Assembly (NCBI RefSeq): GCF_016031655.1
Contig: NZ_JACCHQ010000003.1
Span: 186,001-250,000 of the forward strand
DNA: 64,000 nt
Origin: Bradyrhizobium glycinis
Lineage (GTDB): Bacteria > Pseudomonadota > Alphaproteobacteria > Rhizobiales > Xanthobacteraceae
Direction: 5' to 3'
Translations under genes and position numbers: made by a program
The notes under the pieces: model-generated
Databases searched by the model: none
Seen by the model: the letters and a program-made list of their open reading frames with translations, nothing else
Told to the model about the DNA's origin: nothing
Part shown: piece by piece, positions 1-64,000 of the stretch
Layout of the letters: each line of letters starts with the position of its first letter
Numbering within the stretch: the first letter of the stretch is position 1

Positions 1-6889
<6,889 letters not shown>

Positions 6890-7369
6890 CGTGGCCTCTC
6901 ATTTTCGTCGCCCGCCCTGGGCGAACCGTCCGGAACGCGGCTGCCACCGCTTTCCGGGTTGAATTTTTGAACCCGTCTTGGGGACCGGAGACGCAATTTC
7001 AGGTGCCGATGTCCTGAATCTGTTCTTCAGACCTTCAAAACGCAAAACGACGCGCGGGGCGCAGATGCGCGCCCGCCCGTCACAACGATCATCTTCACGG
7101 ACTGCAAAAGCCCGAAATAGCCTGCTCTCCCAACGGCTTACAGGGAAATCCGGCATCCCTGCCCACCGCGCTTTCGTGCTGCCGACCCGATATGGGGCGA
7201 CAATAGTGCAGATTCGAGGGTCAAACCCTCAAATCCCCACACTTTTTCGTGTTTGGCCTGCGTCGGATCGTTCCGTCGCACGCCTTTTGCATCCGGTCCG
7301 CCATCTCGAAGGGGACCAGGATCCCGGGCAGAGCCGTTGCCCGCCCGGGACCTCGCCAGTAAGCCGCGC
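6890..7369 (-). promoter_or_regulatory. rplL-rpoB intergenic spacer with hairpins (possible attenuator or processing region)
   Basis: A 480-bp gap without a convincing gene. Just after the rplL stop a stem TCCCGGGC/GCCCGGGA (7322-7329 with 7343-7350) can form. A small GAGGGT-CAA-ACCCTC hairpin lies near 7214-7230. Neither is followed by a T-run on the minus strand. In E. coli the equivalent gap holds an attenuator and an RNase III site that set the rplL:rpoB ratio; a similar role here is inference from position only. A separate promoter for rpoB is possible but I could not pick one out with confidence. Confidence 0.4.
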
Positions 7370-7750
7370 TTACTTGAGCTCGACCTTGGCGCCAGCCTTC
7401 TCGAGCTGGGCCTTGATCTTGTCGGCTTCTTCCTTGTTCACGCCTTCCTTCAGCGGCTTCGGAGCACCCTCGACGAGGTCCTTTGCTTCCTTCAGGCCGA
7501 GACCGGTGATGGCGCGGACTTCCTTGATGACCTCGATCTTCTTGTCGCCGGCGCTGGCGAGAACGACCGTGAACTCGGTCTTCTCTTCCGCCGGAGCGGC
7601 AGCACCGCCACCACCAGCGGCCGGGCCGGCCACGGCGACAGCCGCGGCAGCCGAAACGCCCCACTTCTCTTCGAGGAGTTTCGCGAGTTCGGCAGCTTCG
7701 AGCACGGTCAGGCTCGAGAGGTCATCAACGATCTTTTGCAGGTCAGCCAT
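7370..7750 (-). CDS. rplL: 50S ribosomal protein L7/L12
   Basis: Ribosomal stalk protein L7/L12, 126 residues, present as a multimer on L10 and recruiting translation factors. The N-terminal dimerisation helix ([19 protein letters not shown]) is followed by an Ala/Gly-rich hinge at about residues 33-55. The conserved C-terminal factor-binding domain contains [13 protein letters not shown] and ends KAGAKVELK. It lies 54 bp downstream of rplJ on the same strand, the usual stalk operon, and its expression is probably coupled to rplJ through the leader upstream of that gene. Confidence 0.98.
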
Positions 7751-7804
7751 TGTTCAGTTTCCTTGAGTGTAAGTCTGGTTCGGGTTTGAGTTTTGCGAAG
7801 GGCG

Positions 7805-8323
7805 TCAGGCCGCTTCGCCCTTTGAGGCATGAGCCTGGATGACGCGCGCGAGCTTGCCCGCGGGCGCGTTGGCGAGCTGGGCCAGCTTGGTCGCCGGGGC
7901 CACGATGAGGCCGACGATCTTGCCGCGCAGTTCGTCAAGCGACGGCAACGAGGCAAGCGCCTTCACGCCGTCGACATTCAGGACGGTCTTGCCCATCGAG
8001 CCGCCGACGATGACGAACTTTTCGTTCGCCTTGGCGAATTCGATGGCGACCTTTGGCGCCGCTACCGGATCGCTCGAAGTCGCGATCACGGTCGGCCCCT
8101 TCAGCATGGGGCCAATGGCAACGACGTCAGTGCCTTCAAGAGCAATTTTGGCGAGACGGTTCTTCGAGACCTTCACCGAGGCGCCAGCCTGCTTCATCTG
8201 CTTGCGCAGGGTCTGCATCTGGGCAACGGTCAGGCCGGAATATTGAGCAACGATCGCGACGCTCGTGGTCTTGAAGACCTCGTTGAGCTGTTCGACCGCT
8301 TCTTTTTTTGCCGCTCGTTCCAC
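7805..8323 (-). CDS. rplJ: 50S ribosomal protein L10
   Basis: Ribosomal stalk base protein L10, 172 residues. I chose the GTG at 8321-8323 (protein begins [17 protein letters not shown]) because a GGAGAGAG box lies about nine bases upstream and this gives the length usual for rhizobial L10. An in-frame ATG 27 bases further up (MTANRREL...) has no clear ribosome binding site. The RNA-binding N-terminal domain contains [17 protein letters not shown], and the C-terminal helix that binds L12 dimers ends HASKGEAA. It is followed by rplL. L10-L12 complexes typically repress their own mRNA by binding the leader. Confidence 0.97.
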
Positions 8324-8912
8324 AGCAAGCTCTCTCCGGTTGGCGGTCATCGCGAGAAGCGGGACCGCCGGGTTGCACCCATCGTCCCGCCCAAACCTGA
8401 ACCTCCGGGCCAAAAACCCATCGGACACGCCGGGCAAGACGACAATTCAAAGCCTGCCCTCCGGGAGCCCTTGAGGGGCCCACGGCGTGTCGAGGTCCGA
8501 ACCAGACCCGTTTCGCAAAGCCCAGCCCTTAAAACTGGATGCGAAGTGAAAATCCGGTCTTCACCCGTCTATGCAGGCCATGCGATTAAGCCATTGAGGA
8601 ATCGAAATTCCCCGCGGGCGCCTGCAGTCTTGGACAGGACGAGGCCAGCCGGCGAACCGCCCGACCTCTGCCCGCATCCCTGCCAAAACGACGGGCTTTC
8701 CTTCCTTTTCGGGCAAATCCTCGCGGACGTCCTGAAAAGGAATGATCTCCTGTCGTATCGGGTTTTCGGAATGCGTGCACGAACGCGCCAGCCGAGGCCG
8801 GTACGTCCGGAGGCGGTTCTTTAACCGCTCGGAGCCTGCTTGCCAAGAGCAAAATTCACACCAGTTCCAGTCGATTGCCCGCCGGGCTTGAGATGGCCCA
8901 CCAAGGACCGAT
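8324..8912 (-). promoter_or_regulatory. rplJ leader region (candidate L10 autoregulatory leader)
   Basis: A 589-bp non-coding stretch between the dehydrogenase gene and rplJ. Several GC-rich stems can be drawn in the 250 bases before rplJ, but I could not fold it reliably. By position this is where an L10(L12)4-binding leader and a promoter for rplJL would be expected, so the regulatory call rests mainly on established gene context. Open frames here show no family resemblance and are probably not genes. Confidence 0.4.
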
Positions 8913-9866
8913 TCAGGCCGATTTGACGGCGTAAGGCAGCGGCTTGCCCTCGAAGAACGCCGTCAGGTTGGCCAGCACGCAGCTCTGCATGGCGACATGC
9001 GAATCCAGGGTGTGGCCGCCGATATGCGGGGCGAGCACGACGTTGGGAAGTGCCGTTAGCGCGTCCGGGGCGTGCGGTTCCTTCTCGAAGACGTCTAGGC
9101 CCGCGCCCGCGATGGTCTTGTCGGCGAGCGCCGCGACCAGGGCATTCTGGTCGATAACCGAGCCGCGGGAGATGTTGACGACATAGCCGTCCGCACCGAG
9201 GCGCTTGAGGATATCGGCGTTGACAACATGTTGGGTCTCAGCCCCTGCCCGCACCGCGATCATCAGCACGCTGCACCAGTCGGCGAGCGCCGCCAGCGAG
9301 GGGAAATATTCATAAGGCAGATCGTATTTGGTGCGGCTGAAATAGCCGACCTCGCTCTCGAAGGCGGCGCAGCGCGCGGCGATCTTGCGGCCGATCTCGC
9401 CCATGCCGTAGATGCCGATACGGCGGCCGGGCATGCCGGCCTGGGGCCGCATCATCGGCGATTGTTTCGAGGCCGCCCAATCGCCGCTGCGGACATATTG
9501 GTCGGCCACCAAAATCCGCCGCGTCGTCGCCAGCATCAGGGTCATCGCGATGTCTGCGACGGAAGCCGCATTGGCACCCGGACTGTGGCCGACCGCGATG
9601 TTCCGGCTGGCCGCCGCCTTTATGTCGACGCCGTCATAACCGGTGCCGTAGCAGACGATAGCGCCGAGCTTCGGAAACAGGTCCATCGCCTCCGCACCGA
9701 GTGGCGAACCGCCCGCGGTGAGCAGTGCGCGGATGCCGTTGAGCTCCTCGGCCGGAAACACCTCGCGCGCGGGCTTGCCGCCGGTATCGAGCAGCTCGAA
9801 CCGCTCGGCGAAGCGGGCCATCATCGACTTGGGAAAGCGCGAGTAAATCAGGACCTTGTCAGTCAT
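8913..9866 (-). CDS. D-2-hydroxyacid dehydrogenase (NAD-binding)
   Basis: A 317-residue D-isomer-specific 2-hydroxyacid dehydrogenase, expected to interconvert a 2-oxo acid and a D-2-hydroxy acid with NAD(P)H. The substrate is unknown; glyoxylate/hydroxypyruvate-type enzymes are the closest in feel. The start is placed at MTDKVLIYSRFPKS; a longer frame adds 12 residues without a better start signal. Seen: the Rossmann motif GIYGMGEIGRKIAAR and the catalytic trio Arg (in NISRGSVID), Glu (in FEKEPHAPDAL) and His (in APHIGGHT). It sits in the same orientation between rplA and rplJ, splitting a cluster that is normally contiguous. A strong hairpin separates it from rplA upstream. Confidence 0.88.
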   Translation of the reverse strand: MTDKVLIYSRFPKSMMARFAERFELLDTGGKPAREVFPAEELNGIRALLTAGGSPLGAEAMDLFPKLGAIVCYGTGYDGVDIKAAASRNIAVGHSPGANAASVADIAMTLMLATTRRILVADQYVRSGDWAASKQSPMMRPQAGMPGRRIGIYGMGEIGRKIAARCAAFESEVGYFSRTKYDLPYEYFPSLAALADWCSVLMIAVRAGAETQHVVNADILKRLGADGYVVNISRGSVIDQNALVAALADKTIAGAGLDVFEKEPHAPDALTALPNVVLAPHIGGHTLDSHVAMQSCVLANLTAFFEGKPLPYAVKSA

Positions 9867-9909
9867 TGTTTTTGTCTTTGTTGCCGGAGAGCGCCGCCAC
9901 AAACGACGA

Positions 9910-9939
9910 GGGGCGGAATCGGTCGCCCGATTCCGCCCC
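9910..9939 (-). terminator. 13-bp perfect stem with GCGA loop after rplA
   Basis: GGGGCGGAATCGG pairs perfectly with CCGATTCCGCCCC around a four-base loop that reads GCGA (a GNRA loop) in the minus-strand RNA. It lies 23 bases after the rplA stop and is followed by TCGTCGTTTGT, so the T-tract is weak. It may terminate or attenuate rplKA transcription before the dehydrogenase gene, or act as a 3'-end stabiliser. Confidence 0.6.
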
Positions 9940-9962
9940 CCGCCTCATGCAATTTCCAAACC

Positions 9963-10655
9963 TCAGCCGAGAATGGTGCCCGGCTCGACCTTCACGCCCG
10001 GGCCCATCGTCGAGGACACCGCAACGCGCTGGATGTAGGTGCCCTTCGAGCCAGCCGGCTTCGCCTTGGAGACCGCGTCAGCCAGAGCCTTGATGTTCTC
10101 GACCAGTTTTTCCTCGGAGAACGAGGCCTTGCCGACGCCGGCCTGCAGGATGCCGGCCTTCTCGACGCGGAACTCGACCGAGCCGCCCTTGGCGCCCTTC
10201 ACCGCACCGGTGACGTCCATGGTCACGGTACCGATCTTCGGGTTCGGCATCAGGCCGCGCGGGCCGAGCACCTTACCGAGGCGGCCGACCAGCGGCATCA
10301 TGTCGGGGGTGGCGATACAGCGGTCGAAATCGATCGTGCCGTTCTGCACCTTCTCGACCAGGTCCTCGGCGCCGACGACGTCGGCACCGGCGGCCCTGGC
10401 TTCATCGGCCTTGGCACCGCGGGCGAACACGCCGACGCGCAGCGTACGGCCGGTGCCGTTCGGCAGGGTCACCACGCCGCGGACCATCTGGTCGGCGTGA
10501 CGCGGGTCGACGCCGAGATTGATCGCGACCTCGATGGTCTCGTCAAACTTCGCTTTCGCGCGTTCCTTGACCATCTTGATGGCGTCCGCGAGCGGGTAAA
10601 GCTTTTCACGGTCAATGCCTTCGCGGGCTTTGTTCAAACGCTTTCCGATTGCCAT
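9963..10655 (-). CDS. rplA: 50S ribosomal protein L1
   Basis: Ribosomal protein L1, 230 residues, part of the mobile L1 stalk near the ribosomal E site and a translational repressor of its own operon in many bacteria. The sequence begins [20 protein letters not shown] and contains the family signature around [17 protein letters not shown] with full-length flanking domains. It begins six bases after the rplK stop and is followed by a strong hairpin. No anomaly seen. Confidence 0.98.
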
Positions 10656-10661
10656 GGCCGC

Positions 10662-11090
10662 TTACCCCGCAACTTCCAGACCCATCGAACGGGCCGAGCC
10701 CTCGACCATCTTCATGGCCGATTCGATGGTGTCGCAATTCAAGTCCTTCATCTTCTTCTCGGCGATCTCGCGCACCTGCGCCTTGGTCACCTTGCCGGCC
10801 TTGTCACGGCCTGGCGCCTTCGAGCCGGACTGGATCTTGGCGGCCTGCTTGAGGAAGTAGGACATCGGCGGCGTCTTCATCTCGAAGGTGAAGGAACGGT
10901 CCGCATAGATGGTGATGATCACCGGGATCGGGGTGTTCTTCTCTTCCTTCTGGGTCTGGGCGTTGAACGCCTTGCAGAACTCCATGATGTTGAGACCGCG
11001 CTGACCGAGCGCGGGACCGATCGGGGGCGAAGGATTCGCCGCACCGGCCGGGACCTGAAGCTTCAGGTATCCGGTCACTTTCTTTGCCAT
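10662..11090 (-). CDS. rplK: 50S ribosomal protein L11
   Basis: Ribosomal protein L11, 142 residues, base of the GTPase-associated centre and needed for the stringent factor response. It starts [20 protein letters not shown], contains the Pro-rich linker region [19 protein letters not shown] and ends in the RNA-binding domain with [20 protein letters not shown]. It is directly followed by rplA. The upstream gap to nusG contains a dispersed palindromic repeat rather than an obvious regulatory leader. Confidence 0.98.
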
Positions 11091-11215
11091 GTATCACTCC
11101 TGTTGTGCCGGCATGTCGCCGGCGGTTTCAGGTTCGTGGTCTGGGTCGGATGCGGCTGGCAACCGCCCCTCCCTCCCACGGCCTCTCCTGGAGACGTTCC
11201 CGCCTCCACTCCTCT

Positions 11216-11307
11216 CGTCATGCCCGGACTTGATCCGGGCATCCATCACTCTTCGCAAAGCATTCTTGCGAAGCAGATGGATTGCCGGGTCAAGCCCGGC
11301 AATGACG
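11216..11307. repeat. Bradyrhizobium-type palindromic repeat between nusG and rplK
   Basis: A 92-bp element bounded by CGTCATGCCCGG and CCGGCAATGACG. It consists of two internal hairpins (GCCCGGACTTGATCCGGGC and GCCGGGTCAAGCCCGGC) plus an inner inverted pair around CTTCGCAAAG...CTTGCGAAG. The structure matches the dispersed palindromic elements common in Bradyrhizobiaceae genomes. It is transcribed within the nusG-rplK spacer. Confidence 0.75.
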
Positions 11308-11314
11308 ACTCGGG

Positions 11315-11869
11315 TCAGACCTTCTCGACCTGACCGAATTCCAGTTCGACCGGCGTGGCGCGGCCGAAGATCGACACGGCGACCTTCACGCGCGAGCGCG
11401 CCTCATCGATCTCCTCGACCACACCCGAGAACGAGGCGAACGGGCCGTCGGCCACGCGCACGTTCTCGCCGATCTCGAACGACACCGACGCCTTCGGCCG
11501 CTCCACGCCCTCCTGGACCTGGTGCAGGATGCGCATGGCCTCGGCTTCCGAGATCGGCATCGGCTTGTTTTCCGCGCCGAGGAAGCCCGTGACCTTCGGC
11601 GTGTTCTTGATCAGATGGAACGCCTCGTCGGTCAGCTTCATCTTCACCAGCACGTAGCCGGGGAAGAACTTGCGCTCGGCGTCGATCTTGCGGCCGCGGC
11701 GCACTTCCGTGACCTTCTCGGTCGGAACCAGCACCAGTTCGAACAGCTCCTCGAGCCCGCGCTGCTTGGCCTGCTCGCGGATCGATTCGGCGACCTTCTT
11801 CTCGAAGTTCGAATAGGCGTGGACGATGTACCAGCGCTTGTCGGACACTTGAGCGGTTGCTGTTGCCAT
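11315..11869 (-). CDS. nusG: Transcription elongation/termination factor NusG
   Basis: NusG, 184 residues, binds RNA polymerase through its NGN domain and links it to Rho or the ribosome through the C-terminal KOW domain. The NGN domain begins after a short N-terminal tail at DKRWYIVHAYSNFEKKVAE. The KOW domain begins near NVRVADGPFASFSGVVEEID. Its ATG shares one base with the secE stop (TGATG), implying translational coupling to secE. Confidence 0.98.
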   Translation of the reverse strand: MATATAQVSDKRWYIVHAYSNFEKKVAESIREQAKQRGLEELFELVLVPTEKVTEVRRGRKIDAERKFFPGYVLVKMKLTDEAFHLIKNTPKVTGFLGAENKPMPISEAEAMRILHQVQEGVERPKASVSFEIGENVRVADGPFASFSGVVEEIDEARSRVKVAVSIFGRATPVELEFGQVEKV

Positions 11870-12060
11870 CAGTGAATGCCCAGGAGGAAGGTGATGAGGT
11901 AGCGGATGATCTGGTCGGCGGCGAAGAAGAAGATCGAGGCCACCGCGACCATGACGAACACCATGATGGTGGTGATCGTGGTCTCGCGGCGGGTCGGCCA
12001 GGTGACCTTGGCAGTCTCCGAGCGCACTTCCTGCAAGAACTTGAACGGGCTGACTGCCAT
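11869..12060 (-). CDS. secE: Preprotein translocase subunit SecE
   Basis: SecE, 63 residues, the single-span small subunit of the SecYEG channel, of the short form usual in alphaproteobacteria. I placed the start at MAVSPFKFLQEVRSETAKV because the conserved amphipathic segment (EVRSETAKVTWPTRRET) begins there; upstream in-frame sequence has no SecE resemblance. One membrane helix follows (about residues 30-55). The stop overlaps the nusG start by one base. A sigma70-like promoter lies 174 bp upstream. Confidence 0.95.
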   Translation of the reverse strand: MAVSPFKFLQEVRSETAKVTWPTRRETTITTIMVFVMVAVASIFFFAADQIIRYLITFLLGIH

Positions 12061-12389
12061 CGTTTGAGGTCCAGCGTCCGTCGACAGACGCAAATGAATT
12101 TCAGGGATCCGAACAGCCGCCGTTGGCCCAGCCCTCTGTCTCGAAGGATGAGCCGGAAACCGGGCTCGATTGTTCGGGGATTTCAAGGCCGCGCCGGAAA
12201 TCCGCGTCTAACGGGCCGGCTGCGAGTGCGGGGTATCTACTGCGGATGGGACCAAAGGTCAAGGTATAGAGAGGTCGCGCCGGCAGGCCGCCCTTCCCCG
12301 GACGCCCGTGCAGAAGCCATGTGGATCAAGGACTTGTCGACCGCCCGGAACGCGCCATCCCAGGGAAGGCCATCGGGAGCCCGGCACCG
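12061..12389. other. Junction spacer between secE and the carbohydrate island
   Basis: A 329-bp non-coding stretch joining the conserved secE cluster to the first island gene. It contains the probable secE promoter (12234-12262). I looked for a copy of the tRNA-Trp 3' end, which would mark an attachment site, and found none. No integrase or insertion-sequence remnant is visible. Confidence 0.6.
12234..12262 (-). promoter_or_regulatory. Sigma70-like promoter for secE-nusG
   Basis: On the minus strand TTGACC is followed after exactly 17 bases by TAGATA, a good match to -35/-10 consensus. It lies 174 bp before the secE ATG in the correct orientation, giving the cluster a start point independent of tRNA-Trp. 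Confidence 0.6.
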
Positions 12390-13658
12390 TCAGTCGGCCC
12401 GGTCGACCATGGAAATCCCCGGCAGCGGCACCACGAACTTCCCGCCTTCGGCGAAATAGCGGGCGTGCTTGGCCCGGATCGGGTCGACATAACGCCAGGC
12501 GAAGACCACGACGAAAGCGGGCTTGCGCTCGTAGAGGGCGGCAGGCGGCAGGATGGGGATGTCATAGCCGGGACCGGCCATCACCTTCCCCTTGTTGGGA
12601 TCGTCGTCCACCAGGAAGTCGATCTTGTTCTCCAGGCCGAACTGCGGCAGCAACGTCGTGGTGCCCACGGAGACGCCATAGCCGGCGACCAGCTGACCGC
12701 GCGCATGGGCGGCATCGGCCATTGCGACCAATTCGTCACGGATGGCGGCGATCCTCTTCACATAGGGCGCATAATAGGCCGGCTGGTCGACACCGAGCCG
12801 TTCCTCTTCGGCAACGAAACGCGCGACCTCGGCCGACGGTTTCTTGGCGCCGCCGGCGCGCTGCACGGTCACGCGGATCGAGCCGCCCTTGGTCCAGATG
12901 TGCTGGACGTCGATCAGCTCCATGCCCAGCCGGGCGAAGAAACGGATCAGTGGCTTGATGTTAAAATACGACAGATGCTCGTGATAGACCGTATCGAGCA
13001 GGTTCTTCTCGGTGACGTCGACGCCGTATTGCGTTTCGAAGACGAACAATCCGTCCGGCCCGAGCACGTCGCGAACCCCGATCACCAGCGGATCGAGATT
13101 GTCGACATTGGCGATCATGTTGTTGGCGATCACGACGCTCGCCGCGCCATGGCTCTGCAGGATGCGGCGACCGATGGCATCGGTGAAGAAATCGCCGATG
13201 GTCTCGATGCCCGCCTCCGTGGCGCGCCGCGCGATGTCGACGGCGGGATCGACGCCCAGCACCCGCATGCCGCGCTCCTTGAAAAAGCCGAGCAGCGATC
13301 CGTCATTGCTGCCGAGCTCGACCACCAGCGAACCCGGCGCGATGCCGAAACGGCTGACGACGTCGTCGGCATAACCGGCGAAATGCTCGCGCAGGCCGAG
13401 CGAGAGCGAGGTGGTATAGACGTAGTTTCGGTACTGAATCTCCGGATTGCCGACATGGAGAATCTGGAGGTGACCGCAATCCCGGCACAGGTGCAGCGCC
13501 ATCGGTACCGCAGCCCGGAAGACGGGATCGTCGACGCTGGCGTTCGGCACCTGGAAGTTCGGCGTGCCGATCGGCATGCCCGCCATCGGGACGACCAGCT
13601 CTTGCTTGTCGGAATGGCAGAGGCGGCAGGTATTGCGGACGTAGAACAGGTTTTTCAT
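12390..13658 (-). CDS. SAM-dependent C-methyltransferase-like enzyme (TylC3/NovU type)
   Basis: A 422-residue methyltransferase with the three-part layout of sugar C-methyltransferases: an N-terminal zinc-binding domain (C11/C14 with C58/C61), a central Rossmann fold (VVELGSNDGSLL, about 112-123) and a C-terminal domain of nucleotide-binding appearance (about 310-420). The YHEHLSYF motif at 225-232 matches the catalytic Tyr-His-Glu-His stretch I recall for TylC3. The start MKNLFYVRNTCRLC was chosen because the zinc domain begins there; a longer frame adds 39 unrelated residues. It is the first island gene next to secE, on the minus strand with the UPF0104 and SIS genes, and likely methylates a sugar nucleotide carbon. 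A related protein lies at 30500-31705. Confidence 0.8.
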   Translation of the reverse strand: MKNLFYVRNTCRLCHSDKQELVVPMAGMPIGTPNFQVPNASVDDPVFRAAVPMALHLCRDCGHLQILHVGNPEIQYRNYVYTTSLSLGLREHFAGYADDVVSRFGIAPGSLVVELGSNDGSLLGFFKERGMRVLGVDPAVDIARRATEAGIETIGDFFTDAIGRRILQSHGAASVVIANNMIANVDNLDPLVIGVRDVLGPDGLFVFETQYGVDVTEKNLLDTVYHEHLSYFNIKPLIRFFARLGMELIDVQHIWTKGGSIRVTVQRAGGAKKPSAEVARFVAEEERLGVDQPAYYAPYVKRIAAIRDELVAMADAAHARGQLVAGYGVSVGTTTLLPQFGLENKIDFLVDDDPNKGKVMAGPGYDIPILPPAALYERKPAFVVVFAWRYVDPIRAKHARYFAEGGKFVVPLPGISMVDRAD

Positions 13659-13740
13659 CGTGCAACCGAAGAATGAGATACGCGCGCGAGTGAGATAATC
13701 CCACTCTGTGAAGACCAGATCGGCAACGGGCTCAAGCGGG

Positions 13741-14757
13741 TCATGGGTGGCTCGAGGCCTCGTTGCCCAGCCCATAGCTGGGCGCGTCGTCCGCTGCCTT
13801 GGCCACCTTGTCGGCCGAATACGAGCCGCGCTCCGGACTTGCCAGCCAGATTACGCCACCGACGAGCCCGATGATCACGCTGATCGCGCCCAGCAGGAGC
13901 GATACGGACAGCGCCTCCTCGGACGGCACACCCGCCAGACCCAGGCAGGCGACCATCGCTCCCTCGCGAACGCCCCAGCCGCTGATCGAGATGGGGACGG
14001 CCGTCAACAGCACCACCGGCGGAATCAGGATGGCGGCGTCGAGGACAGAGAGCTGCGCTCCGACACCGCGCGCCAAGGCGTAGCAGGCCGTGGCGGTGAC
14101 GAGATGGATGAGGAGCGCCGATCCGAACAGGAGCGCACGATGATCGGACTGCAGGAGCAAGAACCTGACCAGCGTTCCAAACCGCACGAAGCTCGCGATC
14201 GCGGGAAGCGCGATGAAACGCTTCGGCAGACGGTCGAGCGTCAACAGGACCAGCGTGCCGGCGACGCCGGCCACCGTCAGTCCGCCGATCGCCAGGATCG
14301 CGGCATGATTCGACACGCGTGACAGCAGAAACGGCAATCCGGCCACCATCAGCACGATCAGTCCGATCAACGCCGTGAAGCGGTCAGCCGCCACCCCCTT
14401 GACCGCCTCCGGCCACTGCACGCCGCGTTGGCGCAGCAGCCACATCCGCACCGCATCGCCGCCGACCGACGACGGCAACACCTGATTGAACCAGAGGCTG
14501 ATCATGAGGATCCGCCAGCCCGCGAGCCAATCCAGCGACACGCCGAGCGCGCGCATGATCAGCTCCCACCGGCCGTTGAGCAGGAAGGTCTGAAAGAAGA
14601 TCAGCCCAAGCGCGACGACGAACAGGACCGGATCGACCGAGACGAGATGGTCGCGCAACTGGCGCAGGTCGAGACCGCGCGCAATGTAGACCAGCACGGC
14701 GATCGACAGCAGCAGCTTCACCGAAAACAGGGCCGCATGCTTGAATCGCGACTGCAT
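13741..14757 (-). CDS. UPF0104 / LPG-synthase-TM family membrane protein (copy 1)
   Basis: A 338-residue polytopic inner-membrane protein of the lysylphosphatidylglycerol synthase transmembrane / UPF0104 family. The family stretch WFNQVLPSSVGGDAVRMW is present near residues 92-109, with an RLP segment mid-protein and SISGWGVREGAMVA near 255-268. Members occur alone or fused to glycosyltransferases (archaeal AglD). Flippase or lipid-linked sugar roles have been proposed but are not settled. It ends 12 bp before the SIS gene begins in transcriptional order. A clear paralogue of identical length lies at 29294-30310. Confidence 0.8.
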   Translation of the reverse strand: MQSRFKHAALFSVKLLLSIAVLVYIARGLDLRQLRDHLVSVDPVLFVVALGLIFFQTFLLNGRWELIMRALGVSLDWLAGWRILMISLWFNQVLPSSVGGDAVRMWLLRQRGVQWPEAVKGVAADRFTALIGLIVLMVAGLPFLLSRVSNHAAILAIGGLTVAGVAGTLVLLTLDRLPKRFIALPAIASFVRFGTLVRFLLLQSDHRALLFGSALLIHLVTATACYALARGVGAQLSVLDAAILIPPVVLLTAVPISISGWGVREGAMVACLGLAGVPSEEALSVSLLLGAISVIIGLVGGVIWLASPERGSYSADKVAKAADDAPSYGLGNEASSHP

Positions 14758-14769
14758 CGGATGCCCGCC

Positions 14770-15381
14770 TCAGGACGCAGGATATTCCGCACGACCAATG
14801 ACGAGGTCGATTGCGGCCATCATCCAGAACTGGTGCGTGGTCTCGACAATGTTGTAGCTGCGGCTGTCTACCCAGAAATTGACGTCACCGAGATTGCGCA
14901 GCGGATTGTCGGCGTTCATGCCCGACAACGTGATCACGTCGAGCTTCATCTTGCGCGCCTGCGCGACCGCGTTGAGGATATTCTTCGAACGCCCCGACGA
15001 GCTGATCGCGACGAGGCAATCGCCGGCGCGCGCATTCAGCCGCACGGCGTGGGCGATCCAGTCCTCGAATCCGTAATCGTTGGCAAGGCACGACATCATG
15101 CTCGCATCGCTGAAACAGAGTGCAGGCACCGACGCATTCTTCGCCAGATCGATCGCCAGATGCGAGGCAATCCCGGCCGATCCGCCGTTGCCAATGAAGA
15201 TGACGCGGCCGCCCTGCTCGCGCGTGCGCAACCAGGACGCGCGCGTCGCGGAGATCCTCGCAAAAATACCGTCGTCGACCGCCGTCGCGCGATGCAGGCG
15301 TCCCACGTAATCATCGAGGAAGGCTTTGTGCTCGGGATCGACGGATTCGGCAGGCATGGGCTGGCGGCTCGATTGCAACAT
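14770..15381 (-). CDS. SIS-domain sugar-phosphate isomerase (GmhA-like)
   Basis: A 203-residue protein with one SIS (sugar isomerase) domain, most like phosphoheptose isomerase GmhA, which converts sedoheptulose 7-phosphate to a heptose 7-phosphate. Seen: the phosphate-binding loop FIGNGGSAGIASHLAIDL, the Ser-rich loop LVAISSSGRSKNI and a C-terminal active-site-like helix IVETTHQFWMMAAID. The ATG at 15379-15381 and a second one 24 bp downstream (MPAESVDPEH) are both possible; neither has a strong ribosome binding site. It is divergent from the main plus-strand operon, and with the HldE-like fusion and the HAD phosphatase it completes a heptose-type activation set. Confidence 0.78.
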   Translation of the reverse strand: MLQSSRQPMPAESVDPEHKAFLDDYVGRLHRATAVDDGIFARISATRASWLRTREQGGRVIFIGNGGSAGIASHLAIDLAKNASVPALCFSDASMMSCLANDYGFEDWIAHAVRLNARAGDCLVAISSSGRSKNILNAVAQARKMKLDVITLSGMNADNPLRNLGDVNFWVDSRSYNIVETTHQFWMMAAIDLVIGRAEYPAS

Positions 15382-15522
15382 CACGGGGTGATACCGGCTA
15401 TTACCAAGGATTGCAAAGGTATAATACTTGCAAAGTTTGCGAGCGGCTGATAGTCGGCTTTCGGGTTTCACTCAACATTGGCGGGCCTATTTCGCTGGGC
15501 ATTCGCGTCACGGATGTTCCCC
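15382..15522. promoter_or_regulatory. Divergent promoter region of the sugar island
   Basis: This 141-bp AT-richer gap separates the minus-strand SIS/UPF0104/methyltransferase genes from the long plus-strand operon. A short palindrome GCAAAGTTTGC (15430-15440) and a TATTAT box on the minus strand lie close together. No convincing -35 box could be fixed for either direction, so the promoter call rests on gene arrangement. Confidence 0.4.
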
Positions 15523-16539
15523 ATGAAATGCATCGTTACTGGCGGCGCCGGTTTCATTGGAAGTCACCTCGTCGATCGCCTGCTCGATGACGGCCACGAG
15601 GTCACCGCGCTCGATGATTTCGTAATCGGACGCGCCGAAAACCTCGCCGCGCGCGCCGGTTCAAGCCAGTTGAAGGTCGTGCGGGCGGACGTCACCGATC
15701 TCGACGCGATCAAACCGTATTTCCACGGGGTGGATTGGGTGTTCCATCTCGCCGCGCTGGCGGACATCGTTCCCTCGATCGAGTCGCCGATTCCCTATCA
15801 TCGCGCCAATGTCGACGGCACGGTCAACGTTCTCGAGGCGGCGCGGCACGCGGGCGCCAAGCGCTTCATCTATGCGGCTTCCTCCTCCTGTTACGGCATT
15901 CCGGATGTTTATCCCACGCCGGAGAGTGCCGAGATCCGGCCGATGTATCCCTATGCGCTCACCAAGAATCTCGGCGAGCAATGCGTCATGCACTGGTGCC
16001 AGGTCTACAAGCTGCCCGCCGTGGCGCTGCGCCTGTTCAACGTGTTCGGACCGCGCCATCGCACCACCGGCACCTACGGTGCCGTGTTCGGCGTGTTCAT
16101 GGCACAGAAGCTCGCGGGCAAGCCCTTCACGGTGGTCGGCGACGGCGAGCAGACGCGCGACTTCACCTTCGTCAGCGACGTCGCCGATGCCTTCGTGACC
16201 GCCGCGCGCTCCGATGTCTCACACGAGATCTTCAATGTCGGCTCGGACAACACCTACAGCGTGAACCGCCTGGTCGAGCTCCTCGGCGGCGACAAGGTCC
16301 ACATTCCCAAGCGTCCCGGCGAGCCCGATTGCACCTACGCCGACATCAGCAAGATCAAGCGCATCCTGAAATGGGCGCCGAAGGTGAAGTTCGAGGACGG
16401 CGTCGCGACGATGTTGAAATCGATGGACCAGTACAAGGACGCTCCGCTCTGGACGGTGGACAAGATCGCTGACGCCACCAAGGACTGGTTCAAATATCTC
16501 GGTGACAACGGGGTCACCCCGCAGAAGGCAAGCCGTTGA
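15523..16539 (+). CDS. NAD-dependent sugar epimerase/dehydratase (extended SDR)
   Basis: A 338-residue extended short-chain dehydrogenase acting on nucleotide sugars. The start was placed at MKCIVTGGAGFIGSHLVDRL, where the Rossmann motif GxxGxxG begins directly; upstream in-frame ATG and GTG codons exist. The catalytic tyrosine and lysine are in YPYALTKNLGEQ, preceded by the AASSSCYG serine stretch. UDP-glucose 4-epimerase-type enzymes are the nearest relatives by eye, but 4,6-dehydratases share this fold, so the exact reaction is open. It is the first gene of the plus-strand operon and is followed after 87 bp by the nucleotidyltransferase/kinase fusion. Confidence 0.85.
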   Translation: MKCIVTGGAGFIGSHLVDRLLDDGHEVTALDDFVIGRAENLAARAGSSQLKVVRADVTDLDAIKPYFHGVDWVFHLAALADIVPSIESPIPYHRANVDGTVNVLEAARHAGAKRFIYAASSSCYGIPDVYPTPESAEIRPMYPYALTKNLGEQCVMHWCQVYKLPAVALRLFNVFGPRHRTTGTYGAVFGVFMAQKLAGKPFTVVGDGEQTRDFTFVSDVADAFVTAARSDVSHEIFNVGSDNTYSVNRLVELLGGDKVHIPKRPGEPDCTYADISKIKRILKWAPKVKFEDGVATMLKSMDQYKDAPLWTVDKIADATKDWFKYLGDNGVTPQKASR

Positions 16540-16626
16540 GCAGATTCGTTCATCCCCAAATTTTGCCGCCAGCCGATCACGTCCGGGCCGGCCAACTGAG
16601 ACCGACCGGCGCCTTGGGTCATTCAC

Positions 16627-18192
16627 ATGGGTAATGCTGCGACAGAGAGGCCGGCCGGCCATCCGGCACCGCACGAGAAGATCAAGACGATCGAGGAACT
16701 CGGCGAGATTGCGCGCGCCGCACAGGCTAAGGGCCTGACCGTTGCGCTCTGCCACGGCGTGTTCGATCTGGTGCATCTCGGTCACGTCCGGCACATCCTG
16801 GCAGCCCGCAACGAGGCCGACGTCGTCATGGTGACCATCACCGCCGACCGTTACGTCAACAAAGGCCCGGGACGACCGATCTTTCCGGAGAACATGCGCG
16901 CCGAGATGCTGGCCGCACTCGGCACGGTCGACTGGGTCGGCATCAATCAGACCTCCAGCGCCGAGCCGGTCCTCGATACCGTGCGCCCCGACATCTACGT
17001 GAAGGGCTCGGACTACGAGAATCCCGAGGATGACGTTACCGGCAAGATCGCGGTGGAGCGCGAGGCGGTCGAGCGTCACGGCGGGCGAATCGTCTTCACG
17101 CGCGACGTGACGTTCAGCTCGTCGTCGCTGCTGAACCGCTATTTCGACATCTACGATCCCCCCTTGCGCGACTACCTCCAGAAGGTGCGCGATGGCGGCG
17201 GCGCCGAACGCCTGCTGAAACTGATCGACAAGATCCAGGACATGCACGTCGTGCTGGTCGGCGACACCATCATCGACGAATACCAATACGTCACGGCGCT
17301 CGGAAAGGCCTCCAAGGAGAACATCGTCGCGACCCTTTTCAAGAATGGCGAGCAGTTTGCCGGCGGGGTCATTGCCGCGGCCAATCACGTCGCGAGCTTC
17401 TGCAAGTCGGTCGAGATCGTCACGACGCTGGGTGGCAACGACTACCCCGAAGAGTTCATTCGAGCGCATGTCCGCCCGAACGTCACGCTCACGCCGATCC
17501 GCGTTCAGGGCCGTCCGACCACCCGCAAGCTGCGGTACGTCGAGATGGGCTATCTGCACAAGCTGTTCGAAGTCTACACGATGGACGACACGCCGCTCGA
17601 CGAGGCCGCGCGCACGGAGATCGACCGCGTCACCGCCGAGCGCGTCCGCGGGGCCGACGTCGTCATCGTCACCGATTTCGGTCACGGCATGATCGCATCC
17701 AGCACGATCGACGCCCTGATCGCGAATTCCAAGTTCCTGGCCGTCAATGCCCAGAGCAACAGCGGCAACCACGGCTACAACCTGATCACGAAGTATCCGC
17801 GGGCCGATTACATCTGCATCGACGCACCGGAAGCGCGGCTGGCGGCCACAGACAAGTTCAACGAGATCGCATCGGTGATCCAGGACGGCCTGCATCGCAA
17901 GATCGATTGCGACAACATGATCATCACGCACGGCTCCTTCGGCTGCTACCCCTTCTCGTCGAAGACCGGCGTTGCGCGCGTCCCCGCTTTCACCAAGACC
18001 GTCGTCGACACCGTCGGTGCGGGCGATGCCTTCCTGACGATCACGGCGCCGCTGGTGGCGGCCGGCGGCAACATCGAGGACGTCGCCTTCATCGGCAATG
18101 CGGCGGGCGCGATCAAGGTCGGCATCGTCGGTCACCGCAACTCGGTCGAGAAGCCGCCGCTGGTCAAGTTCGTCACCGCGTTGTTGAAGTAG
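16627..18192 (+). CDS. Bifunctional nucleotidyltransferase - sugar kinase, HldE-like with reversed domain order
   Basis: A 521-residue fusion. Residues ~35-165 are a cytidylyltransferase-fold nucleotidyltransferase like RfaE domain II (CHGVFDLVHLGH, with HLGH at 50-53, and a VTFSSSSLLNRY end). Residues ~195-520 are a PfkB/ribokinase-fold kinase like RfaE domain I, with the catalytic DTVGAGDAF at 461-469. In canonical HldE the kinase comes first, so the order is inverted here. The expected chemistry is phosphorylation of a heptose 7-phosphate (or similar sugar phosphate) at C1, then nucleotidyl transfer to give an NDP-sugar; the base is unknown. The kinase half is divergent, so its substrate may not be a standard heptose. 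It belongs to the main sugar operon. Confidence 0.82.
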   Translation: MGNAATERPAGHPAPHEKIKTIEELGEIARAAQAKGLTVALCHGVFDLVHLGHVRHILAARNEADVVMVTITADRYVNKGPGRPIFPENMRAEMLAALGTVDWVGINQTSSAEPVLDTVRPDIYVKGSDYENPEDDVTGKIAVEREAVERHGGRIVFTRDVTFSSSSLLNRYFDIYDPPLRDYLQKVRDGGGAERLLKLIDKIQDMHVVLVGDTIIDEYQYVTALGKASKENIVATLFKNGEQFAGGVIAAANHVASFCKSVEIVTTLGGNDYPEEFIRAHVRPNVTLTPIRVQGRPTTRKLRYVEMGYLHKLFEVYTMDDTPLDEAARTEIDRVTAERVRGADVVIVTDFGHGMIASSTIDALIANSKFLAVNAQSNSGNHGYNLITKYPRADYICIDAPEARLAATDKFNEIASVIQDGLHRKIDCDNMIITHGSFGCYPFSSKTGVARVPAFTKTVVDTVGAGDAFLTITAPLVAAGGNIEDVAFIGNAAGAIKVGIVGHRNSVEKPPLVKFVTALLK

Positions 18193-18219
18193 CGCGATCG
18201 AAGAATCCGGAGAACGACA

Positions 18220-19221
18220 GTGATTGATCGGAAATGGAATGTGATGGTCACCGGTGGCGCCGGCTATGTCGGCAGCGTGCTGGTTCCGCAATTGCTTGCC
18301 GCGGGCCACAAGGTCACCGTGCTCGACTTGTTCATGTATGGCGAGGACGTCTTCGACGCCGTTCGTGACAATGCGAACCTCCGCCTGATCAAGGGCGACA
18401 TCCGCGATGAGGCCGCCGTCAACGAGGCCCTGCGCGGCAACAACGCGGTGATCCACCTCGCCTGCATCTCCAACGATCCCTCGTTCGAGCTGGATCCGGC
18501 GCTCGGCAAGTCCATCAACTACGATTGCTTCCGTCCGATGGTGCGCGCCGCGAAGAAGGCGGGTGTCGAGCGCTTCATCTACGCCTCCTCGTCGAGCGTC
18601 TACGGCATCAAGGACGAGGCCGAGGTGACCGAGGAGCTGTCCTGCGAGCCGCTCACCGACTACTCCAAGTTCAAGGCGATGTGCGAGACCGATCTTGCCG
18701 ACGAGGCCGCGTCCGGCTTCGTCACCTGCACCGTTCGCCCCGCCACCGTCTGCGGCTACGCTCCGCGGCAGCGGCTCGACGTCGTCGTCAACATCCTGAC
18801 CAATCTCGCCGTCAACACCGGCCGCATCCGCGTGTTCGGCGGAACGCAGAAGCGGCCCAATCTGCACATCCAGGACATGACGGCGGCCTATCTGTTCCTG
18901 CTGCAGCAGGATGATGCGAAGATCGACGGCAAGACCTACAACATCGGCTACGAAAACCACTCGCTGATGAAGATCGCCGACATCGTCAAATCGGTGGTCG
19001 GCAACAATGTCGACGTGGCCGTCGAGCCGACCGACGATCTCCGTTCCTACCACGTGTCGTCGGAGAAGATCCGCCGCGAGCTCGGGTTTGCGCCGACGCA
19101 CACGATCGAGCAGGCCGTGTCCGGCCTAGTAGACGCCTTCAAGGCGGGCCGCCTGCCGAACTCGCTCAACGATCCCAGGTATTTCAACATCAAGATGATG
19201 CAGAACATCAGCCTGAAGTGA
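18220..19221 (+). CDS. NAD-dependent epimerase/dehydratase (extended SDR)
   Basis: A 333-residue extended SDR starting at GTG (18220) with a GGAGA box about five bases upstream. The Rossmann motif is VTGGAGYVGSVLVPQLL. The Ser/Tyr/Lys active site is ASSSSVYG followed by YSKFKAMCE. The remainder has the NDP-sugar binding C-terminal domain. It follows the HldE-like gene by 27 bp and overlaps the HAD gene by four bases (GTGA). It probably epimerises or dehydrates the activated sugar made by the preceding gene; the precise reaction cannot be read from sequence. Confidence 0.82.
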   Translation: MIDRKWNVMVTGGAGYVGSVLVPQLLAAGHKVTVLDLFMYGEDVFDAVRDNANLRLIKGDIRDEAAVNEALRGNNAVIHLACISNDPSFELDPALGKSINYDCFRPMVRAAKKAGVERFIYASSSSVYGIKDEAEVTEELSCEPLTDYSKFKAMCETDLADEAASGFVTCTVRPATVCGYAPRQRLDVVVNILTNLAVNTGRIRVFGGTQKRPNLHIQDMTAAYLFLLQQDDAKIDGKTYNIGYENHSLMKIADIVKSVVGNNVDVAVEPTDDLRSYHVSSEKIRRELGFAPTHTIEQAVSGLVDAFKAGRLPNSLNDPRYFNIKMMQNISLK

Positions 19222-19838
19222 GCGGCGTGCGGATCGGCATCGATTTCGACAACACGATCATCTGCTACGACAAGGTCTTTGCCGCCGCCGCGCGCCAGCG
19301 CGGGCTGGTGCCGGAAGGCTGGGACGGGCTGAAGACCGACGTGCGGGATTTCTTGCGATCCCGCGCCGGCGGCGAGCTTGCCTGGCAAGGGCTGCAGGGC
19401 TTCGTCTACGGCAAGGGAATCGGCGGCGCCGAGATCAACCCTGGCGTCCGCGAGTTCCTTGCCGCGTGCCGCAAGGCCGGTGCGAGCGTCCATATCGTCA
19501 GCCACAAGACGCAGTTCGGCCATCAGGATCCCGATCGGGTCGACTTGCGCGAGGCTGCGCGTGGCTGGCTGAAGAGCGCGGGCCTCATCGACACCGCCGA
19601 CGCCGCGATCTCGGCGGGCAATGTCTATTTCGAGGACACGCTGGCGGCCAAGGTCGAGCGATTGGCGAGCCTGCAGCTCGACGTCTTCATTGACGATCTC
19701 GTCGACGTGTTCGAGCAGCCGCATTTTCCGAGGGCGACGCGATCGATCCTGTTCACGCAGTCGCGACCGCCGCATCCCGCGCATTGCGAGCCGCTCGCGA
19801 CCTGGGCCGATATCCACCGCGGAGTGTTCGGCGCATGA
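19218..19838 (+). CDS. HAD-superfamily phosphatase-like protein
   Basis: A 206-residue HAD-like hydrolase. Motif I is IDFDNT (D9 and D11), a serine motif occurs in VHIVSHKTQFG, and the acidic motif IV is FIDDLVDVF near residue 160. All catalytic positions appear present, so it is likely an active phosphatase, but it is not the classical GmhB type and its substrate is unknown. It overlaps the preceding epimerase by four bases (GTGA) and the following APH-fold gene by four bases (ATGA), so the three are tightly translationally coupled. Removal of a sugar phosphate in the island pathway is the likely job. Confidence 0.72.
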   Translation: MSGVRIGIDFDNTIICYDKVFAAAARQRGLVPEGWDGLKTDVRDFLRSRAGGELAWQGLQGFVYGKGIGGAEINPGVREFLAACRKAGASVHIVSHKTQFGHQDPDRVDLREAARGWLKSAGLIDTADAAISAGNVYFEDTLAAKVERLASLQLDVFIDDLVDVFEQPHFPRATRSILFTQSRPPHPAHCEPLATWADIHRGVFGA

Positions 19839-20872
19839 GCCAGCCGGACATCAGCGTACAGGATGCGGTTTCGATCGGCGGCCGCCTCTCCGGGGCGCGG
19901 GTCGCGGCGGCGCAACCGGCGCGGGCCGGCGGCAACAACCGGGTGTTTCGGCTGGAGATGGCGGAAGGCCCGCCCCTCGCTCTCAAGCACTATCCGTCCG
20001 ACGGACGTGATCGCCTGGGACAGGAATATGACGCGCTTTCGTTTCTCTCGCGCCACGGCATCAATGCGACGCCGCGGCCGATCGCAAAAGATCCGGCCGC
20101 GTTCTGTGCGCTGTATCAATGGTTCGACGGTGACCCCGCGGTCCTGCATCCGCAGCCCGACGACGCCGACCGGTTGGCCGATTTCCTGATCGAGCTGCAA
20201 AAGCTGCGCGACGCTGAAGGCGCGCGGACTCTGCGGAATGCGTCAGCCAGCATCTTTTCGCCCGAGGCAGCCATCGCCCAGTACGAGCAACGCCTCGACG
20301 GACTGAGGCGGGCTTCGGATGATCATCCGGATCTGCGCGCGTTCATTGATGGCAGCCTGGTTCCCACCGCTGCCATCGCGATCCGGCAACTCCGACGACG
20401 TTATGCGGAACGGGGCCTGGATCCCGCCGCGGACCTCGCGCCCGCCCAACGCGCGTTGAGCCCGTCGGATTTCGGACTGCACAACGCATTGCGTACCGAC
20501 GACGGCAAATTGCGCTTCGTCGACTTCGAGTATTTCGGCTGGGACGACCCGGTCAAGCTCGTGTCCGACACCGCGATTCACCCCGGCAGCGGTCTGCCCG
20601 AGGCCGATGCGAACCGATTGATCGAGCGATTCTCGCGCGCCTTCGCGGCTGGGGATGACGCGTTTGCGGTCCGCCTTGACGTACTGTATCCTGTGTTCGG
20701 GGCGATTTGGTGCCTGATTGTCCTGAATGCCTATCTGCCGGAAAGCCGCTCCCGGCGTGCCCTGGCTGCGCAAGGTGGCGATCTGACGGTCCGCCTTGCC
20801 GGCCAGCTCGACAAAGCCCGTCGGCTCCACCAAACGATTTGCCAACGTGATCCAGATCTCACCCCACGCTGA
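19835..20872 (+). CDS. APH-fold phosphotransferase
   Basis: A 345-residue protein of the aminoglycoside phosphotransferase/choline kinase fold. The ATP-binding Lys is in PLALKHY. The catalytic loop reads SPSDFGLHNAL, where the usual HGD becomes PSD while the Asp is kept. The metal-binding Asp is in FVDFEYFGWDDP. It starts at ATG 19835, overlapping the HAD gene stop. Within the operon it probably phosphorylates a sugar or amino-sugar intermediate rather than conferring drug resistance. Its C-terminus overlaps the start region of the transketolase gene. Confidence 0.72.
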   Translation: MSQPDISVQDAVSIGGRLSGARVAAAQPARAGGNNRVFRLEMAEGPPLALKHYPSDGRDRLGQEYDALSFLSRHGINATPRPIAKDPAAFCALYQWFDGDPAVLHPQPDDADRLADFLIELQKLRDAEGARTLRNASASIFSPEAAIAQYEQRLDGLRRASDDHPDLRAFIDGSLVPTAAIAIRQLRRRYAERGLDPAADLAPAQRALSPSDFGLHNALRTDDGKLRFVDFEYFGWDDPVKLVSDTAIHPGSGLPEADANRLIERFSRAFAAGDDAFAVRLDVLYPVFGAIWCLIVLNAYLPESRSRRALAAQGGDLTVRLAGQLDKARRLHQTICQRDPDLTPR

Positions 20873-21695
20873 AGCTGCTCTCACCTGCACGCTGGACGAG
20901 CGCAGCCTTTATTTGCGCCGCCTGGTCCTCGGTTCTGTCCGCTCCGCAGGACGCGGCCATGTCGGGCCTGCCCTGTCGCTGATCGAGATGGTCCGCGTGC
21001 TCTACGACGACGTGTTGCGGATCGACCCGAAGAACCCGGGCGATCCCGATCGCGACCGCGCCATCCTAAGCAAGGGACACGGATGTCTGGCGCTCTATGC
21101 GCTATTGGCCGACCGCGGCTTCTTCCCGCTGTCGGAGCTGGACGGCTTTTGCGGTCCCGACAGCATTCTGGGCGGACATCCCGAATACGGCATGGTGCCC
21201 GGCGTCGAGGCCTCGACCGGCGCGCTCGGACATGGCCTCTCGATCGGCGTCGGCCTTGCGCTCGCCGCCCGCATGCGCGAGCGCAGCTACCGCACCTTCG
21301 TGCTGCTCGGCGACGGCGAGATCAACGAGGGATCGGTGTGGGAAGCGGCGATGGGCGCGGCCAAGCACGGCCTCGACAACCTCGTCGCGCTGATCGATTA
21401 CAACAAGCTGCAGAGCTACGGCCCAACCGACTACGTGCTGCCGCTGGAGCCACTCGCGGACAAGTGGCGCAGCTTCGGCTTCGCGGTGCAGGAGGTCAAC
21501 GGCCACGACGTCGGCGCGCTGCGCACGGTCCTGAAGCAGCTTCCGGCCGTTGCGGGCAAGCCCACCGCCATCATCTGCCATACCGTCAAAGGCAAGGGTC
21601 TTCCGGCTGCGGAATCCAATGCCGATTGGCATCACAAGAACAAGCTGACCGACAGCGAGCTCGAGGCCATTCGCGTCGCCGTCGGCGATTTTTGA
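20847..21695 (+). CDS. Transketolase-like protein, N-terminal (ThDP-binding) subunit
   Basis: About 282 residues matching the first half of transketolase. Seen: SAGRGHVGPALSLIEMV, the conserved SKGHGCLALYALLAD and the thiamine diphosphate motif GDGEINEGSVWEAAM followed after the usual spacing by DYNK. The start is uncertain; a GTG at 20847 is given, and a TTG further up is possible. The partner half is the next gene, 10 bp downstream. Split transketolases in sugar clusters move two-carbon ketol units and could build or extend a sugar skeleton; the donor and acceptor cannot be told from sequence. Confidence 0.85.
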   Translation: MIQISPHAEAALTCTLDERSLYLRRLVLGSVRSAGRGHVGPALSLIEMVRVLYDDVLRIDPKNPGDPDRDRAILSKGHGCLALYALLADRGFFPLSELDGFCGPDSILGGHPEYGMVPGVEASTGALGHGLSIGVGLALAARMRERSYRTFVLLGDGEINEGSVWEAAMGAAKHGLDNLVALIDYNKLQSYGPTDYVLPLEPLADKWRSFGFAVQEVNGHDVGALRTVLKQLPAVAGKPTAIICHTVKGKGLPAAESNADWHHKNKLTDSELEAIRVAVGDF

Positions 21696-21705
21696 TCGGC
21701 TCCCC

Positions 21706-22665
21706 ATGCGCAACACCGCGATGAATATGGTCCACAAGCTCGCCGCGCGCGACGAGCGTGTGCTCTACATCGGCTCCGACCCCGGCGCCGGCACGCTGCG
21801 CGCGATGAGTGAGGAATTCCCCAAGCGCCATCTAATCGAGGGCATCTCGGAAGCGCATATCATCGGCATGTCGGCCGGTCTCGCGATGGAGGGCTTCGTG
21901 CCCTACGTCAACACCATTGCGACCTTCCTCACCCGCCGCTGCTACGAGCAAGTGGCAGTCGATCTCTGCCTGCACAATCTGCCGGTGCGGCTGATCGCCA
22001 ATGGCGGTGGCCTGGTCTATGCGCCGCTCGGTCCCACGCACCAGGCGATAGAAGATATCGCCATCATGCGGGCGCTGCCGAACATGACGGTGATCTGCCC
22101 GTGCGACGCCGACGAGGCCGCGCGCATGATGGAGCAGACGCTGGATTGGAAGGGTCCGATCTACATCCGGCTCGGCAAGGGCGGCGATGCCATCGTGTCC
22201 AGGGCCGAGCACGGCTTTGAGATCGGCAAAGCCATCCTGATGCGGCCGCCCGGCGACGTTCTCATGGTGACCACCGGCATCATGCTGCAGCGGGCGCTGG
22301 CTGCAGCCGACCTGCTGGCCGCGCAAGGCATTCGCGCCGGCATCCTGCACATGCACACCGTGAAACCGCTCGACACCGCCGCGCTGCTGCAGGCGATCCG
22401 CGGCACCAGGCTCGTTGCGACGCTGGAGGAGCACGTGCCCTCCGGCGGCCTCGGCAGCGCAGTCGCGGAGGCGCTGATCGACAAGCTCGGCTCCGGTTTT
22501 CCTGCGATGCTGCGGCTGTCGCTGCCGGACCGCTTCATGCACAATTACGGTTCGCAGGATTCGCTGCTGAAGAAACACGGGCTCTCCGCCAACGCCATTG
22601 CGACCTCGATCGAGCATGCTCTCGCGGCGTCGCGTCCCCCCTCTCCTCAACTTCATTCCACCTGA
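21706..22665 (+). CDS. Transketolase-like protein, C-terminal subunit
   Basis: A 319-residue protein covering the pyrimidine-binding and C-terminal domains of transketolase / DXP-synthase-like enzymes. The catalytic Glu that activates thiamine is expected in EGISEAHIIGMSAGLAMEG. The aromatic-rich segment and VTTGIMLQRALAAADLL in the C-terminal domain are as in the family. It pairs with the preceding gene to form one active enzyme, and the two together equal a normal transketolase in length. It is followed eight bases later by the first DegT aminotransferase. Confidence 0.85.
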   Translation: MRNTAMNMVHKLAARDERVLYIGSDPGAGTLRAMSEEFPKRHLIEGISEAHIIGMSAGLAMEGFVPYVNTIATFLTRRCYEQVAVDLCLHNLPVRLIANGGGLVYAPLGPTHQAIEDIAIMRALPNMTVICPCDADEAARMMEQTLDWKGPIYIRLGKGGDAIVSRAEHGFEIGKAILMRPPGDVLMVTTGIMLQRALAAADLLAAQGIRAGILHMHTVKPLDTAALLQAIRGTRLVATLEEHVPSGGLGSAVAEALIDKLGSGFPAMLRLSLPDRFMHNYGSQDSLLKKHGLSANAIATSIEHALAASRPPSPQLHST

Positions 22666-22673
22666 CGGGTCAC

Positions 22674-23780
22674 ATGTACGACGTTCGATATTCCTATCTG
22701 CTCGAGCAATTCGCGGATCCCGCACCCATCCTCGCCGAGATCGGCCGGCTGGTAGCGACCGGTGACTTCACCCTTGGCAAGCCCGTTGCCGAATTCGAGA
22801 AACGCTTTGCCGAATTGATCGGCGTCCGTCACGCCATCGGCGTCGGATCCGGCACCGATGCGCTCAAGCTGCCGCTCAAGGCGCTCGGCATCGGGCATGG
22901 CGATGAGGTCATCACCGCCGCGAACACCTTCATCGCCACGGTCGGCGCGATCGCGGAAACCGGCGCGACGCCGGTGCTGGTCGATTGCGACGATTCCTTC
23001 TGCATGAACGTGGACCAGGTCGAGGCTGCGATCACCAAGAAGACCAAGGCGATCATGCCGGTCCAGCTGACCGGCGAGGTCACCGACATGGGCAAGCTGA
23101 TGCCGATCGCGCAGCGCCACAACCTGCCTGTGGTCGAGGATGCCTGCCAGGGCATCCTGTCGGAGTTTGCGGGAAAACGCTCCGGTACCCACGGTATCGC
23201 GGCCGGCTTCTCGCTGCATCCGCTCAAGAACCTCAACGTCTGGGGCGACGCCGGCGTCGTCGTCACCAATGACGACGACATGAACGAAAAGCTCCGCCTG
23301 ATCCGCAACCACGGCATGAAGAACCGCGACGAGATCGCGATTCTCGGCTGCAACTCGCGGCTCGATTCCTTGCAGGCCGTGGTCGGCAACTGGCTGATCG
23401 GCCAGACCAGCGAGATCACGCGCCGCAGAATCGAAAATGCGGCCTATTACGATGCGGGTCTCGCCGGCGTGCCCGGCCTGCGCATCCCGCCGCGCCGTCC
23501 CAACGTGAAGCACGTCTATCATCTCTACATGGTGTTCGCCGATCGTCGCGACGAGCTCTACAAATATTGCCTGGACAGCGGCATCGAGGCCAAGATCCAC
23601 TATCCGATCCCGCTGTATCAGCAGGAAGGCTTGAAGCATCTCGGCTACGCGCCCGGCACGTTCCCGGTCACCGACCGCCATGCCAAGGAAGTCATCAGCT
23701 TCCCCGTCGACCAGCATCTGACGCGCGCCCAGCAAGACCGCGTCATCGAGACCGTCAGGAAGTTCTGCCATGGACGCTGA
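22674..23780 (+). CDS. DegT/DnrJ/EryC1 aminotransferase (sugar), copy 1
   Basis: A 368-residue PLP-dependent aminotransferase that would install an amino group on a keto sugar. Seen: GSGTDALKLPLKALGIG (PLP phosphate region), the Asp in VEDACQG that contacts the ring nitrogen, and the Schiff-base Lys in SLHPLKNLNVWGDAG. Its end overlaps the next gene by 11 bases. The second gene encodes a clear paralogue with the same HPLKNLN active-site motif, so the two probably arose by tandem duplication and may act at different carbons or form a heterodimer. Confidence 0.88.
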   Translation: MYDVRYSYLLEQFADPAPILAEIGRLVATGDFTLGKPVAEFEKRFAELIGVRHAIGVGSGTDALKLPLKALGIGHGDEVITAANTFIATVGAIAETGATPVLVDCDDSFCMNVDQVEAAITKKTKAIMPVQLTGEVTDMGKLMPIAQRHNLPVVEDACQGILSEFAGKRSGTHGIAAGFSLHPLKNLNVWGDAGVVVTNDDDMNEKLRLIRNHGMKNRDEIAILGCNSRLDSLQAVVGNWLIGQTSEITRRRIENAAYYDAGLAGVPGLRIPPRRPNVKHVYHLYMVFADRRDELYKYCLDSGIEAKIHYPIPLYQQEGLKHLGYAPGTFPVTDRHAKEVISFPVDQHLTRAQQDRVIETVRKFCHGR

Positions 23781-24888
23781 CACCGGCCGCCGGCGCATCG
23801 GTTACGTCAATCTTCCCGCGCAGTTCGAGGAAGAGCGCGCCGAGATCATGCAGGCGGTCGAGGGCGTGTTCCAGCGCGGCGATTTCATCGGCGGGGCGGC
23901 GGTTGCCAAGCTCGAGGAGGAATTGTCCGCCTATCTCGGCTCGCCGCACGTCGTGACGCTGAACTCGGGCACCGACGCGCTGATCCTTGCCATGCGGGCG
24001 CTCGACATCGGTCCCGGCGACGAGGTGATCACGCCGCCGAATTCGTTCGTGGCATCGACCGCGGCGATCATCGCGGTCGGCGCCACGCCGGTGTTTGCCG
24101 ACGTGCTGCCGGACCAGAACATCGACCCCGCCGCGGTCGAAGCCGCCGTCACGCCGCGGACCAAGGCGATCATGCCGGTGCATCTGACCGGACGCATGGC
24201 CGACATGGCTCCGCTGATGGCAATCGCTGCCAAGCACGCGCTCGCCGTGATCGAGGACAGCGCCCAGGCGGTCGGCTCGAGCTACGACGGCCGCATGAGC
24301 GGCACCATCGGCACGTTCGGCTGCTTCTCCGCCCACCCCTTGAAGAATCTCAATGCCGCGGGCGATGCCGGCTTCCTCGTCACCGCCGACGCCGAGCTTG
24401 CCGCAAGAATCCGACGGCTGCGCAATCACGGCCTGATCAACCGCAGCGATGTCCAGGAATGGGGGATCGTGTCGCGGCTCGACACGCTGCAGGCCGAGGT
24501 GCTGCGCATTCGCCTGCGTCATCTGCCCTCGGTGATCGAACGCCGGCGGCGCAACGCCGCGCAATACCGCGCCGAGCTCGCCGGCCTGCCCCTGTTCATT
24601 CCGCCCTGCCGGAACATCGAGTTCAACACCTTCCACACCTTCGTGGTGCAGACCGAACGTCGCAACGACTTCCAGAAATATCTTGCCGAGAAGGGCATCG
24701 AGACCGCGATCCACTATCCGGTCCCGATCCACCTGCAGCCGGCAGCGGCGCATCTCGGCCACGGCCGCGGCGCGTTCCCGGTGACGGAACGGCAGGCGGA
24801 CCAGATCCTCACGCTTCCCATCAACCAGTTCCTGTCGGCCGCCGACATCAGCTATATTTGCGCGACCGCCCGGGAGTATTTTGCATGA
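23770..24888 (+). CDS. DegT/DnrJ/EryC1 aminotransferase (sugar), copy 2
   Basis: A 372-residue PLP-dependent sugar aminotransferase. Family features are LNSGTDALILAMRALDIG, the Asp in VIEDSAQAVGSSYDG and the catalytic Lys in SAHPLKNLNAAGDAG. It overlaps the upstream paralogue by 11 bases and the following oxygenase by four bases (ATGA). Two aminotransferases in one operon suggest either a diamino sugar or transfer to two different intermediates. Confidence 0.88.
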   Translation: MDADTGRRRIGYVNLPAQFEEERAEIMQAVEGVFQRGDFIGGAAVAKLEEELSAYLGSPHVVTLNSGTDALILAMRALDIGPGDEVITPPNSFVASTAAIIAVGATPVFADVLPDQNIDPAAVEAAVTPRTKAIMPVHLTGRMADMAPLMAIAAKHALAVIEDSAQAVGSSYDGRMSGTIGTFGCFSAHPLKNLNAAGDAGFLVTADAELAARIRRLRNHGLINRSDVQEWGIVSRLDTLQAEVLRIRLRHLPSVIERRRRNAAQYRAELAGLPLFIPPCRNIEFNTFHTFVVQTERRNDFQKYLAEKGIETAIHYPVPIHLQPAAAHLGHGRGAFPVTERQADQILTLPINQFLSAADISYICATAREYFA

Positions 24889-25691
24889 CGGACACGGACT
24901 TCCTGCACGCCGACGAGCAGGCGCTGGCGCAACGCTTCATCGACGATGGCTTCGTCACCACCCCGGCCGACGATCGCGCCGGGCTCGACCGGATCCAGCG
25001 CCGTGCCGCCGAGCTCGCGGCCGACTACCTGAAGCTGCCGCACGGCAACGATCCCTACGCGATGCTCGACACCATCCACACGCGGGTGAGCGTGGATGAT
25101 CTCAACGGCCTGCGGCTGCATGTCTTCAACGGCCTCAACGCCGAGCCCTGGTTCCGGCCGACCTATTTCCGCCTGGCGCGCTCGACGATCGAGACCATCG
25201 TCGGCAACGAGCTCTGCATGCAGCGCCGCGTCAATCTCAGCATCCAGCTTCCCGGCGACAGCTCCTCGCTGCTCGCCACCCATTCCGACGTCTGGTCGGG
25301 CGACTCGCCGTTCGAGGTCGTGGTTTGGGTGCCCCTTGTCGACGTCCACCGCACCAAATCGATGTATCTGCTGCCGCCGTCCCTGAACGGCGAGATGCAG
25401 GACCGCATGGCGGCCTTGCGCAGCGCCGAAGAGCTGTACAAGACCATCAAGCCGCACGCGACCTTCATCGAGATCCCCTACGGTCACGTCATGCTGTTCA
25501 ACCAGACCCTGATGCACGGCAATCGCGTCAACGAGGAAGCCGGCACGCGCTGGAGCATGAATTGCCGCTTCAAGAGCATCATGTCGCCCTACGCGGACAA
25601 GCGCTTCGGCGAGTTCTTCGAGCCGATCCTGCTGCGCCCCGCAACCCGGGTCGGGATGCAGTACAAGCTGCCGGGAGGCTTCCATGGCTGA
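24885..25691 (+). CDS. 2-oxoglutarate/Fe(II)-dependent oxygenase of sporadic carbohydrate clusters
   Basis: A 268-residue protein with the iron-binding facial triad of the 2OG-Fe(II)/phytanoyl-CoA dioxygenase type: H133 and D135 in THSDVW, and H211 in LMHGNRV, followed by an Arg (R223 or R228) to bind 2-oxoglutarate. It starts with the ATGA overlap of the aminotransferase. From memory, this combination next to the LIC12192-type protein is found in sporadically distributed carbohydrate clusters (for example in Leptospira). It likely hydroxylates the sugar or a bound intermediate; the substrate is unknown. Confidence 0.72.
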   Translation: MTDTDFLHADEQALAQRFIDDGFVTTPADDRAGLDRIQRRAAELAADYLKLPHGNDPYAMLDTIHTRVSVDDLNGLRLHVFNGLNAEPWFRPTYFRLARSTIETIVGNELCMQRRVNLSIQLPGDSSSLLATHSDVWSGDSPFEVVVWVPLVDVHRTKSMYLLPPSLNGEMQDRMAALRSAEELYKTIKPHATFIEIPYGHVMLFNQTLMHGNRVNEEAGTRWSMNCRFKSIMSPYADKRFGEFFEPILLRPATRVGMQYKLPGGFHG

Positions 25692-26076
25692 GCGAGCCGG
25701 CCACCGCGGCTATATCGGCGCCCGGCCGCTGAACGGCAGCCGCACCCCCCAGCACGTCCAGAACATCGTGATCCGCGACTATGCGCGGCGCAAGAACCTG
25801 CACTATCTATTGAGCGCCGCCGAGCACACCATGCCCGGCAGCTACATGGTGCTGGAAGACATCCTGGACGAGCTGCCGCAGCTGCGTGGGCTAATTCTCT
25901 ACAGCATCTTCATGCTGCCGCCCGACGAGGCTCGGCGGCGGCAGATCTACGACCGCGTGCTGCGCGAGGGCTGCGACCTCCACGCCGCGGTCGAGGAGAT
26001 CACGCTGGCGTCGCAGAAGGATATCCAGGCCGTCGAGGACATCCTGCTCGTCAACAAGTTCGCAACCATCCTGTGA
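25684..26076 (+). CDS. LIC12192-type sporadic carbohydrate cluster protein
   Basis: A 130-residue protein with no catalytic motif I can name. Its opening (GYIGARPLNGSRTPQHVQN, then a conserved-looking IVIRDY and LHYLLSAAEH) resembles the LIC12192 family defined by presence in sporadic carbohydrate clusters. It overlaps the oxygenase gene by eight bases. No signal peptide or membrane segment is seen, so it is cytoplasmic. The function is unknown; the tight linkage to oxygenase and aminotransferases suggests a step on the same sugar, either catalytic or as a partner subunit. Identification is from memory of the family. Confidence 0.68.
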   Translation: MAERAGHRGYIGARPLNGSRTPQHVQNIVIRDYARRKNLHYLLSAAEHTMPGSYMVLEDILDELPQLRGLILYSIFMLPPDEARRRQIYDRVLREGCDLHAAVEEITLASQKDIQAVEDILLVNKFATIL

Positions 26077-26101
26077 CGATGCCGCGGAGCAGTTGGCCCC
26101 C

Positions 26102-26767
26102 ATGACCGAGATCAACCTGCTCCAGCCGATGCACGCATCGACGAAGCGGGATTACGTCCAGCGCGTGGTCGAGCACGACAAGGCGGAATCCGCCACTGTG
26201 GCGCGGCAATGGGGACGCGACTATTGGGACGGCGACCGGCGCTACGGCTACGGCGGCTATCGCTATGACGGACGGTGGCGCCCGCTGGCCCAGACCCTGA
26301 TCGATCGCTACGACATCAAGCCGGGCATGAGCGTGCTCGACGTCGGCTGCGGCAAGGGCTACCTACTCTACGAGTTCACCCAGCTCGTGCCCGATCTCAC
26401 GATCGCCGGCATCGACATCTCCGAGTACGGCATCGCCAACGCCAAGGAGGAGGTGCGGCCGCATTTGAGGGTCGGCAGCGCCGTCGAGCTCCCCTACCCC
26501 GACCACAGCTTCGATCTCGTCGTCTCGCTCGGCGTGCTGCACAACCTTCCGCTCGAGGACGTGTTCCGAGCGGTGCCCGAGATCGAGCGGGTCGGACGCG
26601 GCACCTCGAAATATCTGATGGTCGAATCCTTCCGCAACGAGCGCGAGAAGGCCAATCTGCTCTACTGGCAGCTCACCTGCCTGAGCTTCCACGGCCCGCA
26701 AACGTGGGCCTGGATCTACGACAAATGCGGGTATCGGGGCGACCATGGGTTCATCTTCTTCGAATGA
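26102..26767 (+). CDS. SAM-dependent methyltransferase
   Basis: A 221-residue class I methyltransferase with motif I VLDVGCGKGYLLYEF, followed by IAGIDISEYGI and the post-I acidic residue. The Tyr/Gly-rich N-terminal segment DYWDGDRRYGYGGYRYDG is unusual and probably forms a substrate-binding lid. The ATG at 26102 is given; a TTG nine bases upstream has a closer GGAG box and is an alternative. It lies 25 bp after the LIC12192-type gene and overlaps the cupin gene. It is likely an O- or N-methyltransferase for the island sugar. Confidence 0.78.
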   Translation: MTEINLLQPMHASTKRDYVQRVVEHDKAESATVARQWGRDYWDGDRRYGYGGYRYDGRWRPLAQTLIDRYDIKPGMSVLDVGCGKGYLLYEFTQLVPDLTIAGIDISEYGIANAKEEVRPHLRVGSAVELPYPDHSFDLVVSLGVLHNLPLEDVFRAVPEIERVGRGTSKYLMVESFRNEREKANLLYWQLTCLSFHGPQTWAWIYDKCGYRGDHGFIFFE

Positions 26768-27329
26768 GGCAGGCCTGCGCCGGACGACCTCGATGCGCGC
26801 GCAAAATCCGGAAGTGTACTATTCGGACGATGCCATCGTCACCGCCGATGACGCCACGATCGCGGAGCTGAAGCGCATCGCCGCCGGCAACCCACGTCTG
26901 CGCAGCCGGCTTTGCACGCATCCCGATCCCTCGTCCGGACTGCACGAGATGCTGATCGTGCATCATCGCGAAGCTTACGTGCGGCCGCACAAGCACCTCG
27001 GCAAGCCTGAATCGTTCTACGTGATCGAGGGCACCGCGCAGGTCGTGATCTTCGAGGACGACGGCCGCATTCGCGAGGTGCTCGAGATGGCGCCCTACGG
27101 TCAGGGCAAGCGCTGCTACTATCGCATGCCGGAACAGGTCTTCCACTCAATCCTGATCACCTCGGAATGGCTGGTGTTCCACGAAACCACTGCCGGCCCG
27201 TTCGACCCCTCCCGCACCGTCTTTCCCGACTGGGCACCCGACGGCAGCGACGCCGCCGAAGTGCGCGACTACGTCACGCAGATCGCCGGGCTCGCCATCG
27301 AACATCAAGGCCGCGATGCGAGGGCCTGA
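26745..27329 (+). CDS. WbuC-family cupin metalloprotein
   Basis: Up to 194 residues with a single cupin barrel like the WbuC family found in O-antigen and sugar clusters. Seen: the opening region RLCTHPDPSSGLHEMLIV, the metal-ligand cluster HREAYVRPHKHLGKPESFYV and a second cupin motif around FHSILITSEWLVFHETT. The ATG at 26745 overlaps the methyltransferase. An internal ATG at 26793 (MRAQNPEVYYSDD) fits the family's conserved start better and is an alternative. WbuC proteins have no settled reaction; isomerase or epimerase activity on sugars is plausible. Confidence 0.75.
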   Translation: MGSSSSNEAGLRRTTSMRAQNPEVYYSDDAIVTADDATIAELKRIAAGNPRLRSRLCTHPDPSSGLHEMLIVHHREAYVRPHKHLGKPESFYVIEGTAQVVIFEDDGRIREVLEMAPYGQGKRCYYRMPEQVFHSILITSEWLVFHETTAGPFDPSRTVFPDWAPDGSDAAEVRDYVTQIAGLAIEHQGRDARA

Positions 27330-29094
27330 GGCCATGATCGAGCCGGCCAGTCCCAACGGCTTCCGTTGGAAGACGAGCCCACGCGCCGCGCTTTCTGACA
27401 TGCGCGAGCGAATGGGTATCGGATATGTCTGGGTCGGTGCGATTCTCGCCCTTGGTGCGAGCTTGCCTGCACTGTTCGCACGCGAGGTCTTCGGCGACGA
27501 TTGGAGCGTTTACTACACCTACTGGACTGAAGGCCTCCCCGGACTTTTCCGCGTGCTGTGGGAAGCGGCCCATGCCGGCTTCATCGTGCCGATGTCGCTT
27601 TTCGTCGTTCTCGTGCCCGACATGCCGGACGTCGCTGCGCGGTTCGCAGGTCTGGGATGCCACCTCGCCAACGGCGTGTTGCTCTACTCCATCCTCAACA
27701 GGTCACCACACACGAAGCCGATCGCGGCACTCTTCGCGGCTCTCTTCCTGCTCAGCCCGTTCTATGTCATTCGCCTCACGCAGAACGCCGTCTATGACGT
27801 CCTTCTGCTTTTCTATTTGTTGTCTTACGAATTGACCTACTCGAAAGTCCGGGCGCTTCGGTGGGCCGCGCCGTTCTGCCTGCTCTTCTCGTTGTCGCTG
27901 GAGACCTTGATCGCCCTCGAGCCACTCCGGGTGGTGCTGGCCCGATCTCCCGGCGAACGCTGGACGCGGACACTCGTGCGACTCGTTCCATTCTGGCTGG
28001 CCGTCGCGACCATCATCGTGCTGCGGCTGACGATTTTGGGAAAGAGCGGTCATTATGCCGGACAATATGGTTTCGTGTCCGACCTCATCGTCATACGCAA
28101 AGCGCTAGCAGCCCATTTCATGGCCTTCCGGAGCGGGCTCGCATACGCCTATTCCCGCGGCTTCGCGCTTCTCGGAAGTTCCATTTCCACAGCACTGACA
28201 TTGGCCGCCATGGTCGGCTCCGTTCTGCTCGCTACGAGCGCATTGTGGACACCCTGGCTGCTGAGGAGCTTTGTCTCGTCCATCAATGCGATGCTGCTGC
28301 TGGTCTTGGGAACCGCAATCGCCGTCCTCGGTGCAATGCCTTACGCAGTTGCCGGACTTTATGGCGACGTGATGCGGGGGGAATCGAGACTGCTCTTTCC
28401 CTCGCAGTTCGGCATTTTGATGCTGATGGCAACGGTCATCCAGGCGATTCCGGGAGCGCGATTGCGCGCGGGTTTGGCGGGCGGCCTGCTCACCGTCTTC
28501 GCGCTGTCCATGGCTCAGGATTCCAAATGGCTTCTGTACGATGGGCTGATCAACTCGGATCTTCAGCGGCAGGTTCGGGCAGCTTTACTTGCTGATCCGG
28601 AACCAAAGGTCGTGAAGCTCCAGATAGAAAACAGCCACATGATCGCGTATCGCTCCCGCTGCCTTGGCGCCAGTGACATGAACGTCGCTCAGACGACGCT
28701 ACGCGATGAAAGTCGACAGCGGTCCTTCGTGTACACAGATTACTGCGGAGATTTTGACAGCTCTGGCGCTGTCCAGCGTGGCGAATGCACGGTGTCCTAC
28801 CTCGAGTTTTTTCCCTGCCCGCCGCGCCGAGAGACCTGGCGCTATCGCGCTGCGCCAGGAATTCCGCCGCCCGACCGCCTCAGATTCTTCGAACTCATGA
28901 AGGCCGTCCTTGAGGATGCGCCATCGGCCACGCAAGGTCGCGGCGAGCTGATGCAGCTGAAAGACGATCTACCGATTCCCTTGGCAAGAGCGGAATACCG
29001 GCCACCTTGCGGCCGGCCAGGAGTACGTGGAGCCGCCTGGCTGCTGGCGTTACCCGCGCCAGCCTGCGAAGATTCGGCCTCAGGGGGGCGATAG
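27316..29094 (+). CDS. Large polytopic membrane protein, GT-C glycosyltransferase-like
   Basis: A 592-residue protein with about ten hydrophobic helices in residues 35-440 and a soluble C-terminal tail containing five or more cysteines. No exact family is recognised. The layout, one N-terminal helix followed at once by an acidic pair (GDDW, D61/D62) in the first periplasmic loop, is that of GT-C glycosyltransferases, which use polyprenyl-phosphate sugars. It overlaps the cupin gene by 14 bases; ATG 27334 is an alternative start. By eye its base composition is less GC-rich than the operon core. A protein of similar design lies at 33948-35642. Confidence 0.6.
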   Translation: MRGPEAMIEPASPNGFRWKTSPRAALSDMRERMGIGYVWVGAILALGASLPALFAREVFGDDWSVYYTYWTEGLPGLFRVLWEAAHAGFIVPMSLFVVLVPDMPDVAARFAGLGCHLANGVLLYSILNRSPHTKPIAALFAALFLLSPFYVIRLTQNAVYDVLLLFYLLSYELTYSKVRALRWAAPFCLLFSLSLETLIALEPLRVVLARSPGERWTRTLVRLVPFWLAVATIIVLRLTILGKSGHYAGQYGFVSDLIVIRKALAAHFMAFRSGLAYAYSRGFALLGSSISTALTLAAMVGSVLLATSALWTPWLLRSFVSSINAMLLLVLGTAIAVLGAMPYAVAGLYGDVMRGESRLLFPSQFGILMLMATVIQAIPGARLRAGLAGGLLTVFALSMAQDSKWLLYDGLINSDLQRQVRAALLADPEPKVVKLQIENSHMIAYRSRCLGASDMNVAQTTLRDESRQRSFVYTDYCGDFDSSGAVQRGECTVSYLEFFPCPPRRETWRYRAAPGIPPPDRLRFFELMKAVLEDAPSATQGRGELMQLKDDLPIPLARAEYRPPCGRPGVRGAAWLLALPAPACEDSASGGR

Positions 29095-29293
29095 GCCCAT
29101 TGCGTCGCTCAGACTATGGCCCCCTTGATCGTCCTCACCGGTTTCCCCGAAAACGGACCAATTGGATTCGAGCCATTCCGCCCATTCTCGCCAAAACTGG
29201 TGCCACGGATCACAATTGCCCTCACCGGGCCAGCCGCATCCAGCCGATGCGCAGAGCCGGCGAGAACTGGCTGCTGACGCATGGAACGGGCTG

Positions 29294-30310
29294 ATGCTTC
29301 TTGGCAAGAAGACGATCATTGTCCTGACCAAGTTCATGGTCTCCGCCGGCATCATCATTCTGATCGCACGCGACCTGGATCTTTCGTCACTCAAGGCCGA
29401 CCTGCTCGCCGTCAAATTACACATGCTCGCACTGGCGATGTTGCTGCTATTCGCGCAGACGTTCGCCCTGTGCAGCCGCTGGATTCTGATCCTCCGCGCA
29501 ATCGGCGTGTGTCTGGATTGGGTGGCCGGGTGGCGCATCGTTCTTGCCAGTGCCTGGTTCAACCAGGTGTTGCCCTCCGGCGGCGAAGCAGTCCGTATAT
29601 GGATGTTGCGGCGGCAGGGAATAAAGTGGTCGCAGACCCTGAGCAGCATTGTCGCAGATCGGTTTATCGGCCTTCTGACGCTAGGCTTCCTCATTTCGGT
29701 GGGAATGCCGATCTTGGTCTCGCGTATCCAAGACCATGTCTTGCTGTTCGCCGTCGCAGCGATTGTCGCTACCGCTTATTTCGGCGTAATTGTCCTCGTG
29801 ACGTTGAATCGGTTGTCGGCCCGGATGACTGCAGCTATTCCCGTCAGGATCATGCAGTTCGCGGCCCTTCTCGAGGCTCCTCTGCTCGCGCGAACAGGAC
29901 GTAAAGCATTGTTCAGTTCGGCTATTGTCGTTCATCTTCTCACCGTCACGGCTTGTTACGTCCTCGCGCTTGGGCTGGAAGCCGGGTTGTCCGCTCTTGA
30001 CGCCTTCGTCCTCGTGCCGCTGGTGATTATGGCGGCCGCCGTCCCGCTTTCCATCGGAGGATGGGGCATTCGCGAGGGAGCGATGGTCGGTGCGCTCGGG
30101 CTCGTTGGCATCGCATCCGACAAGGCGCTCGCGATCTCGATCTTGCTTGGACTCGGCAATCTCGTCGTCGGCGTCATCGGCGGTGCTGTGTGGCTCCTTG
30201 CGCCCGAGCGTGCGACTTACGGGGCCGAAAGGGCTGATGCTGCTGCACCGCTCCATCAACATCATTACGCGAATCTGGATGAGGTGCGCCGTACGGAACT
30301 GCCGCGGTAG
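29294..30310 (+). CDS. UPF0104 / LPG-synthase-TM family membrane protein (copy 2)
   Basis: A 338-residue polytopic membrane protein, paralogue of the product of 13741-14757. Both share LDLSSL/LDLRQL near the start, AGWRI, WFNQVLPS, ADRF, VTACYVLA-type segments and GGWGIREGAMVG. Copy 2 is two residues shorter in the LPS(SV)GG loop. I placed the start at MLLGKKTIIVLTKF (29294), since longer frames add unrelated residues. It stands alone with ~200-bp gaps on both sides. A role in moving or anchoring a lipid-linked sugar is inferred from family and context. Confidence 0.78.
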   Translation: MLLGKKTIIVLTKFMVSAGIIILIARDLDLSSLKADLLAVKLHMLALAMLLLFAQTFALCSRWILILRAIGVCLDWVAGWRIVLASAWFNQVLPSGGEAVRIWMLRRQGIKWSQTLSSIVADRFIGLLTLGFLISVGMPILVSRIQDHVLLFAVAAIVATAYFGVIVLVTLNRLSARMTAAIPVRIMQFAALLEAPLLARTGRKALFSSAIVVHLLTVTACYVLALGLEAGLSALDAFVLVPLVIMAAAVPLSIGGWGIREGAMVGALGLVGIASDKALAISILLGLGNLVVGVIGGAVWLLAPERATYGAERADAAAPLHQHHYANLDEVRRTELPR

Positions 30311-30404
30311 CCGGACGAGGCAGATGCCGTTGACCTAAGGCGACCGCGCTTTGGCGCGACGTTGTTCCGGCCGCTGGTCGCACTGGGACAGGGCAACTTA
30401 GGAA

Positions 30405-30433
30405 TTGTGGCGCGGGCTGAGCCACTATATAGG
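30405..30433 (+). promoter_or_regulatory. Possible promoter for the second methyltransferase block
   Basis: TTGTGG is followed after 17 bases by TATAGG on the plus strand, 67 bp before the GTG of the methyltransferase at 30500. The match is moderate and the call relies on its position in a 189-bp gap at the head of a three-gene block. Confidence 0.3.
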
Positions 30434-30499
30434 CTTCAGCTAGCTTGAGTTTTCATCCGGGGGCTGTGTCCCCACGTTGTCCTGCAAAGAGCCAGACCA

Positions 30500-31705
30500 G
30501 TGACCGACCATTGCCGCCTTTGCCATTCGACCAACCTCCGACCGGTCATCGACCTCGGGATGATGCCGATTGCGCATCGGCTTCGGCACAGCCGAAACGA
30601 GCAGGAGGAACGCTATCCGTTCGAGGTGCTGGCGTGCGGCGAATGTGGCCTGCCGCAGATCGTCAAGCCGATCGATCCAGACATCCTGTATCGCCAGTTC
30701 AACTACAATTTCAGCAGCTGGAAGCCGGAGCCGCACCAGGTCGACGAGCTCGACACCATCGCGAAATTCTCGAAGCATCAGTCCGTGTTCGAGATCGGAT
30801 GCAACGACGGCCTGTTCATGGACAGACTGCGCGAGCGCGGCGCGAAGGTCCTGGTGGGCGTGGAGCCCAACCCCGTGTCGGGCAAGATCGCCCGCGAGCG
30901 CGGCATCAAGGTCTATTCCGACATGATCAGCCCGGCGCTCTGCCACGACGCCGTCGCCCAGGCCGGCAAGTTCGACCTCGTCGTCTCGCGTCAGGTGCTG
31001 GAGCACATCGTGGATTTCGAGAACTTCTTCGACTGCGTGAAGATCGCGCTCAGCGACGAAGGGCTGCTGTTCATCGACGTGCCCGACTTTGATCCCGGTT
31101 CGACGGCCGGAGACCTCTCCGTGCTGTGGGAGGAGCACGTCAGCTACTTCACCGAGCCGACCCTGCTCGCGCTCTTGGCCCGCCACGGCTTCGAGGCGGT
31201 CTCGGTGAAGAAATACAATTTCAGCGGCGGCAGCCTCGCGATCGCCGCTCGTCGTGCAACCCGTGACGTGACGCCGCCGCCTCCGCCCTCCGGCGTCGGT
31301 GAGAAATTCGGCCAGCGCGCAAGGGAGTACGGCGCGCGCCTGCGGCCGATCCTCGCCAAGGCCCGAGCGAGCGGCGCCGAGATCGCCATCTACGGCGCGG
31401 GCTGCCGCGCCTGCACCTTCACCAACGCGCATGAACTGGCGGATCTCGTCGACCTTTCGGTCGACGACCAGAAGGAGCGTCAGGGGCTGTTCCTGCCCGG
31501 CACCGGCATACCGATCCGTTCGCCGGACGAGCTCGCCGGCAAGTCGGAGCCGCTCGTCTGCCTTCTCGCCGTGAACCAGGAAAACGAAGTCAAGGTCAGC
31601 ATCCGGCTGCGCGAGAACGTGAAGCGGCCGCTGCACATCGTTTCGATTTTCGCGCCCTCCGACATCTGGAGCGAGCTCGACCGGCTCGAGGCGGCCTTGG
31701 GTTAG
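30500..31705 (+). CDS. SAM-dependent C-methyltransferase-like enzyme (TylC3 type, variant active site)
   Basis: A 401-residue paralogue-like relative of the protein at 12390-13658. It has an N-terminal zinc-binding domain (C5/C8 and C46/C49), a Rossmann fold (VFEIGCNDGLFMDRL, about 96-110), and a C-terminal domain beginning near AEIAIYGAGCRACTF. The catalytic stretch reads WEEHVSYF (210-217) where the other copy has YHEHLSYF. The Glu-His pair is kept, but the leading Tyr and first His are replaced by Trp and Glu, which suggests a different substrate or altered chemistry. It starts at GTG (30500). Nine bases separate it from the next methyltransferase gene. Likely a sugar-nucleotide methyltransferase. 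Confidence 0.76.
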   Translation: MTDHCRLCHSTNLRPVIDLGMMPIAHRLRHSRNEQEERYPFEVLACGECGLPQIVKPIDPDILYRQFNYNFSSWKPEPHQVDELDTIAKFSKHQSVFEIGCNDGLFMDRLRERGAKVLVGVEPNPVSGKIARERGIKVYSDMISPALCHDAVAQAGKFDLVVSRQVLEHIVDFENFFDCVKIALSDEGLLFIDVPDFDPGSTAGDLSVLWEEHVSYFTEPTLLALLARHGFEAVSVKKYNFSGGSLAIAARRATRDVTPPPPPSGVGEKFGQRAREYGARLRPILAKARASGAEIAIYGAGCRACTFTNAHELADLVDLSVDDQKERQGLFLPGTGIPIRSPDELAGKSEPLVCLLAVNQENEVKVSIRLRENVKRPLHIVSIFAPSDIWSELDRLEAALG

Positions 31706-31714
31706 GGACGTGGC

Positions 31715-32920
31715 ATGGCTGACGAGAAGCTCTTCAATTACTACGAACGTCAGGACGTCCTACCAACGTTCGGGAATTTCAAATCGGCCGCCGAACTCGA
31801 TGCATATGCCAGCCAGCGGCGCGAGCTGTTTTCAGACAAGCTTGTGCTGCCGCCGCGGCTATTCCGCGATGCGGAGGTGCTCGAATTCGGTCCTGATTCC
31901 GGTGAAAACGCGCTGGTGTTTGCCGGCTGGGGCGCCAATATGACGCTCGCCGAACCGAACCGGCATGCGCATCCGAAAATTAAGGCCTATTTCGCTCATT
32001 TTAGCCTGACCGAGCGCCTGCGCGAACTCGCGTTGGCCGATGTGGAGGGATTTCGCAGCGATCGCCGCTACGACATCATTGATGCCGAAGGTTTCATCTA
32101 CACCGTGCAGCCGACTGAAAATTGGCTCGGCGTCTTCCACCGGCTGCTCAATCCGGACGGTTTCGCCGTCGTGTCCTATTACGAGCGCTACGGCGGCTTC
32201 TTCGAGCTCGCGCTCAAGGCAATCCATGCAGCCGGCAAGGCCTTGTCAGGCCGTCCTGCACTCGAAACCGCGAAGACGCTTTTCGACGCAAAATGGAACA
32301 GCATTCCGCACACCCGCAGCTTCGAATCCTGGCTGATGGACGTGCTCGAAAATCCCTTCGTCCGGCATCGGTACTTCCTCGATGCAGCCGCATTGTGCAC
32401 GGCAGCGCATGAACAGGGATTCGACATCCATTCGGCGTGGCCAGCCTATCGCGACAGCCTGGACGTCTACTGGCACAAGAAGGTTCTCTCCGCCGACGAG
32501 AAGCTGCGGCGTGCGGCGCGCCATCTCGACCGCAGCCGCCTCAGCTTCCTCGGCGGACGCAAGCTCTACCTGGTCGGCAAGGCCGATGCCGTGGCGGCGA
32601 TTTCGGCATCGATCGAGACGCTGGTTCTCGACGTCGACGCGATGATCGACGCCCCCTACGGCGAGAGCCTGCCGCGCGTGATCGCGAGCCTTGCGTCCTT
32701 ACGCGAGGCGATCCAAGCGACGGACATTCTCGCGGACGATGCTTGCGACATCGAAACGATCGTTGCGACGCTCGACAGTTTCCACCGTATCTTTGGCGCG
32801 ATCGGGCGACGCGATGCGTCCGCGGTCACGGCCCTGACCCAGACAGATCCGGCGTTCATCAGCACCTGGGGACAGCCGGCGCATTTCCTCGTCATCCGGA
32901 AGCGCTTCAAGGGATCATAG
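31715..32920 (+). CDS. Class I methyltransferase-like protein with C-terminal extension
   Basis: A 401-residue protein. Residues ~1-200 look like a class I SAM methyltransferase with motif I VLEFGPDSGENALVF and an acidic residue in TLAEPN after the second strand. Residues ~200-400 are a mainly helical extension of no recognised family. It is nine bases downstream of the C-methyltransferase-like gene and three bases upstream of the Gfo/Idh/MocA gene, so it is part of a three-gene block. The substrate is unknown. Confidence 0.66.
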   Translation: MADEKLFNYYERQDVLPTFGNFKSAAELDAYASQRRELFSDKLVLPPRLFRDAEVLEFGPDSGENALVFAGWGANMTLAEPNRHAHPKIKAYFAHFSLTERLRELALADVEGFRSDRRYDIIDAEGFIYTVQPTENWLGVFHRLLNPDGFAVVSYYERYGGFFELALKAIHAAGKALSGRPALETAKTLFDAKWNSIPHTRSFESWLMDVLENPFVRHRYFLDAAALCTAAHEQGFDIHSAWPAYRDSLDVYWHKKVLSADEKLRRAARHLDRSRLSFLGGRKLYLVGKADAVAAISASIETLVLDVDAMIDAPYGESLPRVIASLASLREAIQATDILADDACDIETIVATLDSFHRIFGAIGRRDASAVTALTQTDPAFISTWGQPAHFLVIRKRFKGS

Positions 32921-32923
32921 CCA

Positions 32924-33964
32924 GTGAGGCCAGGCATTGGCATCATCGGGACAGGCATGGTCGGCCAGATGTGCCACCTCGCCAATTTCGCTGCCAATCC
33001 GGCCTGCCGCGTCGTCGCGATCGCCGATCTCCGGCCGGATCTCGCTGCCGCCGCAGCGCAGAAGTTCGGCATCTCGCAGGTCTACAGCACGCATCGGGAG
33101 CTGCTCGCGGACGCTGCGGTCTCCGCCGTGGTCGTCGTGACGAAGCGGCGAGCCACCGGTCCGATCGTCCTTGACGCGCTGAACAGCGGTCGCCACGTGC
33201 TGTCGGAGAAACCGATGGCCTACACGACGGCTCAGGCGACGATTCTGGTCGAAGCGGCGCGGCAGCGAAACCTCGTCTACAGCATTGGCTACATGAAGCG
33301 TCACGATGCCGGTGTGGCGCGCGCGCTCGAGCTGCTGACGCGCTTGCGCAACGACCGATCGCTCGGAGGCGTGGTCCGCGCCAAGGCCTGGTGCTTCGGC
33401 GGCGACACCGGCCGGTCGCGCGACAATTTCGTCATGACCGGCGAACCACGGCCGGACGGGATCGAACTCTGGCACGACGGTCCCGACTGGATGCCGAGCG
33501 CGATGCGGGCCGGCTACGATAACTTTCTGAACGTCTTCAGCCATATCATCAACCTGGCGCGCTACCTGCTCGGATCATCGCCAACGGTCGCCGACAGCTC
33601 CGTCGAAACTTCGGGAGCCGCGCGCATCACCCTCGACTTCGATGGCATCGCTTGTACGCTGGATCTCGTGAACGGGTCCGGCGGAGCCTGGCGCGAGGGA
33701 CTGACGATCGATTTCGAGCGCGGGGCGGTGACCTTGAAATTGCCTCCGCCCTTTGCCGAGCAAGAGGCGGAGGTCATCGTCGAGCACGATGGTCAAAGCA
33801 CGCATCTGACGGGTGAAGAGAGCTGGGCATTTCGGCGCCAGGCCGACGCCTTCGTTTCCGATATCGCCGACGGACGCACACCCCTGGCCTCCGGCGAGGA
33901 CTCGATGACCGACATCGCGCTTGCAGAGGCGGTCTGGAAGCGGCGGGCTAGCGGCCAGGCGTGA
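32924..33964 (+). CDS. Gfo/Idh/MocA family oxidoreductase
   Basis: A 346-residue NAD(P)-dependent oxidoreductase starting at GTG (32924), three bases after the upstream stop. The Rossmann motif is GIIGTGMVGQM. The family signature EKPMAY carries the lysine that binds nicotinamide and substrate. YMKRHDAGV lies at the usual next conserved position. Such enzymes oxidise or reduce sugar rings (inositol 2-dehydrogenase, glucose-fructose and UDP-sugar 3-dehydrogenases). Generation of a keto sugar for a DegT aminotransferase is one plausible role. Its end overlaps the convergent membrane-protein gene by 17 bases. Confidence 0.82.
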   Translation: MRPGIGIIGTGMVGQMCHLANFAANPACRVVAIADLRPDLAAAAAQKFGISQVYSTHRELLADAAVSAVVVVTKRRATGPIVLDALNSGRHVLSEKPMAYTTAQATILVEAARQRNLVYSIGYMKRHDAGVARALELLTRLRNDRSLGGVVRAKAWCFGGDTGRSRDNFVMTGEPRPDGIELWHDGPDWMPSAMRAGYDNFLNVFSHIINLARYLLGSSPTVADSSVETSGAARITLDFDGIACTLDLVNGSGGAWREGLTIDFERGAVTLKLPPPFAEQEAEVIVEHDGQSTHLTGEESWAFRRQADAFVSDIADGRTPLASGEDSMTDIALAEAVWKRRASGQA

Positions 33965-35642
33965 CGCTCTTGCTTGCGCCGTCCAGCGGCAGAAGGCCGG
34001 CGATCGGGCCGAGCTTGATCGTGACCTCTGCAAGTTGGGCCAATAATTCGGCAACATCGCAGCGCGCCAGCAACCGACACGCGTAGTACTTCCGCACCAA
34101 AACGTGATTCGGCGCGGCCCCCGGCCCCGGCTGCAGCGAGATCGTTGCCTGCGGCCCCGTCGGATCGAAATGATGGAACGCGCTTCCCGGAGCCCTCCGC
34201 GCCTCGTCCATCCTTCGGAGGACGTCGGGCCGCTCGGCACGCAGCGCAAATCCGAAGAATGGCTGATTGCCCCAGGCAAGGCGGAGCACGCCGGTGACCT
34301 CGGCGAGACCGAACGGTACATGGCGTGACGGATAGTCGAAAAAGCCGTCATCGAGCGCGTAAACCGTCGCCGCCGGCTGGACCCGGCCGGCAAGGTCCCG
34401 TGCCAGCGCCTGCTGCTTCAGGGTTCTCGCCTGCATGAAGACGTAGTCGCTCCACAGCATGCCGATCGACACGATCAGGCCTGCCCCGAATATCGCCGCA
34501 AAAGCGGCGCCGGGGTGGGTCCAGCGCTCGGCCAGTCGCTTGAAGGCCAGTAGTGTCAGCGCGAGCGGCACGCCGAGCATCAGCAGGTGACGGCTTTCAT
34601 AGAAATGCGTGGAAGACGGCCGCAGGCCGGCGATCAGATAGGGCGACGACAATGCGAGGAATAAGACCACGGCGAGTGCGAGCGGCGTGGTGATCGCGCT
34701 TCTGGACGCGGTCGACTTCGTGTCCGGACGCAGCAGCAACAATACAATGCCGACGAGGACCGCGGCCGCGATGAAGAGCGCTGGGACCTGAATCGCGGCG
34801 CGGATCGCGTGGGCCAGGACATCCCTGTAGCCGGTGAGGAAAAACGCCGACCACCCCCGTACCAACTCGCCGAGCGTCGGGAAATGGGCGTTATAGTGCT
34901 GTGCGTACACACCGATCCGCTTGAACCCGATATTGAGCGTGCCCCAATAGACCAGCGGAAGCACCACCAATTCCGGATAGCGCAGGACACAGCGCCAGGC
35001 TGCGAACCATGTCCGGCGAACGAAGCCATGCGCCGCGTCTCCGCTCCGCCATATCGCAACGAACAGGCCGAACATCACGATGGCATACAGCACGATCGTC
35101 GAGTTGAGCGCGAAGCTCAGCAGGAACACCAGCGACGCGAGCACACGAAGCAGCATGCGCCGCAGGCCGACGGCGCTGAAGGCGAGCGTCAACAGCCATG
35201 CACCGACGAACAACAGTCCGAAGCTGAAGACGTAAACCGCGTTGGCCTTGCCTGCCCAAAGCTGGTAGCCGGGATAGGTCCAGACGATCAGGGCGAAGCC
35301 GACCGCCTCGGCGCGGTCGAGCAGATCAAGCCGTGTCGCCGTCGACATCAGACACACTGCGCCGAAGACGATTCCGGCCAGCGCCAGGGATACCATCGCG
35401 ACGACCGGGACGCCGGTCCAGTTGGCGAACGTGTCGTAGCTGTAGAAGATCGGATGGCCGGCGCCATTCAGCAGGAAATCGATGTCGACGAAATAGTCCG
35501 GACGCGGCTTGAGGACCAGCCAGTCGTCCATGAACAGGCCGTCATTGAGGAGCATCGGCGCATGCGCAAACAGCAGCACGACGATCAGGATGGTTATGGC
35601 GCGCAGCGACGGGGACAAGCTCGGAGGGGAAAGAGAGGACAT
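33948..35642 (-). CDS. Large polytopic membrane protein, GT-C glycosyltransferase-like
   Basis: A 564-residue protein with about eleven hydrophobic segments. An N-terminal helix is followed by an acidic pair (MDDW, D39/D40) in the first loop, the GT-C hallmark position. The start MSSLSPPSLSPSLRAI was chosen because the first membrane helix follows it directly. The C-terminal ~150 residues are soluble. The design parallels 27316-29094 although overall sequence similarity looks low. It is convergent with the oxidoreductase gene (17-base overlap) and divergent from the small membrane-protein pair that follows. It is likely to use a polyprenyl-phosphate sugar from the DPM1-like enzyme at 36937. 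Confidence 0.6.
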   Translation of the reverse strand: MSSLSPPSLSPSLRAITILIVVLLFAHAPMLLNDGLFMDDWLVLKPRPDYFVDIDFLLNGAGHPIFYSYDTFANWTGVPVVAMVSLALAGIVFGAVCLMSTATRLDLLDRAEAVGFALIVWTYPGYQLWAGKANAVYVFSFGLLFVGAWLLTLAFSAVGLRRMLLRVLASLVFLLSFALNSTIVLYAIVMFGLFVAIWRSGDAAHGFVRRTWFAAWRCVLRYPELVVLPLVYWGTLNIGFKRIGVYAQHYNAHFPTLGELVRGWSAFFLTGYRDVLAHAIRAAIQVPALFIAAAVLVGIVLLLLRPDTKSTASRSAITTPLALAVVLFLALSSPYLIAGLRPSSTHFYESRHLLMLGVPLALTLLAFKRLAERWTHPGAAFAAIFGAGLIVSIGMLWSDYVFMQARTLKQQALARDLAGRVQPAATVYALDDGFFDYPSRHVPFGLAEVTGVLRLAWGNQPFFGFALRAERPDVLRRMDEARRAPGSAFHHFDPTGPQATISLQPGPGAAPNHVLVRKYYACRLLARCDVAELLAQLAEVTIKLGPIAGLLPLDGASKSVTPGR

Positions 35643-35774
35643 CGTCGGCGAGGATTCGCACGCCCACGTGGCGACCGCAAGGCCAGGGCGCCGGGGCTCC
35701 CTTGACCGCAAAAATGCGACCTCCTATAGACTGCCACTCTGGCTGGGCCTGAGAACGTCCGGGACTTTTTCACA

Positions 35775-36281
35775 ATGAACATGCTACCGGGCCCAGCGCA
35801 AGCCGCTGCGATTGGTCTCAGCATCGCCTTTCCATTGCTGTTGCTGTGTTACGCGCACATCCCCGCCACTGGCGGATCCGGCCGCCGCTTCCGGCTGGGC
35901 TGCATCAGCATCGTCGTGCTCTACGCGGTTGCCTGTATCGCGCTTCCAGGACAACGGCAGTTCGATGACGTGCTTGGCGGTCTCCTGCTGTTGGGGACAG
36001 CGATGATGTTTTGCTACATCCTGTTCAGCTTGCTGGCCTGGGGCTTTACGCTGACGCTGCTCACGGCCCTGGTGCAGGCCAAACATCCCCTCACCCTGGA
36101 GCAATGGGCCGAGGCGTACATGCAGGGCGGAGATCTCGGCACGTTCACGCACAACCGCCTGAAGCTTCTGGTCGGCACCGGGATGGTGATCACGGCAGGC
36201 GGCAGGCTGGCCCCGACGGCCACGGGGGTAGCGGTCGCGCATCTCGCCAAGCTCATTCGTTTGTCGACGGGCCTTGGGTGA
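35775..36281 (+). CDS. Small membrane protein with winged-helix-like C-terminus (pair member 1)
   Basis: A 168-residue protein of no recognised family. Three hydrophobic segments (about 10-28, 42-57, 68-98) are followed by a ~65-residue cytoplasmic tail. That tail reads like a small winged-helix domain: helices around TLEQWAEAYMQGGD and RLKLLVGTGMV, then a short strand turn AGGRLAPTATG and a final helix. Its stop overlaps a possible GTG start of the next gene (GTGA). The neighbour has the same length and the same order of parts, so the two look like an old tandem duplication acting as a pair. A link to glycan transfer is inferred only from the adjacent DPM1-like gene. Confidence 0.6.
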   Translation: MNMLPGPAQAAAIGLSIAFPLLLLCYAHIPATGGSGRRFRLGCISIVVLYAVACIALPGQRQFDDVLGGLLLLGTAMMFCYILFSLLAWGFTLTLLTALVQAKHPLTLEQWAEAYMQGGDLGTFTHNRLKLLVGTGMVITAGGRLAPTATGVAVAHLAKLIRLSTGLG

Positions 36282-36289
36282 GTGGCACG

Positions 36290-36796
36290 ATGTCGTTCGC
36301 CGTCGGACTCGTCGCCGTTGCCGTTTTCGCCCTGCTCGCACCCACCTTGCAGATCATGGCCCGCGCTCGCGCATGGCCGCTCGGACCCGTCACCCTGCTC
36401 GCGATCGCCGCGCTCGTTTCGCATGGTCTCGGCGTGGCGCTCGGAATCGTCTCGGTACCGCAATTTCGATATTGGGACGCCGCATCGATTTTCGCATTTT
36501 GCGTCATGGCGTACGTTTTCGCCTTCGGAGCAGTGTACAAATCTGTGTCCCTGGAGATCCTGCTCGGCATCGTCGAGCGCACCGGTCGGACGGCGCCGCT
36601 TTCCGAGATCATGGAAAGACAGGTTCCAGGTTTGTTCCAGGGACGAATTAGCATTCTGGTCGATCGCGGCCTGGTCGAACGGGCCAATTCAGGCTTCGTA
36701 GCGACCGCGGCGGGCCGGAACCTGGCAGGCCGCGTCGGTCGACTGCGCCGCGCCTTCGGCATCGGCGACACCAGCCTCTATGATTTTTCCAACTAG
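36290..36796 (+). CDS. Small membrane protein with winged-helix-like C-terminus (pair member 2)
   Basis: A 168-residue protein: three hydrophobic segments in residues 1-85, then a cytoplasmic tail with PLSEIMERQVPGLFQ, RISILVDRGLVER and FVATAAGRNLAGRVGRL. This tail parallels the tail of the preceding protein segment by segment (RxxxLVxxGxV, then xxGxxATAxG). ATG 36290 is given; GTG 36278 overlaps the upstream stop and would add four residues. The RGLVERANSGFVATAAGR pattern is typical of winged-helix turns that recognise DNA or protein, but no DNA target is implied for a membrane-bound pair. Confidence 0.58.
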   Translation: MSFAVGLVAVAVFALLAPTLQIMARARAWPLGPVTLLAIAALVSHGLGVALGIVSVPQFRYWDAASIFAFCVMAYVFAFGAVYKSVSLEILLGIVERTGRTAPLSEIMERQVPGLFQGRISILVDRGLVERANSGFVATAAGRNLAGRVGRLRRAFGIGDTSLYDFSN

Positions 36797-36936
36797 TTGC
36801 GCGGAACACACACATGGTCGGTTTCGTGCCGGTTGTGTGGACCATATCGGCGAGCCGCATTGTTCGCCCCGCGCAGATGACCTAGAATCGCCCTGATGGT
36901 CCACCAGTAACGAGTGGCCGGCAACGGCGGCATCAA

Positions 36937-37692
36937 ATGACACCTTCCAGGGCGGCAAAAAGGCTTACGATCGTCATTCCTGCTCTGAACGAGCAGGACA
37001 AGATCGCCGACACGATCGACGGCGTGCTGCCGCTCGCCCGCGATCTGCTCGACGATTTTGAGATCTTCCTGATCGACGACGGCAGCACCGACGCCACCGG
37101 TGCGATCATGGATGAGTTCGCAGCCGGCGAGCCGCGCGTCATCGTGCATCACAATGCGGAACGGCGGGGTGTCGGTGCCGGCTTCGAATATGCGCTGTCG
37201 CGCGCGAAATTCGATGCCATCACGCTCATCCCCGGCGATCACGCCTTCCAGAACGAAGGTATTGCCCGCATGTTCAAGGCGGTGGGCGCCGCCGACCTCG
37301 TCATTACCTATCGCGACAACCAGTCGGACCGCTCGGTCAACCGCTCGTTGCAGTCGCATTCGCTGCGGTTCATCCTGAACTGCCTGTTCGGCTTCTGGCT
37401 GTCCGACTATCACAGCATGATCGTCTATCCCGTGAAATGGCTACGCCAGATCGCGGTCAAGGCCGACGGCTACGGCTACCAGATCTGTGCGCTGATCTCG
37501 CTGCTCCAGCTCGGCCTCACCTACGTTCAGGTTCCAGTGAGCCTGAACGCGGAGCTGAAGGGCTCGTCGCGCGCGCTGCGGCTGCGCACCTATCTCGAGC
37601 TCGGCGGGACCATCCTTTCCCTGCTGCGCCGCGTTCCCATCCGCAACGTCAGCCAGATTCCCGCCGACGCGGAACGCACTCCCGCGCGCTAG
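36937..37692 (+). CDS. Family 2 glycosyltransferase, DPM1-like (polyprenyl-phosphate sugar synthase)
   Basis: A 251-residue GT2 enzyme. Seen: the nucleotide-binding start LTIVIPALNEQDKI, the first Asp motif FLIDDGSTDATG, and at the usual DxD site ITLIPGDHAFQN, a GDH variant rather than DxD. There is no long membrane anchor, only one hydrophobic stretch (FILNCLFGFWLSDYHSM). Such enzymes charge a polyprenyl phosphate with a sugar that GT-C membrane enzymes then use in the periplasm, which fits the two GT-C-like proteins in the island. It is the last island gene before tRNA-Trp. Confidence 0.82.
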   Translation: MTPSRAAKRLTIVIPALNEQDKIADTIDGVLPLARDLLDDFEIFLIDDGSTDATGAIMDEFAAGEPRVIVHHNAERRGVGAGFEYALSRAKFDAITLIPGDHAFQNEGIARMFKAVGAADLVITYRDNQSDRSVNRSLQSHSLRFILNCLFGFWLSDYHSMIVYPVKWLRQIAVKADGYGYQICALISLLQLGLTYVQVPVSLNAELKGSSRALRLRTYLELGGTILSLLRRVPIRNVSQIPADAERTPAR

Positions 37693-37790
37693 GCCGCCGG
37701 CCCGCCACGAGACGTCCAGGCCAGCGGCTGCAGAGTCTGGCGGGCGCGGGACGCCTTCCCGCCGAAATCTAGTCTAAGTGATTGATTTGC

Positions 37791-37866
37791 TGGCAGGAGT
37801 GGCAGGGCTCGAACCTGCGACCCCCGGTTTTGGAGACCGGTGCTCTACCAATTGAGCTACACTCCT
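37791..37866 (-). tRNA. tRNA-Trp (anticodon CCA)
   Basis: A complete 76-nt cloverleaf: acceptor AGGAGTG/CACTCCT, D-arm GCTC...GAGC, anticodon stem CCGGT/ACCGG with loop CTCCAAA (anticodon CCA), T-arm GCAGG TTCGAGC CCTGC, discriminator G and encoded CCA. Its 3' end faces the carbohydrate island. In many alphaproteobacteria tRNA-Trp sits directly upstream of secE; here secE is 25.7 kb away. Confidence 0.98.
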
Positions 37867-37898
37867 ACGAACCCGCGTCGCCGCGGATCAGGGGCGCT

Positions 37899-37927
37899 TT
37901 CAAGCACAGAGAGCGGCCGGTTTGCAA
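37899..37927 (-). promoter_or_regulatory. Possible promoter of tRNA-Trp
   Basis: On the minus strand TTGCAA is followed after 17 bases by CTTGAA, 33 bp upstream of the tRNA 5' end. The -35 match is fair and the -10 weak, so this is tentative. Confidence 0.3.
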
Positions 37928-38014
37928 GGGTGAACCGCGCCGGCTTCGCTTGTTTGTGCCGGGGGTTCTGGGCCACAGTCCATTGGCCATAACGAAAAAC
38001 AATCGGGAGTGCCC

Positions 38015-39250
38015 ATGACCGCTACAGCGACCGCCACAGCCGCCCCACAGGCCGCAAACGCGCCCCACACCCCGGCTTTGCCGGAAGCGCGCCCGGAGAC
38101 GCTCGGGCTGTCGCGGCCGCGGCTCCAGGCCATGTCGGACGCCTTCAAGCGCGAGATCGACAAGGGAACCGTTCCCGGGGTCACGGTGCTAGTCGCGAGG
38201 GGCGGCCAAATCGGCTGGTTCGAGGCGCTCGGCAAGCAGAGCCCGGCAGGCGCGGCGCCGATGGCGCGCGATTCGATCTTCCGCATCTTCTCGATGACCA
38301 AGCCGATCGTCTCGGTAGGCATCATGGCGCTGGTCGAGGATGGCCAACTCCTGCTCAGCGATACCGTCGCAAAATTCATCCCGGAGTTTGCGAGCCAGCA
38401 GGTCGGCGTCATCAAGGACGGCAAGCTGGAGCTGGTGCCGCCGACGCGGCCCATGACCGTGCAGGACCTGCTCCGCCACACCTCCGGCCTCACCTACGAG
38501 CACCAAGGCGACGGCCCCGTGCACAAGCTCTACCAGGAGTCCCGCGTCCGCAGCCGCAAGATCACCAATGCCGAGCACGCCGCACTGGTGGCGAGCTTTC
38601 CGCTGGTCTGCCAGCCCGGCGCGGAGTTCAACTACAGCCGCTCCACCGACATCCTTGGCCGCATCATCGAAGTGGTGAGCGGCAAATCGCTCGGCACGTT
38701 CCTCACTGAGCGCGTGCTCGCGCCGCTGCAGATGGCCGAAACCGGCTTCTCGACCTCCGCGACCAATGCCGGCCGCCTCGCCGAGCCGTTCGCGGCCGAC
38801 CCGTGGACCGGCGACAAGGTCGCCCTGTTCAACATGCTCGAGCAGCCGGTGATGGAGTCCGGCGGTGGCGGCCTGGTCTCGACCACGATGGACTATGCCC
38901 GCTTCTGCCTGATGCTGCGCAATGGCGGCACGCTCGACGGCAACAGGATCATCGGCCGCAAGACGCTGGAGCTGATGGCCTCAGATCACCTCGGGCCGGG
39001 CGTGCCCACCAACGGCACGCTGCTGTCGCCCGGCCATGGCTTCGGCCTCGGCTTTGCCGTGCGCCGCGAGGCCGGCATCGCGCCCTTCCCCGGCAGCGTC
39101 GGCCAGTATTTCTGGAGCGGCATTGCCGGCACGTTCTTCTGGATCGATCCGAAGGAGGATCTGTTCGTAGTGTTCATGAGCCAGGGCCCCGGCCAGCGCG
39201 ACTACACGCGGACCCTGGTGCGGGATCTGGTGTACGCGGCGGTGGAGTGA
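38015..39250 (+). CDS. Serine hydrolase (class C beta-lactamase / EstB family)
   Basis: A 411-residue serine hydrolase of the beta-lactamase-related family. The nucleophile Ser and general-base Lys are in RIFSMTKPIVS (SxxK). The Tyr motif YSRS lies about 110 residues later, and the conserved C-terminal region around FWIDPKEDLFVVFMSQ is present. The start ATG 38015 has CGGGAG six bases upstream. No signal peptide is visible, so it is likely a cytoplasmic esterase-type enzyme rather than a secreted beta-lactamase. It faces away from tRNA-Trp as a single-gene unit. Confidence 0.85.
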   Translation: MTATATATAAPQAANAPHTPALPEARPETLGLSRPRLQAMSDAFKREIDKGTVPGVTVLVARGGQIGWFEALGKQSPAGAAPMARDSIFRIFSMTKPIVSVGIMALVEDGQLLLSDTVAKFIPEFASQQVGVIKDGKLELVPPTRPMTVQDLLRHTSGLTYEHQGDGPVHKLYQESRVRSRKITNAEHAALVASFPLVCQPGAEFNYSRSTDILGRIIEVVSGKSLGTFLTERVLAPLQMAETGFSTSATNAGRLAEPFAADPWTGDKVALFNMLEQPVMESGGGGLVSTTMDYARFCLMLRNGGTLDGNRIIGRKTLELMASDHLGPGVPTNGTLLSPGHGFGLGFAVRREAGIAPFPGSVGQYFWSGIAGTFFWIDPKEDLFVVFMSQGPGQRDYTRTLVRDLVYAAVE

Positions 39251-39257
39251 CCCGAAG

Positions 39258-39358
39258 GGTCATTCCGGGGCGGTCCGCAGGAGCGAACTATGGTGCGCAA
39301 TTGCACACCTGAGAATCTCGAGATCCCGGGTTCGCGCTAAGCGCGCCCCGGGATGAGA
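39258..39358. repeat. Palindromic dispersed repeat (GTCATTCCGGGGCG family)
   Basis: The left arm GGTCATTCCGGGGCG and the right arm CGCCCCGGGATGAGATC are imperfect inverted copies around an AT-richer centre. It is the same family as the elements at 42727-42830 and 46144-46225, here degenerate, and lies between two convergent genes. Confidence 0.6.
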
Positions 39359-39363
39359 TCGCG

Positions 39364-40131
39364 TCAGCTGATCGTCGCGCCGCCGTCGATCACCATGGTC
39401 TGGCCGGTCATGAAGTCGCCGGCCTTCGAACCCAAGAACACCGCCGCGCCGGCGATCTCGTCGGGGATGCCGATGCGCAAGAGCGGCGAGCGCGAGGTCG
39501 AGGCTTTCAGGTTCTCCGGATTGTCCCACAGTGCCTTGGCGAAATCAGTCTTGATCAGGCCGGGCGCGATGCAGTTCACGCGAATGTTGTGCTTGCCGTA
39601 CTCGCAGGCGAGATTGCGCGCGAGCTGCATGTCGGCGGCTTTCGAGATCGCGTAAGCGCCGAGGATGGTCGAGCCCTTCAGGCCGCCGATCGACGAGACG
39701 ATGATGATCGAGCCATCCTTGCGCTCGATCATCTGCGGCACCACCATCGAGATCAGCCAATTGTTGGCGACGATGTTGTTGTCGAGGATCTTCCTGAACT
39801 GATCGTCGGAGATGCCGGCGAGCGGGCCGTAATACGGATTCGAGGCCGCATTGCAGACCAGCACGTCGATCTTGCCGAAGGCACGGTTGCTCTCGTCGAC
39901 GAGATTTTGAAGATTTTCTTTGGACGAGATGTTGGCGGCGATCGCAACGGCGGTGCCCTTGCCGAACCTGTCATTGATGTTCTTCGCCACCTGATCGCAG
40001 ACGTCGGCCTTGCGCGAGGAGATCACCACCTTGGCGCCGTGCTCGGCCATGCGCTCGGCGATTGCGAGCCCGATGCCGCGCGTCGAGCCGGTGATGACGG
40101 CGACTTTCCCCTTCATGTCGAACAAGGTCAT
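39364..40131 (-). CDS. Short-chain dehydrogenase/reductase
   Basis: A 255-residue classical SDR with the cofactor loop TGSTRGIG (about 14-21), NAAS after the fourth strand and the catalytic Ser/Tyr/Lys in IVSSIGG and YAISK. It is full length with the typical C-terminal GQTMVIDGGATIS. It is located with a histidine phosphatase gene and another SDR that it would share a pathway with, possibly fatty-acid or aromatic degradation by the wider context. The substrate cannot be read. Confidence 0.85.
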   Translation of the reverse strand: MTLFDMKGKVAVITGSTRGIGLAIAERMAEHGAKVVISSRKADVCDQVAKNINDRFGKGTAVAIAANISSKENLQNLVDESNRAFGKIDVLVCNAASNPYYGPLAGISDDQFRKILDNNIVANNWLISMVVPQMIERKDGSIIIVSSIGGLKGSTILGAYAISKAADMQLARNLACEYGKHNIRVNCIAPGLIKTDFAKALWDNPENLKASTSRSPLLRIGIPDEIAGAAVFLGSKAGDFMTGQTMVIDGGATIS

Positions 40132-40164
40132 GTTTCTCTCCCAGATTGATTTTCGTATTCAGTG

Positions 40165-40863
40165 TCAGGCCAGCTTCTTGACTTCCGGTCCCGCCGGCTG
40201 ATGCATCGCCGCGTGCGCGGGATCCGCAATCCACGGCTGCTGATTGACCATCGGCAGCCGCCAGACCGTGCGATCGGGGCTCGCAAAATAATCCAGCCGC
40301 GTCACCGAGCAATTGTCGATGTCGAACGAAAGGCCGCGCTCCGGCTGCCCACCGAGCGCGAGCCCCACCGCCGCCCTGATGGTGCCGCCATGTGCGACTG
40401 CGATGATGTCCTGTCCGGCCGCCTCGGCGTTGATCCGCTCGATGGTGCGGCGCGTGCGGTTGTAGAGATCCATGAAGCTTTCGCCGCCGGGCGCGGGCTC
40501 GTTGATGTCGGCGAACCAGCTCGCGCCGACGGGGCGGCTGGCAATGAACTGGGCCCGGTTCATGCCTTGCCAGCGGCCGAGGTTCTGCTCGGCGAGATCC
40601 GCCTCCCGCTTCATCGATGCCGGTCTTGGAAAACCTGCGGCCCAGATCGCCTCGGCGGTCTGATGGGTGCGCGTCAGATTGCTCGAATACCAGACCGCCT
40701 GGCGTGGCAGCACCTTGGCAACAGCGTTGAACACGTAGGTATCGCTGGTGTCACAGGCGATGTCGCTCTGCCCGTAGATGTTGCCGCCGTCGTTGCGCAC
40801 CGGCGCGTGCCGGACCCACCACCACCGCGTGACGACCACGTTCGGCTTGTCTGCACCTGCCAT
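40165..40863 (-). CDS. Histidine phosphatase (phosphoglycerate mutase-like)
   Basis: A 232-residue histidine phosphatase superfamily protein. The phosphohistidine is in the RHA motif of WWWVRHAPVR, a second Arg in SNLTRTHQTAEAI, and the catalytic second His in IAVAHGGTIRAA. The start MAGADKPNVVVTRWW was chosen where similarity begins. It lies 33 bp upstream of the SDR gene in transcriptional order, so the two probably form an operon. It is divergent from the SDR at 40997. A broad-specificity phosphatase is more likely than a glycolytic mutase. Confidence 0.8.
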   Translation of the reverse strand: MAGADKPNVVVTRWWWVRHAPVRNDGGNIYGQSDIACDTSDTYVFNAVAKVLPRQAVWYSSNLTRTHQTAEAIWAAGFPRPASMKREADLAEQNLGRWQGMNRAQFIASRPVGASWFADINEPAPGGESFMDLYNRTRRTIERINAEAAGQDIIAVAHGGTIRAAVGLALGGQPERGLSFDIDNCSVTRLDYFASPDRTVWRLPMVNQQPWIADPAHAAMHQPAGPEVKKLA

Positions 40864-40996
40864 CGAAACCCTTCCATCCCGTCTGATGTCGCTGTACGTG
40901 AGTAGCGAACGTGTCTCAAGACACTTTACCGTTTGAAATCTTGTTTGAAATTCCGTCGCGCGGCAAGCGTCGCGCGCGAGCAAAAGGGAGAAACGC

Positions 40997-41782
40997 ATGG
41001 GCCGTCTGCAAGGCAAATCCGTCATCATCACCGGCGCCGGCAGCGGCATCGGTCGCGCGGCTGCGCTGCTGTTCACCAAGGAGGGCGGCAAGCTGATTGC
41101 GGTCGATCGCACCGAGGCGGTGAAGGAGACGGTCGAGGAGATCAAGAAGGCCGGCGGTGTCGCGCAAGCGATGGTCGCCGATGCCGGCTCCGAAAAAGAC
41201 GTCATCGCAATGATCGACAAGGCGGTGAAGACGCACGGCCGGCTCGACGTCATCTGGGCCAACGCCGGCCTCTCCGGCGGACTCGTTCCGCTCGCCGAGC
41301 AGACCGTCGAGCATTGGCAGGAAATCTTGCGCGTCAACCTGATCGGGCCGTTTCTCGCGGTGAAATACGCGATGCCGCACATGGTCAAGCAGCAGTCCGG
41401 CGCGATCGTGCTGACCGCCTCCGTCGCGGGTCTCAAAGCCGGCGCGAGCGGGCATCCCTATGCCGCGAGCAAGGCCGGCGTGATCAGCCTGGTGCAGACC
41501 ACTGCCTATTCGCTCACCGGCACCGGTGTGCGCATCAATGCGGTCTGCCCTGGCCTGATTGAGACCGGCATGACCAAGCCGATCTTCGACCGCGCTAAGG
41601 AGCGCGGCACCGCCGACAAGATCGGCCAGCTCAACCCGCTCAAGCGGGCGGGACAGCCGCACGAGCTCGCGGCGATGGGACTGTTCCTGGCGAGCGACGA
41701 GGCCTCGTATGTGAACGGCCAGGCGTTCCCGGTCGACGGCGGCTTGACGGCATCGATGCCGTATACGGGCAAGCCGGTTTAG
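40997..41782 (+). CDS. Short-chain dehydrogenase/reductase
   Basis: A 261-residue classical SDR: TGAGSGIG cofactor loop near residue 13, NAG after the fourth strand (ANAGLSGG), catalytic Ser in TASVAG and Tyr/Lys in YAASK, and the end VNGQAFPVDGGLTASM. An AAAGGGAG ribosome binding site precedes the ATG. It is divergently transcribed from the phosphatase gene across a 133-bp gap. Its 3' side opens into a 1.1-kb repeat-filled region. Confidence 0.86.
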   Translation: MGRLQGKSVIITGAGSGIGRAAALLFTKEGGKLIAVDRTEAVKETVEEIKKAGGVAQAMVADAGSEKDVIAMIDKAVKTHGRLDVIWANAGLSGGLVPLAEQTVEHWQEILRVNLIGPFLAVKYAMPHMVKQQSGAIVLTASVAGLKAGASGHPYAASKAGVISLVQTTAYSLTGTGVRINAVCPGLIETGMTKPIFDRAKERGTADKIGQLNPLKRAGQPHELAAMGLFLASDEASYVNGQAFPVDGGLTASMPYTGKPV

Positions 41783-41790
41783 TTCGCAAT

Positions 41791-41950
41791 CGTGTCCCGG
41801 ACGCGACGCAGCGCGTAAGCGGTGCGGCGCAGAGCCGGGACGCAGGAGGCCACACGCTTCGCTGTGACATGGGCCCCGGCTCTGCAGCGCACCGCCGAAC
41901 CGGACGATGCTTCGCATCGCCGGGAGACGCTGCGCTGCGTCCGGGGCACG
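41791..41950. repeat. 160-bp element with terminal inverted repeats
   Basis: It begins CGTGTCCCGGACGC and ends GCGTCCGGGGCACG, which are inverted copies with one mismatch in 14. Inner pairs such as CAGAGCCGGG / CCCCGGCTCTG and ATGCTTCGCAT make the whole element a long foldable structure. It matches the style of dispersed Bradyrhizobium intergenic repeats. It starts eight bases after the SDR stop and carries no gene. Confidence 0.7.
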
Positions 41951-41983
41951 AGAAGGGAGTTTTGGCGCCTGAGCCTCAACACC

Positions 41984-42062
41984 GTCATTGCGAGCGCAGC
42001 GAAGCAATCCAGAATCTTTCCGCAGATGCATTCCTGGATTGCTTCGCTGCGCTCACAATGAC
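41984..42062. repeat. 79-bp near-perfect palindromic repeat
   Basis: Arms of 29 bases (GTCATTGCGAGCGCAGCGAA... and its inverse ...TTCGCTGCGCTCACAATGAC) differ at one position and flank a 21-base centre. This is a second palindrome family (GTCATTGCGAGCG), distinct from its neighbours. Confidence 0.75.
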
Positions 42063-42084
42063 TGAGTGTGTGGTTAGCACCATC

Positions 42085-42700
42085 GTTCCTTCTGCTCGCA
42101 TCTCAATCGCAGACACAGTTTCGCATCCTCGCGGCGCATCTCGCCCGAGCTTTGCTTGTCGCCTCACCCCCAATTGAAAGAAGGCGCAGGGAAGACCGGG
42201 AGCCGGCTGGCTCCCATCGACCGCTATGCCAAGAGCAGACTGCGTGTGCTGCGCATAGCGGGTAACAGGGCAACCGGAGACATCCCGGCCTTCCCTGCGC
42301 AGTGGTTGGAACGGCTTATGTCGTGCTCTCCCCGGGGAGCGATGCACTATTGCCCCCGTTGCCTTGCGGATGGCTGATGCGTGGGCCCGGTTGGGCCGCT
42401 CACATCACCGCAAGACTTGGCGCACAGACCCCGGGCGCCAGGACCACACGATTTTGCCGTACGCGAACCACACCCGTCGTTGGCGCGAGGTCTTCGCTCA
42501 CGGTTACCCGCCCTGCGAAGCTTTTCGCACCGATGTGGTCCGCGTCCACCGCCGTCCGGCCCGCGTTCGTGACGATCGCGATACGCCCCTCTTCCTTGGG
42601 CCGGGTTGCGCGACACATACGTCATTTCCGAATTTCGGTAAAGCGGAATATTTTCGCGGGTGATCTTGACCTACGAATCGCGTGTTTTGCCCGACTGGCC
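42085..42700. repeat. Large dispersed Bradyrhizobium repeat with phantom reading frames
   Basis: A ~600-bp non-coding block. Its plus-strand translations contain fragments (LKEGAGKTGSRL, APGPHDFAVRE, VRDDRDTPL, FPNFGKAEYF) that I recall from many over-annotated hypothetical proteins in Bradyrhizobium genomes, so it is a dispersed repeat rather than a gene. No frame is open throughout. Boundaries are approximate. It lacks any transposase or terminal inverted repeat that I can see. Confidence 0.6.
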
Positions 42701-42726
42701 ACGCAAGATGTCGTGGCTACCCTCTG

Positions 42727-42830
42727 CGTCATTCCGGGCGCGCGAAGCGCGAACCCGGAATCCATTGTCCCGCGCGTGCTGAGGCTCGATGGATTCCGGG
42801 TTCGATGCTGCGCATCGCCCCGGAATGACG
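42727..42830. repeat. Palindromic dispersed repeat (GTCATTCCGGG family)
   Basis: Bounded by CGTCATTCCGGGCG and CGCCCCGGAATGACG, with inner arms AACCCGGAATCCAT / ATGGATTCCGGGTT forming a second hairpin. It belongs to the same family as 46144-46225 and lies 80 bp upstream of the deacetylase gene. Confidence 0.75.
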
Positions 42831-42909
42831 GCTGCGATGTTGATTTGCCCGACCGGGGACCATGTTGGTATGGTTCCTGCAGGCGCCTCAGCCTTCTCCC
42901 CAACAGAAC

Positions 42910-44094
42910 ATGACAATGCAGAGCACAAGACCCGACCGCATCCGCAAGCTCCTCGCCGACCTCGTCAGCTTCGACACTGTCAGCGACCGCACCAACCTGC
43001 CCCTGATTGCCCATATCGAGAGCTATCTCGCTTCGTTCGGGATCAAGGGCGAGCGCATCCTCGACGAGACCGGCGAGAAGGCTTCGCTCTGGGTCACGAT
43101 CGGGCCGGAGGATCGGCCGGGCTTCGTGCTGTCGGGTCATACCGATGTGGTGCCTGTCGTGGGCCAGGACTGGAGCCATGATCCGTTCAAGCTGGTGGAG
43201 CGCGACGGCAAGCTGTACGGCCGCGGCACCACGGACATGAAGGGCTATGTGGCGGTGTGCCTCGCCATGGTGCCGGAGATGGTGGAGGCGAGACTCAAGA
43301 CGCCGATTCATCTGGCGATCTCCTATGACGAGGAGATCGGCTGCGTCGGCGTGCGGCCGATGCTGCGCGAGGTCGCGAAGAAGAGAGTCCGGCCGCTCGG
43401 CGCCTTCATCGGCGAGCCGACCCAGATGCAGGTCATCGTCGGCCACAAGGGCAAGCACGGCGTGCGCGCCACGTTCCACGGGCTCGCGCGTCATTCCTCG
43501 ATCGCGCCCGACGGCGTCAATGCGATCGAATATGCCGCCGAGCTGATCGTCGAGATCCGCCGCCGCGCCGTGGCGCTCGCGGCGGTGCGATCGACGGACA
43601 GCCTCTACGACGTGCCGCACTCCACGCTGCTCACCAGCATCGTGCATGGCGGCGCGGCGCTGAACATCGTGCCTGATACCTGCACCGTGGACTTCGAATG
43701 CCGCGGCATCGGCATCACCGAGTCCAAGGAGGTGACCGATGCGATCGTCGCTTGGGCCAAGGCCGAGATCGAGCCGGCGATGAAGACGAGACATCCGGAC
43801 TGCGGCATCGATTTCGAGGAGATCCTCGACTACCCTGCACTCGACACCGCTGCCGACGCCGCCATCGTCACGCTGGCCAAGAGCCTCGCAGGGCGCAACG
43901 ACCACGCCAAGGTCGCCTTCGGCACCGAGGCGAGCCTGTTCGCCAGCATCGCCGATATCCCCTCGGTGGTGATCGGCCCCGGCGCGATCGCGCAGGCGCA
44001 TACGCCGGATGAATTCGTGGAGATGGCCGAGCTTGAGAAATGCGCGGGGTTCGTGGAGAGGCTGATCGCGCATTGTGCGAAGACGGCGTCTTAG
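42910..44094 (+). CDS. argE: Acetylornithine deacetylase-type M20 peptidase
   Basis: A 394-residue zinc-dependent M20 deacylase. The metal-binding His/Asp are in LSGHTDVVPV and GRGTTDMKGY, and the catalytic/bridging Glu pair in SYDEEIGCVG, with a further metal ligand in FIGEPTQM. The dimerisation (lid) domain runs from about 180 to 290. The best family guess is acetylornithine deacetylase ArgE, which removes acetate from N-acetylornithine in arginine synthesis; succinyl-diaminopimelate desuccinylase is related but less similar. The start MTMQSTRPDRIRK was chosen because upstream in-frame codons lie in repeat-adjacent DNA. Confidence 0.82.
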   Translation: MTMQSTRPDRIRKLLADLVSFDTVSDRTNLPLIAHIESYLASFGIKGERILDETGEKASLWVTIGPEDRPGFVLSGHTDVVPVVGQDWSHDPFKLVERDGKLYGRGTTDMKGYVAVCLAMVPEMVEARLKTPIHLAISYDEEIGCVGVRPMLREVAKKRVRPLGAFIGEPTQMQVIVGHKGKHGVRATFHGLARHSSIAPDGVNAIEYAAELIVEIRRRAVALAAVRSTDSLYDVPHSTLLTSIVHGGAALNIVPDTCTVDFECRGIGITESKEVTDAIVAWAKAEIEPAMKTRHPDCGIDFEEILDYPALDTAADAAIVTLAKSLAGRNDHAKVAFGTEASLFASIADIPSVVIGPGAIAQAHTPDEFVEMAELEKCAGFVERLIAHCAKTAS

Positions 44095-44105
44095 GCGACG
44101 TTGCC

Positions 44106-44198
44106 GTAGGGTGGGCAAAGCGAAGCGTGCCCACCACACTTTTACCCCGATCGCGGAGAGATGGTGGGCACGACGCTGCGCGCCTTTGCCCACCCTAC
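44106..44198. repeat. GTAGGGTGGGCAAAG palindromic repeat, copy 1
   Basis: A 93-bp element beginning GTAGGGTGGGCAAAG and ending CTTTGCCCACCCTAC, with inner arms CGTGCCCACCA / TGGTGGGCACG. A second copy lies at 44916-45006, so the LysE-type gene is bracketed by two copies in the same orientation. Confidence 0.8.
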
Positions 44199-44217
44199 GA
44201 GAGTCAGCCTGGCCGCC

Positions 44218-44844
44218 TCACCGCTCCTGCAGGGCCAGCCGCACGCCGACAGAGCAGTAGATGGCGCCGACCACTTTGCCCTGCCACTTCACCACCGCCG
44301 GACGGCGACGCAGCAGGTTGCCGAGACGGCCGGCGCCGACGGCGAACACGACAGTGCTGAGCAGACCGAGCAGCACAAAGACGACACCGAGAATGGCAAG
44401 CTGAAGTGCGGGCGCGCCGTGCTCCGGCCTCACGAATTGCGGCAGGAACGCCAGGAAGAACAGCGCGGTCTTGGGATTGAGCACTTCGGTCAGCACGGCC
44501 TGGCGGAAGGCACGGCCCGCGCCGATCGCGGGCGCGGCGCCGTTCAACTCGACCGGGGCCCTGTCGAGCATGGCGCGAATGCCAAGATAAATCAGGAAGC
44601 CAGCGCCGGCATATTTGACGATGCTGAACAGCAGCGCCGAGGTCGCGATGATCGCCGACAGCCCGACGATGGCCATGCAGGTGTGGATGATGTCGCCCGC
44701 GGCAATTCCCGCTCCGGTCGCGATGCCTATCTTTGTGCCAGAGCTCGCCGCCCGCGCTATCGTCAGCAGCGTCGCTGGCCCGGGAATAAAGACGAAGCCG
44801 AGGACAATGAGGATGTAGGTGATGAGGGTGGTCTGGTCGATCAT
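44218..44844 (-). CDS. LysE/RhtB family amino-acid exporter
   Basis: A 208-residue inner-membrane protein with about six hydrophobic helices and the family opening ILIVLGFVFIPGPATLLTIA, in which the PGP motif is diagnostic. A second conserved block is EVLNPKTALFFLAFLPQFV. The start MIDQTTLITYIL was taken because the first helix begins there. Such proteins export amino acids (lysine, threonine, homoserine and others); the substrate is unknown. It is a single gene flanked on both sides by copies of the same palindromic repeat. Confidence 0.88.
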   Translation of the reverse strand: MIDQTTLITYILIVLGFVFIPGPATLLTIARAASSGTKIGIATGAGIAAGDIIHTCMAIVGLSAIIATSALLFSIVKYAGAGFLIYLGIRAMLDRAPVELNGAAPAIGAGRAFRQAVLTEVLNPKTALFFLAFLPQFVRPEHGAPALQLAILGVVFVLLGLLSTVVFAVGAGRLGNLLRRRPAVVKWQGKVVGAIYCSVGVRLALQER

Positions 44845-44915
44845 GCGTCCGTCTCTACCTGAACAGATGCTGGGCTCGCGACCCGCTCCCCGTCCCTGCG
44901 AGGAGCGTAGCTGCC

Positions 44916-45006
44916 GTAGGGTGGGCAAAGCGAAGCGTGCCCACCACTTTCACTGCGATCACCGAAGAATGGTGGGCACAGCGCTGCATGCTTTTGCCCA
45001 CCCTAC
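44916..45006. repeat. GTAGGGTGGGCAAAG palindromic repeat, copy 2
   Basis: A 91-bp element with the same ends (GTAGGGTGGGCAAAG ... TTTTGCCCACCCTAC) and the same inner arms as copy 1; the centres differ. It lies between the LysE-type gene and the phosphotransferase gene. Confidence 0.8.
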
Positions 45007-45058
45007 AAGAGCTTCGGTGAAGCAAAGGGCGCGGCCACCAGCCGCGCCTTTGTCATTC

Positions 45059-46117
45059 CTACACCGCGCCGGCCTTCTGTGCGTATTCCCATGAGGCCGT
45101 CGACAGCGGCACGGTGCGCTTGGCGGATTCCAGCGCCTTGGCGTTGGCGGCGGTGCCGTCGCGGACACGGCCGGCGATGCCCTGGGTGATGCCGGCGAGA
45201 CGGAACAAATTGTAGGCGAAGTACCAGTTGAGATCGGGCACCGTCATCTGCGTGACGTTGCAATAGATCTGCGCGGCCTCTTCGAGGCTCGGGATGTTGA
45301 GCGCCTTGAGGTCGGCACCCTCGAGGCCCGGCATGATCCATTGCATCAAGAGATAAGTGAAGTCGGCCATGGGATCGCCGAGCGTCGACAGCTCCCAGTC
45401 GAGCACCGCCTGCACGCGCGGTTCCGTCGCGTGGAAAATCATGTTGTCGAGGCGATAGTCGCCGTGGACGATGGAGACGCGCGCCTGCTCCGGCACCGTC
45501 TTGGGCAGCCATTCGGCGACCTTCTCGAACTCCGGAATGTGCTGGGTCTCGGATGCGCGATATTGCTTGGTCCAGCGATCGATCTGGCGGGCAAAATAGT
45601 TGCCGGGCTTGCCGAAGTCGCCGAGCCCGATGGCGTCGGGATCGAACATGTGGAGCTTGGCCAGCGTCTCGATCTTGCTGGTGAAGATCTTTCGGCGCGC
45701 ATCCGGCTCCTGGCTCGGCAGCGTCGGATCCCAGAACACGCGGCCCTCTTCCATCGACATGATGTAGAAGGCCGCGCCGATGACGCCGTCGTCCTGGCAC
45801 AGCGCATAAGCGCGCGCGACCGGAAAGCCCTGCTTTCCAAGGGCCGCGATGACGCGATATTCGCGGTCGACCGCATGCGCCGAGGGCAGCAGCTTGCCGA
45901 ACGGCTTGCGGCGCATCACGTAGGAACGGTTCGGCGTGTCGAGGCGATAGGTCGGGTTGGACTGGCCGCCCTTGAACTGCAGCACGACCAGCGGTCCTTC
46001 GAAACCTTCGACGTGCTCGCGCATCCAGGCTTCCAGCCGCAGCTCGTCGAAACGATGCCGCTCCTCGACCGGCTTGGTGCCCGAGAATTCTTCGTCCTTT
46101 CTGACGCCGTCAGCCAC
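45059..46117 (-). CDS. APH-fold phosphotransferase associated with acyl-CoA dehydrogenase
   Basis: A 352-residue protein of the aminoglycoside/choline kinase fold, subtype linked with acyl-CoA dehydrogenases (as in the N-terminal part of human ACAD10/11). Seen: the nucleotide loop FKGGQSNPTYRL, Lys in YVMRRKP, catalytic SIVHGDYRLDNMIF and metal-binding VLDWELSTLGDPMAD. The GTG start (46117) has GGGAG about seven bases upstream. It lies downstream of the acyl-CoA dehydrogenase gene on the same strand, with a palindromic repeat between. By analogy with ACAD10/11 it may phosphorylate a hydroxyacyl-CoA so that the dehydrogenase can remove the phosphate. Confidence 0.82.
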   Translation of the reverse strand: MADGVRKDEEFSGTKPVEERHRFDELRLEAWMREHVEGFEGPLVVLQFKGGQSNPTYRLDTPNRSYVMRRKPFGKLLPSAHAVDREYRVIAALGKQGFPVARAYALCQDDGVIGAAFYIMSMEEGRVFWDPTLPSQEPDARRKIFTSKIETLAKLHMFDPDAIGLGDFGKPGNYFARQIDRWTKQYRASETQHIPEFEKVAEWLPKTVPEQARVSIVHGDYRLDNMIFHATEPRVQAVLDWELSTLGDPMADFTYLLMQWIMPGLEGADLKALNIPSLEEAAQIYCNVTQMTVPDLNWYFAYNLFRLAGITQGIAGRVRDGTAANAKALESAKRTVPLSTASWEYAQKAGAV

Positions 46118-46143
46118 GATGACGCTCCCTCTTTTTCCATTTC

Positions 46144-46225
46144 CCGTCATTCCGGGGCGCCCAAAGGCGAACCCGGAATCTCGAGATTCCGGGTTCGATG
46201 CTTGCGCATCGCCCCGGAATGACGG
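46144..46225. repeat. Palindromic dispersed repeat (GTCATTCCGGGGCG family)
   Basis: An 82-bp element bounded by CCGTCATTCCGGGGCG and CGCCCCGGAATGACGG (a perfect inverted pair of 16), with an inner hairpin AACCCGGAATC/GATTCCGGGTT. It lies within the acyl-CoA dehydrogenase - phosphotransferase operon spacer. Confidence 0.8.
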
Positions 46226-46253
46226 TTTGGAGCGCACGCGCTCCGTCCCGTTC

Positions 46254-47489
46254 TCAGTGACTTGGGGAGTTTGCATACTTCCGAAGTTCGAGCCTGGCAA
46301 TGGCGCGGTTGTGCACCTCGTCCGGGCCGTCGGCGAGACGGAGCGTGCGGATGTGGGCGTAGTCCTTGGCAAGGCCGGCTTCGTCCGACACGCCGGCACC
46401 GCCGAAGGCCTGGATCGCCTCGTCGATGATCTTCAGCGCCATGTTGGGCGCGGCGACCTTGATCATGGCAATCTCGGCCTGCGCGGTCTTGTTACCGACC
46501 TTGTCCATCATGTCGGCCGCCTTGAGGCACAAAAGACGCGTCATCTCGATGTTGGTGCGCGCCTCGCCGATGCGCTGCTCCCACACGCTGTGCTCGACGA
46601 TCTTCTTGCCGAACGCGGTACGCGAGGCGAGCCGCTTCACCATCTTCTCCAGCGCCTCCTCGGCCTTGCCGATGGTGCGCATGCAGTGATGGATACGGCC
46701 CGGACCGAGACGGCCCTGCGCGATCTCGAAGCCGCGGCCTTCGCCGAGCAGGATGTTCTCCTTCGGCACCCGCACGTTCTCGAGCAGCACCTGGGCGTGG
46801 CCGTGCGGCGCATCGTCGAAGCCGAACACCGGCAGCATCTTCTCGACCTTGATGCCGGGCGTGTCGAGCGGAACCAGAATCTGCGACTGCTGCTGGTGCT
46901 TGGCGGCCTTGAAGTCGGTCTTGCCCATCAGGATCGCGATCTTGCAGCGGGGATCGCCGACGCCGGACGACCACCATTTGCGGCCGTTGATGACGTAATG
47001 GTCACCGTCGCGTTCGATGCGGGTCTCGATGTTGGTGGCGTCGGAGGACGCAACCGCCGGTTCCGTCATCAGGAAGGCGGAGCGGATCTCGCCGTCCATC
47101 AGCGGGCGGAGCCATTTGCGCTTCTGCTCCTTGGTGCCGTAGCGGATGAACACTTCCATGTTACCGGTGTCGGGCGCGGAACAGTTGAAGACTTCCGAGG
47201 CCCAGGTGATGCGGCCCATCTCTTCCGACAGCAGCGCGTATTCGAGATTGGTCAGTCCCGCGCCGCGGAATTCGTCGTCTTCATGTTCGGACGGCGGCAT
47301 GAACATGTTCCAGAGGCCTTCGGCCTTCGCCTTCTTCTTGAGGTCCTCGAGGATCGGGATCACCTTCCAGCGATCGCCGCTCTTGTCCTGCTGATCGTAG
47401 ATCGGCACCGCCGGGCGCACGTGCTTGGCCATGAAGGACCGCACGCGGTCGAGCCATTCCTTCTGCTTGGGCGACATATCGAAGTCCAT
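46254..47489 (-). CDS. Acyl-CoA dehydrogenase
   Basis: A 411-residue FAD-dependent acyl-CoA dehydrogenase. The start [16 protein letters not shown] fits the family N-terminus. Seen: [19 protein letters not shown] (FAD and substrate loop), [12 protein letters not shown], and the C-terminal region [23 protein letters not shown]. It resembles the ACAD10/11 type found with APH-fold partners and would introduce a double bond into an acyl-CoA. It is divergent from the TetR regulator gene, with a palindromic operator candidate in between, so it is probably repressed by that regulator. Confidence 0.9.
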
Positions 47490-47638
47490 GGGACGCTCCT
47501 CTCTCTCGCTGGTCCTTTTGCGCCGGACTGTCCTCCCGCTGTGCGCGGCCCGCAAGCGCGAATGCGCGTCCTTGCGGAGCTGTCGAACCCGGCCGCACTT
47601 GCGAACGAGTCCCGATTGCGGATTGACTTTTCCGGGCC

Positions 47639-47669
47639 TTCAAACGATAGTTTCATACAACTGTTTGAA
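47639..47669. promoter_or_regulatory. Candidate TetR operator
   Basis: TTCAAAC and GTTTGAA form a perfect 7-bp inverted repeat separated by 17 bases, centred in the gap between the acyl-CoA dehydrogenase gene and the TetR gene, 28 bp before the regulator ATG. The position and symmetry suit a TetR-dimer site controlling both directions. Confidence 0.55.
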
Positions 47670-47696
47670 TTGCAACTCCCCTCCCCGAGGGCATCC

Positions 47697-48368
47697 ATGG
47701 CCAGCGATCATACGAGGTCTGCCATTCTCGCCGCCGCCGAACGGCTCTATGCCGATCGCGGCTTCGGCGACGTGACGCTGCGCGACATCGTCGCGGAGGC
47801 TGGCGTCAACCTCGCCGCGGTGAACTATCATTTCGGCTCGAAGGACGAGCTGATCGCGGAATTATTCGTCACCCGCTCGGTTCAGACCAACCGCGAGCGC
47901 CTGCGCGAATTGAAGGCGGCGGAGGAAGAAGGCGGCGGCCGCGCGCCGATCGAGGTGATCCTGCGCGCGCTGGTCGGGCCAACGCTGCGCGGCTGCCTGG
48001 GGCCGGAGAACCAGCGCTCGACCGCCGCGCGCTTCATGATCCGTGCCTCGATCGAATCCGTGCCGCCGATCCGGCGCATCAAGAACCGCGAGATCGACCA
48101 CTTGCGCAAATTCGTCGGCGCGATGCGCCGGTCCCTGCCCGACCGCAGCGAGGTCGATATCTATTGGGGCCTCAACTTCGCGCTCGCCATGGCGCATCAC
48201 ACCATCCGCGAGAGCGAACGGCTGACCAAGCTGTCGGAGGGCAAATGCGACCTCGACGACGTCGAGGACGTGGTCGCGCGGGTCGTCAGCGTGGCGACGA
48301 TGGCGCTGACGGCGGGGCGGACGGAGCCGAAGGCACCGGCGCGCGCATTGGCGCGCGACGCGCGCTAA
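47697..48368 (+). CDS. TetR/AcrR family transcriptional regulator
   Basis: A 223-residue regulator. The N-terminal helix-turn-helix (about residues 7-53) reads AILAAAERLYADRGFGDVTL, then RDIVAEAGVNLAAVNYHFGS, the standard TetR pattern ending in YHFGSK. The C-terminal ligand domain has a bulky Arg-rich stretch (RRIKNREIDHLRKF). It is divergent from the acyl-CoA dehydrogenase gene with a TTCAAAC...GTTTGAA operator candidate just upstream. It likely senses an acyl-CoA or fatty acid and represses the divergent operon and itself. Confidence 0.88.
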   Translation: MASDHTRSAILAAAERLYADRGFGDVTLRDIVAEAGVNLAAVNYHFGSKDELIAELFVTRSVQTNRERLRELKAAEEEGGGRAPIEVILRALVGPTLRGCLGPENQRSTAARFMIRASIESVPPIRRIKNREIDHLRKFVGAMRRSLPDRSEVDIYWGLNFALAMAHHTIRESERLTKLSEGKCDLDDVEDVVARVVSVATMALTAGRTEPKAPARALARDAR

Positions 48369-48437
48369 GGCAGAGGCAGGATCACCTCACATCAGGCGAT
48401 GCAGTCGATCTGATCGAAGAGCGATTGCTGGGCGGGA

Positions 48438-48653
48438 TCACGCCCGCTGCGGCATCTCCTCGGCCTCTTCCTTGGCGAGCAGCAGCAGCATCTCGATGCC
48501 CATCTCGCCTTCCTGCGGCGAGCGGATGAACTTGATCTCGTCAGCGCTCTGCCGCAGCGCGGCAATGATGGCGACGGCCTGATTGGCGGTGGCTGCCTCG
48601 GTCGCCAGAATGGCCTTCTGGTCCTTGGCCTGGAACCCGATCGTGTAGGACAT
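48438..48653 (-). CDS. Small hypothetical protein
   Basis: A 71-residue protein starting MSYTIGFQAKDQKAIL with no recognised family. It is soluble and mildly acidic, with the pattern AATANQAVAIIAAL in an internal helix and a C-terminal EEAEEMPQRA. The composition and third-position bias look like a true gene of this genome. It is isolated between the TetR gene and the CoA transferase gene. The function is unknown. Confidence 0.6.
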   Translation of the reverse strand: MSYTIGFQAKDQKAILATEAATANQAVAIIAALRQSADEIKFIRSPQEGEMGIEMLLLLAKEEAEEMPQRA

Positions 48654-48853
48654 TTACTTCCCTCCCCGAACTCAAGTGGAGAGATCGAATCAGAGTCGGA
48701 GGCAAAGCGGAAGCCTGTGCGACTACGGACCGGGATTACTTGGGGATTGCGGGCAAGTTTCACGCCAGCCCCGGCATGGCGCGCGCGTCCACCTCAGTCG
48801 CAACAGTCGCGGCGAAGTCCTGAGAAAGACTGCGGCAGGGGCGACCAATCACC

Positions 48854-48884
48854 CTCCCCTGGAGGGGGCCCTCCTCCAGGGGAG
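48854..48884 (-). terminator. 12-bp hairpin after the CoA-transferase gene
   Basis: CTCCCCTGGAGG pairs perfectly with CCTCCAGGGGAG around a seven-base loop, 11 bp downstream of the CoA-transferase stop. There is no T-tract, so it may be a 3'-end protector rather than an intrinsic terminator. Confidence 0.45.
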
Positions 48885-48894
48885 AGTAACTGCG

Positions 48895-50124
48895 TCAGAT
48901 GATGCCCTGCGCCTTCAGCTGCTCGATCTTGCCGCCATCATAGCCGAGCTTGCCGCCGAGTACCTCCTCTGTGTGCTCCCCGAGCAGCGGCGGGGCGCGG
49001 TACTCCTTGATCGGCGTCTCCGACAAGGTGAGCGCGTTGCGGACCAGCGACAGATCAGGCTCGAAGGGATGGTTGACCTTCACCCGCATGCCGCGCGATT
49101 GGACGTGCGGGTCGGAGAACACCTGCTCGAAATTGTTGATCGGCCCCGAGGGCACGCCGGCCTCCTCCAGCTTCTCCAGCCAGTAGGACACCTTTTGCTT
49201 CAGGAACAGGCCGGCGAAGATCGCCATGATCTCCTTGCCGTGCACGACGCGGTCGTTGTTCTTGACGAAGCGTGGATCGCTTGCGAGCTCGGGCGCGCCG
49301 AGCACGGCGCAGGTGCGCTGAAACTGGCCGTCATTGCCGACCACTACCATCAGCTCGCCGTCGGTGCAGCGGAACACGCCGGCCGGCATGCCGCCATTGC
49401 CCCAGGTGCCGCGACGCGGCGGGATCTTGCCGTTGACGAGATAGATCTGCAGCCAATGCGACAAGGATGCGATCACAGTGTCGAACAGGCAGACGTCGAT
49501 GTGCTGTCCCTGCCCGCCCTTGGCGTCGCGATGATAAAGCGCCGAGAGAATGCCGATCGAGGCGTTCATGCCGGTCATGTAGTCAACGATCGACGGGCCG
49601 ACCTTCATCGGGCCCTCGCCAGGCTCGCCGTCGATATGGCCGGTGACGCTCATCAGGCCGCCCATCGCCTGCAGGATAGCATCATAGCCGGCGCGCGGCG
49701 CGTAAGGTCCGGTCTGGCCGAAGCCGGTCACCGAGCAATAGATGATGCCGGGATTGATCGCCTTGATGGTCTCGTAGTCGAGGCCATAGCGCTTGAGATC
49801 GCCGACCTTGTAATTCTCCATGAAGACGTCGGCGTCCTTGGCGAGCTCGCGGACGATCGCCTGCCCTTCGGGCTTGGCGATGTTGACGGTGACCGACTTC
49901 TTGTTGCGGTTGGCGCAGAGATAGAACGAATTGTTGTTGTTGGCCTTGCCGTCGGGGTCGGTCAGGTAAGGCGGGCCGAAGGCGCGCGCGTCGTCGCCGG
50001 TGCCCGGCCGCTCGATCTTGATCACCTCCGCGCCGAGATCGCCCAGCATCTGGGCTGACAGCGGCCCGGCCAGCACGCGGGTGAGGTCAAGGATCTTGAT
50101 GCCTGAGAGCGGCAGGGCCGACAT
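48895..50124 (-). CDS. Class III CoA-transferase (CaiB/BaiF family)
   Basis: A 409-residue family III CoA-transferase, which moves CoA between carboxylic acids (formyl-CoA:oxalate, carnitine and similar). The start MSALPLSGIKILDLTRVLAG has a strong GGAGGAA box seven bases upstream; an in-frame extension of 24 residues is less likely. Seen: AGPLSAQMLGDLGAEVIKIE and the nucleophile Asp in MVGPSIVDYMTGMNAS-type context (KVGPSIVDYMTG). Its acyl substrate is unknown, but the neighbourhood holds acyl-CoA metabolism genes. Confidence 0.88.
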   Translation of the reverse strand: MSALPLSGIKILDLTRVLAGPLSAQMLGDLGAEVIKIERPGTGDDARAFGPPYLTDPDGKANNNNSFYLCANRNKKSVTVNIAKPEGQAIVRELAKDADVFMENYKVGDLKRYGLDYETIKAINPGIIYCSVTGFGQTGPYAPRAGYDAILQAMGGLMSVTGHIDGEPGEGPMKVGPSIVDYMTGMNASIGILSALYHRDAKGGQGQHIDVCLFDTVIASLSHWLQIYLVNGKIPPRRGTWGNGGMPAGVFRCTDGELMVVVGNDGQFQRTCAVLGAPELASDPRFVKNNDRVVHGKEIMAIFAGLFLKQKVSYWLEKLEEAGVPSGPINNFEQVFSDPHVQSRGMRVKVNHPFEPDLSLVRNALTLSETPIKEYRAPPLLGEHTEEVLGGKLGYDGGKIEQLKAQGII

Positions 50125-50247
50125 GTCGATTTCCTCCGGGGAACTGGTGTTGGCGCGGCGGCTGAAAGCGACCGGGCTTCCTGCGGATACCACCATTCTC
50201 GGGCCCTGAGCACTGCACTGGCGGCATACGGCTATCCTCTGCCGGGC

Positions 50248-51450
50248 TCAGGTCGCAACCGCCGGCATCCGTGGCCGGCGCCGAGCCAGGAGCATCAGGA
50301 TCAACACCGTCGCGCAGGAGAACACCAGCGTGAGGCCGAGCGCGCCGCGGCTGCCGAAGGCCGTGAGCAGGCCGACGAGGAGCGGCGGCGAGATCGCCGA
50401 GGCCAGATTGAGCGGCAGCGCGATCATCGACATCGCCTTGGCGAACTCGGCCTGGTCGTAGAACACGAGCGGGATGGTTGCCCGCGCCACCGCCATCGCG
50501 CCGCTGCCGGCGCCATAGAGCAGGATGAAGACCGCGACCGCCCAGGTGGCGCCCTCGCTCGTCATCAGCAGCAGCATGGCCACCGGCAATGCGCTGCCCG
50601 CAACGAGCCCGGTGGTGATGCCGTCCCATCGGCCGCCGCCGAGAAAATCCAGCCCGCGGGCGCTGACCTGAATCACGCCCAGCATCGAGCCGAACAAAAG
50701 CGCCTGAGCTGGCGCCAGCCCCTCCGCCCGCAACAGCTCGATCAGGATCGCGCCGATGCCGAAATTAACGAAGGCGTTCAACGTAATTGCAGCGACGACG
50801 AGGCCGAACGTGCTCCGTGCAATCGCGGGCGGCGGCGACCGCTTGGCCGGCGCGGCGCCAACGTCCTTTGCGATCTTCCGGCGCGGCGCGCAGAACGCAT
50901 AGAGCGGGAAGCTGACGAGAAGCATCATCGCCGCATAGACCAGGCACGTCCCGCGCCAGCCGAGGTGACCACTCAGGAACGAGGTCGTCGGCCAGAAGAT
51001 GCTGCTGGACAGGCCCGTCACCAGCATCAGCGCGCCGATCGCGTTCTTGGCCTGCCGCCCCGCGATCTCGTTCAGCATGATATAGGCGCCGGTCGACAGC
51101 GTGGCGCTGCCGGCGATGCCGAGGACGATCCATGCGGCGAAATACAACACCGGCCCGCGCGCCAGCGACAGCAGCACGAAGCCCGGCGCAGTGACGATCG
51201 TGCCGATCATCATGACCGTCCGCGCGCCATGCCGCGCAAACGACTTGGCGAGCAGAGGACCGCACAGCCCCATCGAGACGTAGAGAACGGACGTCCCGGC
51301 GAACACCGCCGGCAGGCTCATGCCGAGATCGGCGGCGAGATCGCGCCCGACGATGGCGGGCAGCCCGATCGTGCCCCATCCGACCAGCTGCGTGATCGCG
51401 AGCACCAGCAGGACCCCGATGAGCCTGCCGTCAGATTTCAAGAAATGCAT
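50248..51450 (-). CDS. Major facilitator superfamily transporter
   Basis: A 400-residue inner-membrane protein with about twelve hydrophobic helices in two halves and a charged central loop (residues ~190-215). The MFS-type loop after the second helix reads LLAKSFARHGARTV. The overall pattern with FVNFGIGAILIELLRAEGLAP in the second half resembles monocarboxylate- or nitrate-like MFS proteins, but no substrate can be assigned. It is transcribed toward the CoA-transferase gene with a 123-bp gap. Confidence 0.84.
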   Translation of the reverse strand: MHFLKSDGRLIGVLLVLAITQLVGWGTIGLPAIVGRDLAADLGMSLPAVFAGTSVLYVSMGLCGPLLAKSFARHGARTVMMIGTIVTAPGFVLLSLARGPVLYFAAWIVLGIAGSATLSTGAYIMLNEIAGRQAKNAIGALMLVTGLSSSIFWPTTSFLSGHLGWRGTCLVYAAMMLLVSFPLYAFCAPRRKIAKDVGAAPAKRSPPPAIARSTFGLVVAAITLNAFVNFGIGAILIELLRAEGLAPAQALLFGSMLGVIQVSARGLDFLGGGRWDGITTGLVAGSALPVAMLLLMTSEGATWAVAVFILLYGAGSGAMAVARATIPLVFYDQAEFAKAMSMIALPLNLASAISPPLLVGLLTAFGSRGALGLTLVFSCATVLILMLLARRRPRMPAVAT

Positions 51451-51590
51451 TCCAAACGTCGCCTGCCCGGCTGGCGCAGATTGCGCCGGCGCACATCTCT
51501 TAGCGGGAGATCGCAGACTCGAGGAATGTCAGTTCCGAATGCCATGGAAGCCCGCTTCGCAGAGCGGCGGAAGCCAGGGTCCGGATTGAC

Positions 51591-51611
51591 ATGGACCACT
51601 GTCTGGTCCAT
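51591..51611. promoter_or_regulatory. vapBC operator
   Basis: ATGGACCA-CTGTC-TGGTCCAT is a perfect 8-bp inverted repeat with a 5-base spacer, 30 bp before the antitoxin ATG. A perfect -35 box TTGACA (51586-51591) overlaps its left end. This is the usual layout for autorepression by a VapB-VapC complex. Confidence 0.7.
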
Positions 51612-51640
51612 TTTACGGAAACGCGAAGAGGAACAATGAG

Positions 51641-51898
51641 ATGCGGGTCTCCGTCACCGAGGCCAAGGGACAATTGACCGATCTTGTCCGTCGTGCAGAA
51701 GCCGGCGACGAGGTGATCCTGACGCGACATGGACATCCTGCGGTGCGGCTCGTTCCGATCAAGCGTCCTGCCGACGCTGCGACCCGGCGCGCGGTGCTTG
51801 AGGCCGCCCGCAAGAGCGGCGCGGCCAAAGCTCTTCCCGGCCCGGATGCGGCGCGCAGTCAGGACTTTCTCTTCGGCAACGATGGAATGCCGGAATGA
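51641..51898 (+). CDS. Type II antitoxin, Phd/YefM-VapB type
   Basis: An 85-residue antitoxin. The N-terminal DNA-binding/dimer domain (RVSVTEAKGQLTDLVRRAEA, then GDEVILTRHGHPAVRLVPI) is of the Phd/YefM fold. The remaining ~40 residues are a flexible tail that would cap the toxin. Its stop region overlaps the toxin start by four bases (ATGA). A clear operator and a -35 box precede it. It presumably represses its own promoter with the toxin. Confidence 0.85.
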   Translation: MRVSVTEAKGQLTDLVRRAEAGDEVILTRHGHPAVRLVPIKRPADAATRRAVLEAARKSGAAKALPGPDAARSQDFLFGNDGMPE

Positions 51899-52278
51899 TC
51901 GCAGTCGAGACGTCCGCGCTCATGGCAATCGTGCTCGACGAGCCGCAAGCCGATGCCTGCATTGCTGCGCTTCAGACCGCGGACGAAATCCTGATCTCGG
52001 CCGCCACCGCGGCAGAGAGCCTGATCGTCGCTGCGCGGCGCGGCGTGCACGAAGAGATGAAGAGTCTGATCGCGCATCTCGGCCTGAACGTGATCTCGGT
52101 GACCCAGGCATCCGCCGAACGCGTGGCGCACATCTACTCGCTTTGGGGCAAAGGCAATCATGCTGCCGGCCTCAACTTTGGCGACTGTTTCGCCTACGAT
52201 ATCGCCAGGGAGCATGGCTGCGCACTGCTCTATGTCGGTGATGACTTTGCAAAGACCGATATCGCAGCAATCGCTTAG
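51895..52278 (+). CDS. vapC: PIN-domain toxin VapC
   Basis: A 127-residue PIN-domain ribonuclease. The first acidic residue is Glu rather than the more common Asp (MIAVETSAL, E5). Further acidic positions are in AATAAESLIVAARR and in FGDCFAYDIA and LYVGDDF near the C-terminus, giving a plausible metal site. It overlaps the antitoxin gene by four bases. VapC toxins cut specific RNAs, often initiator tRNA or rRNA loops; the target here is unknown. It appears intact. Confidence 0.86.
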   Translation: MIAVETSALMAIVLDEPQADACIAALQTADEILISAATAAESLIVAARRGVHEEMKSLIAHLGLNVISVTQASAERVAHIYSLWGKGNHAAGLNFGDCFAYDIAREHGCALLYVGDDFAKTDIAAIA

Positions 52279-52314
52279 GTCGACCAGGCCGTAACGCCCA
52301 CCGCCACGCCGGCC

Positions 52315-52485
52315 TCACGCGGTGTGGCCAGGGTCGATGTGCTTCGGCGTCTTCTTCTCGCGCTGCGGCGTCATCTTGGCCGGATCAGGCGCGCCGGGCA
52401 CGCCGCGCGGGCCGAGCTGCTCGCGCTGGATGTCGTCCTCGGAGCGGGATGGCTCGATGCCGTTGGGCTCACGGGGCTTGGTCAT
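52315..52485 (-). CDS. Small basic/hydrophilic hypothetical protein
   Basis: A 56-residue frame starting MTKPREPNGIEPSRSEDD and ending KKTPKHIDPGHTA. The evidence for a real gene is a strong AAGGAGG box five bases before the ATG and a composition (Pro, Lys, Arg, Asp rich, no hydrophobic core) typical of small disordered stress-type proteins in rhizobia. No family is recognised. It is the first of two small same-strand genes in the gap between vapBC and the PQQ-type dehydrogenase. Confidence 0.6.
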   Translation of the reverse strand: MTKPREPNGIEPSRSEDDIQREQLGPRGVPGAPDPAKMTPQREKKTPKHIDPGHTA

Positions 52486-52521
52486 CGCGGCCTCCTTCTC
52501 TCGAAAGCTGCTTCCGCGGTC

Positions 52522-52725
52522 TTAGACACCGAGCGCGTTGTCGCCGGGTTCGCGGCCGGGCACGCTGACATGCACTTCGTGTCCCTCGCGAAGCGCCAGG
52601 GAGGCCGCGGCGACCGCGGACTCGAAGGCGGCTTCCTTGGTGGCGTACCGGCTCTTGACGTCGCCGTCATGCAGCACGCCCCATTCGTCCTGCACCGGCA
52701 CGATGGCGTATTGCGCGAGACCCAT
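52522..52725 (-). CDS. Small DUF2188-like protein
   Basis: A 67-residue protein starting MGLAQYAIVPVQDEWGV. The pattern W-x-V-x-x-D-G followed by Y-x-T-K-E-A-A-F-E-S-A and ending EVHVSVPGREPGDN is that of DUF2188-type small proteins, in which a short sheet precedes an alanine-rich helix. The function of that family is unknown. It lies 36 bp upstream of the 56-residue gene in transcriptional order and may be co-transcribed with it. Confidence 0.65.
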   Translation of the reverse strand: MGLAQYAIVPVQDEWGVLHDGDVKSRYATKEAAFESAVAAASLALREGHEVHVSVPGREPGDNALGV

Positions 52726-52784
52726 TGTCCAACTCCTGGCTTTGCGTTCGAAAGATCGTCCGACCTCTCAACGCGGTACCGGGC

Positions 52785-54122
52785 TTAACGTTGCGTCAGC
52801 TGCGGATGGGTCGCGCTCACCCGCCACACCGTGTTGCCGCTGTCGTCCGCGACCAGAAGCGCGCCGGTCTTGTCGATGGCGACACCGACGGGGCGGCCGC
52901 GCGCCTGGTTGTCGCTGTTGAGGAACCCCGTGACGACGTCCTGCGGCGGGCCGCTCGGTCTGCCGTCCGTGAACGGCACGAACACGACCTTGTAGCCGCT
53001 CAGCACCTGTCTGTTCCAGCTGCCGTGCTCGCCGACGAAGGCGCCGCCGCGATAGGCGGCCGGCAGACCGGTGCCGGTGTTGAAGGCGAGCCCGAGCGGG
53101 GCGACATGCGAGCTCAGCGCATAATCCGGCACGATCGCCTTAGCGACGAGATCCGGCCGCTCCGGCTTGACGCGGGGATCGACGTGCTGGCCGAAATAGC
53201 TGTAGGGCCAGCCGTAGAAGCCGCCGTCCTTCACTGAGGTCATGTAGTCGGGCACGAGATCGGGACCGAGCTCGTCGCGCTCGTTGACCACCGTCCACAA
53301 GGCGCCGGTCTGCGGCTCGAAGCTGAGCCCGTTGGGATTGCGCAGGCCGCTTGCGAACACGCGCCAGCGGCCGCTGGCGCGATCGACCTCGAGGATCGCG
53401 GCGCGGTTGTGCTCGGCCTCCATGCCGTTCTCGGTGATGTTGCTGTTGGAGCCGACGCCCGCATAGAGCTTCGCGCCGTCGGGGCTGGCGACCAGGCTCT
53501 TGGTCCAGTGATGGTTGATCGGACCGCCCGGCAGCGGCGTCAGCACCGTGCCTGGCGCAGTAATCTTCGTGTCCCCTTCCGTGTAGGGATATCTGACGAT
53601 CGCATCGGTGTTGGCGACGTAGAGATCGTTGCCGACCAGCGCGACGCCGAACGGCGAGTTGAGGTGGTCGAGGAAGACGCTTTGCGTCTCCGGCACGCCG
53701 TCCCCATTGCTGTCGCGCAGCAGCGTGATGCGGTTACCCGGCCCGGTGTCGTCGCCGCCTGATGTCGCCCAGGACTCGATATATCCCATGACGATCTCCT
53801 TGGGCCGCTTGATCGCGGCCCCCTTCGGCGCCTTGGATTCCACCACCAGCACGTCACCGTTGGGCAGCACGTAGAGCAAACGCGGATGCTGCAGGCCGGC
53901 CGCGAAGGCCTTGACCTGCAGACCATCAGCCACCGTCGGCGTCTCGTCCTTCTTCCAACCGACGATGCGCGCGATGTGCACGGGCGGCAGCAGATATTGC
54001 TGGATCTCGGGAAGCGCGGGGTTGGCGCCGACTTGCGCGTTGGGATCGCCGCTGCCGTCATTGCAGCCGGCCAGACCCAGCAGCGATGCGCACAAGAGCG
54101 CGCGGACAATCGCAGACGTCAT
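52785..54122 (-). CDS. PQQ-type sugar (sorbosone) dehydrogenase family lipoprotein
   Basis: A 445-residue exported protein. The signal peptide with lipobox ALLCASLLGLAGC ends at about residue 20, so it is probably anchored in the periplasmic face of a membrane. The body is a beta-propeller of the soluble glucose/L-sorbosone dehydrogenase type (GLRNPNGLSFEPQTGALW, ELGPDLVPDY, GWPYSYFGQ, GVAIDKTGALLVADDSGNTVWR). It would oxidise an aldose or a related sugar with PQQ. It overlaps the DUF2231 membrane protein gene by four bases and probably passes electrons to the respiratory chain through it or a nearby carrier. Confidence 0.84.
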   Translation of the reverse strand: MTSAIVRALLCASLLGLAGCNDGSGDPNAQVGANPALPEIQQYLLPPVHIARIVGWKKDETPTVADGLQVKAFAAGLQHPRLLYVLPNGDVLVVESKAPKGAAIKRPKEIVMGYIESWATSGGDDTGPGNRITLLRDSNGDGVPETQSVFLDHLNSPFGVALVGNDLYVANTDAIVRYPYTEGDTKITAPGTVLTPLPGGPINHHWTKSLVASPDGAKLYAGVGSNSNITENGMEAEHNRAAILEVDRASGRWRVFASGLRNPNGLSFEPQTGALWTVVNERDELGPDLVPDYMTSVKDGGFYGWPYSYFGQHVDPRVKPERPDLVAKAIVPDYALSSHVAPLGLAFNTGTGLPAAYRGGAFVGEHGSWNRQVLSGYKVVFVPFTDGRPSGPPQDVVTGFLNSDNQARGRPVGVAIDKTGALLVADDSGNTVWRVSATHPQLTQR

Positions 54123-54583
54123 CGCGCAACTCCCACGCCATGGCGATAGACCAGAGCCCAGCCGAGCCACCCCGTGATCGGCAGAATCAGCACGGTGAGC
54201 GCGGACAGAACCAGCCCGGTCGGCCACACCGAGGTCCAGGCATCGCGCATATGGATCATGGTGTTGATGATCGCGACGATCAGCGCCACGGCATTACCGA
54301 TCAGATGCGGCCAGGCCGGCGCCTGCGCCCGCACCAGCCGATTGCCGAGGAAATCGGTCAGGCCCGCGATCGCCGCCAGCACGCCGAAGATGATTCCGGC
54401 GAGCAGCAGCCAGGCCGAAAAATCCGCCCACATGATCTCGGCACTGGCGACATAGGCGATGTCGGTCAGCAGCGCCCCGACAAAACACGTGATCGGGATC
54501 GGCACCAGCATGGGATGAATCGGATGACCCGCGATCTGCGCGGTGGTAGGGACGCGCGCGTCGTCTTGCACGGTTGGCCTCAT
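54119..54583 (-). CDS. DUF2231 membrane protein
   Basis: A 154-residue inner-membrane protein with four hydrophobic helices and the DUF2231-type opening GHPIHPMLVPIPITCFVGAL. Several conserved His (H20, H23) near the start suggest haem or metal ligation, so an electron-transfer role is possible. Its stop overlaps the start of the PQQ-type dehydrogenase (ATGA), implying a joint function. The family has no settled function. Confidence 0.78.
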   Translation of the reverse strand: MRPTVQDDARVPTTAQIAGHPIHPMLVPIPITCFVGALLTDIAYVASAEIMWADFSAWLLLAGIIFGVLAAIAGLTDFLGNRLVRAQAPAWPHLIGNAVALIVAIINTMIHMRDAWTSVWPTGLVLSALTVLILPITGWLGWALVYRHGVGVAR

Positions 54584-54789
54584 GTGGCTTTCGCCCCGCC
54601 CGACCGGCCAACTCGCACTTGCGGTGATGGTTCCTCAGGCCGTCTGCGTTCGCCGACGATGCGGCATCAATCGGCTTCCAGTCGATCGACGTCTCGGTCA
54701 CGTCCTTCCCACATAGACCAACGTATAGACGGTCCTCTGCGCAGCGATTGACCCCGATCAGGCCTGCCCCGGGGCGGACATTCATCGTG

Positions 54790-55314
54790 TCACCGCTCGA
54801 TCGTTCCGGTTCGTCGAATCTTCTTCTGAAGGAGCACGAGTCCGTAAAGCAGGGCTTCAGCCGTCGGAGGACAGCCGGGCACATAAATGTCGACGGGCAC
54901 GATGCGATCACAGCCGCGCACGACCGAGTACGAATAGTGATAGTAGCCGCCCCCGTTTGCGCACGATCCCATCGAGATGACGTAGCGCGGCTCCGGCATC
55001 TGGTCATAGACCCTGCGCAGGGCTGGGGCCATTTTGTTGCAGAGCGTACCCGAGACAATCATGACGTCGGACTGTCTTGGCGAGGCGCGAGGAGCCGCGC
55101 CAAACCGCTCGATGTCGTATCGCGGCATCGATACCTGCATCTGCTCGATCGCACAGCACGCAAGGCCGAAGGTCATCCACATCAGAGACCCCGATCGCGC
55201 CCATGTGATGAGGTCGTCGAGTGGGGCTACGAAGTAGCCACGGTCACCGAGTTGGTCCTGGACATTGTCGAAGGGCACGTGTTCGTCGAAGGGAGCGTTT
55301 TCGAGATGGTTCAT
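54790..55314 (-). CDS. nuoB: NADH-quinone oxidoreductase subunit B (orphan copy)
   Basis: A 174-residue NuoB/PSST-type protein carrying iron-sulphur cluster N2. The start [17 protein letters not shown] is chosen where family-like sequence begins. Seen: [13 protein letters not shown] (two cluster cysteines), [10 protein letters not shown] (third) and [16 protein letters not shown] (fourth), so all four cluster ligands are present. No other nuo gene is nearby, so this is an isolated second copy, which could replace or substitute the main subunit under some conditions or serve another membrane complex. Confidence 0.86.
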
Positions 55315-55511
55315 GGCGGTATCGCTCGCGAGCCCTGCCTGATGCTGCAAGCACGGCTCCGTCTCCCTGTTCCTAATCCTTCTCTGTTTCCCCCGCTCCG
55401 AGCTCAAATGCCTTTTGCGCTCCGACTGGCAAGGAACAGTCTCGCGGATCAGCGGTTGACCGCCAAATCCGGAACTCGGGTCATCCCAAACCCAAGCCAT
55501 GGACGGACATC

Positions 55512-56006
55512 ATGAAGATCGACAACTTCAAAGACCTTTACATCGCCGAGCTGCAGGAACTCGTCAGCATGGAGGATCAGCTGAGTGACACACTCAAGCG
55601 AATGGCCGAGATGGCGGTGCATCCCTCGCTGAAGATTGCCCTGGCCGAGCATCGGGAAGAAACGGTGCAACAAGGTCAACGGCTTCAGCAAATCCTGCGC
55701 AGCCATGGCGCGGATGCTCGCGCGCACACCGATCAGGCCATGGAATCATTGATCGAAGAGACCGCGAAGATGATGAAGATGGTGACGCAGGATGACCTGC
55801 GCGACGCCGCGATGATCGCCTCCGCCCAGAAGCTGGAACATTACGAGATTGCCGCTTATGGCAGCGCAGCCGCTCTTGCCGGGCAGCTCGAGCTCAGGGA
55901 GGACCAGAATATGCTGCACGAGAGCCTGGAGGAGGAGAAGGCGATCGACGCTATGCTGACGACGCTCGCGAAGGGCGAAGTCAATCTCGACGCTCTTGCA
56001 GCCTGA
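55512..56006 (+). CDS. YciE/YciF-type ferritin-like protein (DUF892)
   Basis: A 164-residue four-helix protein of the DUF892 family. It begins FKDLYIAELQELVSMEDQLS, with Glu and His residues (E19, H45-type, EHREET) suitable for a di-iron site, and later QKLEHYEIAAYGS and HESLEEEKAID. Family members are stress-induced (osmotic, oxidative) proteins in rhizobia and enterobacteria. It is monocistronic and followed by a GC-rich hairpin. Confidence 0.86.
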   Translation: MKIDNFKDLYIAELQELVSMEDQLSDTLKRMAEMAVHPSLKIALAEHREETVQQGQRLQQILRSHGADARAHTDQAMESLIEETAKMMKMVTQDDLRDAAMIASAQKLEHYEIAAYGSAAALAGQLELREDQNMLHESLEEEKAIDAMLTTLAKGEVNLDALAA

Positions 56007-56352
56007 TTGGAACGTTGCCGGTGAGCCCCTGCCGAGAGCCACCGGCTTCGGGTGGGATGGCCCCGTCCTCAAGGTCTCCCAAACAAGGACCCCGCCGGTT
56101 ACCGAGGTAACCTGACGGGGCTTGTGAACGAATCTTTGATCTGGTTTATCCGCAGCTTTCGCTCTGGCTTCGCCATTTCATCGATCGCTCACTGAATAAC
56201 CAACCGACGAGTACCCTGGACGTTCCGGACGGCGGCCATTTTTAATGTTCCGATCGTCGATGCTGACGCAGCAGCATAAGGCGTCGAGCGGCGGCCGATC
56301 CTCAAGAAAATGGAACAGGGCCGCACTTACTGTTCGGGCGGATACATCCAAT
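56007..56352. other. Spacer after the YciE/F-type gene with terminator-like hairpin
   Basis: A 346-bp non-coding stretch. An imperfect stem at 56090-56120 (CCCCGCCGGTTACC / GGTAACCTGACGGGG) could end transcription of the upstream gene, but there is no T-run. No further structure or frame of interest was seen before tRNA-Gly. Confidence 0.5.
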
Positions 56353-56426
56353 TGGAGCGGGTGAAGGGAATCGAACCCTCGTATTCAGCTTGGAAGGCTG
56401 CTGCTCTACCATTGAGCTACACCCGC
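56353..56426 (-). tRNA. tRNA-Gly (anticodon TCC)
   Basis: A complete 74-nt cloverleaf: acceptor GCGGGTG/CACCCGC, D-arm GCTC...GAGC, anticodon loop CTTCCAA with anticodon TCC, T-arm GAGGG TTCGATT CCCTT, discriminator T and encoded CCA. It is transcribed on the minus strand like tRNA-Tyr and tRNA-Trp, consistent with the ancestral tRNA-Tyr - tRNA-Gly - tRNA-Trp - secE order. Confidence 0.98.
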
Positions 56427-56435
56427 GTTACGGGC

Positions 56436-56464
56436 TCCCTAACACGGCCGGACCGCGGTCTCAA
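56436..56464 (-). promoter_or_regulatory. Promoter of tRNA-Gly
   Basis: Minus strand TTGAGA, 17-base spacer, TAGGGA. The -10 box ends nine bases before the tRNA 5' end, a normal distance for tRNA genes. Confidence 0.55.
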
Positions 56465-56538
56465 CTGCCCAGGAGGTCGCTTTCCGGCGTCTTCCACTCT
56501 CGCGAAACCGGCTCTGGTCCCACCGGACCCACCGGCCC

Positions 56539-56567
56539 TTAACAGCGGCAGCATTGCAACCTATATT
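56539..56567 (+). promoter_or_regulatory. Strong sigma70-like promoter of the miniature transcription unit
   Basis: TTAACA, 17-base spacer, TATATT (each five of six to consensus). It predicts a transcript start near 56574, about 13 bases before the extended Shine-Dalgarno sequence. It is one of the best promoter matches in the window. Confidence 0.6.
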
Positions 56568-56602
56568 GAAATTTCCCGAAACCAACGAAAGGAGGTGATC
56601 CA

Positions 56603-56647
56603 GTGTCTTATCTCAAGCGCTGTCACCTCGCTGGGATCGCCCGCTGA
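56603..56647 (+). CDS. 14-residue peptide with ideal ribosome binding site
   Basis: The frame GTG...TGA encodes MSYLKRCHLAGIAR (M from GTG). The only strong evidence is the Shine-Dalgarno sequence AAAGGAGG seven bases upstream and the enclosing promoter and terminator. The peptide is cationic with one Cys and one His. It resembles no family I know. It might be a leader peptide, but no structural gene follows on this strand before the terminator. Confidence 0.4.
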   Translation: MSYLKRCHLAGIAR

Positions 56648-56708
56648 GCTTTGATTAGAGCTTGGCATCGGGGCGCTCTCAGCCCTGGACCAGCGAGCAA
56701 GAAATCGG

Positions 56709-56745
56709 GCGCGACGGGGCACTCCCCGCCGCGCCTTTGCTTTTT
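56709..56745 (+). terminator. Intrinsic terminator
   Basis: GCGCGACGGGG pairs with CCCCGCCGCGC (11 bp, one mismatch) around a four-base loop CACT, followed by CTTTGCTTTTT on the plus strand: a classical Rho-independent terminator. Confidence 0.72.
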
Positions 56746-56871
56746 GAGGCTCGGCAGAAGGCACGGCGTAATGGCCTTGCCTGTCCAGCTCATCAGCGCG
56801 AGCAGGAACGGCCTCGCCGCGATCGATATCTGCAGGACGTCCATTTCGAACGCCGGTTTCGCGGCACGGCT

Positions 56872-57057
56872 TCAGAAGCCGAAGATATTAAACGCGCGCC
56901 GCCGTTTGCCACGCCGGCTCTCGACGATCCGCTCGCCGCCGTTCTCGGCCGAGCTGCCGTAATAGCGATGATGGCCGGCCTGGTCGTGCAGATCGGCCGG
57001 CTCCGACTGTCCCGCCCGCCGCGCGTCGCAGATGATCTTGGTGGTGTGACCCGACAT
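56872..57057 (-). CDS. Small hypothetical protein
   Basis: A 61-residue frame starting MSGHTTKIICDARRAGQSE, with a strong TGGAGG box six bases before the ATG. The protein is rich in His, Arg and Gly and ends KRRRAFNIFGF. No family is recognised and no membrane segment is visible. The strong start signal suggests a real gene; otherwise the evidence is slight. Confidence 0.5.
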   Translation of the reverse strand: MSGHTTKIICDARRAGQSEPADLHDQAGHHRYYGSSAENGGERIVESRRGKRRRAFNIFGF

Positions 57058-57266
57058 TGCCGCCTCCAGCAAAAGCTTGTTGTTCGTGGTTCATCAGTCG
57101 CGAGGTGTTCCGGCGGCGTTCATATGGCAAGGGCGCAATCGGGTTTCCGGACGGTTTCGCCGCTTGCCGGCCACGCAATATTTTGCTTCGGGATTGTCGG
57201 CAGGGGGTGCCGTGCCGCGTCCTTGGGACTTGCGCAGAAAAGAAAGCAGAAAAGAGAGAGGTGACG

Positions 57267-57647
57267 ATGCTGTACGCCATCCTGGCCTATCACGTGGAAG
57301 ACGAAGTCTTGTCCTGGACGCCGGAGCAGGACGCCGCCGTCGTCGCCAAAGTCATCGAGGTTCAGGCGCCGCTGCGGGCCAGCGGCCAGTTTGGACCGGC
57401 GGCCCGGCTGGATGAGACCCGGAAGGCCCGCACCTTGCGCGGCCCCGGCGCGGGAATGGTGCTGGACGGGCCGTTTGCCGAGACCAAGGAGCAGCTTCTC
57501 GGCTTCCATTTGATGCAATGCGCCACCGAGGATGAGGCGATCGAAGCGGCGCGGAAGCTGCGGGCGGTCAATCCGACGGCGGTGTACGAGATCCGCCCGG
57601 TCAAGCTTTACGTGCCGGCCGATGGGTTCGGCGCGACATCCGGCTAA
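57267..57647 (+). CDS. YCII-related (YciI-like) protein
   Basis: A 126-residue single-domain protein of the YCII/DGPF type. The start MLYAILAYHVEDEVL follows GAGAGAG. The signature DGPFAETKEQLLGFHLMQ contains the DGPF motif with conserved Lys/Glu. The end TAVYEIRPVKLYVP matches the ferredoxin-like fold of the family. Such proteins often occur with ECF sigma factors or as small enzymes of unknown reaction; here there is no ECF sigma neighbour. Confidence 0.82.
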   Translation: MLYAILAYHVEDEVLSWTPEQDAAVVAKVIEVQAPLRASGQFGPAARLDETRKARTLRGPGAGMVLDGPFAETKEQLLGFHLMQCATEDEAIEAARKLRAVNPTAVYEIRPVKLYVPADGFGATSG

Positions 57648-57651
57648 AGTC

Positions 57652-58242
57652 CTACGCGCCCGGCTCGGTCCGCTTGGGAAGGAAGCGCCGGATCACGATG
57701 CCGCCGAAAGCGACGAACCAGAGGAAGGGTGCGACCTGCGGCGCGAACGCCGCAACGATCGTGCCCGGGATGAAAACCAGCAGCGGAAACAGCGAAGCCA
57801 TGATTTCGGTGCGCCAGCCGCCGAGGATCGTCCACCACAGCCAGGCGTTGAGGCCCGCGATCGCGGTCAGATGCAAGCCGTAGAGCACGGCGACGGCGTT
57901 GCTCATGCCGTAATTGGTGTAGAGGCCGTTGGTGACTGGCAGCAGCACGATCGAGAGCAGGAAGAACAGGTTGAGGATCACGTCGCCGCGGCTGCCGATC
58001 GGCTGGCGCGCCAGCCGCCGGTGATGGCTGATCCAGAACACGCCGGCGATGATGAAGCTCAGCGCCAGCCCGGCCAGCTTGCCGGAATAGACCTGGGCGA
58101 GCTCGCTCCAACCAGGGGCGCTCGTGAACACCGCCGCTCTCGGCAGATCGTAGGCCAGCAGCGTCATGGCGACGCCGAAAATGGTGTTGCTGAGCGACTC
58201 CAGACGCCGCATCTCGAATTGGTCGGGCTTGAGCTCGGTCAT
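57652..58242 (-). CDS. TMEM175/DUF1211-type membrane protein (putative potassium channel)
   Basis: A 196-residue integral membrane protein with about six hydrophobic helices. The first helix carries the family-like motif RRLESLSNTIFGVAMTLLAYD, corresponding to the FSDGxFAIxxTLL motif of bacterial TMEM175 K+ channels, though with clear substitutions (Ser-Asn in place of Ser-Asp). Bacterial members form tetrameric K+-permeable channels. It is convergent with the YCII-like gene and divergent from the helicase. The start MTELKPDQFEMRR is preferred over a longer one. Confidence 0.72.
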   Translation of the reverse strand: MTELKPDQFEMRRLESLSNTIFGVAMTLLAYDLPRAAVFTSAPGWSELAQVYSGKLAGLALSFIIAGVFWISHHRRLARQPIGSRGDVILNLFFLLSIVLLPVTNGLYTNYGMSNAVAVLYGLHLTAIAGLNAWLWWTILGGWRTEIMASLFPLLVFIPGTIVAAFAPQVAPFLWFVAFGGIVIRRFLPKRTEPGA

Positions 58243-58363
58243 TTCGCCGTGGAGTGCTGGAACCAAAAGGCCGTCTTCCCCTAAATCCTAATTCCATTTC
58301 CGTCCAGACGCATTGCGATTCGCGCCGGGATCGCCGAGTCTCTCCCTTTCACCGGGGCGATTC

Positions 58364-60421
58364 GTGGCTTCATATCTGGACACGCTCAATGCGGAGCAGC
58401 GCCGCGCCGTGGAGCATGGCGTGACCGAGGGTTCGACCATGGGCGCCCCCCTGCTCGTCATCGCCGGTGCCGGCTCCGGCAAGACCAACACGCTGGCCCA
58501 TCGCGTCGCGCATCTGATCGTCGCAGGCAGCGATCCCCGCCGCATCCTGCTGATGACGTTCTCCCGCCGCGCGGCCGCGGAGATGGCGGGCCGGGTCGAG
58601 CGCATCGCGCGCAAGGTGCTGGGCGAGAACAACGCCGCGATCATGCGCGATGCGCTGACCTGGGCCGGCACCTTCCATGGCATCGGCGCGCGGCTCCTGC
58701 GCGAATATGCCGAGCGGATCGGCGTCGATCCCGCTTTCACCATCCATGACCGCGAGGATTCCGCCGACCTGATGAACCTGGTCCGGCACGAGCGCGGCCT
58801 GTCGAAGACCGAGAGCCGCTTTCCCGCCAAGGGCACCTGCCTGTCGATCTATTCCCGCTGCGTCAATGCCGAGATGGAGATCGAGAAGGTGCTCGCCCAG
58901 CATTATCCCTGGTGCGCGGGCTGGGCCGCCGAGCTGAAGGGTCTGTTCGCCGCGTACGTCGAGGCCAAGCAGGCCCAGCACGTGCTCGATTACGACGACC
59001 TGCTGCTGTACTGGTCGCAGATGATGAGCGATGCGCTGATCACTGAGGAGATCGGTGGCCGCTTCGACCACGTGCTGGTCGACGAATATCAGGACACCAA
59101 TCGCCTGCAATCCTCGATCCTGCTGGCGCTCAAGCCTGACGGACGCGGCCTCACCGTGGTCGGCGACGACGCGCAGTCGATCTATTCGTTTCGCGCCGCC
59201 ACGGTGCGCAACATCCTGGACTTTCCGCAGAGCTTCTTCCCGCGGGCGGAGATGATCACGCTCGACCGCAATTACCGCTCGACGCAGGCGGTGCTGTCGG
59301 CGGCGAACGGCGTGATCGGCCTCGCCCGCGAGCGCTTCACCAAGAACCTCTGGACCGACCGCACCTCGGGGCAAAAACCGCAGCTCGTCACCGTGCACGA
59401 CGAGGCCGACCAGGCGCGCTACATTGTCGAGGCGGTGCTGGCGAACCGCGAGCAAGGCGCGCTGCTCAAGCACCAGGCGGTGCTGTTCCGCACCTCCTCG
59501 CATTCGGGTCCGCTGGAGATCGAGCTGACCCGCCGCAACATCCCCTTCGTCAAGTTCGGCGGGCTGAAATTCCTCGATGCCGCGCATGTCAAGGACGTGC
59601 TGGCCCTGTTGCGCTTCGCCGAAAATCCGCGCGACCGCGTTGCCGGCTTTCGCATCCTGCACCTGCTGCCGGGCATCGGGCCTGCGACTGCGCAGCGCGT
59701 GCTCGACCAGATGGCGGAGAGCACCGACCCGCTTGCCGCGCTCGGCCGGCTGCCGGGGCCGGCGCGCACCGGTGAGGACTGGACCTGTTTCGTCCGCACG
59801 GTCGAAAACTTGCGCTATTCGGAATGGCCCGTCGACCTCGAACGGGTGCGGCTCTGGTACGAGCCGCATCTCGATCGCATGCACGAGGATGCCGAGACGC
59901 GCCGCGCCGATCTGATGCAGCTCGAGCAGATCGCGAGCGGCTATGCCTCGCGCGAGAAATTTTTGACCGAGCTCACGCTCGATCCGCCGGATGCGACCAG
60001 CGACAAATCAGGCCCGCCCTTGCGCGACGAGGATTACCTGATCCTCTCCACCATCCACTCCGCCAAGGGACAGGAGTGGAAGTCGGTGTTCGTGCTCAAC
60101 GTCGTCGACGGCTGCATGCCCTCCGATCTCGGCGCCGGCACCAGCGCCGAACTCGAGGAGGAGCGCCGCCTGCTCTATGTCGCCATGACCCGCGCCAAGG
60201 ACGACCTCCACCTCGTCGTGCCGCAGCGCTTCTTCGTGCACGGCCAGGCCGCCAGGGGCGACCGTCACGTCTACGCCTCGCGCACCCGCTTCATCCCGGA
60301 GCAATTGGTCTACCTGTTCGAGCGCACCGCTTGGCCGAAGGCGGCGGCGGGCGCCGCGCGCAACGCGGCGCAGGGGCCGAAGATCGACATCGGGGCAAGG
60401 ATGCGCGGGATGTGGCGGTAG
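58364..60421 (+). CDS. UvrD/PcrA-type ATP-dependent DNA helicase
   Basis: About 685 residues of superfamily 1 helicase. Motifs seen in order: Q-like LNAEQRRAV, Walker A AGAGSGKTNTLAHR, motif II VDEYQDTNRLQ, motif III GDDAQSIYSFRAA, motif IV LDRNYRSTQ, motif V STIHSAKGQEWKSV and motif VI EERRLLYVAMTRAKDD. All catalytic residues are present. The start is ambiguous: GTG 58364 (VASYLDTLNAEQ) is given and a longer frame begins at 58313. It is probably a repair or replication helicase; the shorter C-terminus distinguishes it from full-length UvrD (~720 or more). Confidence 0.9.
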   Translation: MASYLDTLNAEQRRAVEHGVTEGSTMGAPLLVIAGAGSGKTNTLAHRVAHLIVAGSDPRRILLMTFSRRAAAEMAGRVERIARKVLGENNAAIMRDALTWAGTFHGIGARLLREYAERIGVDPAFTIHDREDSADLMNLVRHERGLSKTESRFPAKGTCLSIYSRCVNAEMEIEKVLAQHYPWCAGWAAELKGLFAAYVEAKQAQHVLDYDDLLLYWSQMMSDALITEEIGGRFDHVLVDEYQDTNRLQSSILLALKPDGRGLTVVGDDAQSIYSFRAATVRNILDFPQSFFPRAEMITLDRNYRSTQAVLSAANGVIGLARERFTKNLWTDRTSGQKPQLVTVHDEADQARYIVEAVLANREQGALLKHQAVLFRTSSHSGPLEIELTRRNIPFVKFGGLKFLDAAHVKDVLALLRFAENPRDRVAGFRILHLLPGIGPATAQRVLDQMAESTDPLAALGRLPGPARTGEDWTCFVRTVENLRYSEWPVDLERVRLWYEPHLDRMHEDAETRRADLMQLEQIASGYASREKFLTELTLDPPDATSDKSGPPLRDEDYLILSTIHSAKGQEWKSVFVLNVVDGCMPSDLGAGTSAELEEERRLLYVAMTRAKDDLHLVVPQRFFVHGQAARGDRHVYASRTRFIPEQLVYLFERTAWPKAAAGAARNAAQGPKIDIGARMRGMWR

Positions 60422-60528
60422 GGCTGCCGCGATGGAGCCAACGGAAACCGAGCATTTCCGAAACGCTGCCTTGTGACGGTGCGGCTGCCCACTAAGTGTC
60501 GTTCATCCTCCCATAGAGACCTTGATCG

Positions 60529-61560
60529 ATGACCGCACCGCTCGAATTCGGACTGGACACCTTTGGCGACGTCACCAAGGACGTCTCCGGCGCCATGCTT
60601 TCGCATGCGCAGGTGATCCGCAATATCGTCGACGAAGCGGTGCTGGCCGACGAGCTCGGACTCGATTTCATCGGGCTCGGCGAGCATCACCGCGCGGATT
60701 TCGCGATCTCCTCGCCCGAAACCGTGCTCGCGGCCATCGCATCGCGCACCAAACGCATTCATCTCGGCTCGGCCGTGACGGTGTTGTCTTCGGACGATCC
60801 CATCCGCGTGTTCCAGCGCTTCGCCACGCTGGATGCGGTCTCGAACGGGCGCGCGGAGGTGATCCTCGGCCGCGGCTCGTTCACCGAGTCCTTTCCGCTA
60901 TTCGGCTTCGACCTGCGCAAATATGAGGAGCTGTTCGAGGAGAAGCTCGATCTGTTCGCGGCCCTGCTGTCGCAGCAGCCGGTGACCTGGCAAGGCAAGC
61001 TGCGTCCGCCGCTGCGGGATCAGCTGGTCTATCCGCCGGTCGAGCAAGGCACGCTGAAAACCTGGATCGGCGTCGGCGGCAGCCCGCAATCGGTGGTGCG
61101 CGCTGCGCACTACGATCTGCCCCTGATGCTCGCGATCATCGGCGGCGATCCCGCGCGCTTTGCGCCCTATGTCGAGCTCTATCATCGCGCCTTCAGCGAG
61201 TTCGGCCGCCCGGCCCAGCCGATCGGCGTGCATTCGCCGGGCTACGTCGCCGAGACGGACGCGCAGGCACGCGAGGAGCTGTGGCCCGATTACAAGGCGA
61301 TGCGCCACCGCATCGGCAAGGAGCGCGGCTGGCCGCCGATGGGACGCGACGAGTTCGTCCACGAGGCCGAGTACGGCTCGCTCTATGTCGGCGCGCCGGA
61401 AACGGTGGCGCGGAAGATCGCGAAGACCGCCAAGGCGCTCGGGCTTTCGCGGTTTCAGTTGAAGTATTCGGCGGGACCATTGCCGCACGAGAAGCTGATG
61501 CGGAGCATCGAGCTTTACGGGCGCAAGGTGGTGCCGATGGTGCGGGAGATGATGGGGTAG
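60529..61560 (+). CDS. LLM-class flavin-dependent oxidoreductase
   Basis: A 343-residue luciferase-like monooxygenase fold protein. Family traits: GLDFIGLGEHHRADFAISSP near the start, SAVTVLSSDDPIRVFQRFATLD, EVILGRGSF and a C-terminal FMN/F420-type barrel end GLSRFQLKYS. It would use FMN with an unknown substrate. It stands alone after the helicase and before the GIY-YIG gene. Confidence 0.85.
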   Translation: MTAPLEFGLDTFGDVTKDVSGAMLSHAQVIRNIVDEAVLADELGLDFIGLGEHHRADFAISSPETVLAAIASRTKRIHLGSAVTVLSSDDPIRVFQRFATLDAVSNGRAEVILGRGSFTESFPLFGFDLRKYEELFEEKLDLFAALLSQQPVTWQGKLRPPLRDQLVYPPVEQGTLKTWIGVGGSPQSVVRAAHYDLPLMLAIIGGDPARFAPYVELYHRAFSEFGRPAQPIGVHSPGYVAETDAQAREELWPDYKAMRHRIGKERGWPPMGRDEFVHEAEYGSLYVGAPETVARKIAKTAKALGLSRFQLKYSAGPLPHEKLMRSIELYGRKVVPMVREMMG

Positions 61561-61593
61561 TGGGCTTTTGAGATAGTCTCAGTCCGTCTTCGC

Positions 61594-61836
61594 TCACCAG
61601 AGTCTCTTCTTCGCGAAGGCGTGGCCCGAACCGGATTTCAAGTAACGCTCGAACGCACGTGCCTTCGCGATGTCAGAGAAGGCTACGTAAGTCACCAGTC
61701 GCCAGGGAGCGTATTTCGACGTGTGGGGTGACTTGCCTGCGTTGTGGTCTGCCAGGCGTTGCTTGAGATTCGTCGTCAGGCCGATATAGCGCTGACCTCC
61801 AAAGGCTTCGCTCTCCAGAAGATAGACATAGAGCAT
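61594..61836 (-). CDS. GIY-YIG nuclease-domain protein
   Basis: An 80-residue single-domain GIY-YIG protein of the UPF0213/YhbQ-like type. Seen: YVYLLESEAFGGQRYIGLTTNLKQR (GIY-YIG equivalents YVYLL and YIG, with the catalytic Arg in KQRLADHN), NAGKSPHTSKYAPW and the Glu in AFERYLKSGSGHAF. Such small domains occur as orphan genes in large copy numbers in rhizobia, often near tRNAs and repeats, and their role is unknown. Here it lies 95 bp from the 3' end of tRNA-Tyr with an inverted repeat in between. Confidence 0.82.
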   Translation of the reverse strand: MLYVYLLESEAFGGQRYIGLTTNLKQRLADHNAGKSPHTSKYAPWRLVTYVAFSDIAKARAFERYLKSGSGHAFAKKRLW

Positions 61837-61872
61837 CGACGCCCGCCCTCCTTCCCCAAGGCTTCGGAGGGC

Positions 61873-61932
61873 ATCCTGCTTCGCGCAGCGAAAGGTTGCA
61901 ATCCTGCGAAGCGCGTCAGCGCGAAGCAGGAT
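61873..61932. repeat. Inverted repeat between GIY-YIG gene and tRNA-Tyr
   Basis: ATCCTGCTTCGCGC (61873-61886) and GCGCGAAGCAGGAT (61919-61932) are perfect 14-bp inverted copies; the right arm ends at the first base of the tRNA CCA complement. A third related sequence, ATCCTGCGAAGCGCG, lies between them. There is no T-run, so a mobile-repeat or processing role fits better than a terminator. Confidence 0.7.
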
Positions 61933-62017
61933 GGTGGGGGAGGCAGGACTCGAACCTGCGAAGCCATGAGGCGGCTGATTTACAGTCAGCTCCCTTTGCC
62001 ACTCGGGACACTCCCCC
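61932..62017 (-). tRNA. tRNA-Tyr (anticodon GTA)
   Basis: A complete 86-nt class II tRNA: acceptor GGGGGAG/CTCCCCC, long variable arm, anticodon stem-loop CTGACTGTAAATCAG with anticodon GTA, T-arm CAGG TTCGAGT CCTG, discriminator A and encoded CCA. It is transcribed on the minus strand toward tRNA-Gly. Confidence 0.98.
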
Positions 62018-62119
62018 GCTCGACGGCAGCACAATCGGGCCGGACCTTGCCGGCGGACCGAAGACGGCCATGGAACGTGAAGGCCGCGACAACCCGGATC
62101 GGGGCGCGACCGGGCGCGT

Positions 62120-62148
62120 TTATGGGCGAAGCGGTGGGGCAAAGTCAA
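62120..62148 (-). promoter_or_regulatory. Promoter of tRNA-Tyr
   Basis: Minus-strand TTGACT, 17-base spacer, CCATAA, about 100 bp upstream of the tRNA 5' end and divergent from rlmB. It probably starts a transcript that includes tRNA-Tyr. Confidence 0.5.
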
Positions 62149-62224
62149 CCGAGGCAAGCAGCTAAAATCGCCCTCGCGGGCACCGAAATTGCCATATTCC
62201 GGAACCCATGACAGAAGCGAGCCC

Positions 62225-63058
62225 ATGAAGGATCGAAAATTCGGCCCCAAGGGGGCTCGCGGCGGGGCTAAGCCCTTCAACAGACCCGGAAAATCGGCCG
62301 GCCGTCCGGCCTGGCGCGATCGCGATTCGCAAGGCGATGGCCCGGTCATTCTCTACGGCTGGCACACCGTCACCATGGCGCTCGCCAACCCGCGACGACG
62401 GATCCGCAAGCTGACGCTGACGGAGAACGCCGCAAGGCGGCTGGCTGAGGAAAACATCGAGACGCGGGTGGCGCCCGAGATCGTGCGGCCCCAGGAGATC
62501 GACCGGCTGCTGTCGCCCGACGCCGTGCACCAGGGCCTTCTCGCCGAAGCCGATCCCCTGCCCTCGTCCGAGATCGAGACCTTAACGCCGGACGGCATGG
62601 TGCTGGTGCTCGACCAGATCACCGATCCGCACAATGTCGGCGCCATCCTGCGCTCGGCCGCCGCGTTCGCGGTGAAGGCGATCGTCACCACGGCACGCCA
62701 CAGCCCGGAAGCGACCGGCGTGTTGGCGAAGGCCGCGTCCGGCGCGCTCGAGCTGGTGCCTGTCGTCACCGTGCAAAATCTCGCCCGTGCGCTGACGGCG
62801 CTGAACGAGCGCGGCTTTCAGACTGTCGGTCTCGACAGCGAAGGCAGTGAGGATATCGGCGACGTCGCGCTGCGCGAGCCGCTTGCTCTCGTGCTCGGCG
62901 CCGAAGGCAAAGGCCTCAGGCAATTGACCCGCGAAACTTGCAGCGTCGTGGCGCGGCTCGATATGCCCGGCGAGATCAAGAGCCTCAACGTCTCGAACGC
63001 GGCCGTGCTCGCGCTCTATGTCGGCGCGAGCCGGCTTGGGTTGATGAAGCGCTCATAA
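62225..63058 (+). CDS. rlmB: 23S rRNA (guanosine-2'-O-)-methyltransferase RlmB-type
   Basis: A 277-residue SPOUT-class (TrmH) RNA 2'-O-methyltransferase. After a basic N-terminal tail (KDRKFGPKGARGGAK) comes the substrate-binding domain (ILYGWHTVTMALANPRR), then the knotted catalytic domain with VLVLDQITDPHNVGAILRSA, ALVLGAEGKGLRQLT and MPGEIKSLNVSNAAVLAL, which are motifs 1, 2 and 3. It modifies a 23S rRNA guanosine. Divergent from the tRNA cluster, this is the standard partner of that locus in alphaproteobacteria. Confidence 0.94.
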   Translation: MKDRKFGPKGARGGAKPFNRPGKSAGRPAWRDRDSQGDGPVILYGWHTVTMALANPRRRIRKLTLTENAARRLAEENIETRVAPEIVRPQEIDRLLSPDAVHQGLLAEADPLPSSEIETLTPDGMVLVLDQITDPHNVGAILRSAAAFAVKAIVTTARHSPEATGVLAKAASGALELVPVVTVQNLARALTALNERGFQTVGLDSEGSEDIGDVALREPLALVLGAEGKGLRQLTRETCSVVARLDMPGEIKSLNVSNAAVLALYVGASRLGLMKRS

Positions 63059-63092
63059 AACAAAACGCCCGTCCGCATCACGCGAACGGGCG
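63056..63092 (-). terminator. Intrinsic terminator between convergent genes
   Basis: The stem CGCCCGT/ACGGGCG (63066-63072 with 63086-63092) is followed on the minus strand by TTTTGTTTTA. It ends transcription of the Gly/Tyr-rich gene; with its symmetrical stem it may also stop rlmB transcripts. Confidence 0.7.
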
Positions 63093-63118
63093 CTTCGCAA
63101 ATCTCGACCGATCGGCGA

Positions 63119-63619
63119 TCAGTAATAGCGGCGCAGCACGCGGTGGCCGCCATAGTAATACGGCGCTGGCGCGCGGCGGTGGGCGTAGCCGTAGCGCGGA
63201 CCATAGTGCACGCGGGGCAGATAGCCGTAGCGGGGGCCGTAGCCGTAGCGATAGGGACGGAAGTACGGGCGGCGATAGGGATAAGCGGCCGGCGGCGCGA
63301 CCGCGGCGGCACGATAGCCATAGCCGTAATTGGCGGGCGCGACGACGGCGTCCTCGCGGTAGGTCGGATACGGCGCGAAAGCGCCCGGACCGGTATAGGT
63401 CGGACCCTGGTTGACGTAGTAATACTGCGTGGTCGGCTCGGCGAGACGCTCATAGGCCGCGTAGCCGTAGCCATATCCGTATCCGCCGCAGCCGGTGTTG
63501 CAGCCGGTATAGACTGGCGCCACCGGCGCGCACGTGGTGAAGCCGCAGGCCGCGGCCGGCGCGGTGGCGGCGAACATCACGGCAGTTGCCGCGACCAGTC
63601 CCGAAATCATTTGACGCAT
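63119..63619 (-). CDS. Secreted Gly/Tyr/Pro-rich protein
   Basis: A 166-residue protein starting MRQMISGLVAATAVMFAATA, preceded by a strong AGGAGA box. This is a signal peptide, cleaved after APAAA. The mature part has several Cys (CGFTTC, CNTGCGG) and many Tyr/Gly/Pro/Arg repeats (YGYGYGY, YGPRYGY, RRPYFRPYR). No catalytic motif. Such repetitive secreted proteins in this group often coat the surface or bind metals. Low complexity makes homology calls unreliable; a surface role is inference. Confidence 0.7.
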   Translation of the reverse strand: MRQMISGLVAATAVMFAATAPAAACGFTTCAPVAPVYTGCNTGCGGYGYGYGYAAYERLAEPTTQYYYVNQGPTYTGPGAFAPYPTYREDAVVAPANYGYGYRAAAVAPPAAYPYRRPYFRPYRYGYGPRYGYLPRVHYGPRYGYAHRRAPAPYYYGGHRVLRRYY

Positions 63620-63660
63620 TACTTTCTCCTGTTGATTTCCGTTTTTGGTTTTCACGTTCC

Positions 63661-64000
63661 TCAACCCGGCGGCCTGCCGGGTATCTCTGTGCGCGGTCGT
63701 GGCCGAGGGGGCCGAGGACGCTCATTGATCTCGGGCGCGTAGATCACCGGCGGCGGATCGACGGGCGGATCCATCTGCGCCGGCAGCGGCGCGGACGATG
63801 CGCCCCAGCTCTGGTGGTAGCTCTCGGCGGGCTTGGGCAATTTGCGGTTCGCCGGCGGCTCGACCTCGAGCCGGCCGTAGCCGGGCCGCAGACCCAGCGT
63901 CGGATAATAATGGCCGACGTCGTCGGGCTGCCGCTCGGCGATATAGCGTCCGCCATAGATCGTGGGCTGCACCTGCTGGTTCTTGCCAAGACCCCAGGTG
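63661..64000 (-). CDS. C-terminal part of an uncharacterised proline-rich protein (cut by window edge)
   Basis: A minus-strand frame that stays open to the right edge, so the start lies outside the window. The last ~113 residues are visible. They are Pro/Arg rich (DPPVDPPPVIYAPE, RPPRPRPR, ending PGRPPG) with no recognised domain. It is 41 bp upstream of the Gly/Tyr-rich secreted gene on the same strand, so the two may be co-transcribed. Function unknown. Confidence 0.5.
   Translation of the reverse strand, partial: TWGLGKNQQVQPTIYGGRYIAERQPDDVGHYYPTLGLRPGYGRLEVEPPANRKLPKPAESYHQSWGASSAPLPAQMDPPVDPPPVIYAPEINERPRPPRPRPRTEIPGRPPG

What the first reader, a model, noticed from the sequence alone, without database searches (positions are those of the whole stretch)
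15523..27329. Unassigned higher-carbon or branched amino-sugar pathway built around split transketolase, reversed HldE-like fusion and LIC12192-type protein
Seen in sequence: thirteen plus-strand genes, mostly overlapping, encode two SDR epimerases, a nucleotidyltransferase-kinase fusion, HAD phosphatase, APH-fold kinase, two-subunit transketolase, two DegT aminotransferases, a 2OG-Fe(II) oxygenase, an LIC12192-type protein, a methyltransferase and a WbuC-type cupin, with a GmhA-like isomerase divergent. Known of the families: GmhA plus kinase/nucleotidyltransferase plus HAD phosphatase is the logic of NDP-heptose synthesis, and transketolase moves two-carbon ketol units. Inference: the product is an aminated, hydroxylated and methylated NDP-sugar whose carbon skeleton is built or extended by the transketolase. 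Bradyrhizobia are known for an odd ten-carbon sugar (bradyrhizose) in some O-antigens whose biosynthesis I do not know; a link is possible but speculative.
Basis: partly seen in the sequence, partly recalled or inferred. Interest (0 to 1): 0.85.

Follow-up and report, generated by a model that had tools for sequence, protein, structure and literature searches.

The report
Sister operon of the bradyrhizose locus
A block of neighbouring genes in a soil bacterium is related to the gene locus behind bradyrhizose, a unique ten-carbon bacterial surface sugar, and it likely builds another unusual long-carbon sugar with an altered transketolase, which would make the chemistry of such sugars testable.

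Summary
In detail: 13 plus-strand genes (15,523-27,329) plus a divergent SIS isomerase, with the domains described. Each of the 14 is found in 60-63 of 63 other Bradyrhizobium loci carrying the LIC12192 gene; parts of the set recur in 37 loci of other bacteria. The genome has two full-length transketolases elsewhere.

The speculative bradyrhizose hint led somewhere. Published gdh primers (PMC4743980; insertion mutants lose bradyrhizose) map inside an eleven-gene locus sharing HldE-like, SDR, both transketolase halves, HAD, APH and methyltransferase homologs with the window. It is a sister locus, not the same one: RmlB-type gdh, NTP-transferase and zinc dehydrogenase are absent here, and none of 265 genomes holds both marker genes.

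Both transketolases keep their catalytic Glu but have Gly, Leu, Lys at acceptor positions His469, Asp477, Arg528 in every readable copy. Best reading, inferred: ketol transfer onto a non-phosphorylated heptose-derived carbonyl; 7+2+1 carbons equals bradyrhizose's ten. LIC12192 has a predicted serine-recombinase fold. No chemistry was tested.

The parts
14770..15471 (-). SIS-domain isomerase, GmhA-like, divergent
   Evidence: TIGR00441 87.2 bits (cut-off 209.45); SIS_2; nearest solved: phosphoheptose isomerases
15523..16539 (+). SDR1, GalE/LegB-like SDR
   Evidence: sequence shows SSSCYG, not the TDE type of 4,6-dehydratases (motif recalled)
16627..18192 (+). HLDE: nucleotidyltransferase then PfkB kinase (reversed HldE order)
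   Evidence: best relative in G099 and G246 is in the gdh locus
18220..19221 (+). SDR2, extended SDR
   Evidence: 43% identical to the SDR of the gdh locus
19218..19838 (+). HAD-like predicted phosphatase
   Evidence: no family hit; single relative in each of G099, G246, G026 lies in the gdh locus
19835..20872 (+). APH-fold kinase (stretch 19838-20872 searched)
   Evidence: PF01636; 37% to the APH of the gdh locus
20862..21695 (+). TKN, transketolase N half (exact start unsure)
   Evidence: nearest solved: split transketolase 6yak
21706..22665 (+). TKC, transketolase C half with altered acceptor site (G100, L108, K158)
22674..23780 (+). AT1, DegT aminotransferase with PLP lysine
23770..24888 (+). 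AT2, DegT aminotransferase with PLP lysine
24885..25691 (+). OXY, 2OG-Fe(II) oxygenase TIGR04324 (stretch 24888-25691 searched; HxD...H present)
25684..26076 (+). LIC12192-family protein TIGR04323, predicted serine-recombinase fold
26102..26767 (+). MT, SAM methyltransferase (stretch 26105-26767 searched)
   Evidence: 57-58% to the methyltransferase of the gdh locus
26745..27329 (+). WbuC-family cupin TIGR04366
12390..13775 (-). C-methyltransferase CMT1 (flank, same island)
   Evidence: PF08421/PF13489/PF08484
13741..14757 (-). flippase-like TM protein (flank)
   Evidence: TIGR00374
29162..30310 (+). flippase-like TM protein (flank)
   Evidence: PF03706
30500..31705 (+). C-methyltransferase CMT2 (flank)
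32924..33964 (+). GFO/IDH/MocA oxidoreductase (flank)
36937..37692 (+). GT2 glycosyltransferase (flank)

Best explanation
The operon is a relative of the eleven-gene locus in photosynthetic bradyrhizobia whose disruption removes the bradyrhizose O-antigen, and it likely makes a related nucleotide-activated higher-carbon sugar, in which a split transketolase is predicted to add two carbons to a non-phosphorylated sugar carbonyl. Shown: gene content, homology, shared replacement of acceptor-binding residues. Inferred steps: the SIS isomerase and the HldE-like fusion (with a phosphatase) would make an NDP-heptose or similar C7 sugar; an SDR, or OXY in place of the zinc dehydrogenase of the sister locus, would expose an aldehyde or ketone; the transketolase would transfer a ketol unit there (C9); the methyltransferase would add one carbon; the two aminotransferases would add amino groups in the Bradyrhizobium version. 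In the bradyrhizose locus the same count, 7+2+1, gives ten carbons, and an aldol closure between C4 and C9 would give its inositol ring.
For: Co-occurrence of the 14 genes in 60-63 of 63 genus loci and of parts of the set in other bacteria. Published gdh primer cores match the sister locus in 7 of 7 genomes, 0+0 mismatches in G246; the ORS278 rfaL primer is found in 7 of 7 at up to 3 mismatches, with 0 in G099, G231 and G246, 18-45 kb from gdh (45 kb in G246; paper: about 44 kb in ORS285) (distances my arithmetic). The sister locus has 11 genes in a row in L199, HLDE to MT, seven related to the window at 28-57% identity, plus an SIS of the same family with weak pairwise similarity. For TKC (7 genomes), HLDE (2), HAD (3) and MT (3) the best genome-wide hit in the photosynthetic genomes tested lies in this locus. 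Acceptor residues replaced alike: H469 to G and D477 to L in 62 of 62, 33 of 33 and 7 of 7 readable loci (genus, others, sister); R528 to K in 62, 34 and 7 of the readable; catalytic Glu kept in 62, 32 and 7. PMC5851014 passages: His469 binds acceptor phosphate, Asp477 the acceptor 2-OH; PMC5573996 passages: Arg528 binds the phosphate; PMC10787763 passages: engineered E. coli variants changed at the matching Asp, Arg and Ser accept bulky aromatic aldehydes. Ring closures at O-4, O-5 and O-9 (PMC9912281 passages) imply a C4-C9 bonded nonose plus one carbon.
Against: No enzyme or glycan was tested. The gdh mutants may be polar (stated in PMC4743980). The window lacks the RmlB-type gdh, NTP-transferase and zinc dehydrogenase; the sister lacks OXY, LIC and aminotransferases. 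SIS similarity between the two is weak (35% over 84 aa). The joint clade of the two TKC types has only moderate support (91/79) with long branches, and the TKN tree is unresolved. Loss of His469 and Asp477 is not unique: another split TK in two of these genomes has Leu and Tyr there. Point mutants do not simply support the reading: yeast D477A keeps 1-2% activity and H469A considerable activity (PMC5851014), and R528K effects on aliphatic aldehydes were minor (PMC5573996). The sister TKN has Ser for the first Gly of GDG in 7 of 7. The roles of HAD and APH beside a transketolase without a phosphate site are unexplained. The tenth carbon of bradyrhizose as a C-methyl is recalled, not read.
Confidence: 0.55

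Rival explanations
1. The transketolase acts first: it makes an unusual ketose phosphate (heptulose or octulose phosphate) that the SIS isomerase, kinase, phosphatase and nucleotidyltransferase turn into an NDP-octose or NDP-heptose, as the transaldolase does in lincosamide biosynthesis.
For: The order ketose phosphate, GmhA-like isomerase, kinase, phosphatase, nucleotidyltransferase fits the gene set; lincosamide clusters list transaldolase, isomerase, kinase, phosphatase and nucleotidyltransferase (PMC12945683 table seen in passages).
Against: The residues that hold the acceptor phosphate and 2-OH are replaced in all readable copies, odd for a sugar-phosphate acceptor; ordinary sedoheptulose phosphate needs no dedicated enzyme since two full transketolases exist.
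Confidence: 0.25
2. The operon is a patchwork of two separate pathways, an NDP-heptose branch and a transketolase branch making a small precursor (for example an acyl or ether substituent), whose products meet only in the glycan.
For: Module turnover: in L070/L144 transketolase, APH and HAD are replaced by divergent homologs and the aminotransferases and MT are not found; the AT pair is optional elsewhere.
Against: HLDE, SDR2, HAD, APH, TK and MT recur together both in window-type operons and in the sister locus, where the O-antigen is a homopolysaccharide of one C10 sugar (PMC9912281 passage).
Confidence: 0.15
3. Ordinary heptose supply: a second copy of the LPS heptose pathway with a spare transketolase, nothing new.
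For: GmhA-like and HldE-like families.
Against: GmhA and HldE family scores are below the curated cut-offs, a canonical kinase-first HldE lies on another contig (C46), and the oxygenase/LIC pair is not part of any heptose pathway known to me.
Confidence: 0.05

Closest known systems
Bradyrhizose (gdh) locus of photosynthetic Bradyrhizobium (Busset 2016, PMC4743980)
   Same: Reversed HldE-like fusion, SDR2, SIS isomerase, split transketolase with the same altered acceptor residues, HAD, APH and methyltransferase in one operon
   Different: Window has no RmlB-type gdh, no NTP-transferase, no zinc dehydrogenase; it adds OXY, LIC12192, two aminotransferases and another type of SDR1
NCBI 'sporadic carbohydrate cluster' families TIGR04323/TIGR04324
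   Same: LIC12192 protein and 2OG-Fe(II) oxygenase, both over curated cut-offs
   Different: The family entries as shown name no pathway or product; here they are placed in a transketolase operon
NDP-heptose pathway (GmhA, HldE, GmhB, HldD)
   Same: Isomerase, kinase, phosphatase, nucleotidyltransferase, SDR logic
   Different: GmhA and HldE scores below cut-off, fusion order reversed, transketolase and oxygenase added, canonical HldE elsewhere
Lincosamide octose pathway
   Same: Carbon-chain-building transferase combined with isomerase, kinase, phosphatase, nucleotidyltransferase, epimerase and transaminase-type enzyme (PMC12945683)
   Different: Transaldolase there, split transketolase here; no sequence homology tested
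Split transketolase of Carboxydothermus hydrogenoformans (6yak, PMC7661550)
   Same: Two-gene architecture and best solved match for both halves
   Different: It keeps His, Asp and Arg at the acceptor positions in the printed alignment

Membership tests
Bradyrhizose (gdh) locus | RmlB-type gdh between SIS and TKN, with NTP-transferase and zinc dehydrogenase in the operon | tested here: not met
   None among the window operon's genes; its other SDR is GalE/LegB-like
Bradyrhizose (gdh) locus | HldE-like fusion, SDR2, split TK, HAD, APH, MT | tested here: met
   28-57% identity for the seven proteins
Bradyrhizose (gdh) locus | Produces bradyrhizose | not testable with these tools
   needs glycan analysis
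TIGR04323 / TIGR04324 | Score over curated cut-off | tested here: met
   170.4 vs 55 and 340.5 vs 150 bits
GmhA / HldE equivalogs | Score over curated cut-off | tested here: not met
   87.2 vs 209.45; 150.6 vs 521 bits
Transketolase (ThDP enzyme) | ThDP catalytic Glu and the other active-site His residues (numbering recalled) | tested here: met
   Glu and five His kept in 62 of 62 readable genus loci and 7 of 7 sister loci; in the other loci kept where readable, save one Tyr for H481; the sister reads SDG for GDG
Canonical transketolase acceptor site | His469, Asp477, Arg528 (yeast numbering) | tested here: not met
   G, L, K in every readable copy
Serine recombinase | Catalytic-domain fold | tested here: met
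Serine recombinase | Nucleophilic serine two residues after the first active-site Arg | tested here: inconclusive
   Residue 16, assigned by eye from a recalled motif, is Ser in 0 of 32; but residue 13 is Ser in 25 of 32 (Ala in the window) and no superposition was inspected
Lincosamide octose pathway | Transaldolase | tested here: not met
   No transaldolase domain among the operon's Pfam hits

The most novel reading that the evidence does not exclude
Bradyrhizose and a whole family of unassigned alphaproteobacterial surface sugars are made by one chemistry: a split transketolase freed from phosphate recognition couples a two-carbon ketol to a carbonyl of an NDP-heptose, an aldol step closes an inositol-type ring fused to the pyranose, and lineage-specific enzymes (zinc dehydrogenase, or oxygenase plus a recombinase-fold LIC12192 enzyme, plus aminotransferases) decorate it; the window operon makes an aminated cousin of bradyrhizose.
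Probability: 0.27. Interest if true: 0.92.

Novelty: new variant of a known kind. Interest (0 to 1): 0.8.

Why it matters
How the ten carbons of bradyrhizose are assembled is not described in the four papers of the library that hold the word (passages read in each); PMC4743980 calls the genes unknown before proposing the gdh cluster. The comparison points to a transketolase in that mutant-defined locus, gives a carbon count (7+2+1) and a residue signature, and shows that relatives of this operon are spread over many Alphaproteobacteria and a few other groups under family names without a function. If right, it gives glycobiology a C-C bond-forming step on activated sugars, a natural transketolase with a rebuilt acceptor site for synthesis, and gene targets for rhizobial surface sugars that plants do not recognise.

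Tried and rejected
Equating the operon with the bradyrhizose locus was rejected: no overlap between 64 genomes with TIGR04323 and 16 with the sister-type TKC at E <= 1e-100 among 265; zero overlap may reflect phylogeny. A first idea that the two loci were unrelated (none of the 11 genomes with the lower-scoring pufM type has LIC12192) was overturned. A lincosamide-like, transketolase-first reading was kept as a rival. Fold of LIC12192: I guessed a resolvase fold from sequence before the model; the model agreed, though Foldseek E-values alone are weak (best 1.7e-3). The claim that it has lost the recombinase nucleophile was softened to inconclusive. The viral fold library, the second structure job and the last genome search were not used. 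Paper searches, listings only, that gave nothing on point: LIC12192 / sporadic carbohydrate cluster / SpoChoClust, 0 papers; transketolase with octose or higher-carbon sugar terms; O-polysaccharide of B. yuanmingense.
Full report
WHAT IS THERE. The window lies in a 7.79-Mb Bradyrhizobium genome, close to B. yuanmingense by its LIC12192 protein (98% identity to P0001). Thirteen plus-strand genes run from 15,523 to 27,329 with a divergent SIS gene at 14,770-15,471; families as in the observation check. Both DegT proteins carry the PLP lysine (61 of 61 readable genus loci each) and the oxygenase has HxD...H (63 of 63); the APH and HAD proteins keep motif residues that I name from memory. The island continues from 12,390 to 37,692 with two C-methyltransferases, two flippase-like proteins, a GFO/IDH/MocA oxidoreductase, a GT2 and two proteins that look multi-TM by eye, and sits between secE and tRNA-Trp, which looks like surface-glycan assembly.

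CO-OCCURRENCE. TIGR04323 is in 64 of 265 genus genomes and in 7 of 398 sampled across the phylum: the own genome, five more of the genus and one outside it. I fetched loci for all 63 other genus genomes and the one outside. At 60 bits or more the 14 genes are found in: SIS 60, SDR1 61, HLDE 61, SDR2 61, HAD 61, APH 62, TKN 62, TKC 62, AT1 61, AT2 61, OXY 63, LIC 63, MT 61, WBUC 62 of 63. Contig-end loci are included; L105 has only OXY, LIC and a weak SIS-like gene; SDR1 in L070 is a 30% hit, probably SDR2. A scan of named genomes with the oxygenase found 240 relatives, of which the tool kept the best 80: 43 of Bradyrhizobium type (84-100% identical) and 37 others, mostly alphaproteobacterial or unnamed proteobacterial (Azospirillum, Skermanella, Magnetospirillum and others), also MAGs labelled Stygiobacter and Chitinophaga. 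In many of those 37 the order HLDE-(SIS)-SDR2-HAD-APH-TKN-TKC-OXY-LIC-MT recurs, with rearrangements; all 37 have OXY and LIC. A window-type TKC (55% or more over a full or partial gene) was seen in 33 of the 38 outside genomes (29 in the loci, L106 included, and 4 found); the AT pair follows it in 6 of the 33. Of the rest, L160 and L162 show no TK in the DNA held; L182 and L184 are cut upstream by contig ends.

THE BRADYRHIZOSE CONNECTION. I first asked whether the producer clade has the LIC gene. PufL/M occurs in 27 of 265 genomes; 6 of these 27 have LIC12192, but none of the 11 with the lower-scoring pufM type, which I take for the Aeschynomene symbionts. Searching seven of those 11 with the window's TKC gave a 40-42% identical best hit in 7 of 7. 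Fetching the regions showed an operon with HLDE, SDR2, SIS, an SDR, TKN, TKC, HAD, APH and MT homologs. PMC4743980 (passages read) reports that insertions in gdh abolish bradyrhizose and that gdh lies in an eleven-gene cluster, syntenic in six photosynthetic strains, about 44 kb from rfaL in ORS285; polar effects were not excluded. I located the cores of its gdh primers: both match G246 with no mismatch and the other six with one to three per primer, always at the SDR between SIS and TKN (two single-primer matches elsewhere had six mismatches and were taken as chance). The ORS278 rfaL primer matches all seven at up to three mismatches, without mismatch in G099, G231 and G246; distances to gdh are about 45 kb in G246, 34-43 kb in five and 18 kb in G231 (arithmetic mine). 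In L199 the run HLDE, NTP-transferase, SDR2, SIS, gdh, TKN, TKC, zinc dehydrogenase, HAD, APH, MT counts eleven. 'Transketolase' does not occur in that paper's main text.

HOW CLOSE. Window versus sister proteins: MT 57%, TKN 46, SDR2 43, TKC 41, HAD 41, APH 37, HLDE 28; SIS 35% over 84 aa only. HAD has one relative per genome in G099, G246 and G026, always here; MT drops from E about 1e-84 here to 5.6e-11 or worse elsewhere in those three genomes; HLDE is best here at E about 1e-42 in G099 and G246, while canonical kinase-first HldE sits separately, also in the window's own genome on C46. One outside operon, L106, has window-type genes but an SIS that is 57% identical to the sister's, the only 1 of 20 scored SIS genes closer to the sister's than to the window's. 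A TKC tree of 31 rows joins window-type, sister-type and L210 with 91/79 support, with long branches; the TKN tree leaves the question open. Sister-type TKC at E <= 1e-100 is in 16 of 265 genomes, 10 of the 11 named above among them, none among the 64 with LIC12192. A full sister operon also occurs in another genus of the family (G697, L214) and in G108 (L216).

THE TRANSKETOLASE. Aligned to solved transketolases and to own-genome paralogs, the loop that in yeast carries His469 and Asp477 reads NGGGLVYAPLGPTH in the window and VGAGLAYSGLGPTH in the sister locus (one of seven with S for the second A). The yeast numbers are placed by me on these columns. Counts: H469 to Gly in 62 of 62 readable of 63 genus loci, 33 of 33 readable of 43 other loci, 7 of 7 sister loci; D477 to Leu the same; R528 to Lys 62, 34, 7; catalytic Glu kept in 62, 32, 7; H481 kept in 62, 32 (one Tyr), 7 (the 43 other loci hold five second pieces of genomes already counted). 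The four checked His of TKN are kept where readable; the sister reads SDG for GDG. Paralogs: one own transketolase keeps His and Asp; DXS and the other split TK keep Arg; but that other split TK has Leu and Tyr at 469 and 477, so losing these two is not unique. PMC5851014 (passages): His469 contacts the acceptor phosphate, Asp477 the 2-OH of erythrose 4-phosphate; H469A keeps considerable activity, D477A 1-2%. PMC5573996 (passages): Arg528 natively binds phosphate; earlier work is said to show non-phosphorylated substrates better converted by variants such as R528K, though gains on aliphatic aldehydes there were minor. PMC10787763 (passages): E. coli variants at the matching Ser, Asp and Arg accept aromatic aldehydes. 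PMC7661550 (abstract in a listing and passages): a split transketolase is active and takes bulky aldehydes. So I infer a non-phosphorylated, possibly nucleotide-linked, acceptor.

PATHWAY PROPOSAL. PMC9912281 (passages) states that bradyrhizose is a ten-carbon bicyclic sugar whose C1 aldehyde closes on OH-4, OH-5 or OH-9; closure on O-9 as a pyranose requires C9 bonded to C4, so the skeleton is a C4-C9 cyclised nonose plus one carbon. C7 from isomerase/kinase/nucleotidyltransferase logic, C2 from the transketolase, C1 from the methyltransferase give ten. Either ketol transfer to a C7 aldehyde and aldol closure on a C4 ketone, or transfer to the C4 ketone and closure on C7, yields this skeleton. 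All of this is inference. For the window, OXY-LIC follows the transketolase (after the AT pair), where the sister has its zinc dehydrogenase; OXY may supply the carbonyl. The HAD and APH roles are unexplained.

Noticed in passing
window 12390-37692: The sugar island sits between secE (11869-12186, minus) and tRNA-Trp (37791-37866, minus), next to nusG, rplA and rpoB; an empty-site comparison was not made.
   Followed up: no
Suggests swapping of a module.
   Followed up: partly
L106 1944-3011: A radical-SAM-like ORF (CxxxCxxC by eye) lies between LIC and MT, and its SIS is of the bradyrhizose-locus type (57%).
   Followed up: partly
L213 (own genome C17, about 84.0-85.5 kb): A second MT homolog (53% to the window MT) lies beside a zinc dehydrogenase 42% identical to the sister locus one.
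   Followed up: partly
L210 (Thalassobaculum genome, 4.1-10.2 kb): A more diverged set: OXY 43%, LIC 34%, SDR2, SDR1 and a split TK at 37-38% with Leu at the Asp477 position.
   Followed up: partly
L214 and L216: Complete bradyrhizose-type eleven-gene operons in another genus of the family and in a Bradyrhizobium genome without pufL/M hits (G108).
   Followed up: partly
window 36937-37692, 33948-35711, 27316-29094: GT2 plus multi-TM proteins and flippase-like genes resemble a lipid-linked sugar transfer set (GtrB/GtrC style, recalled).
   Followed up: no
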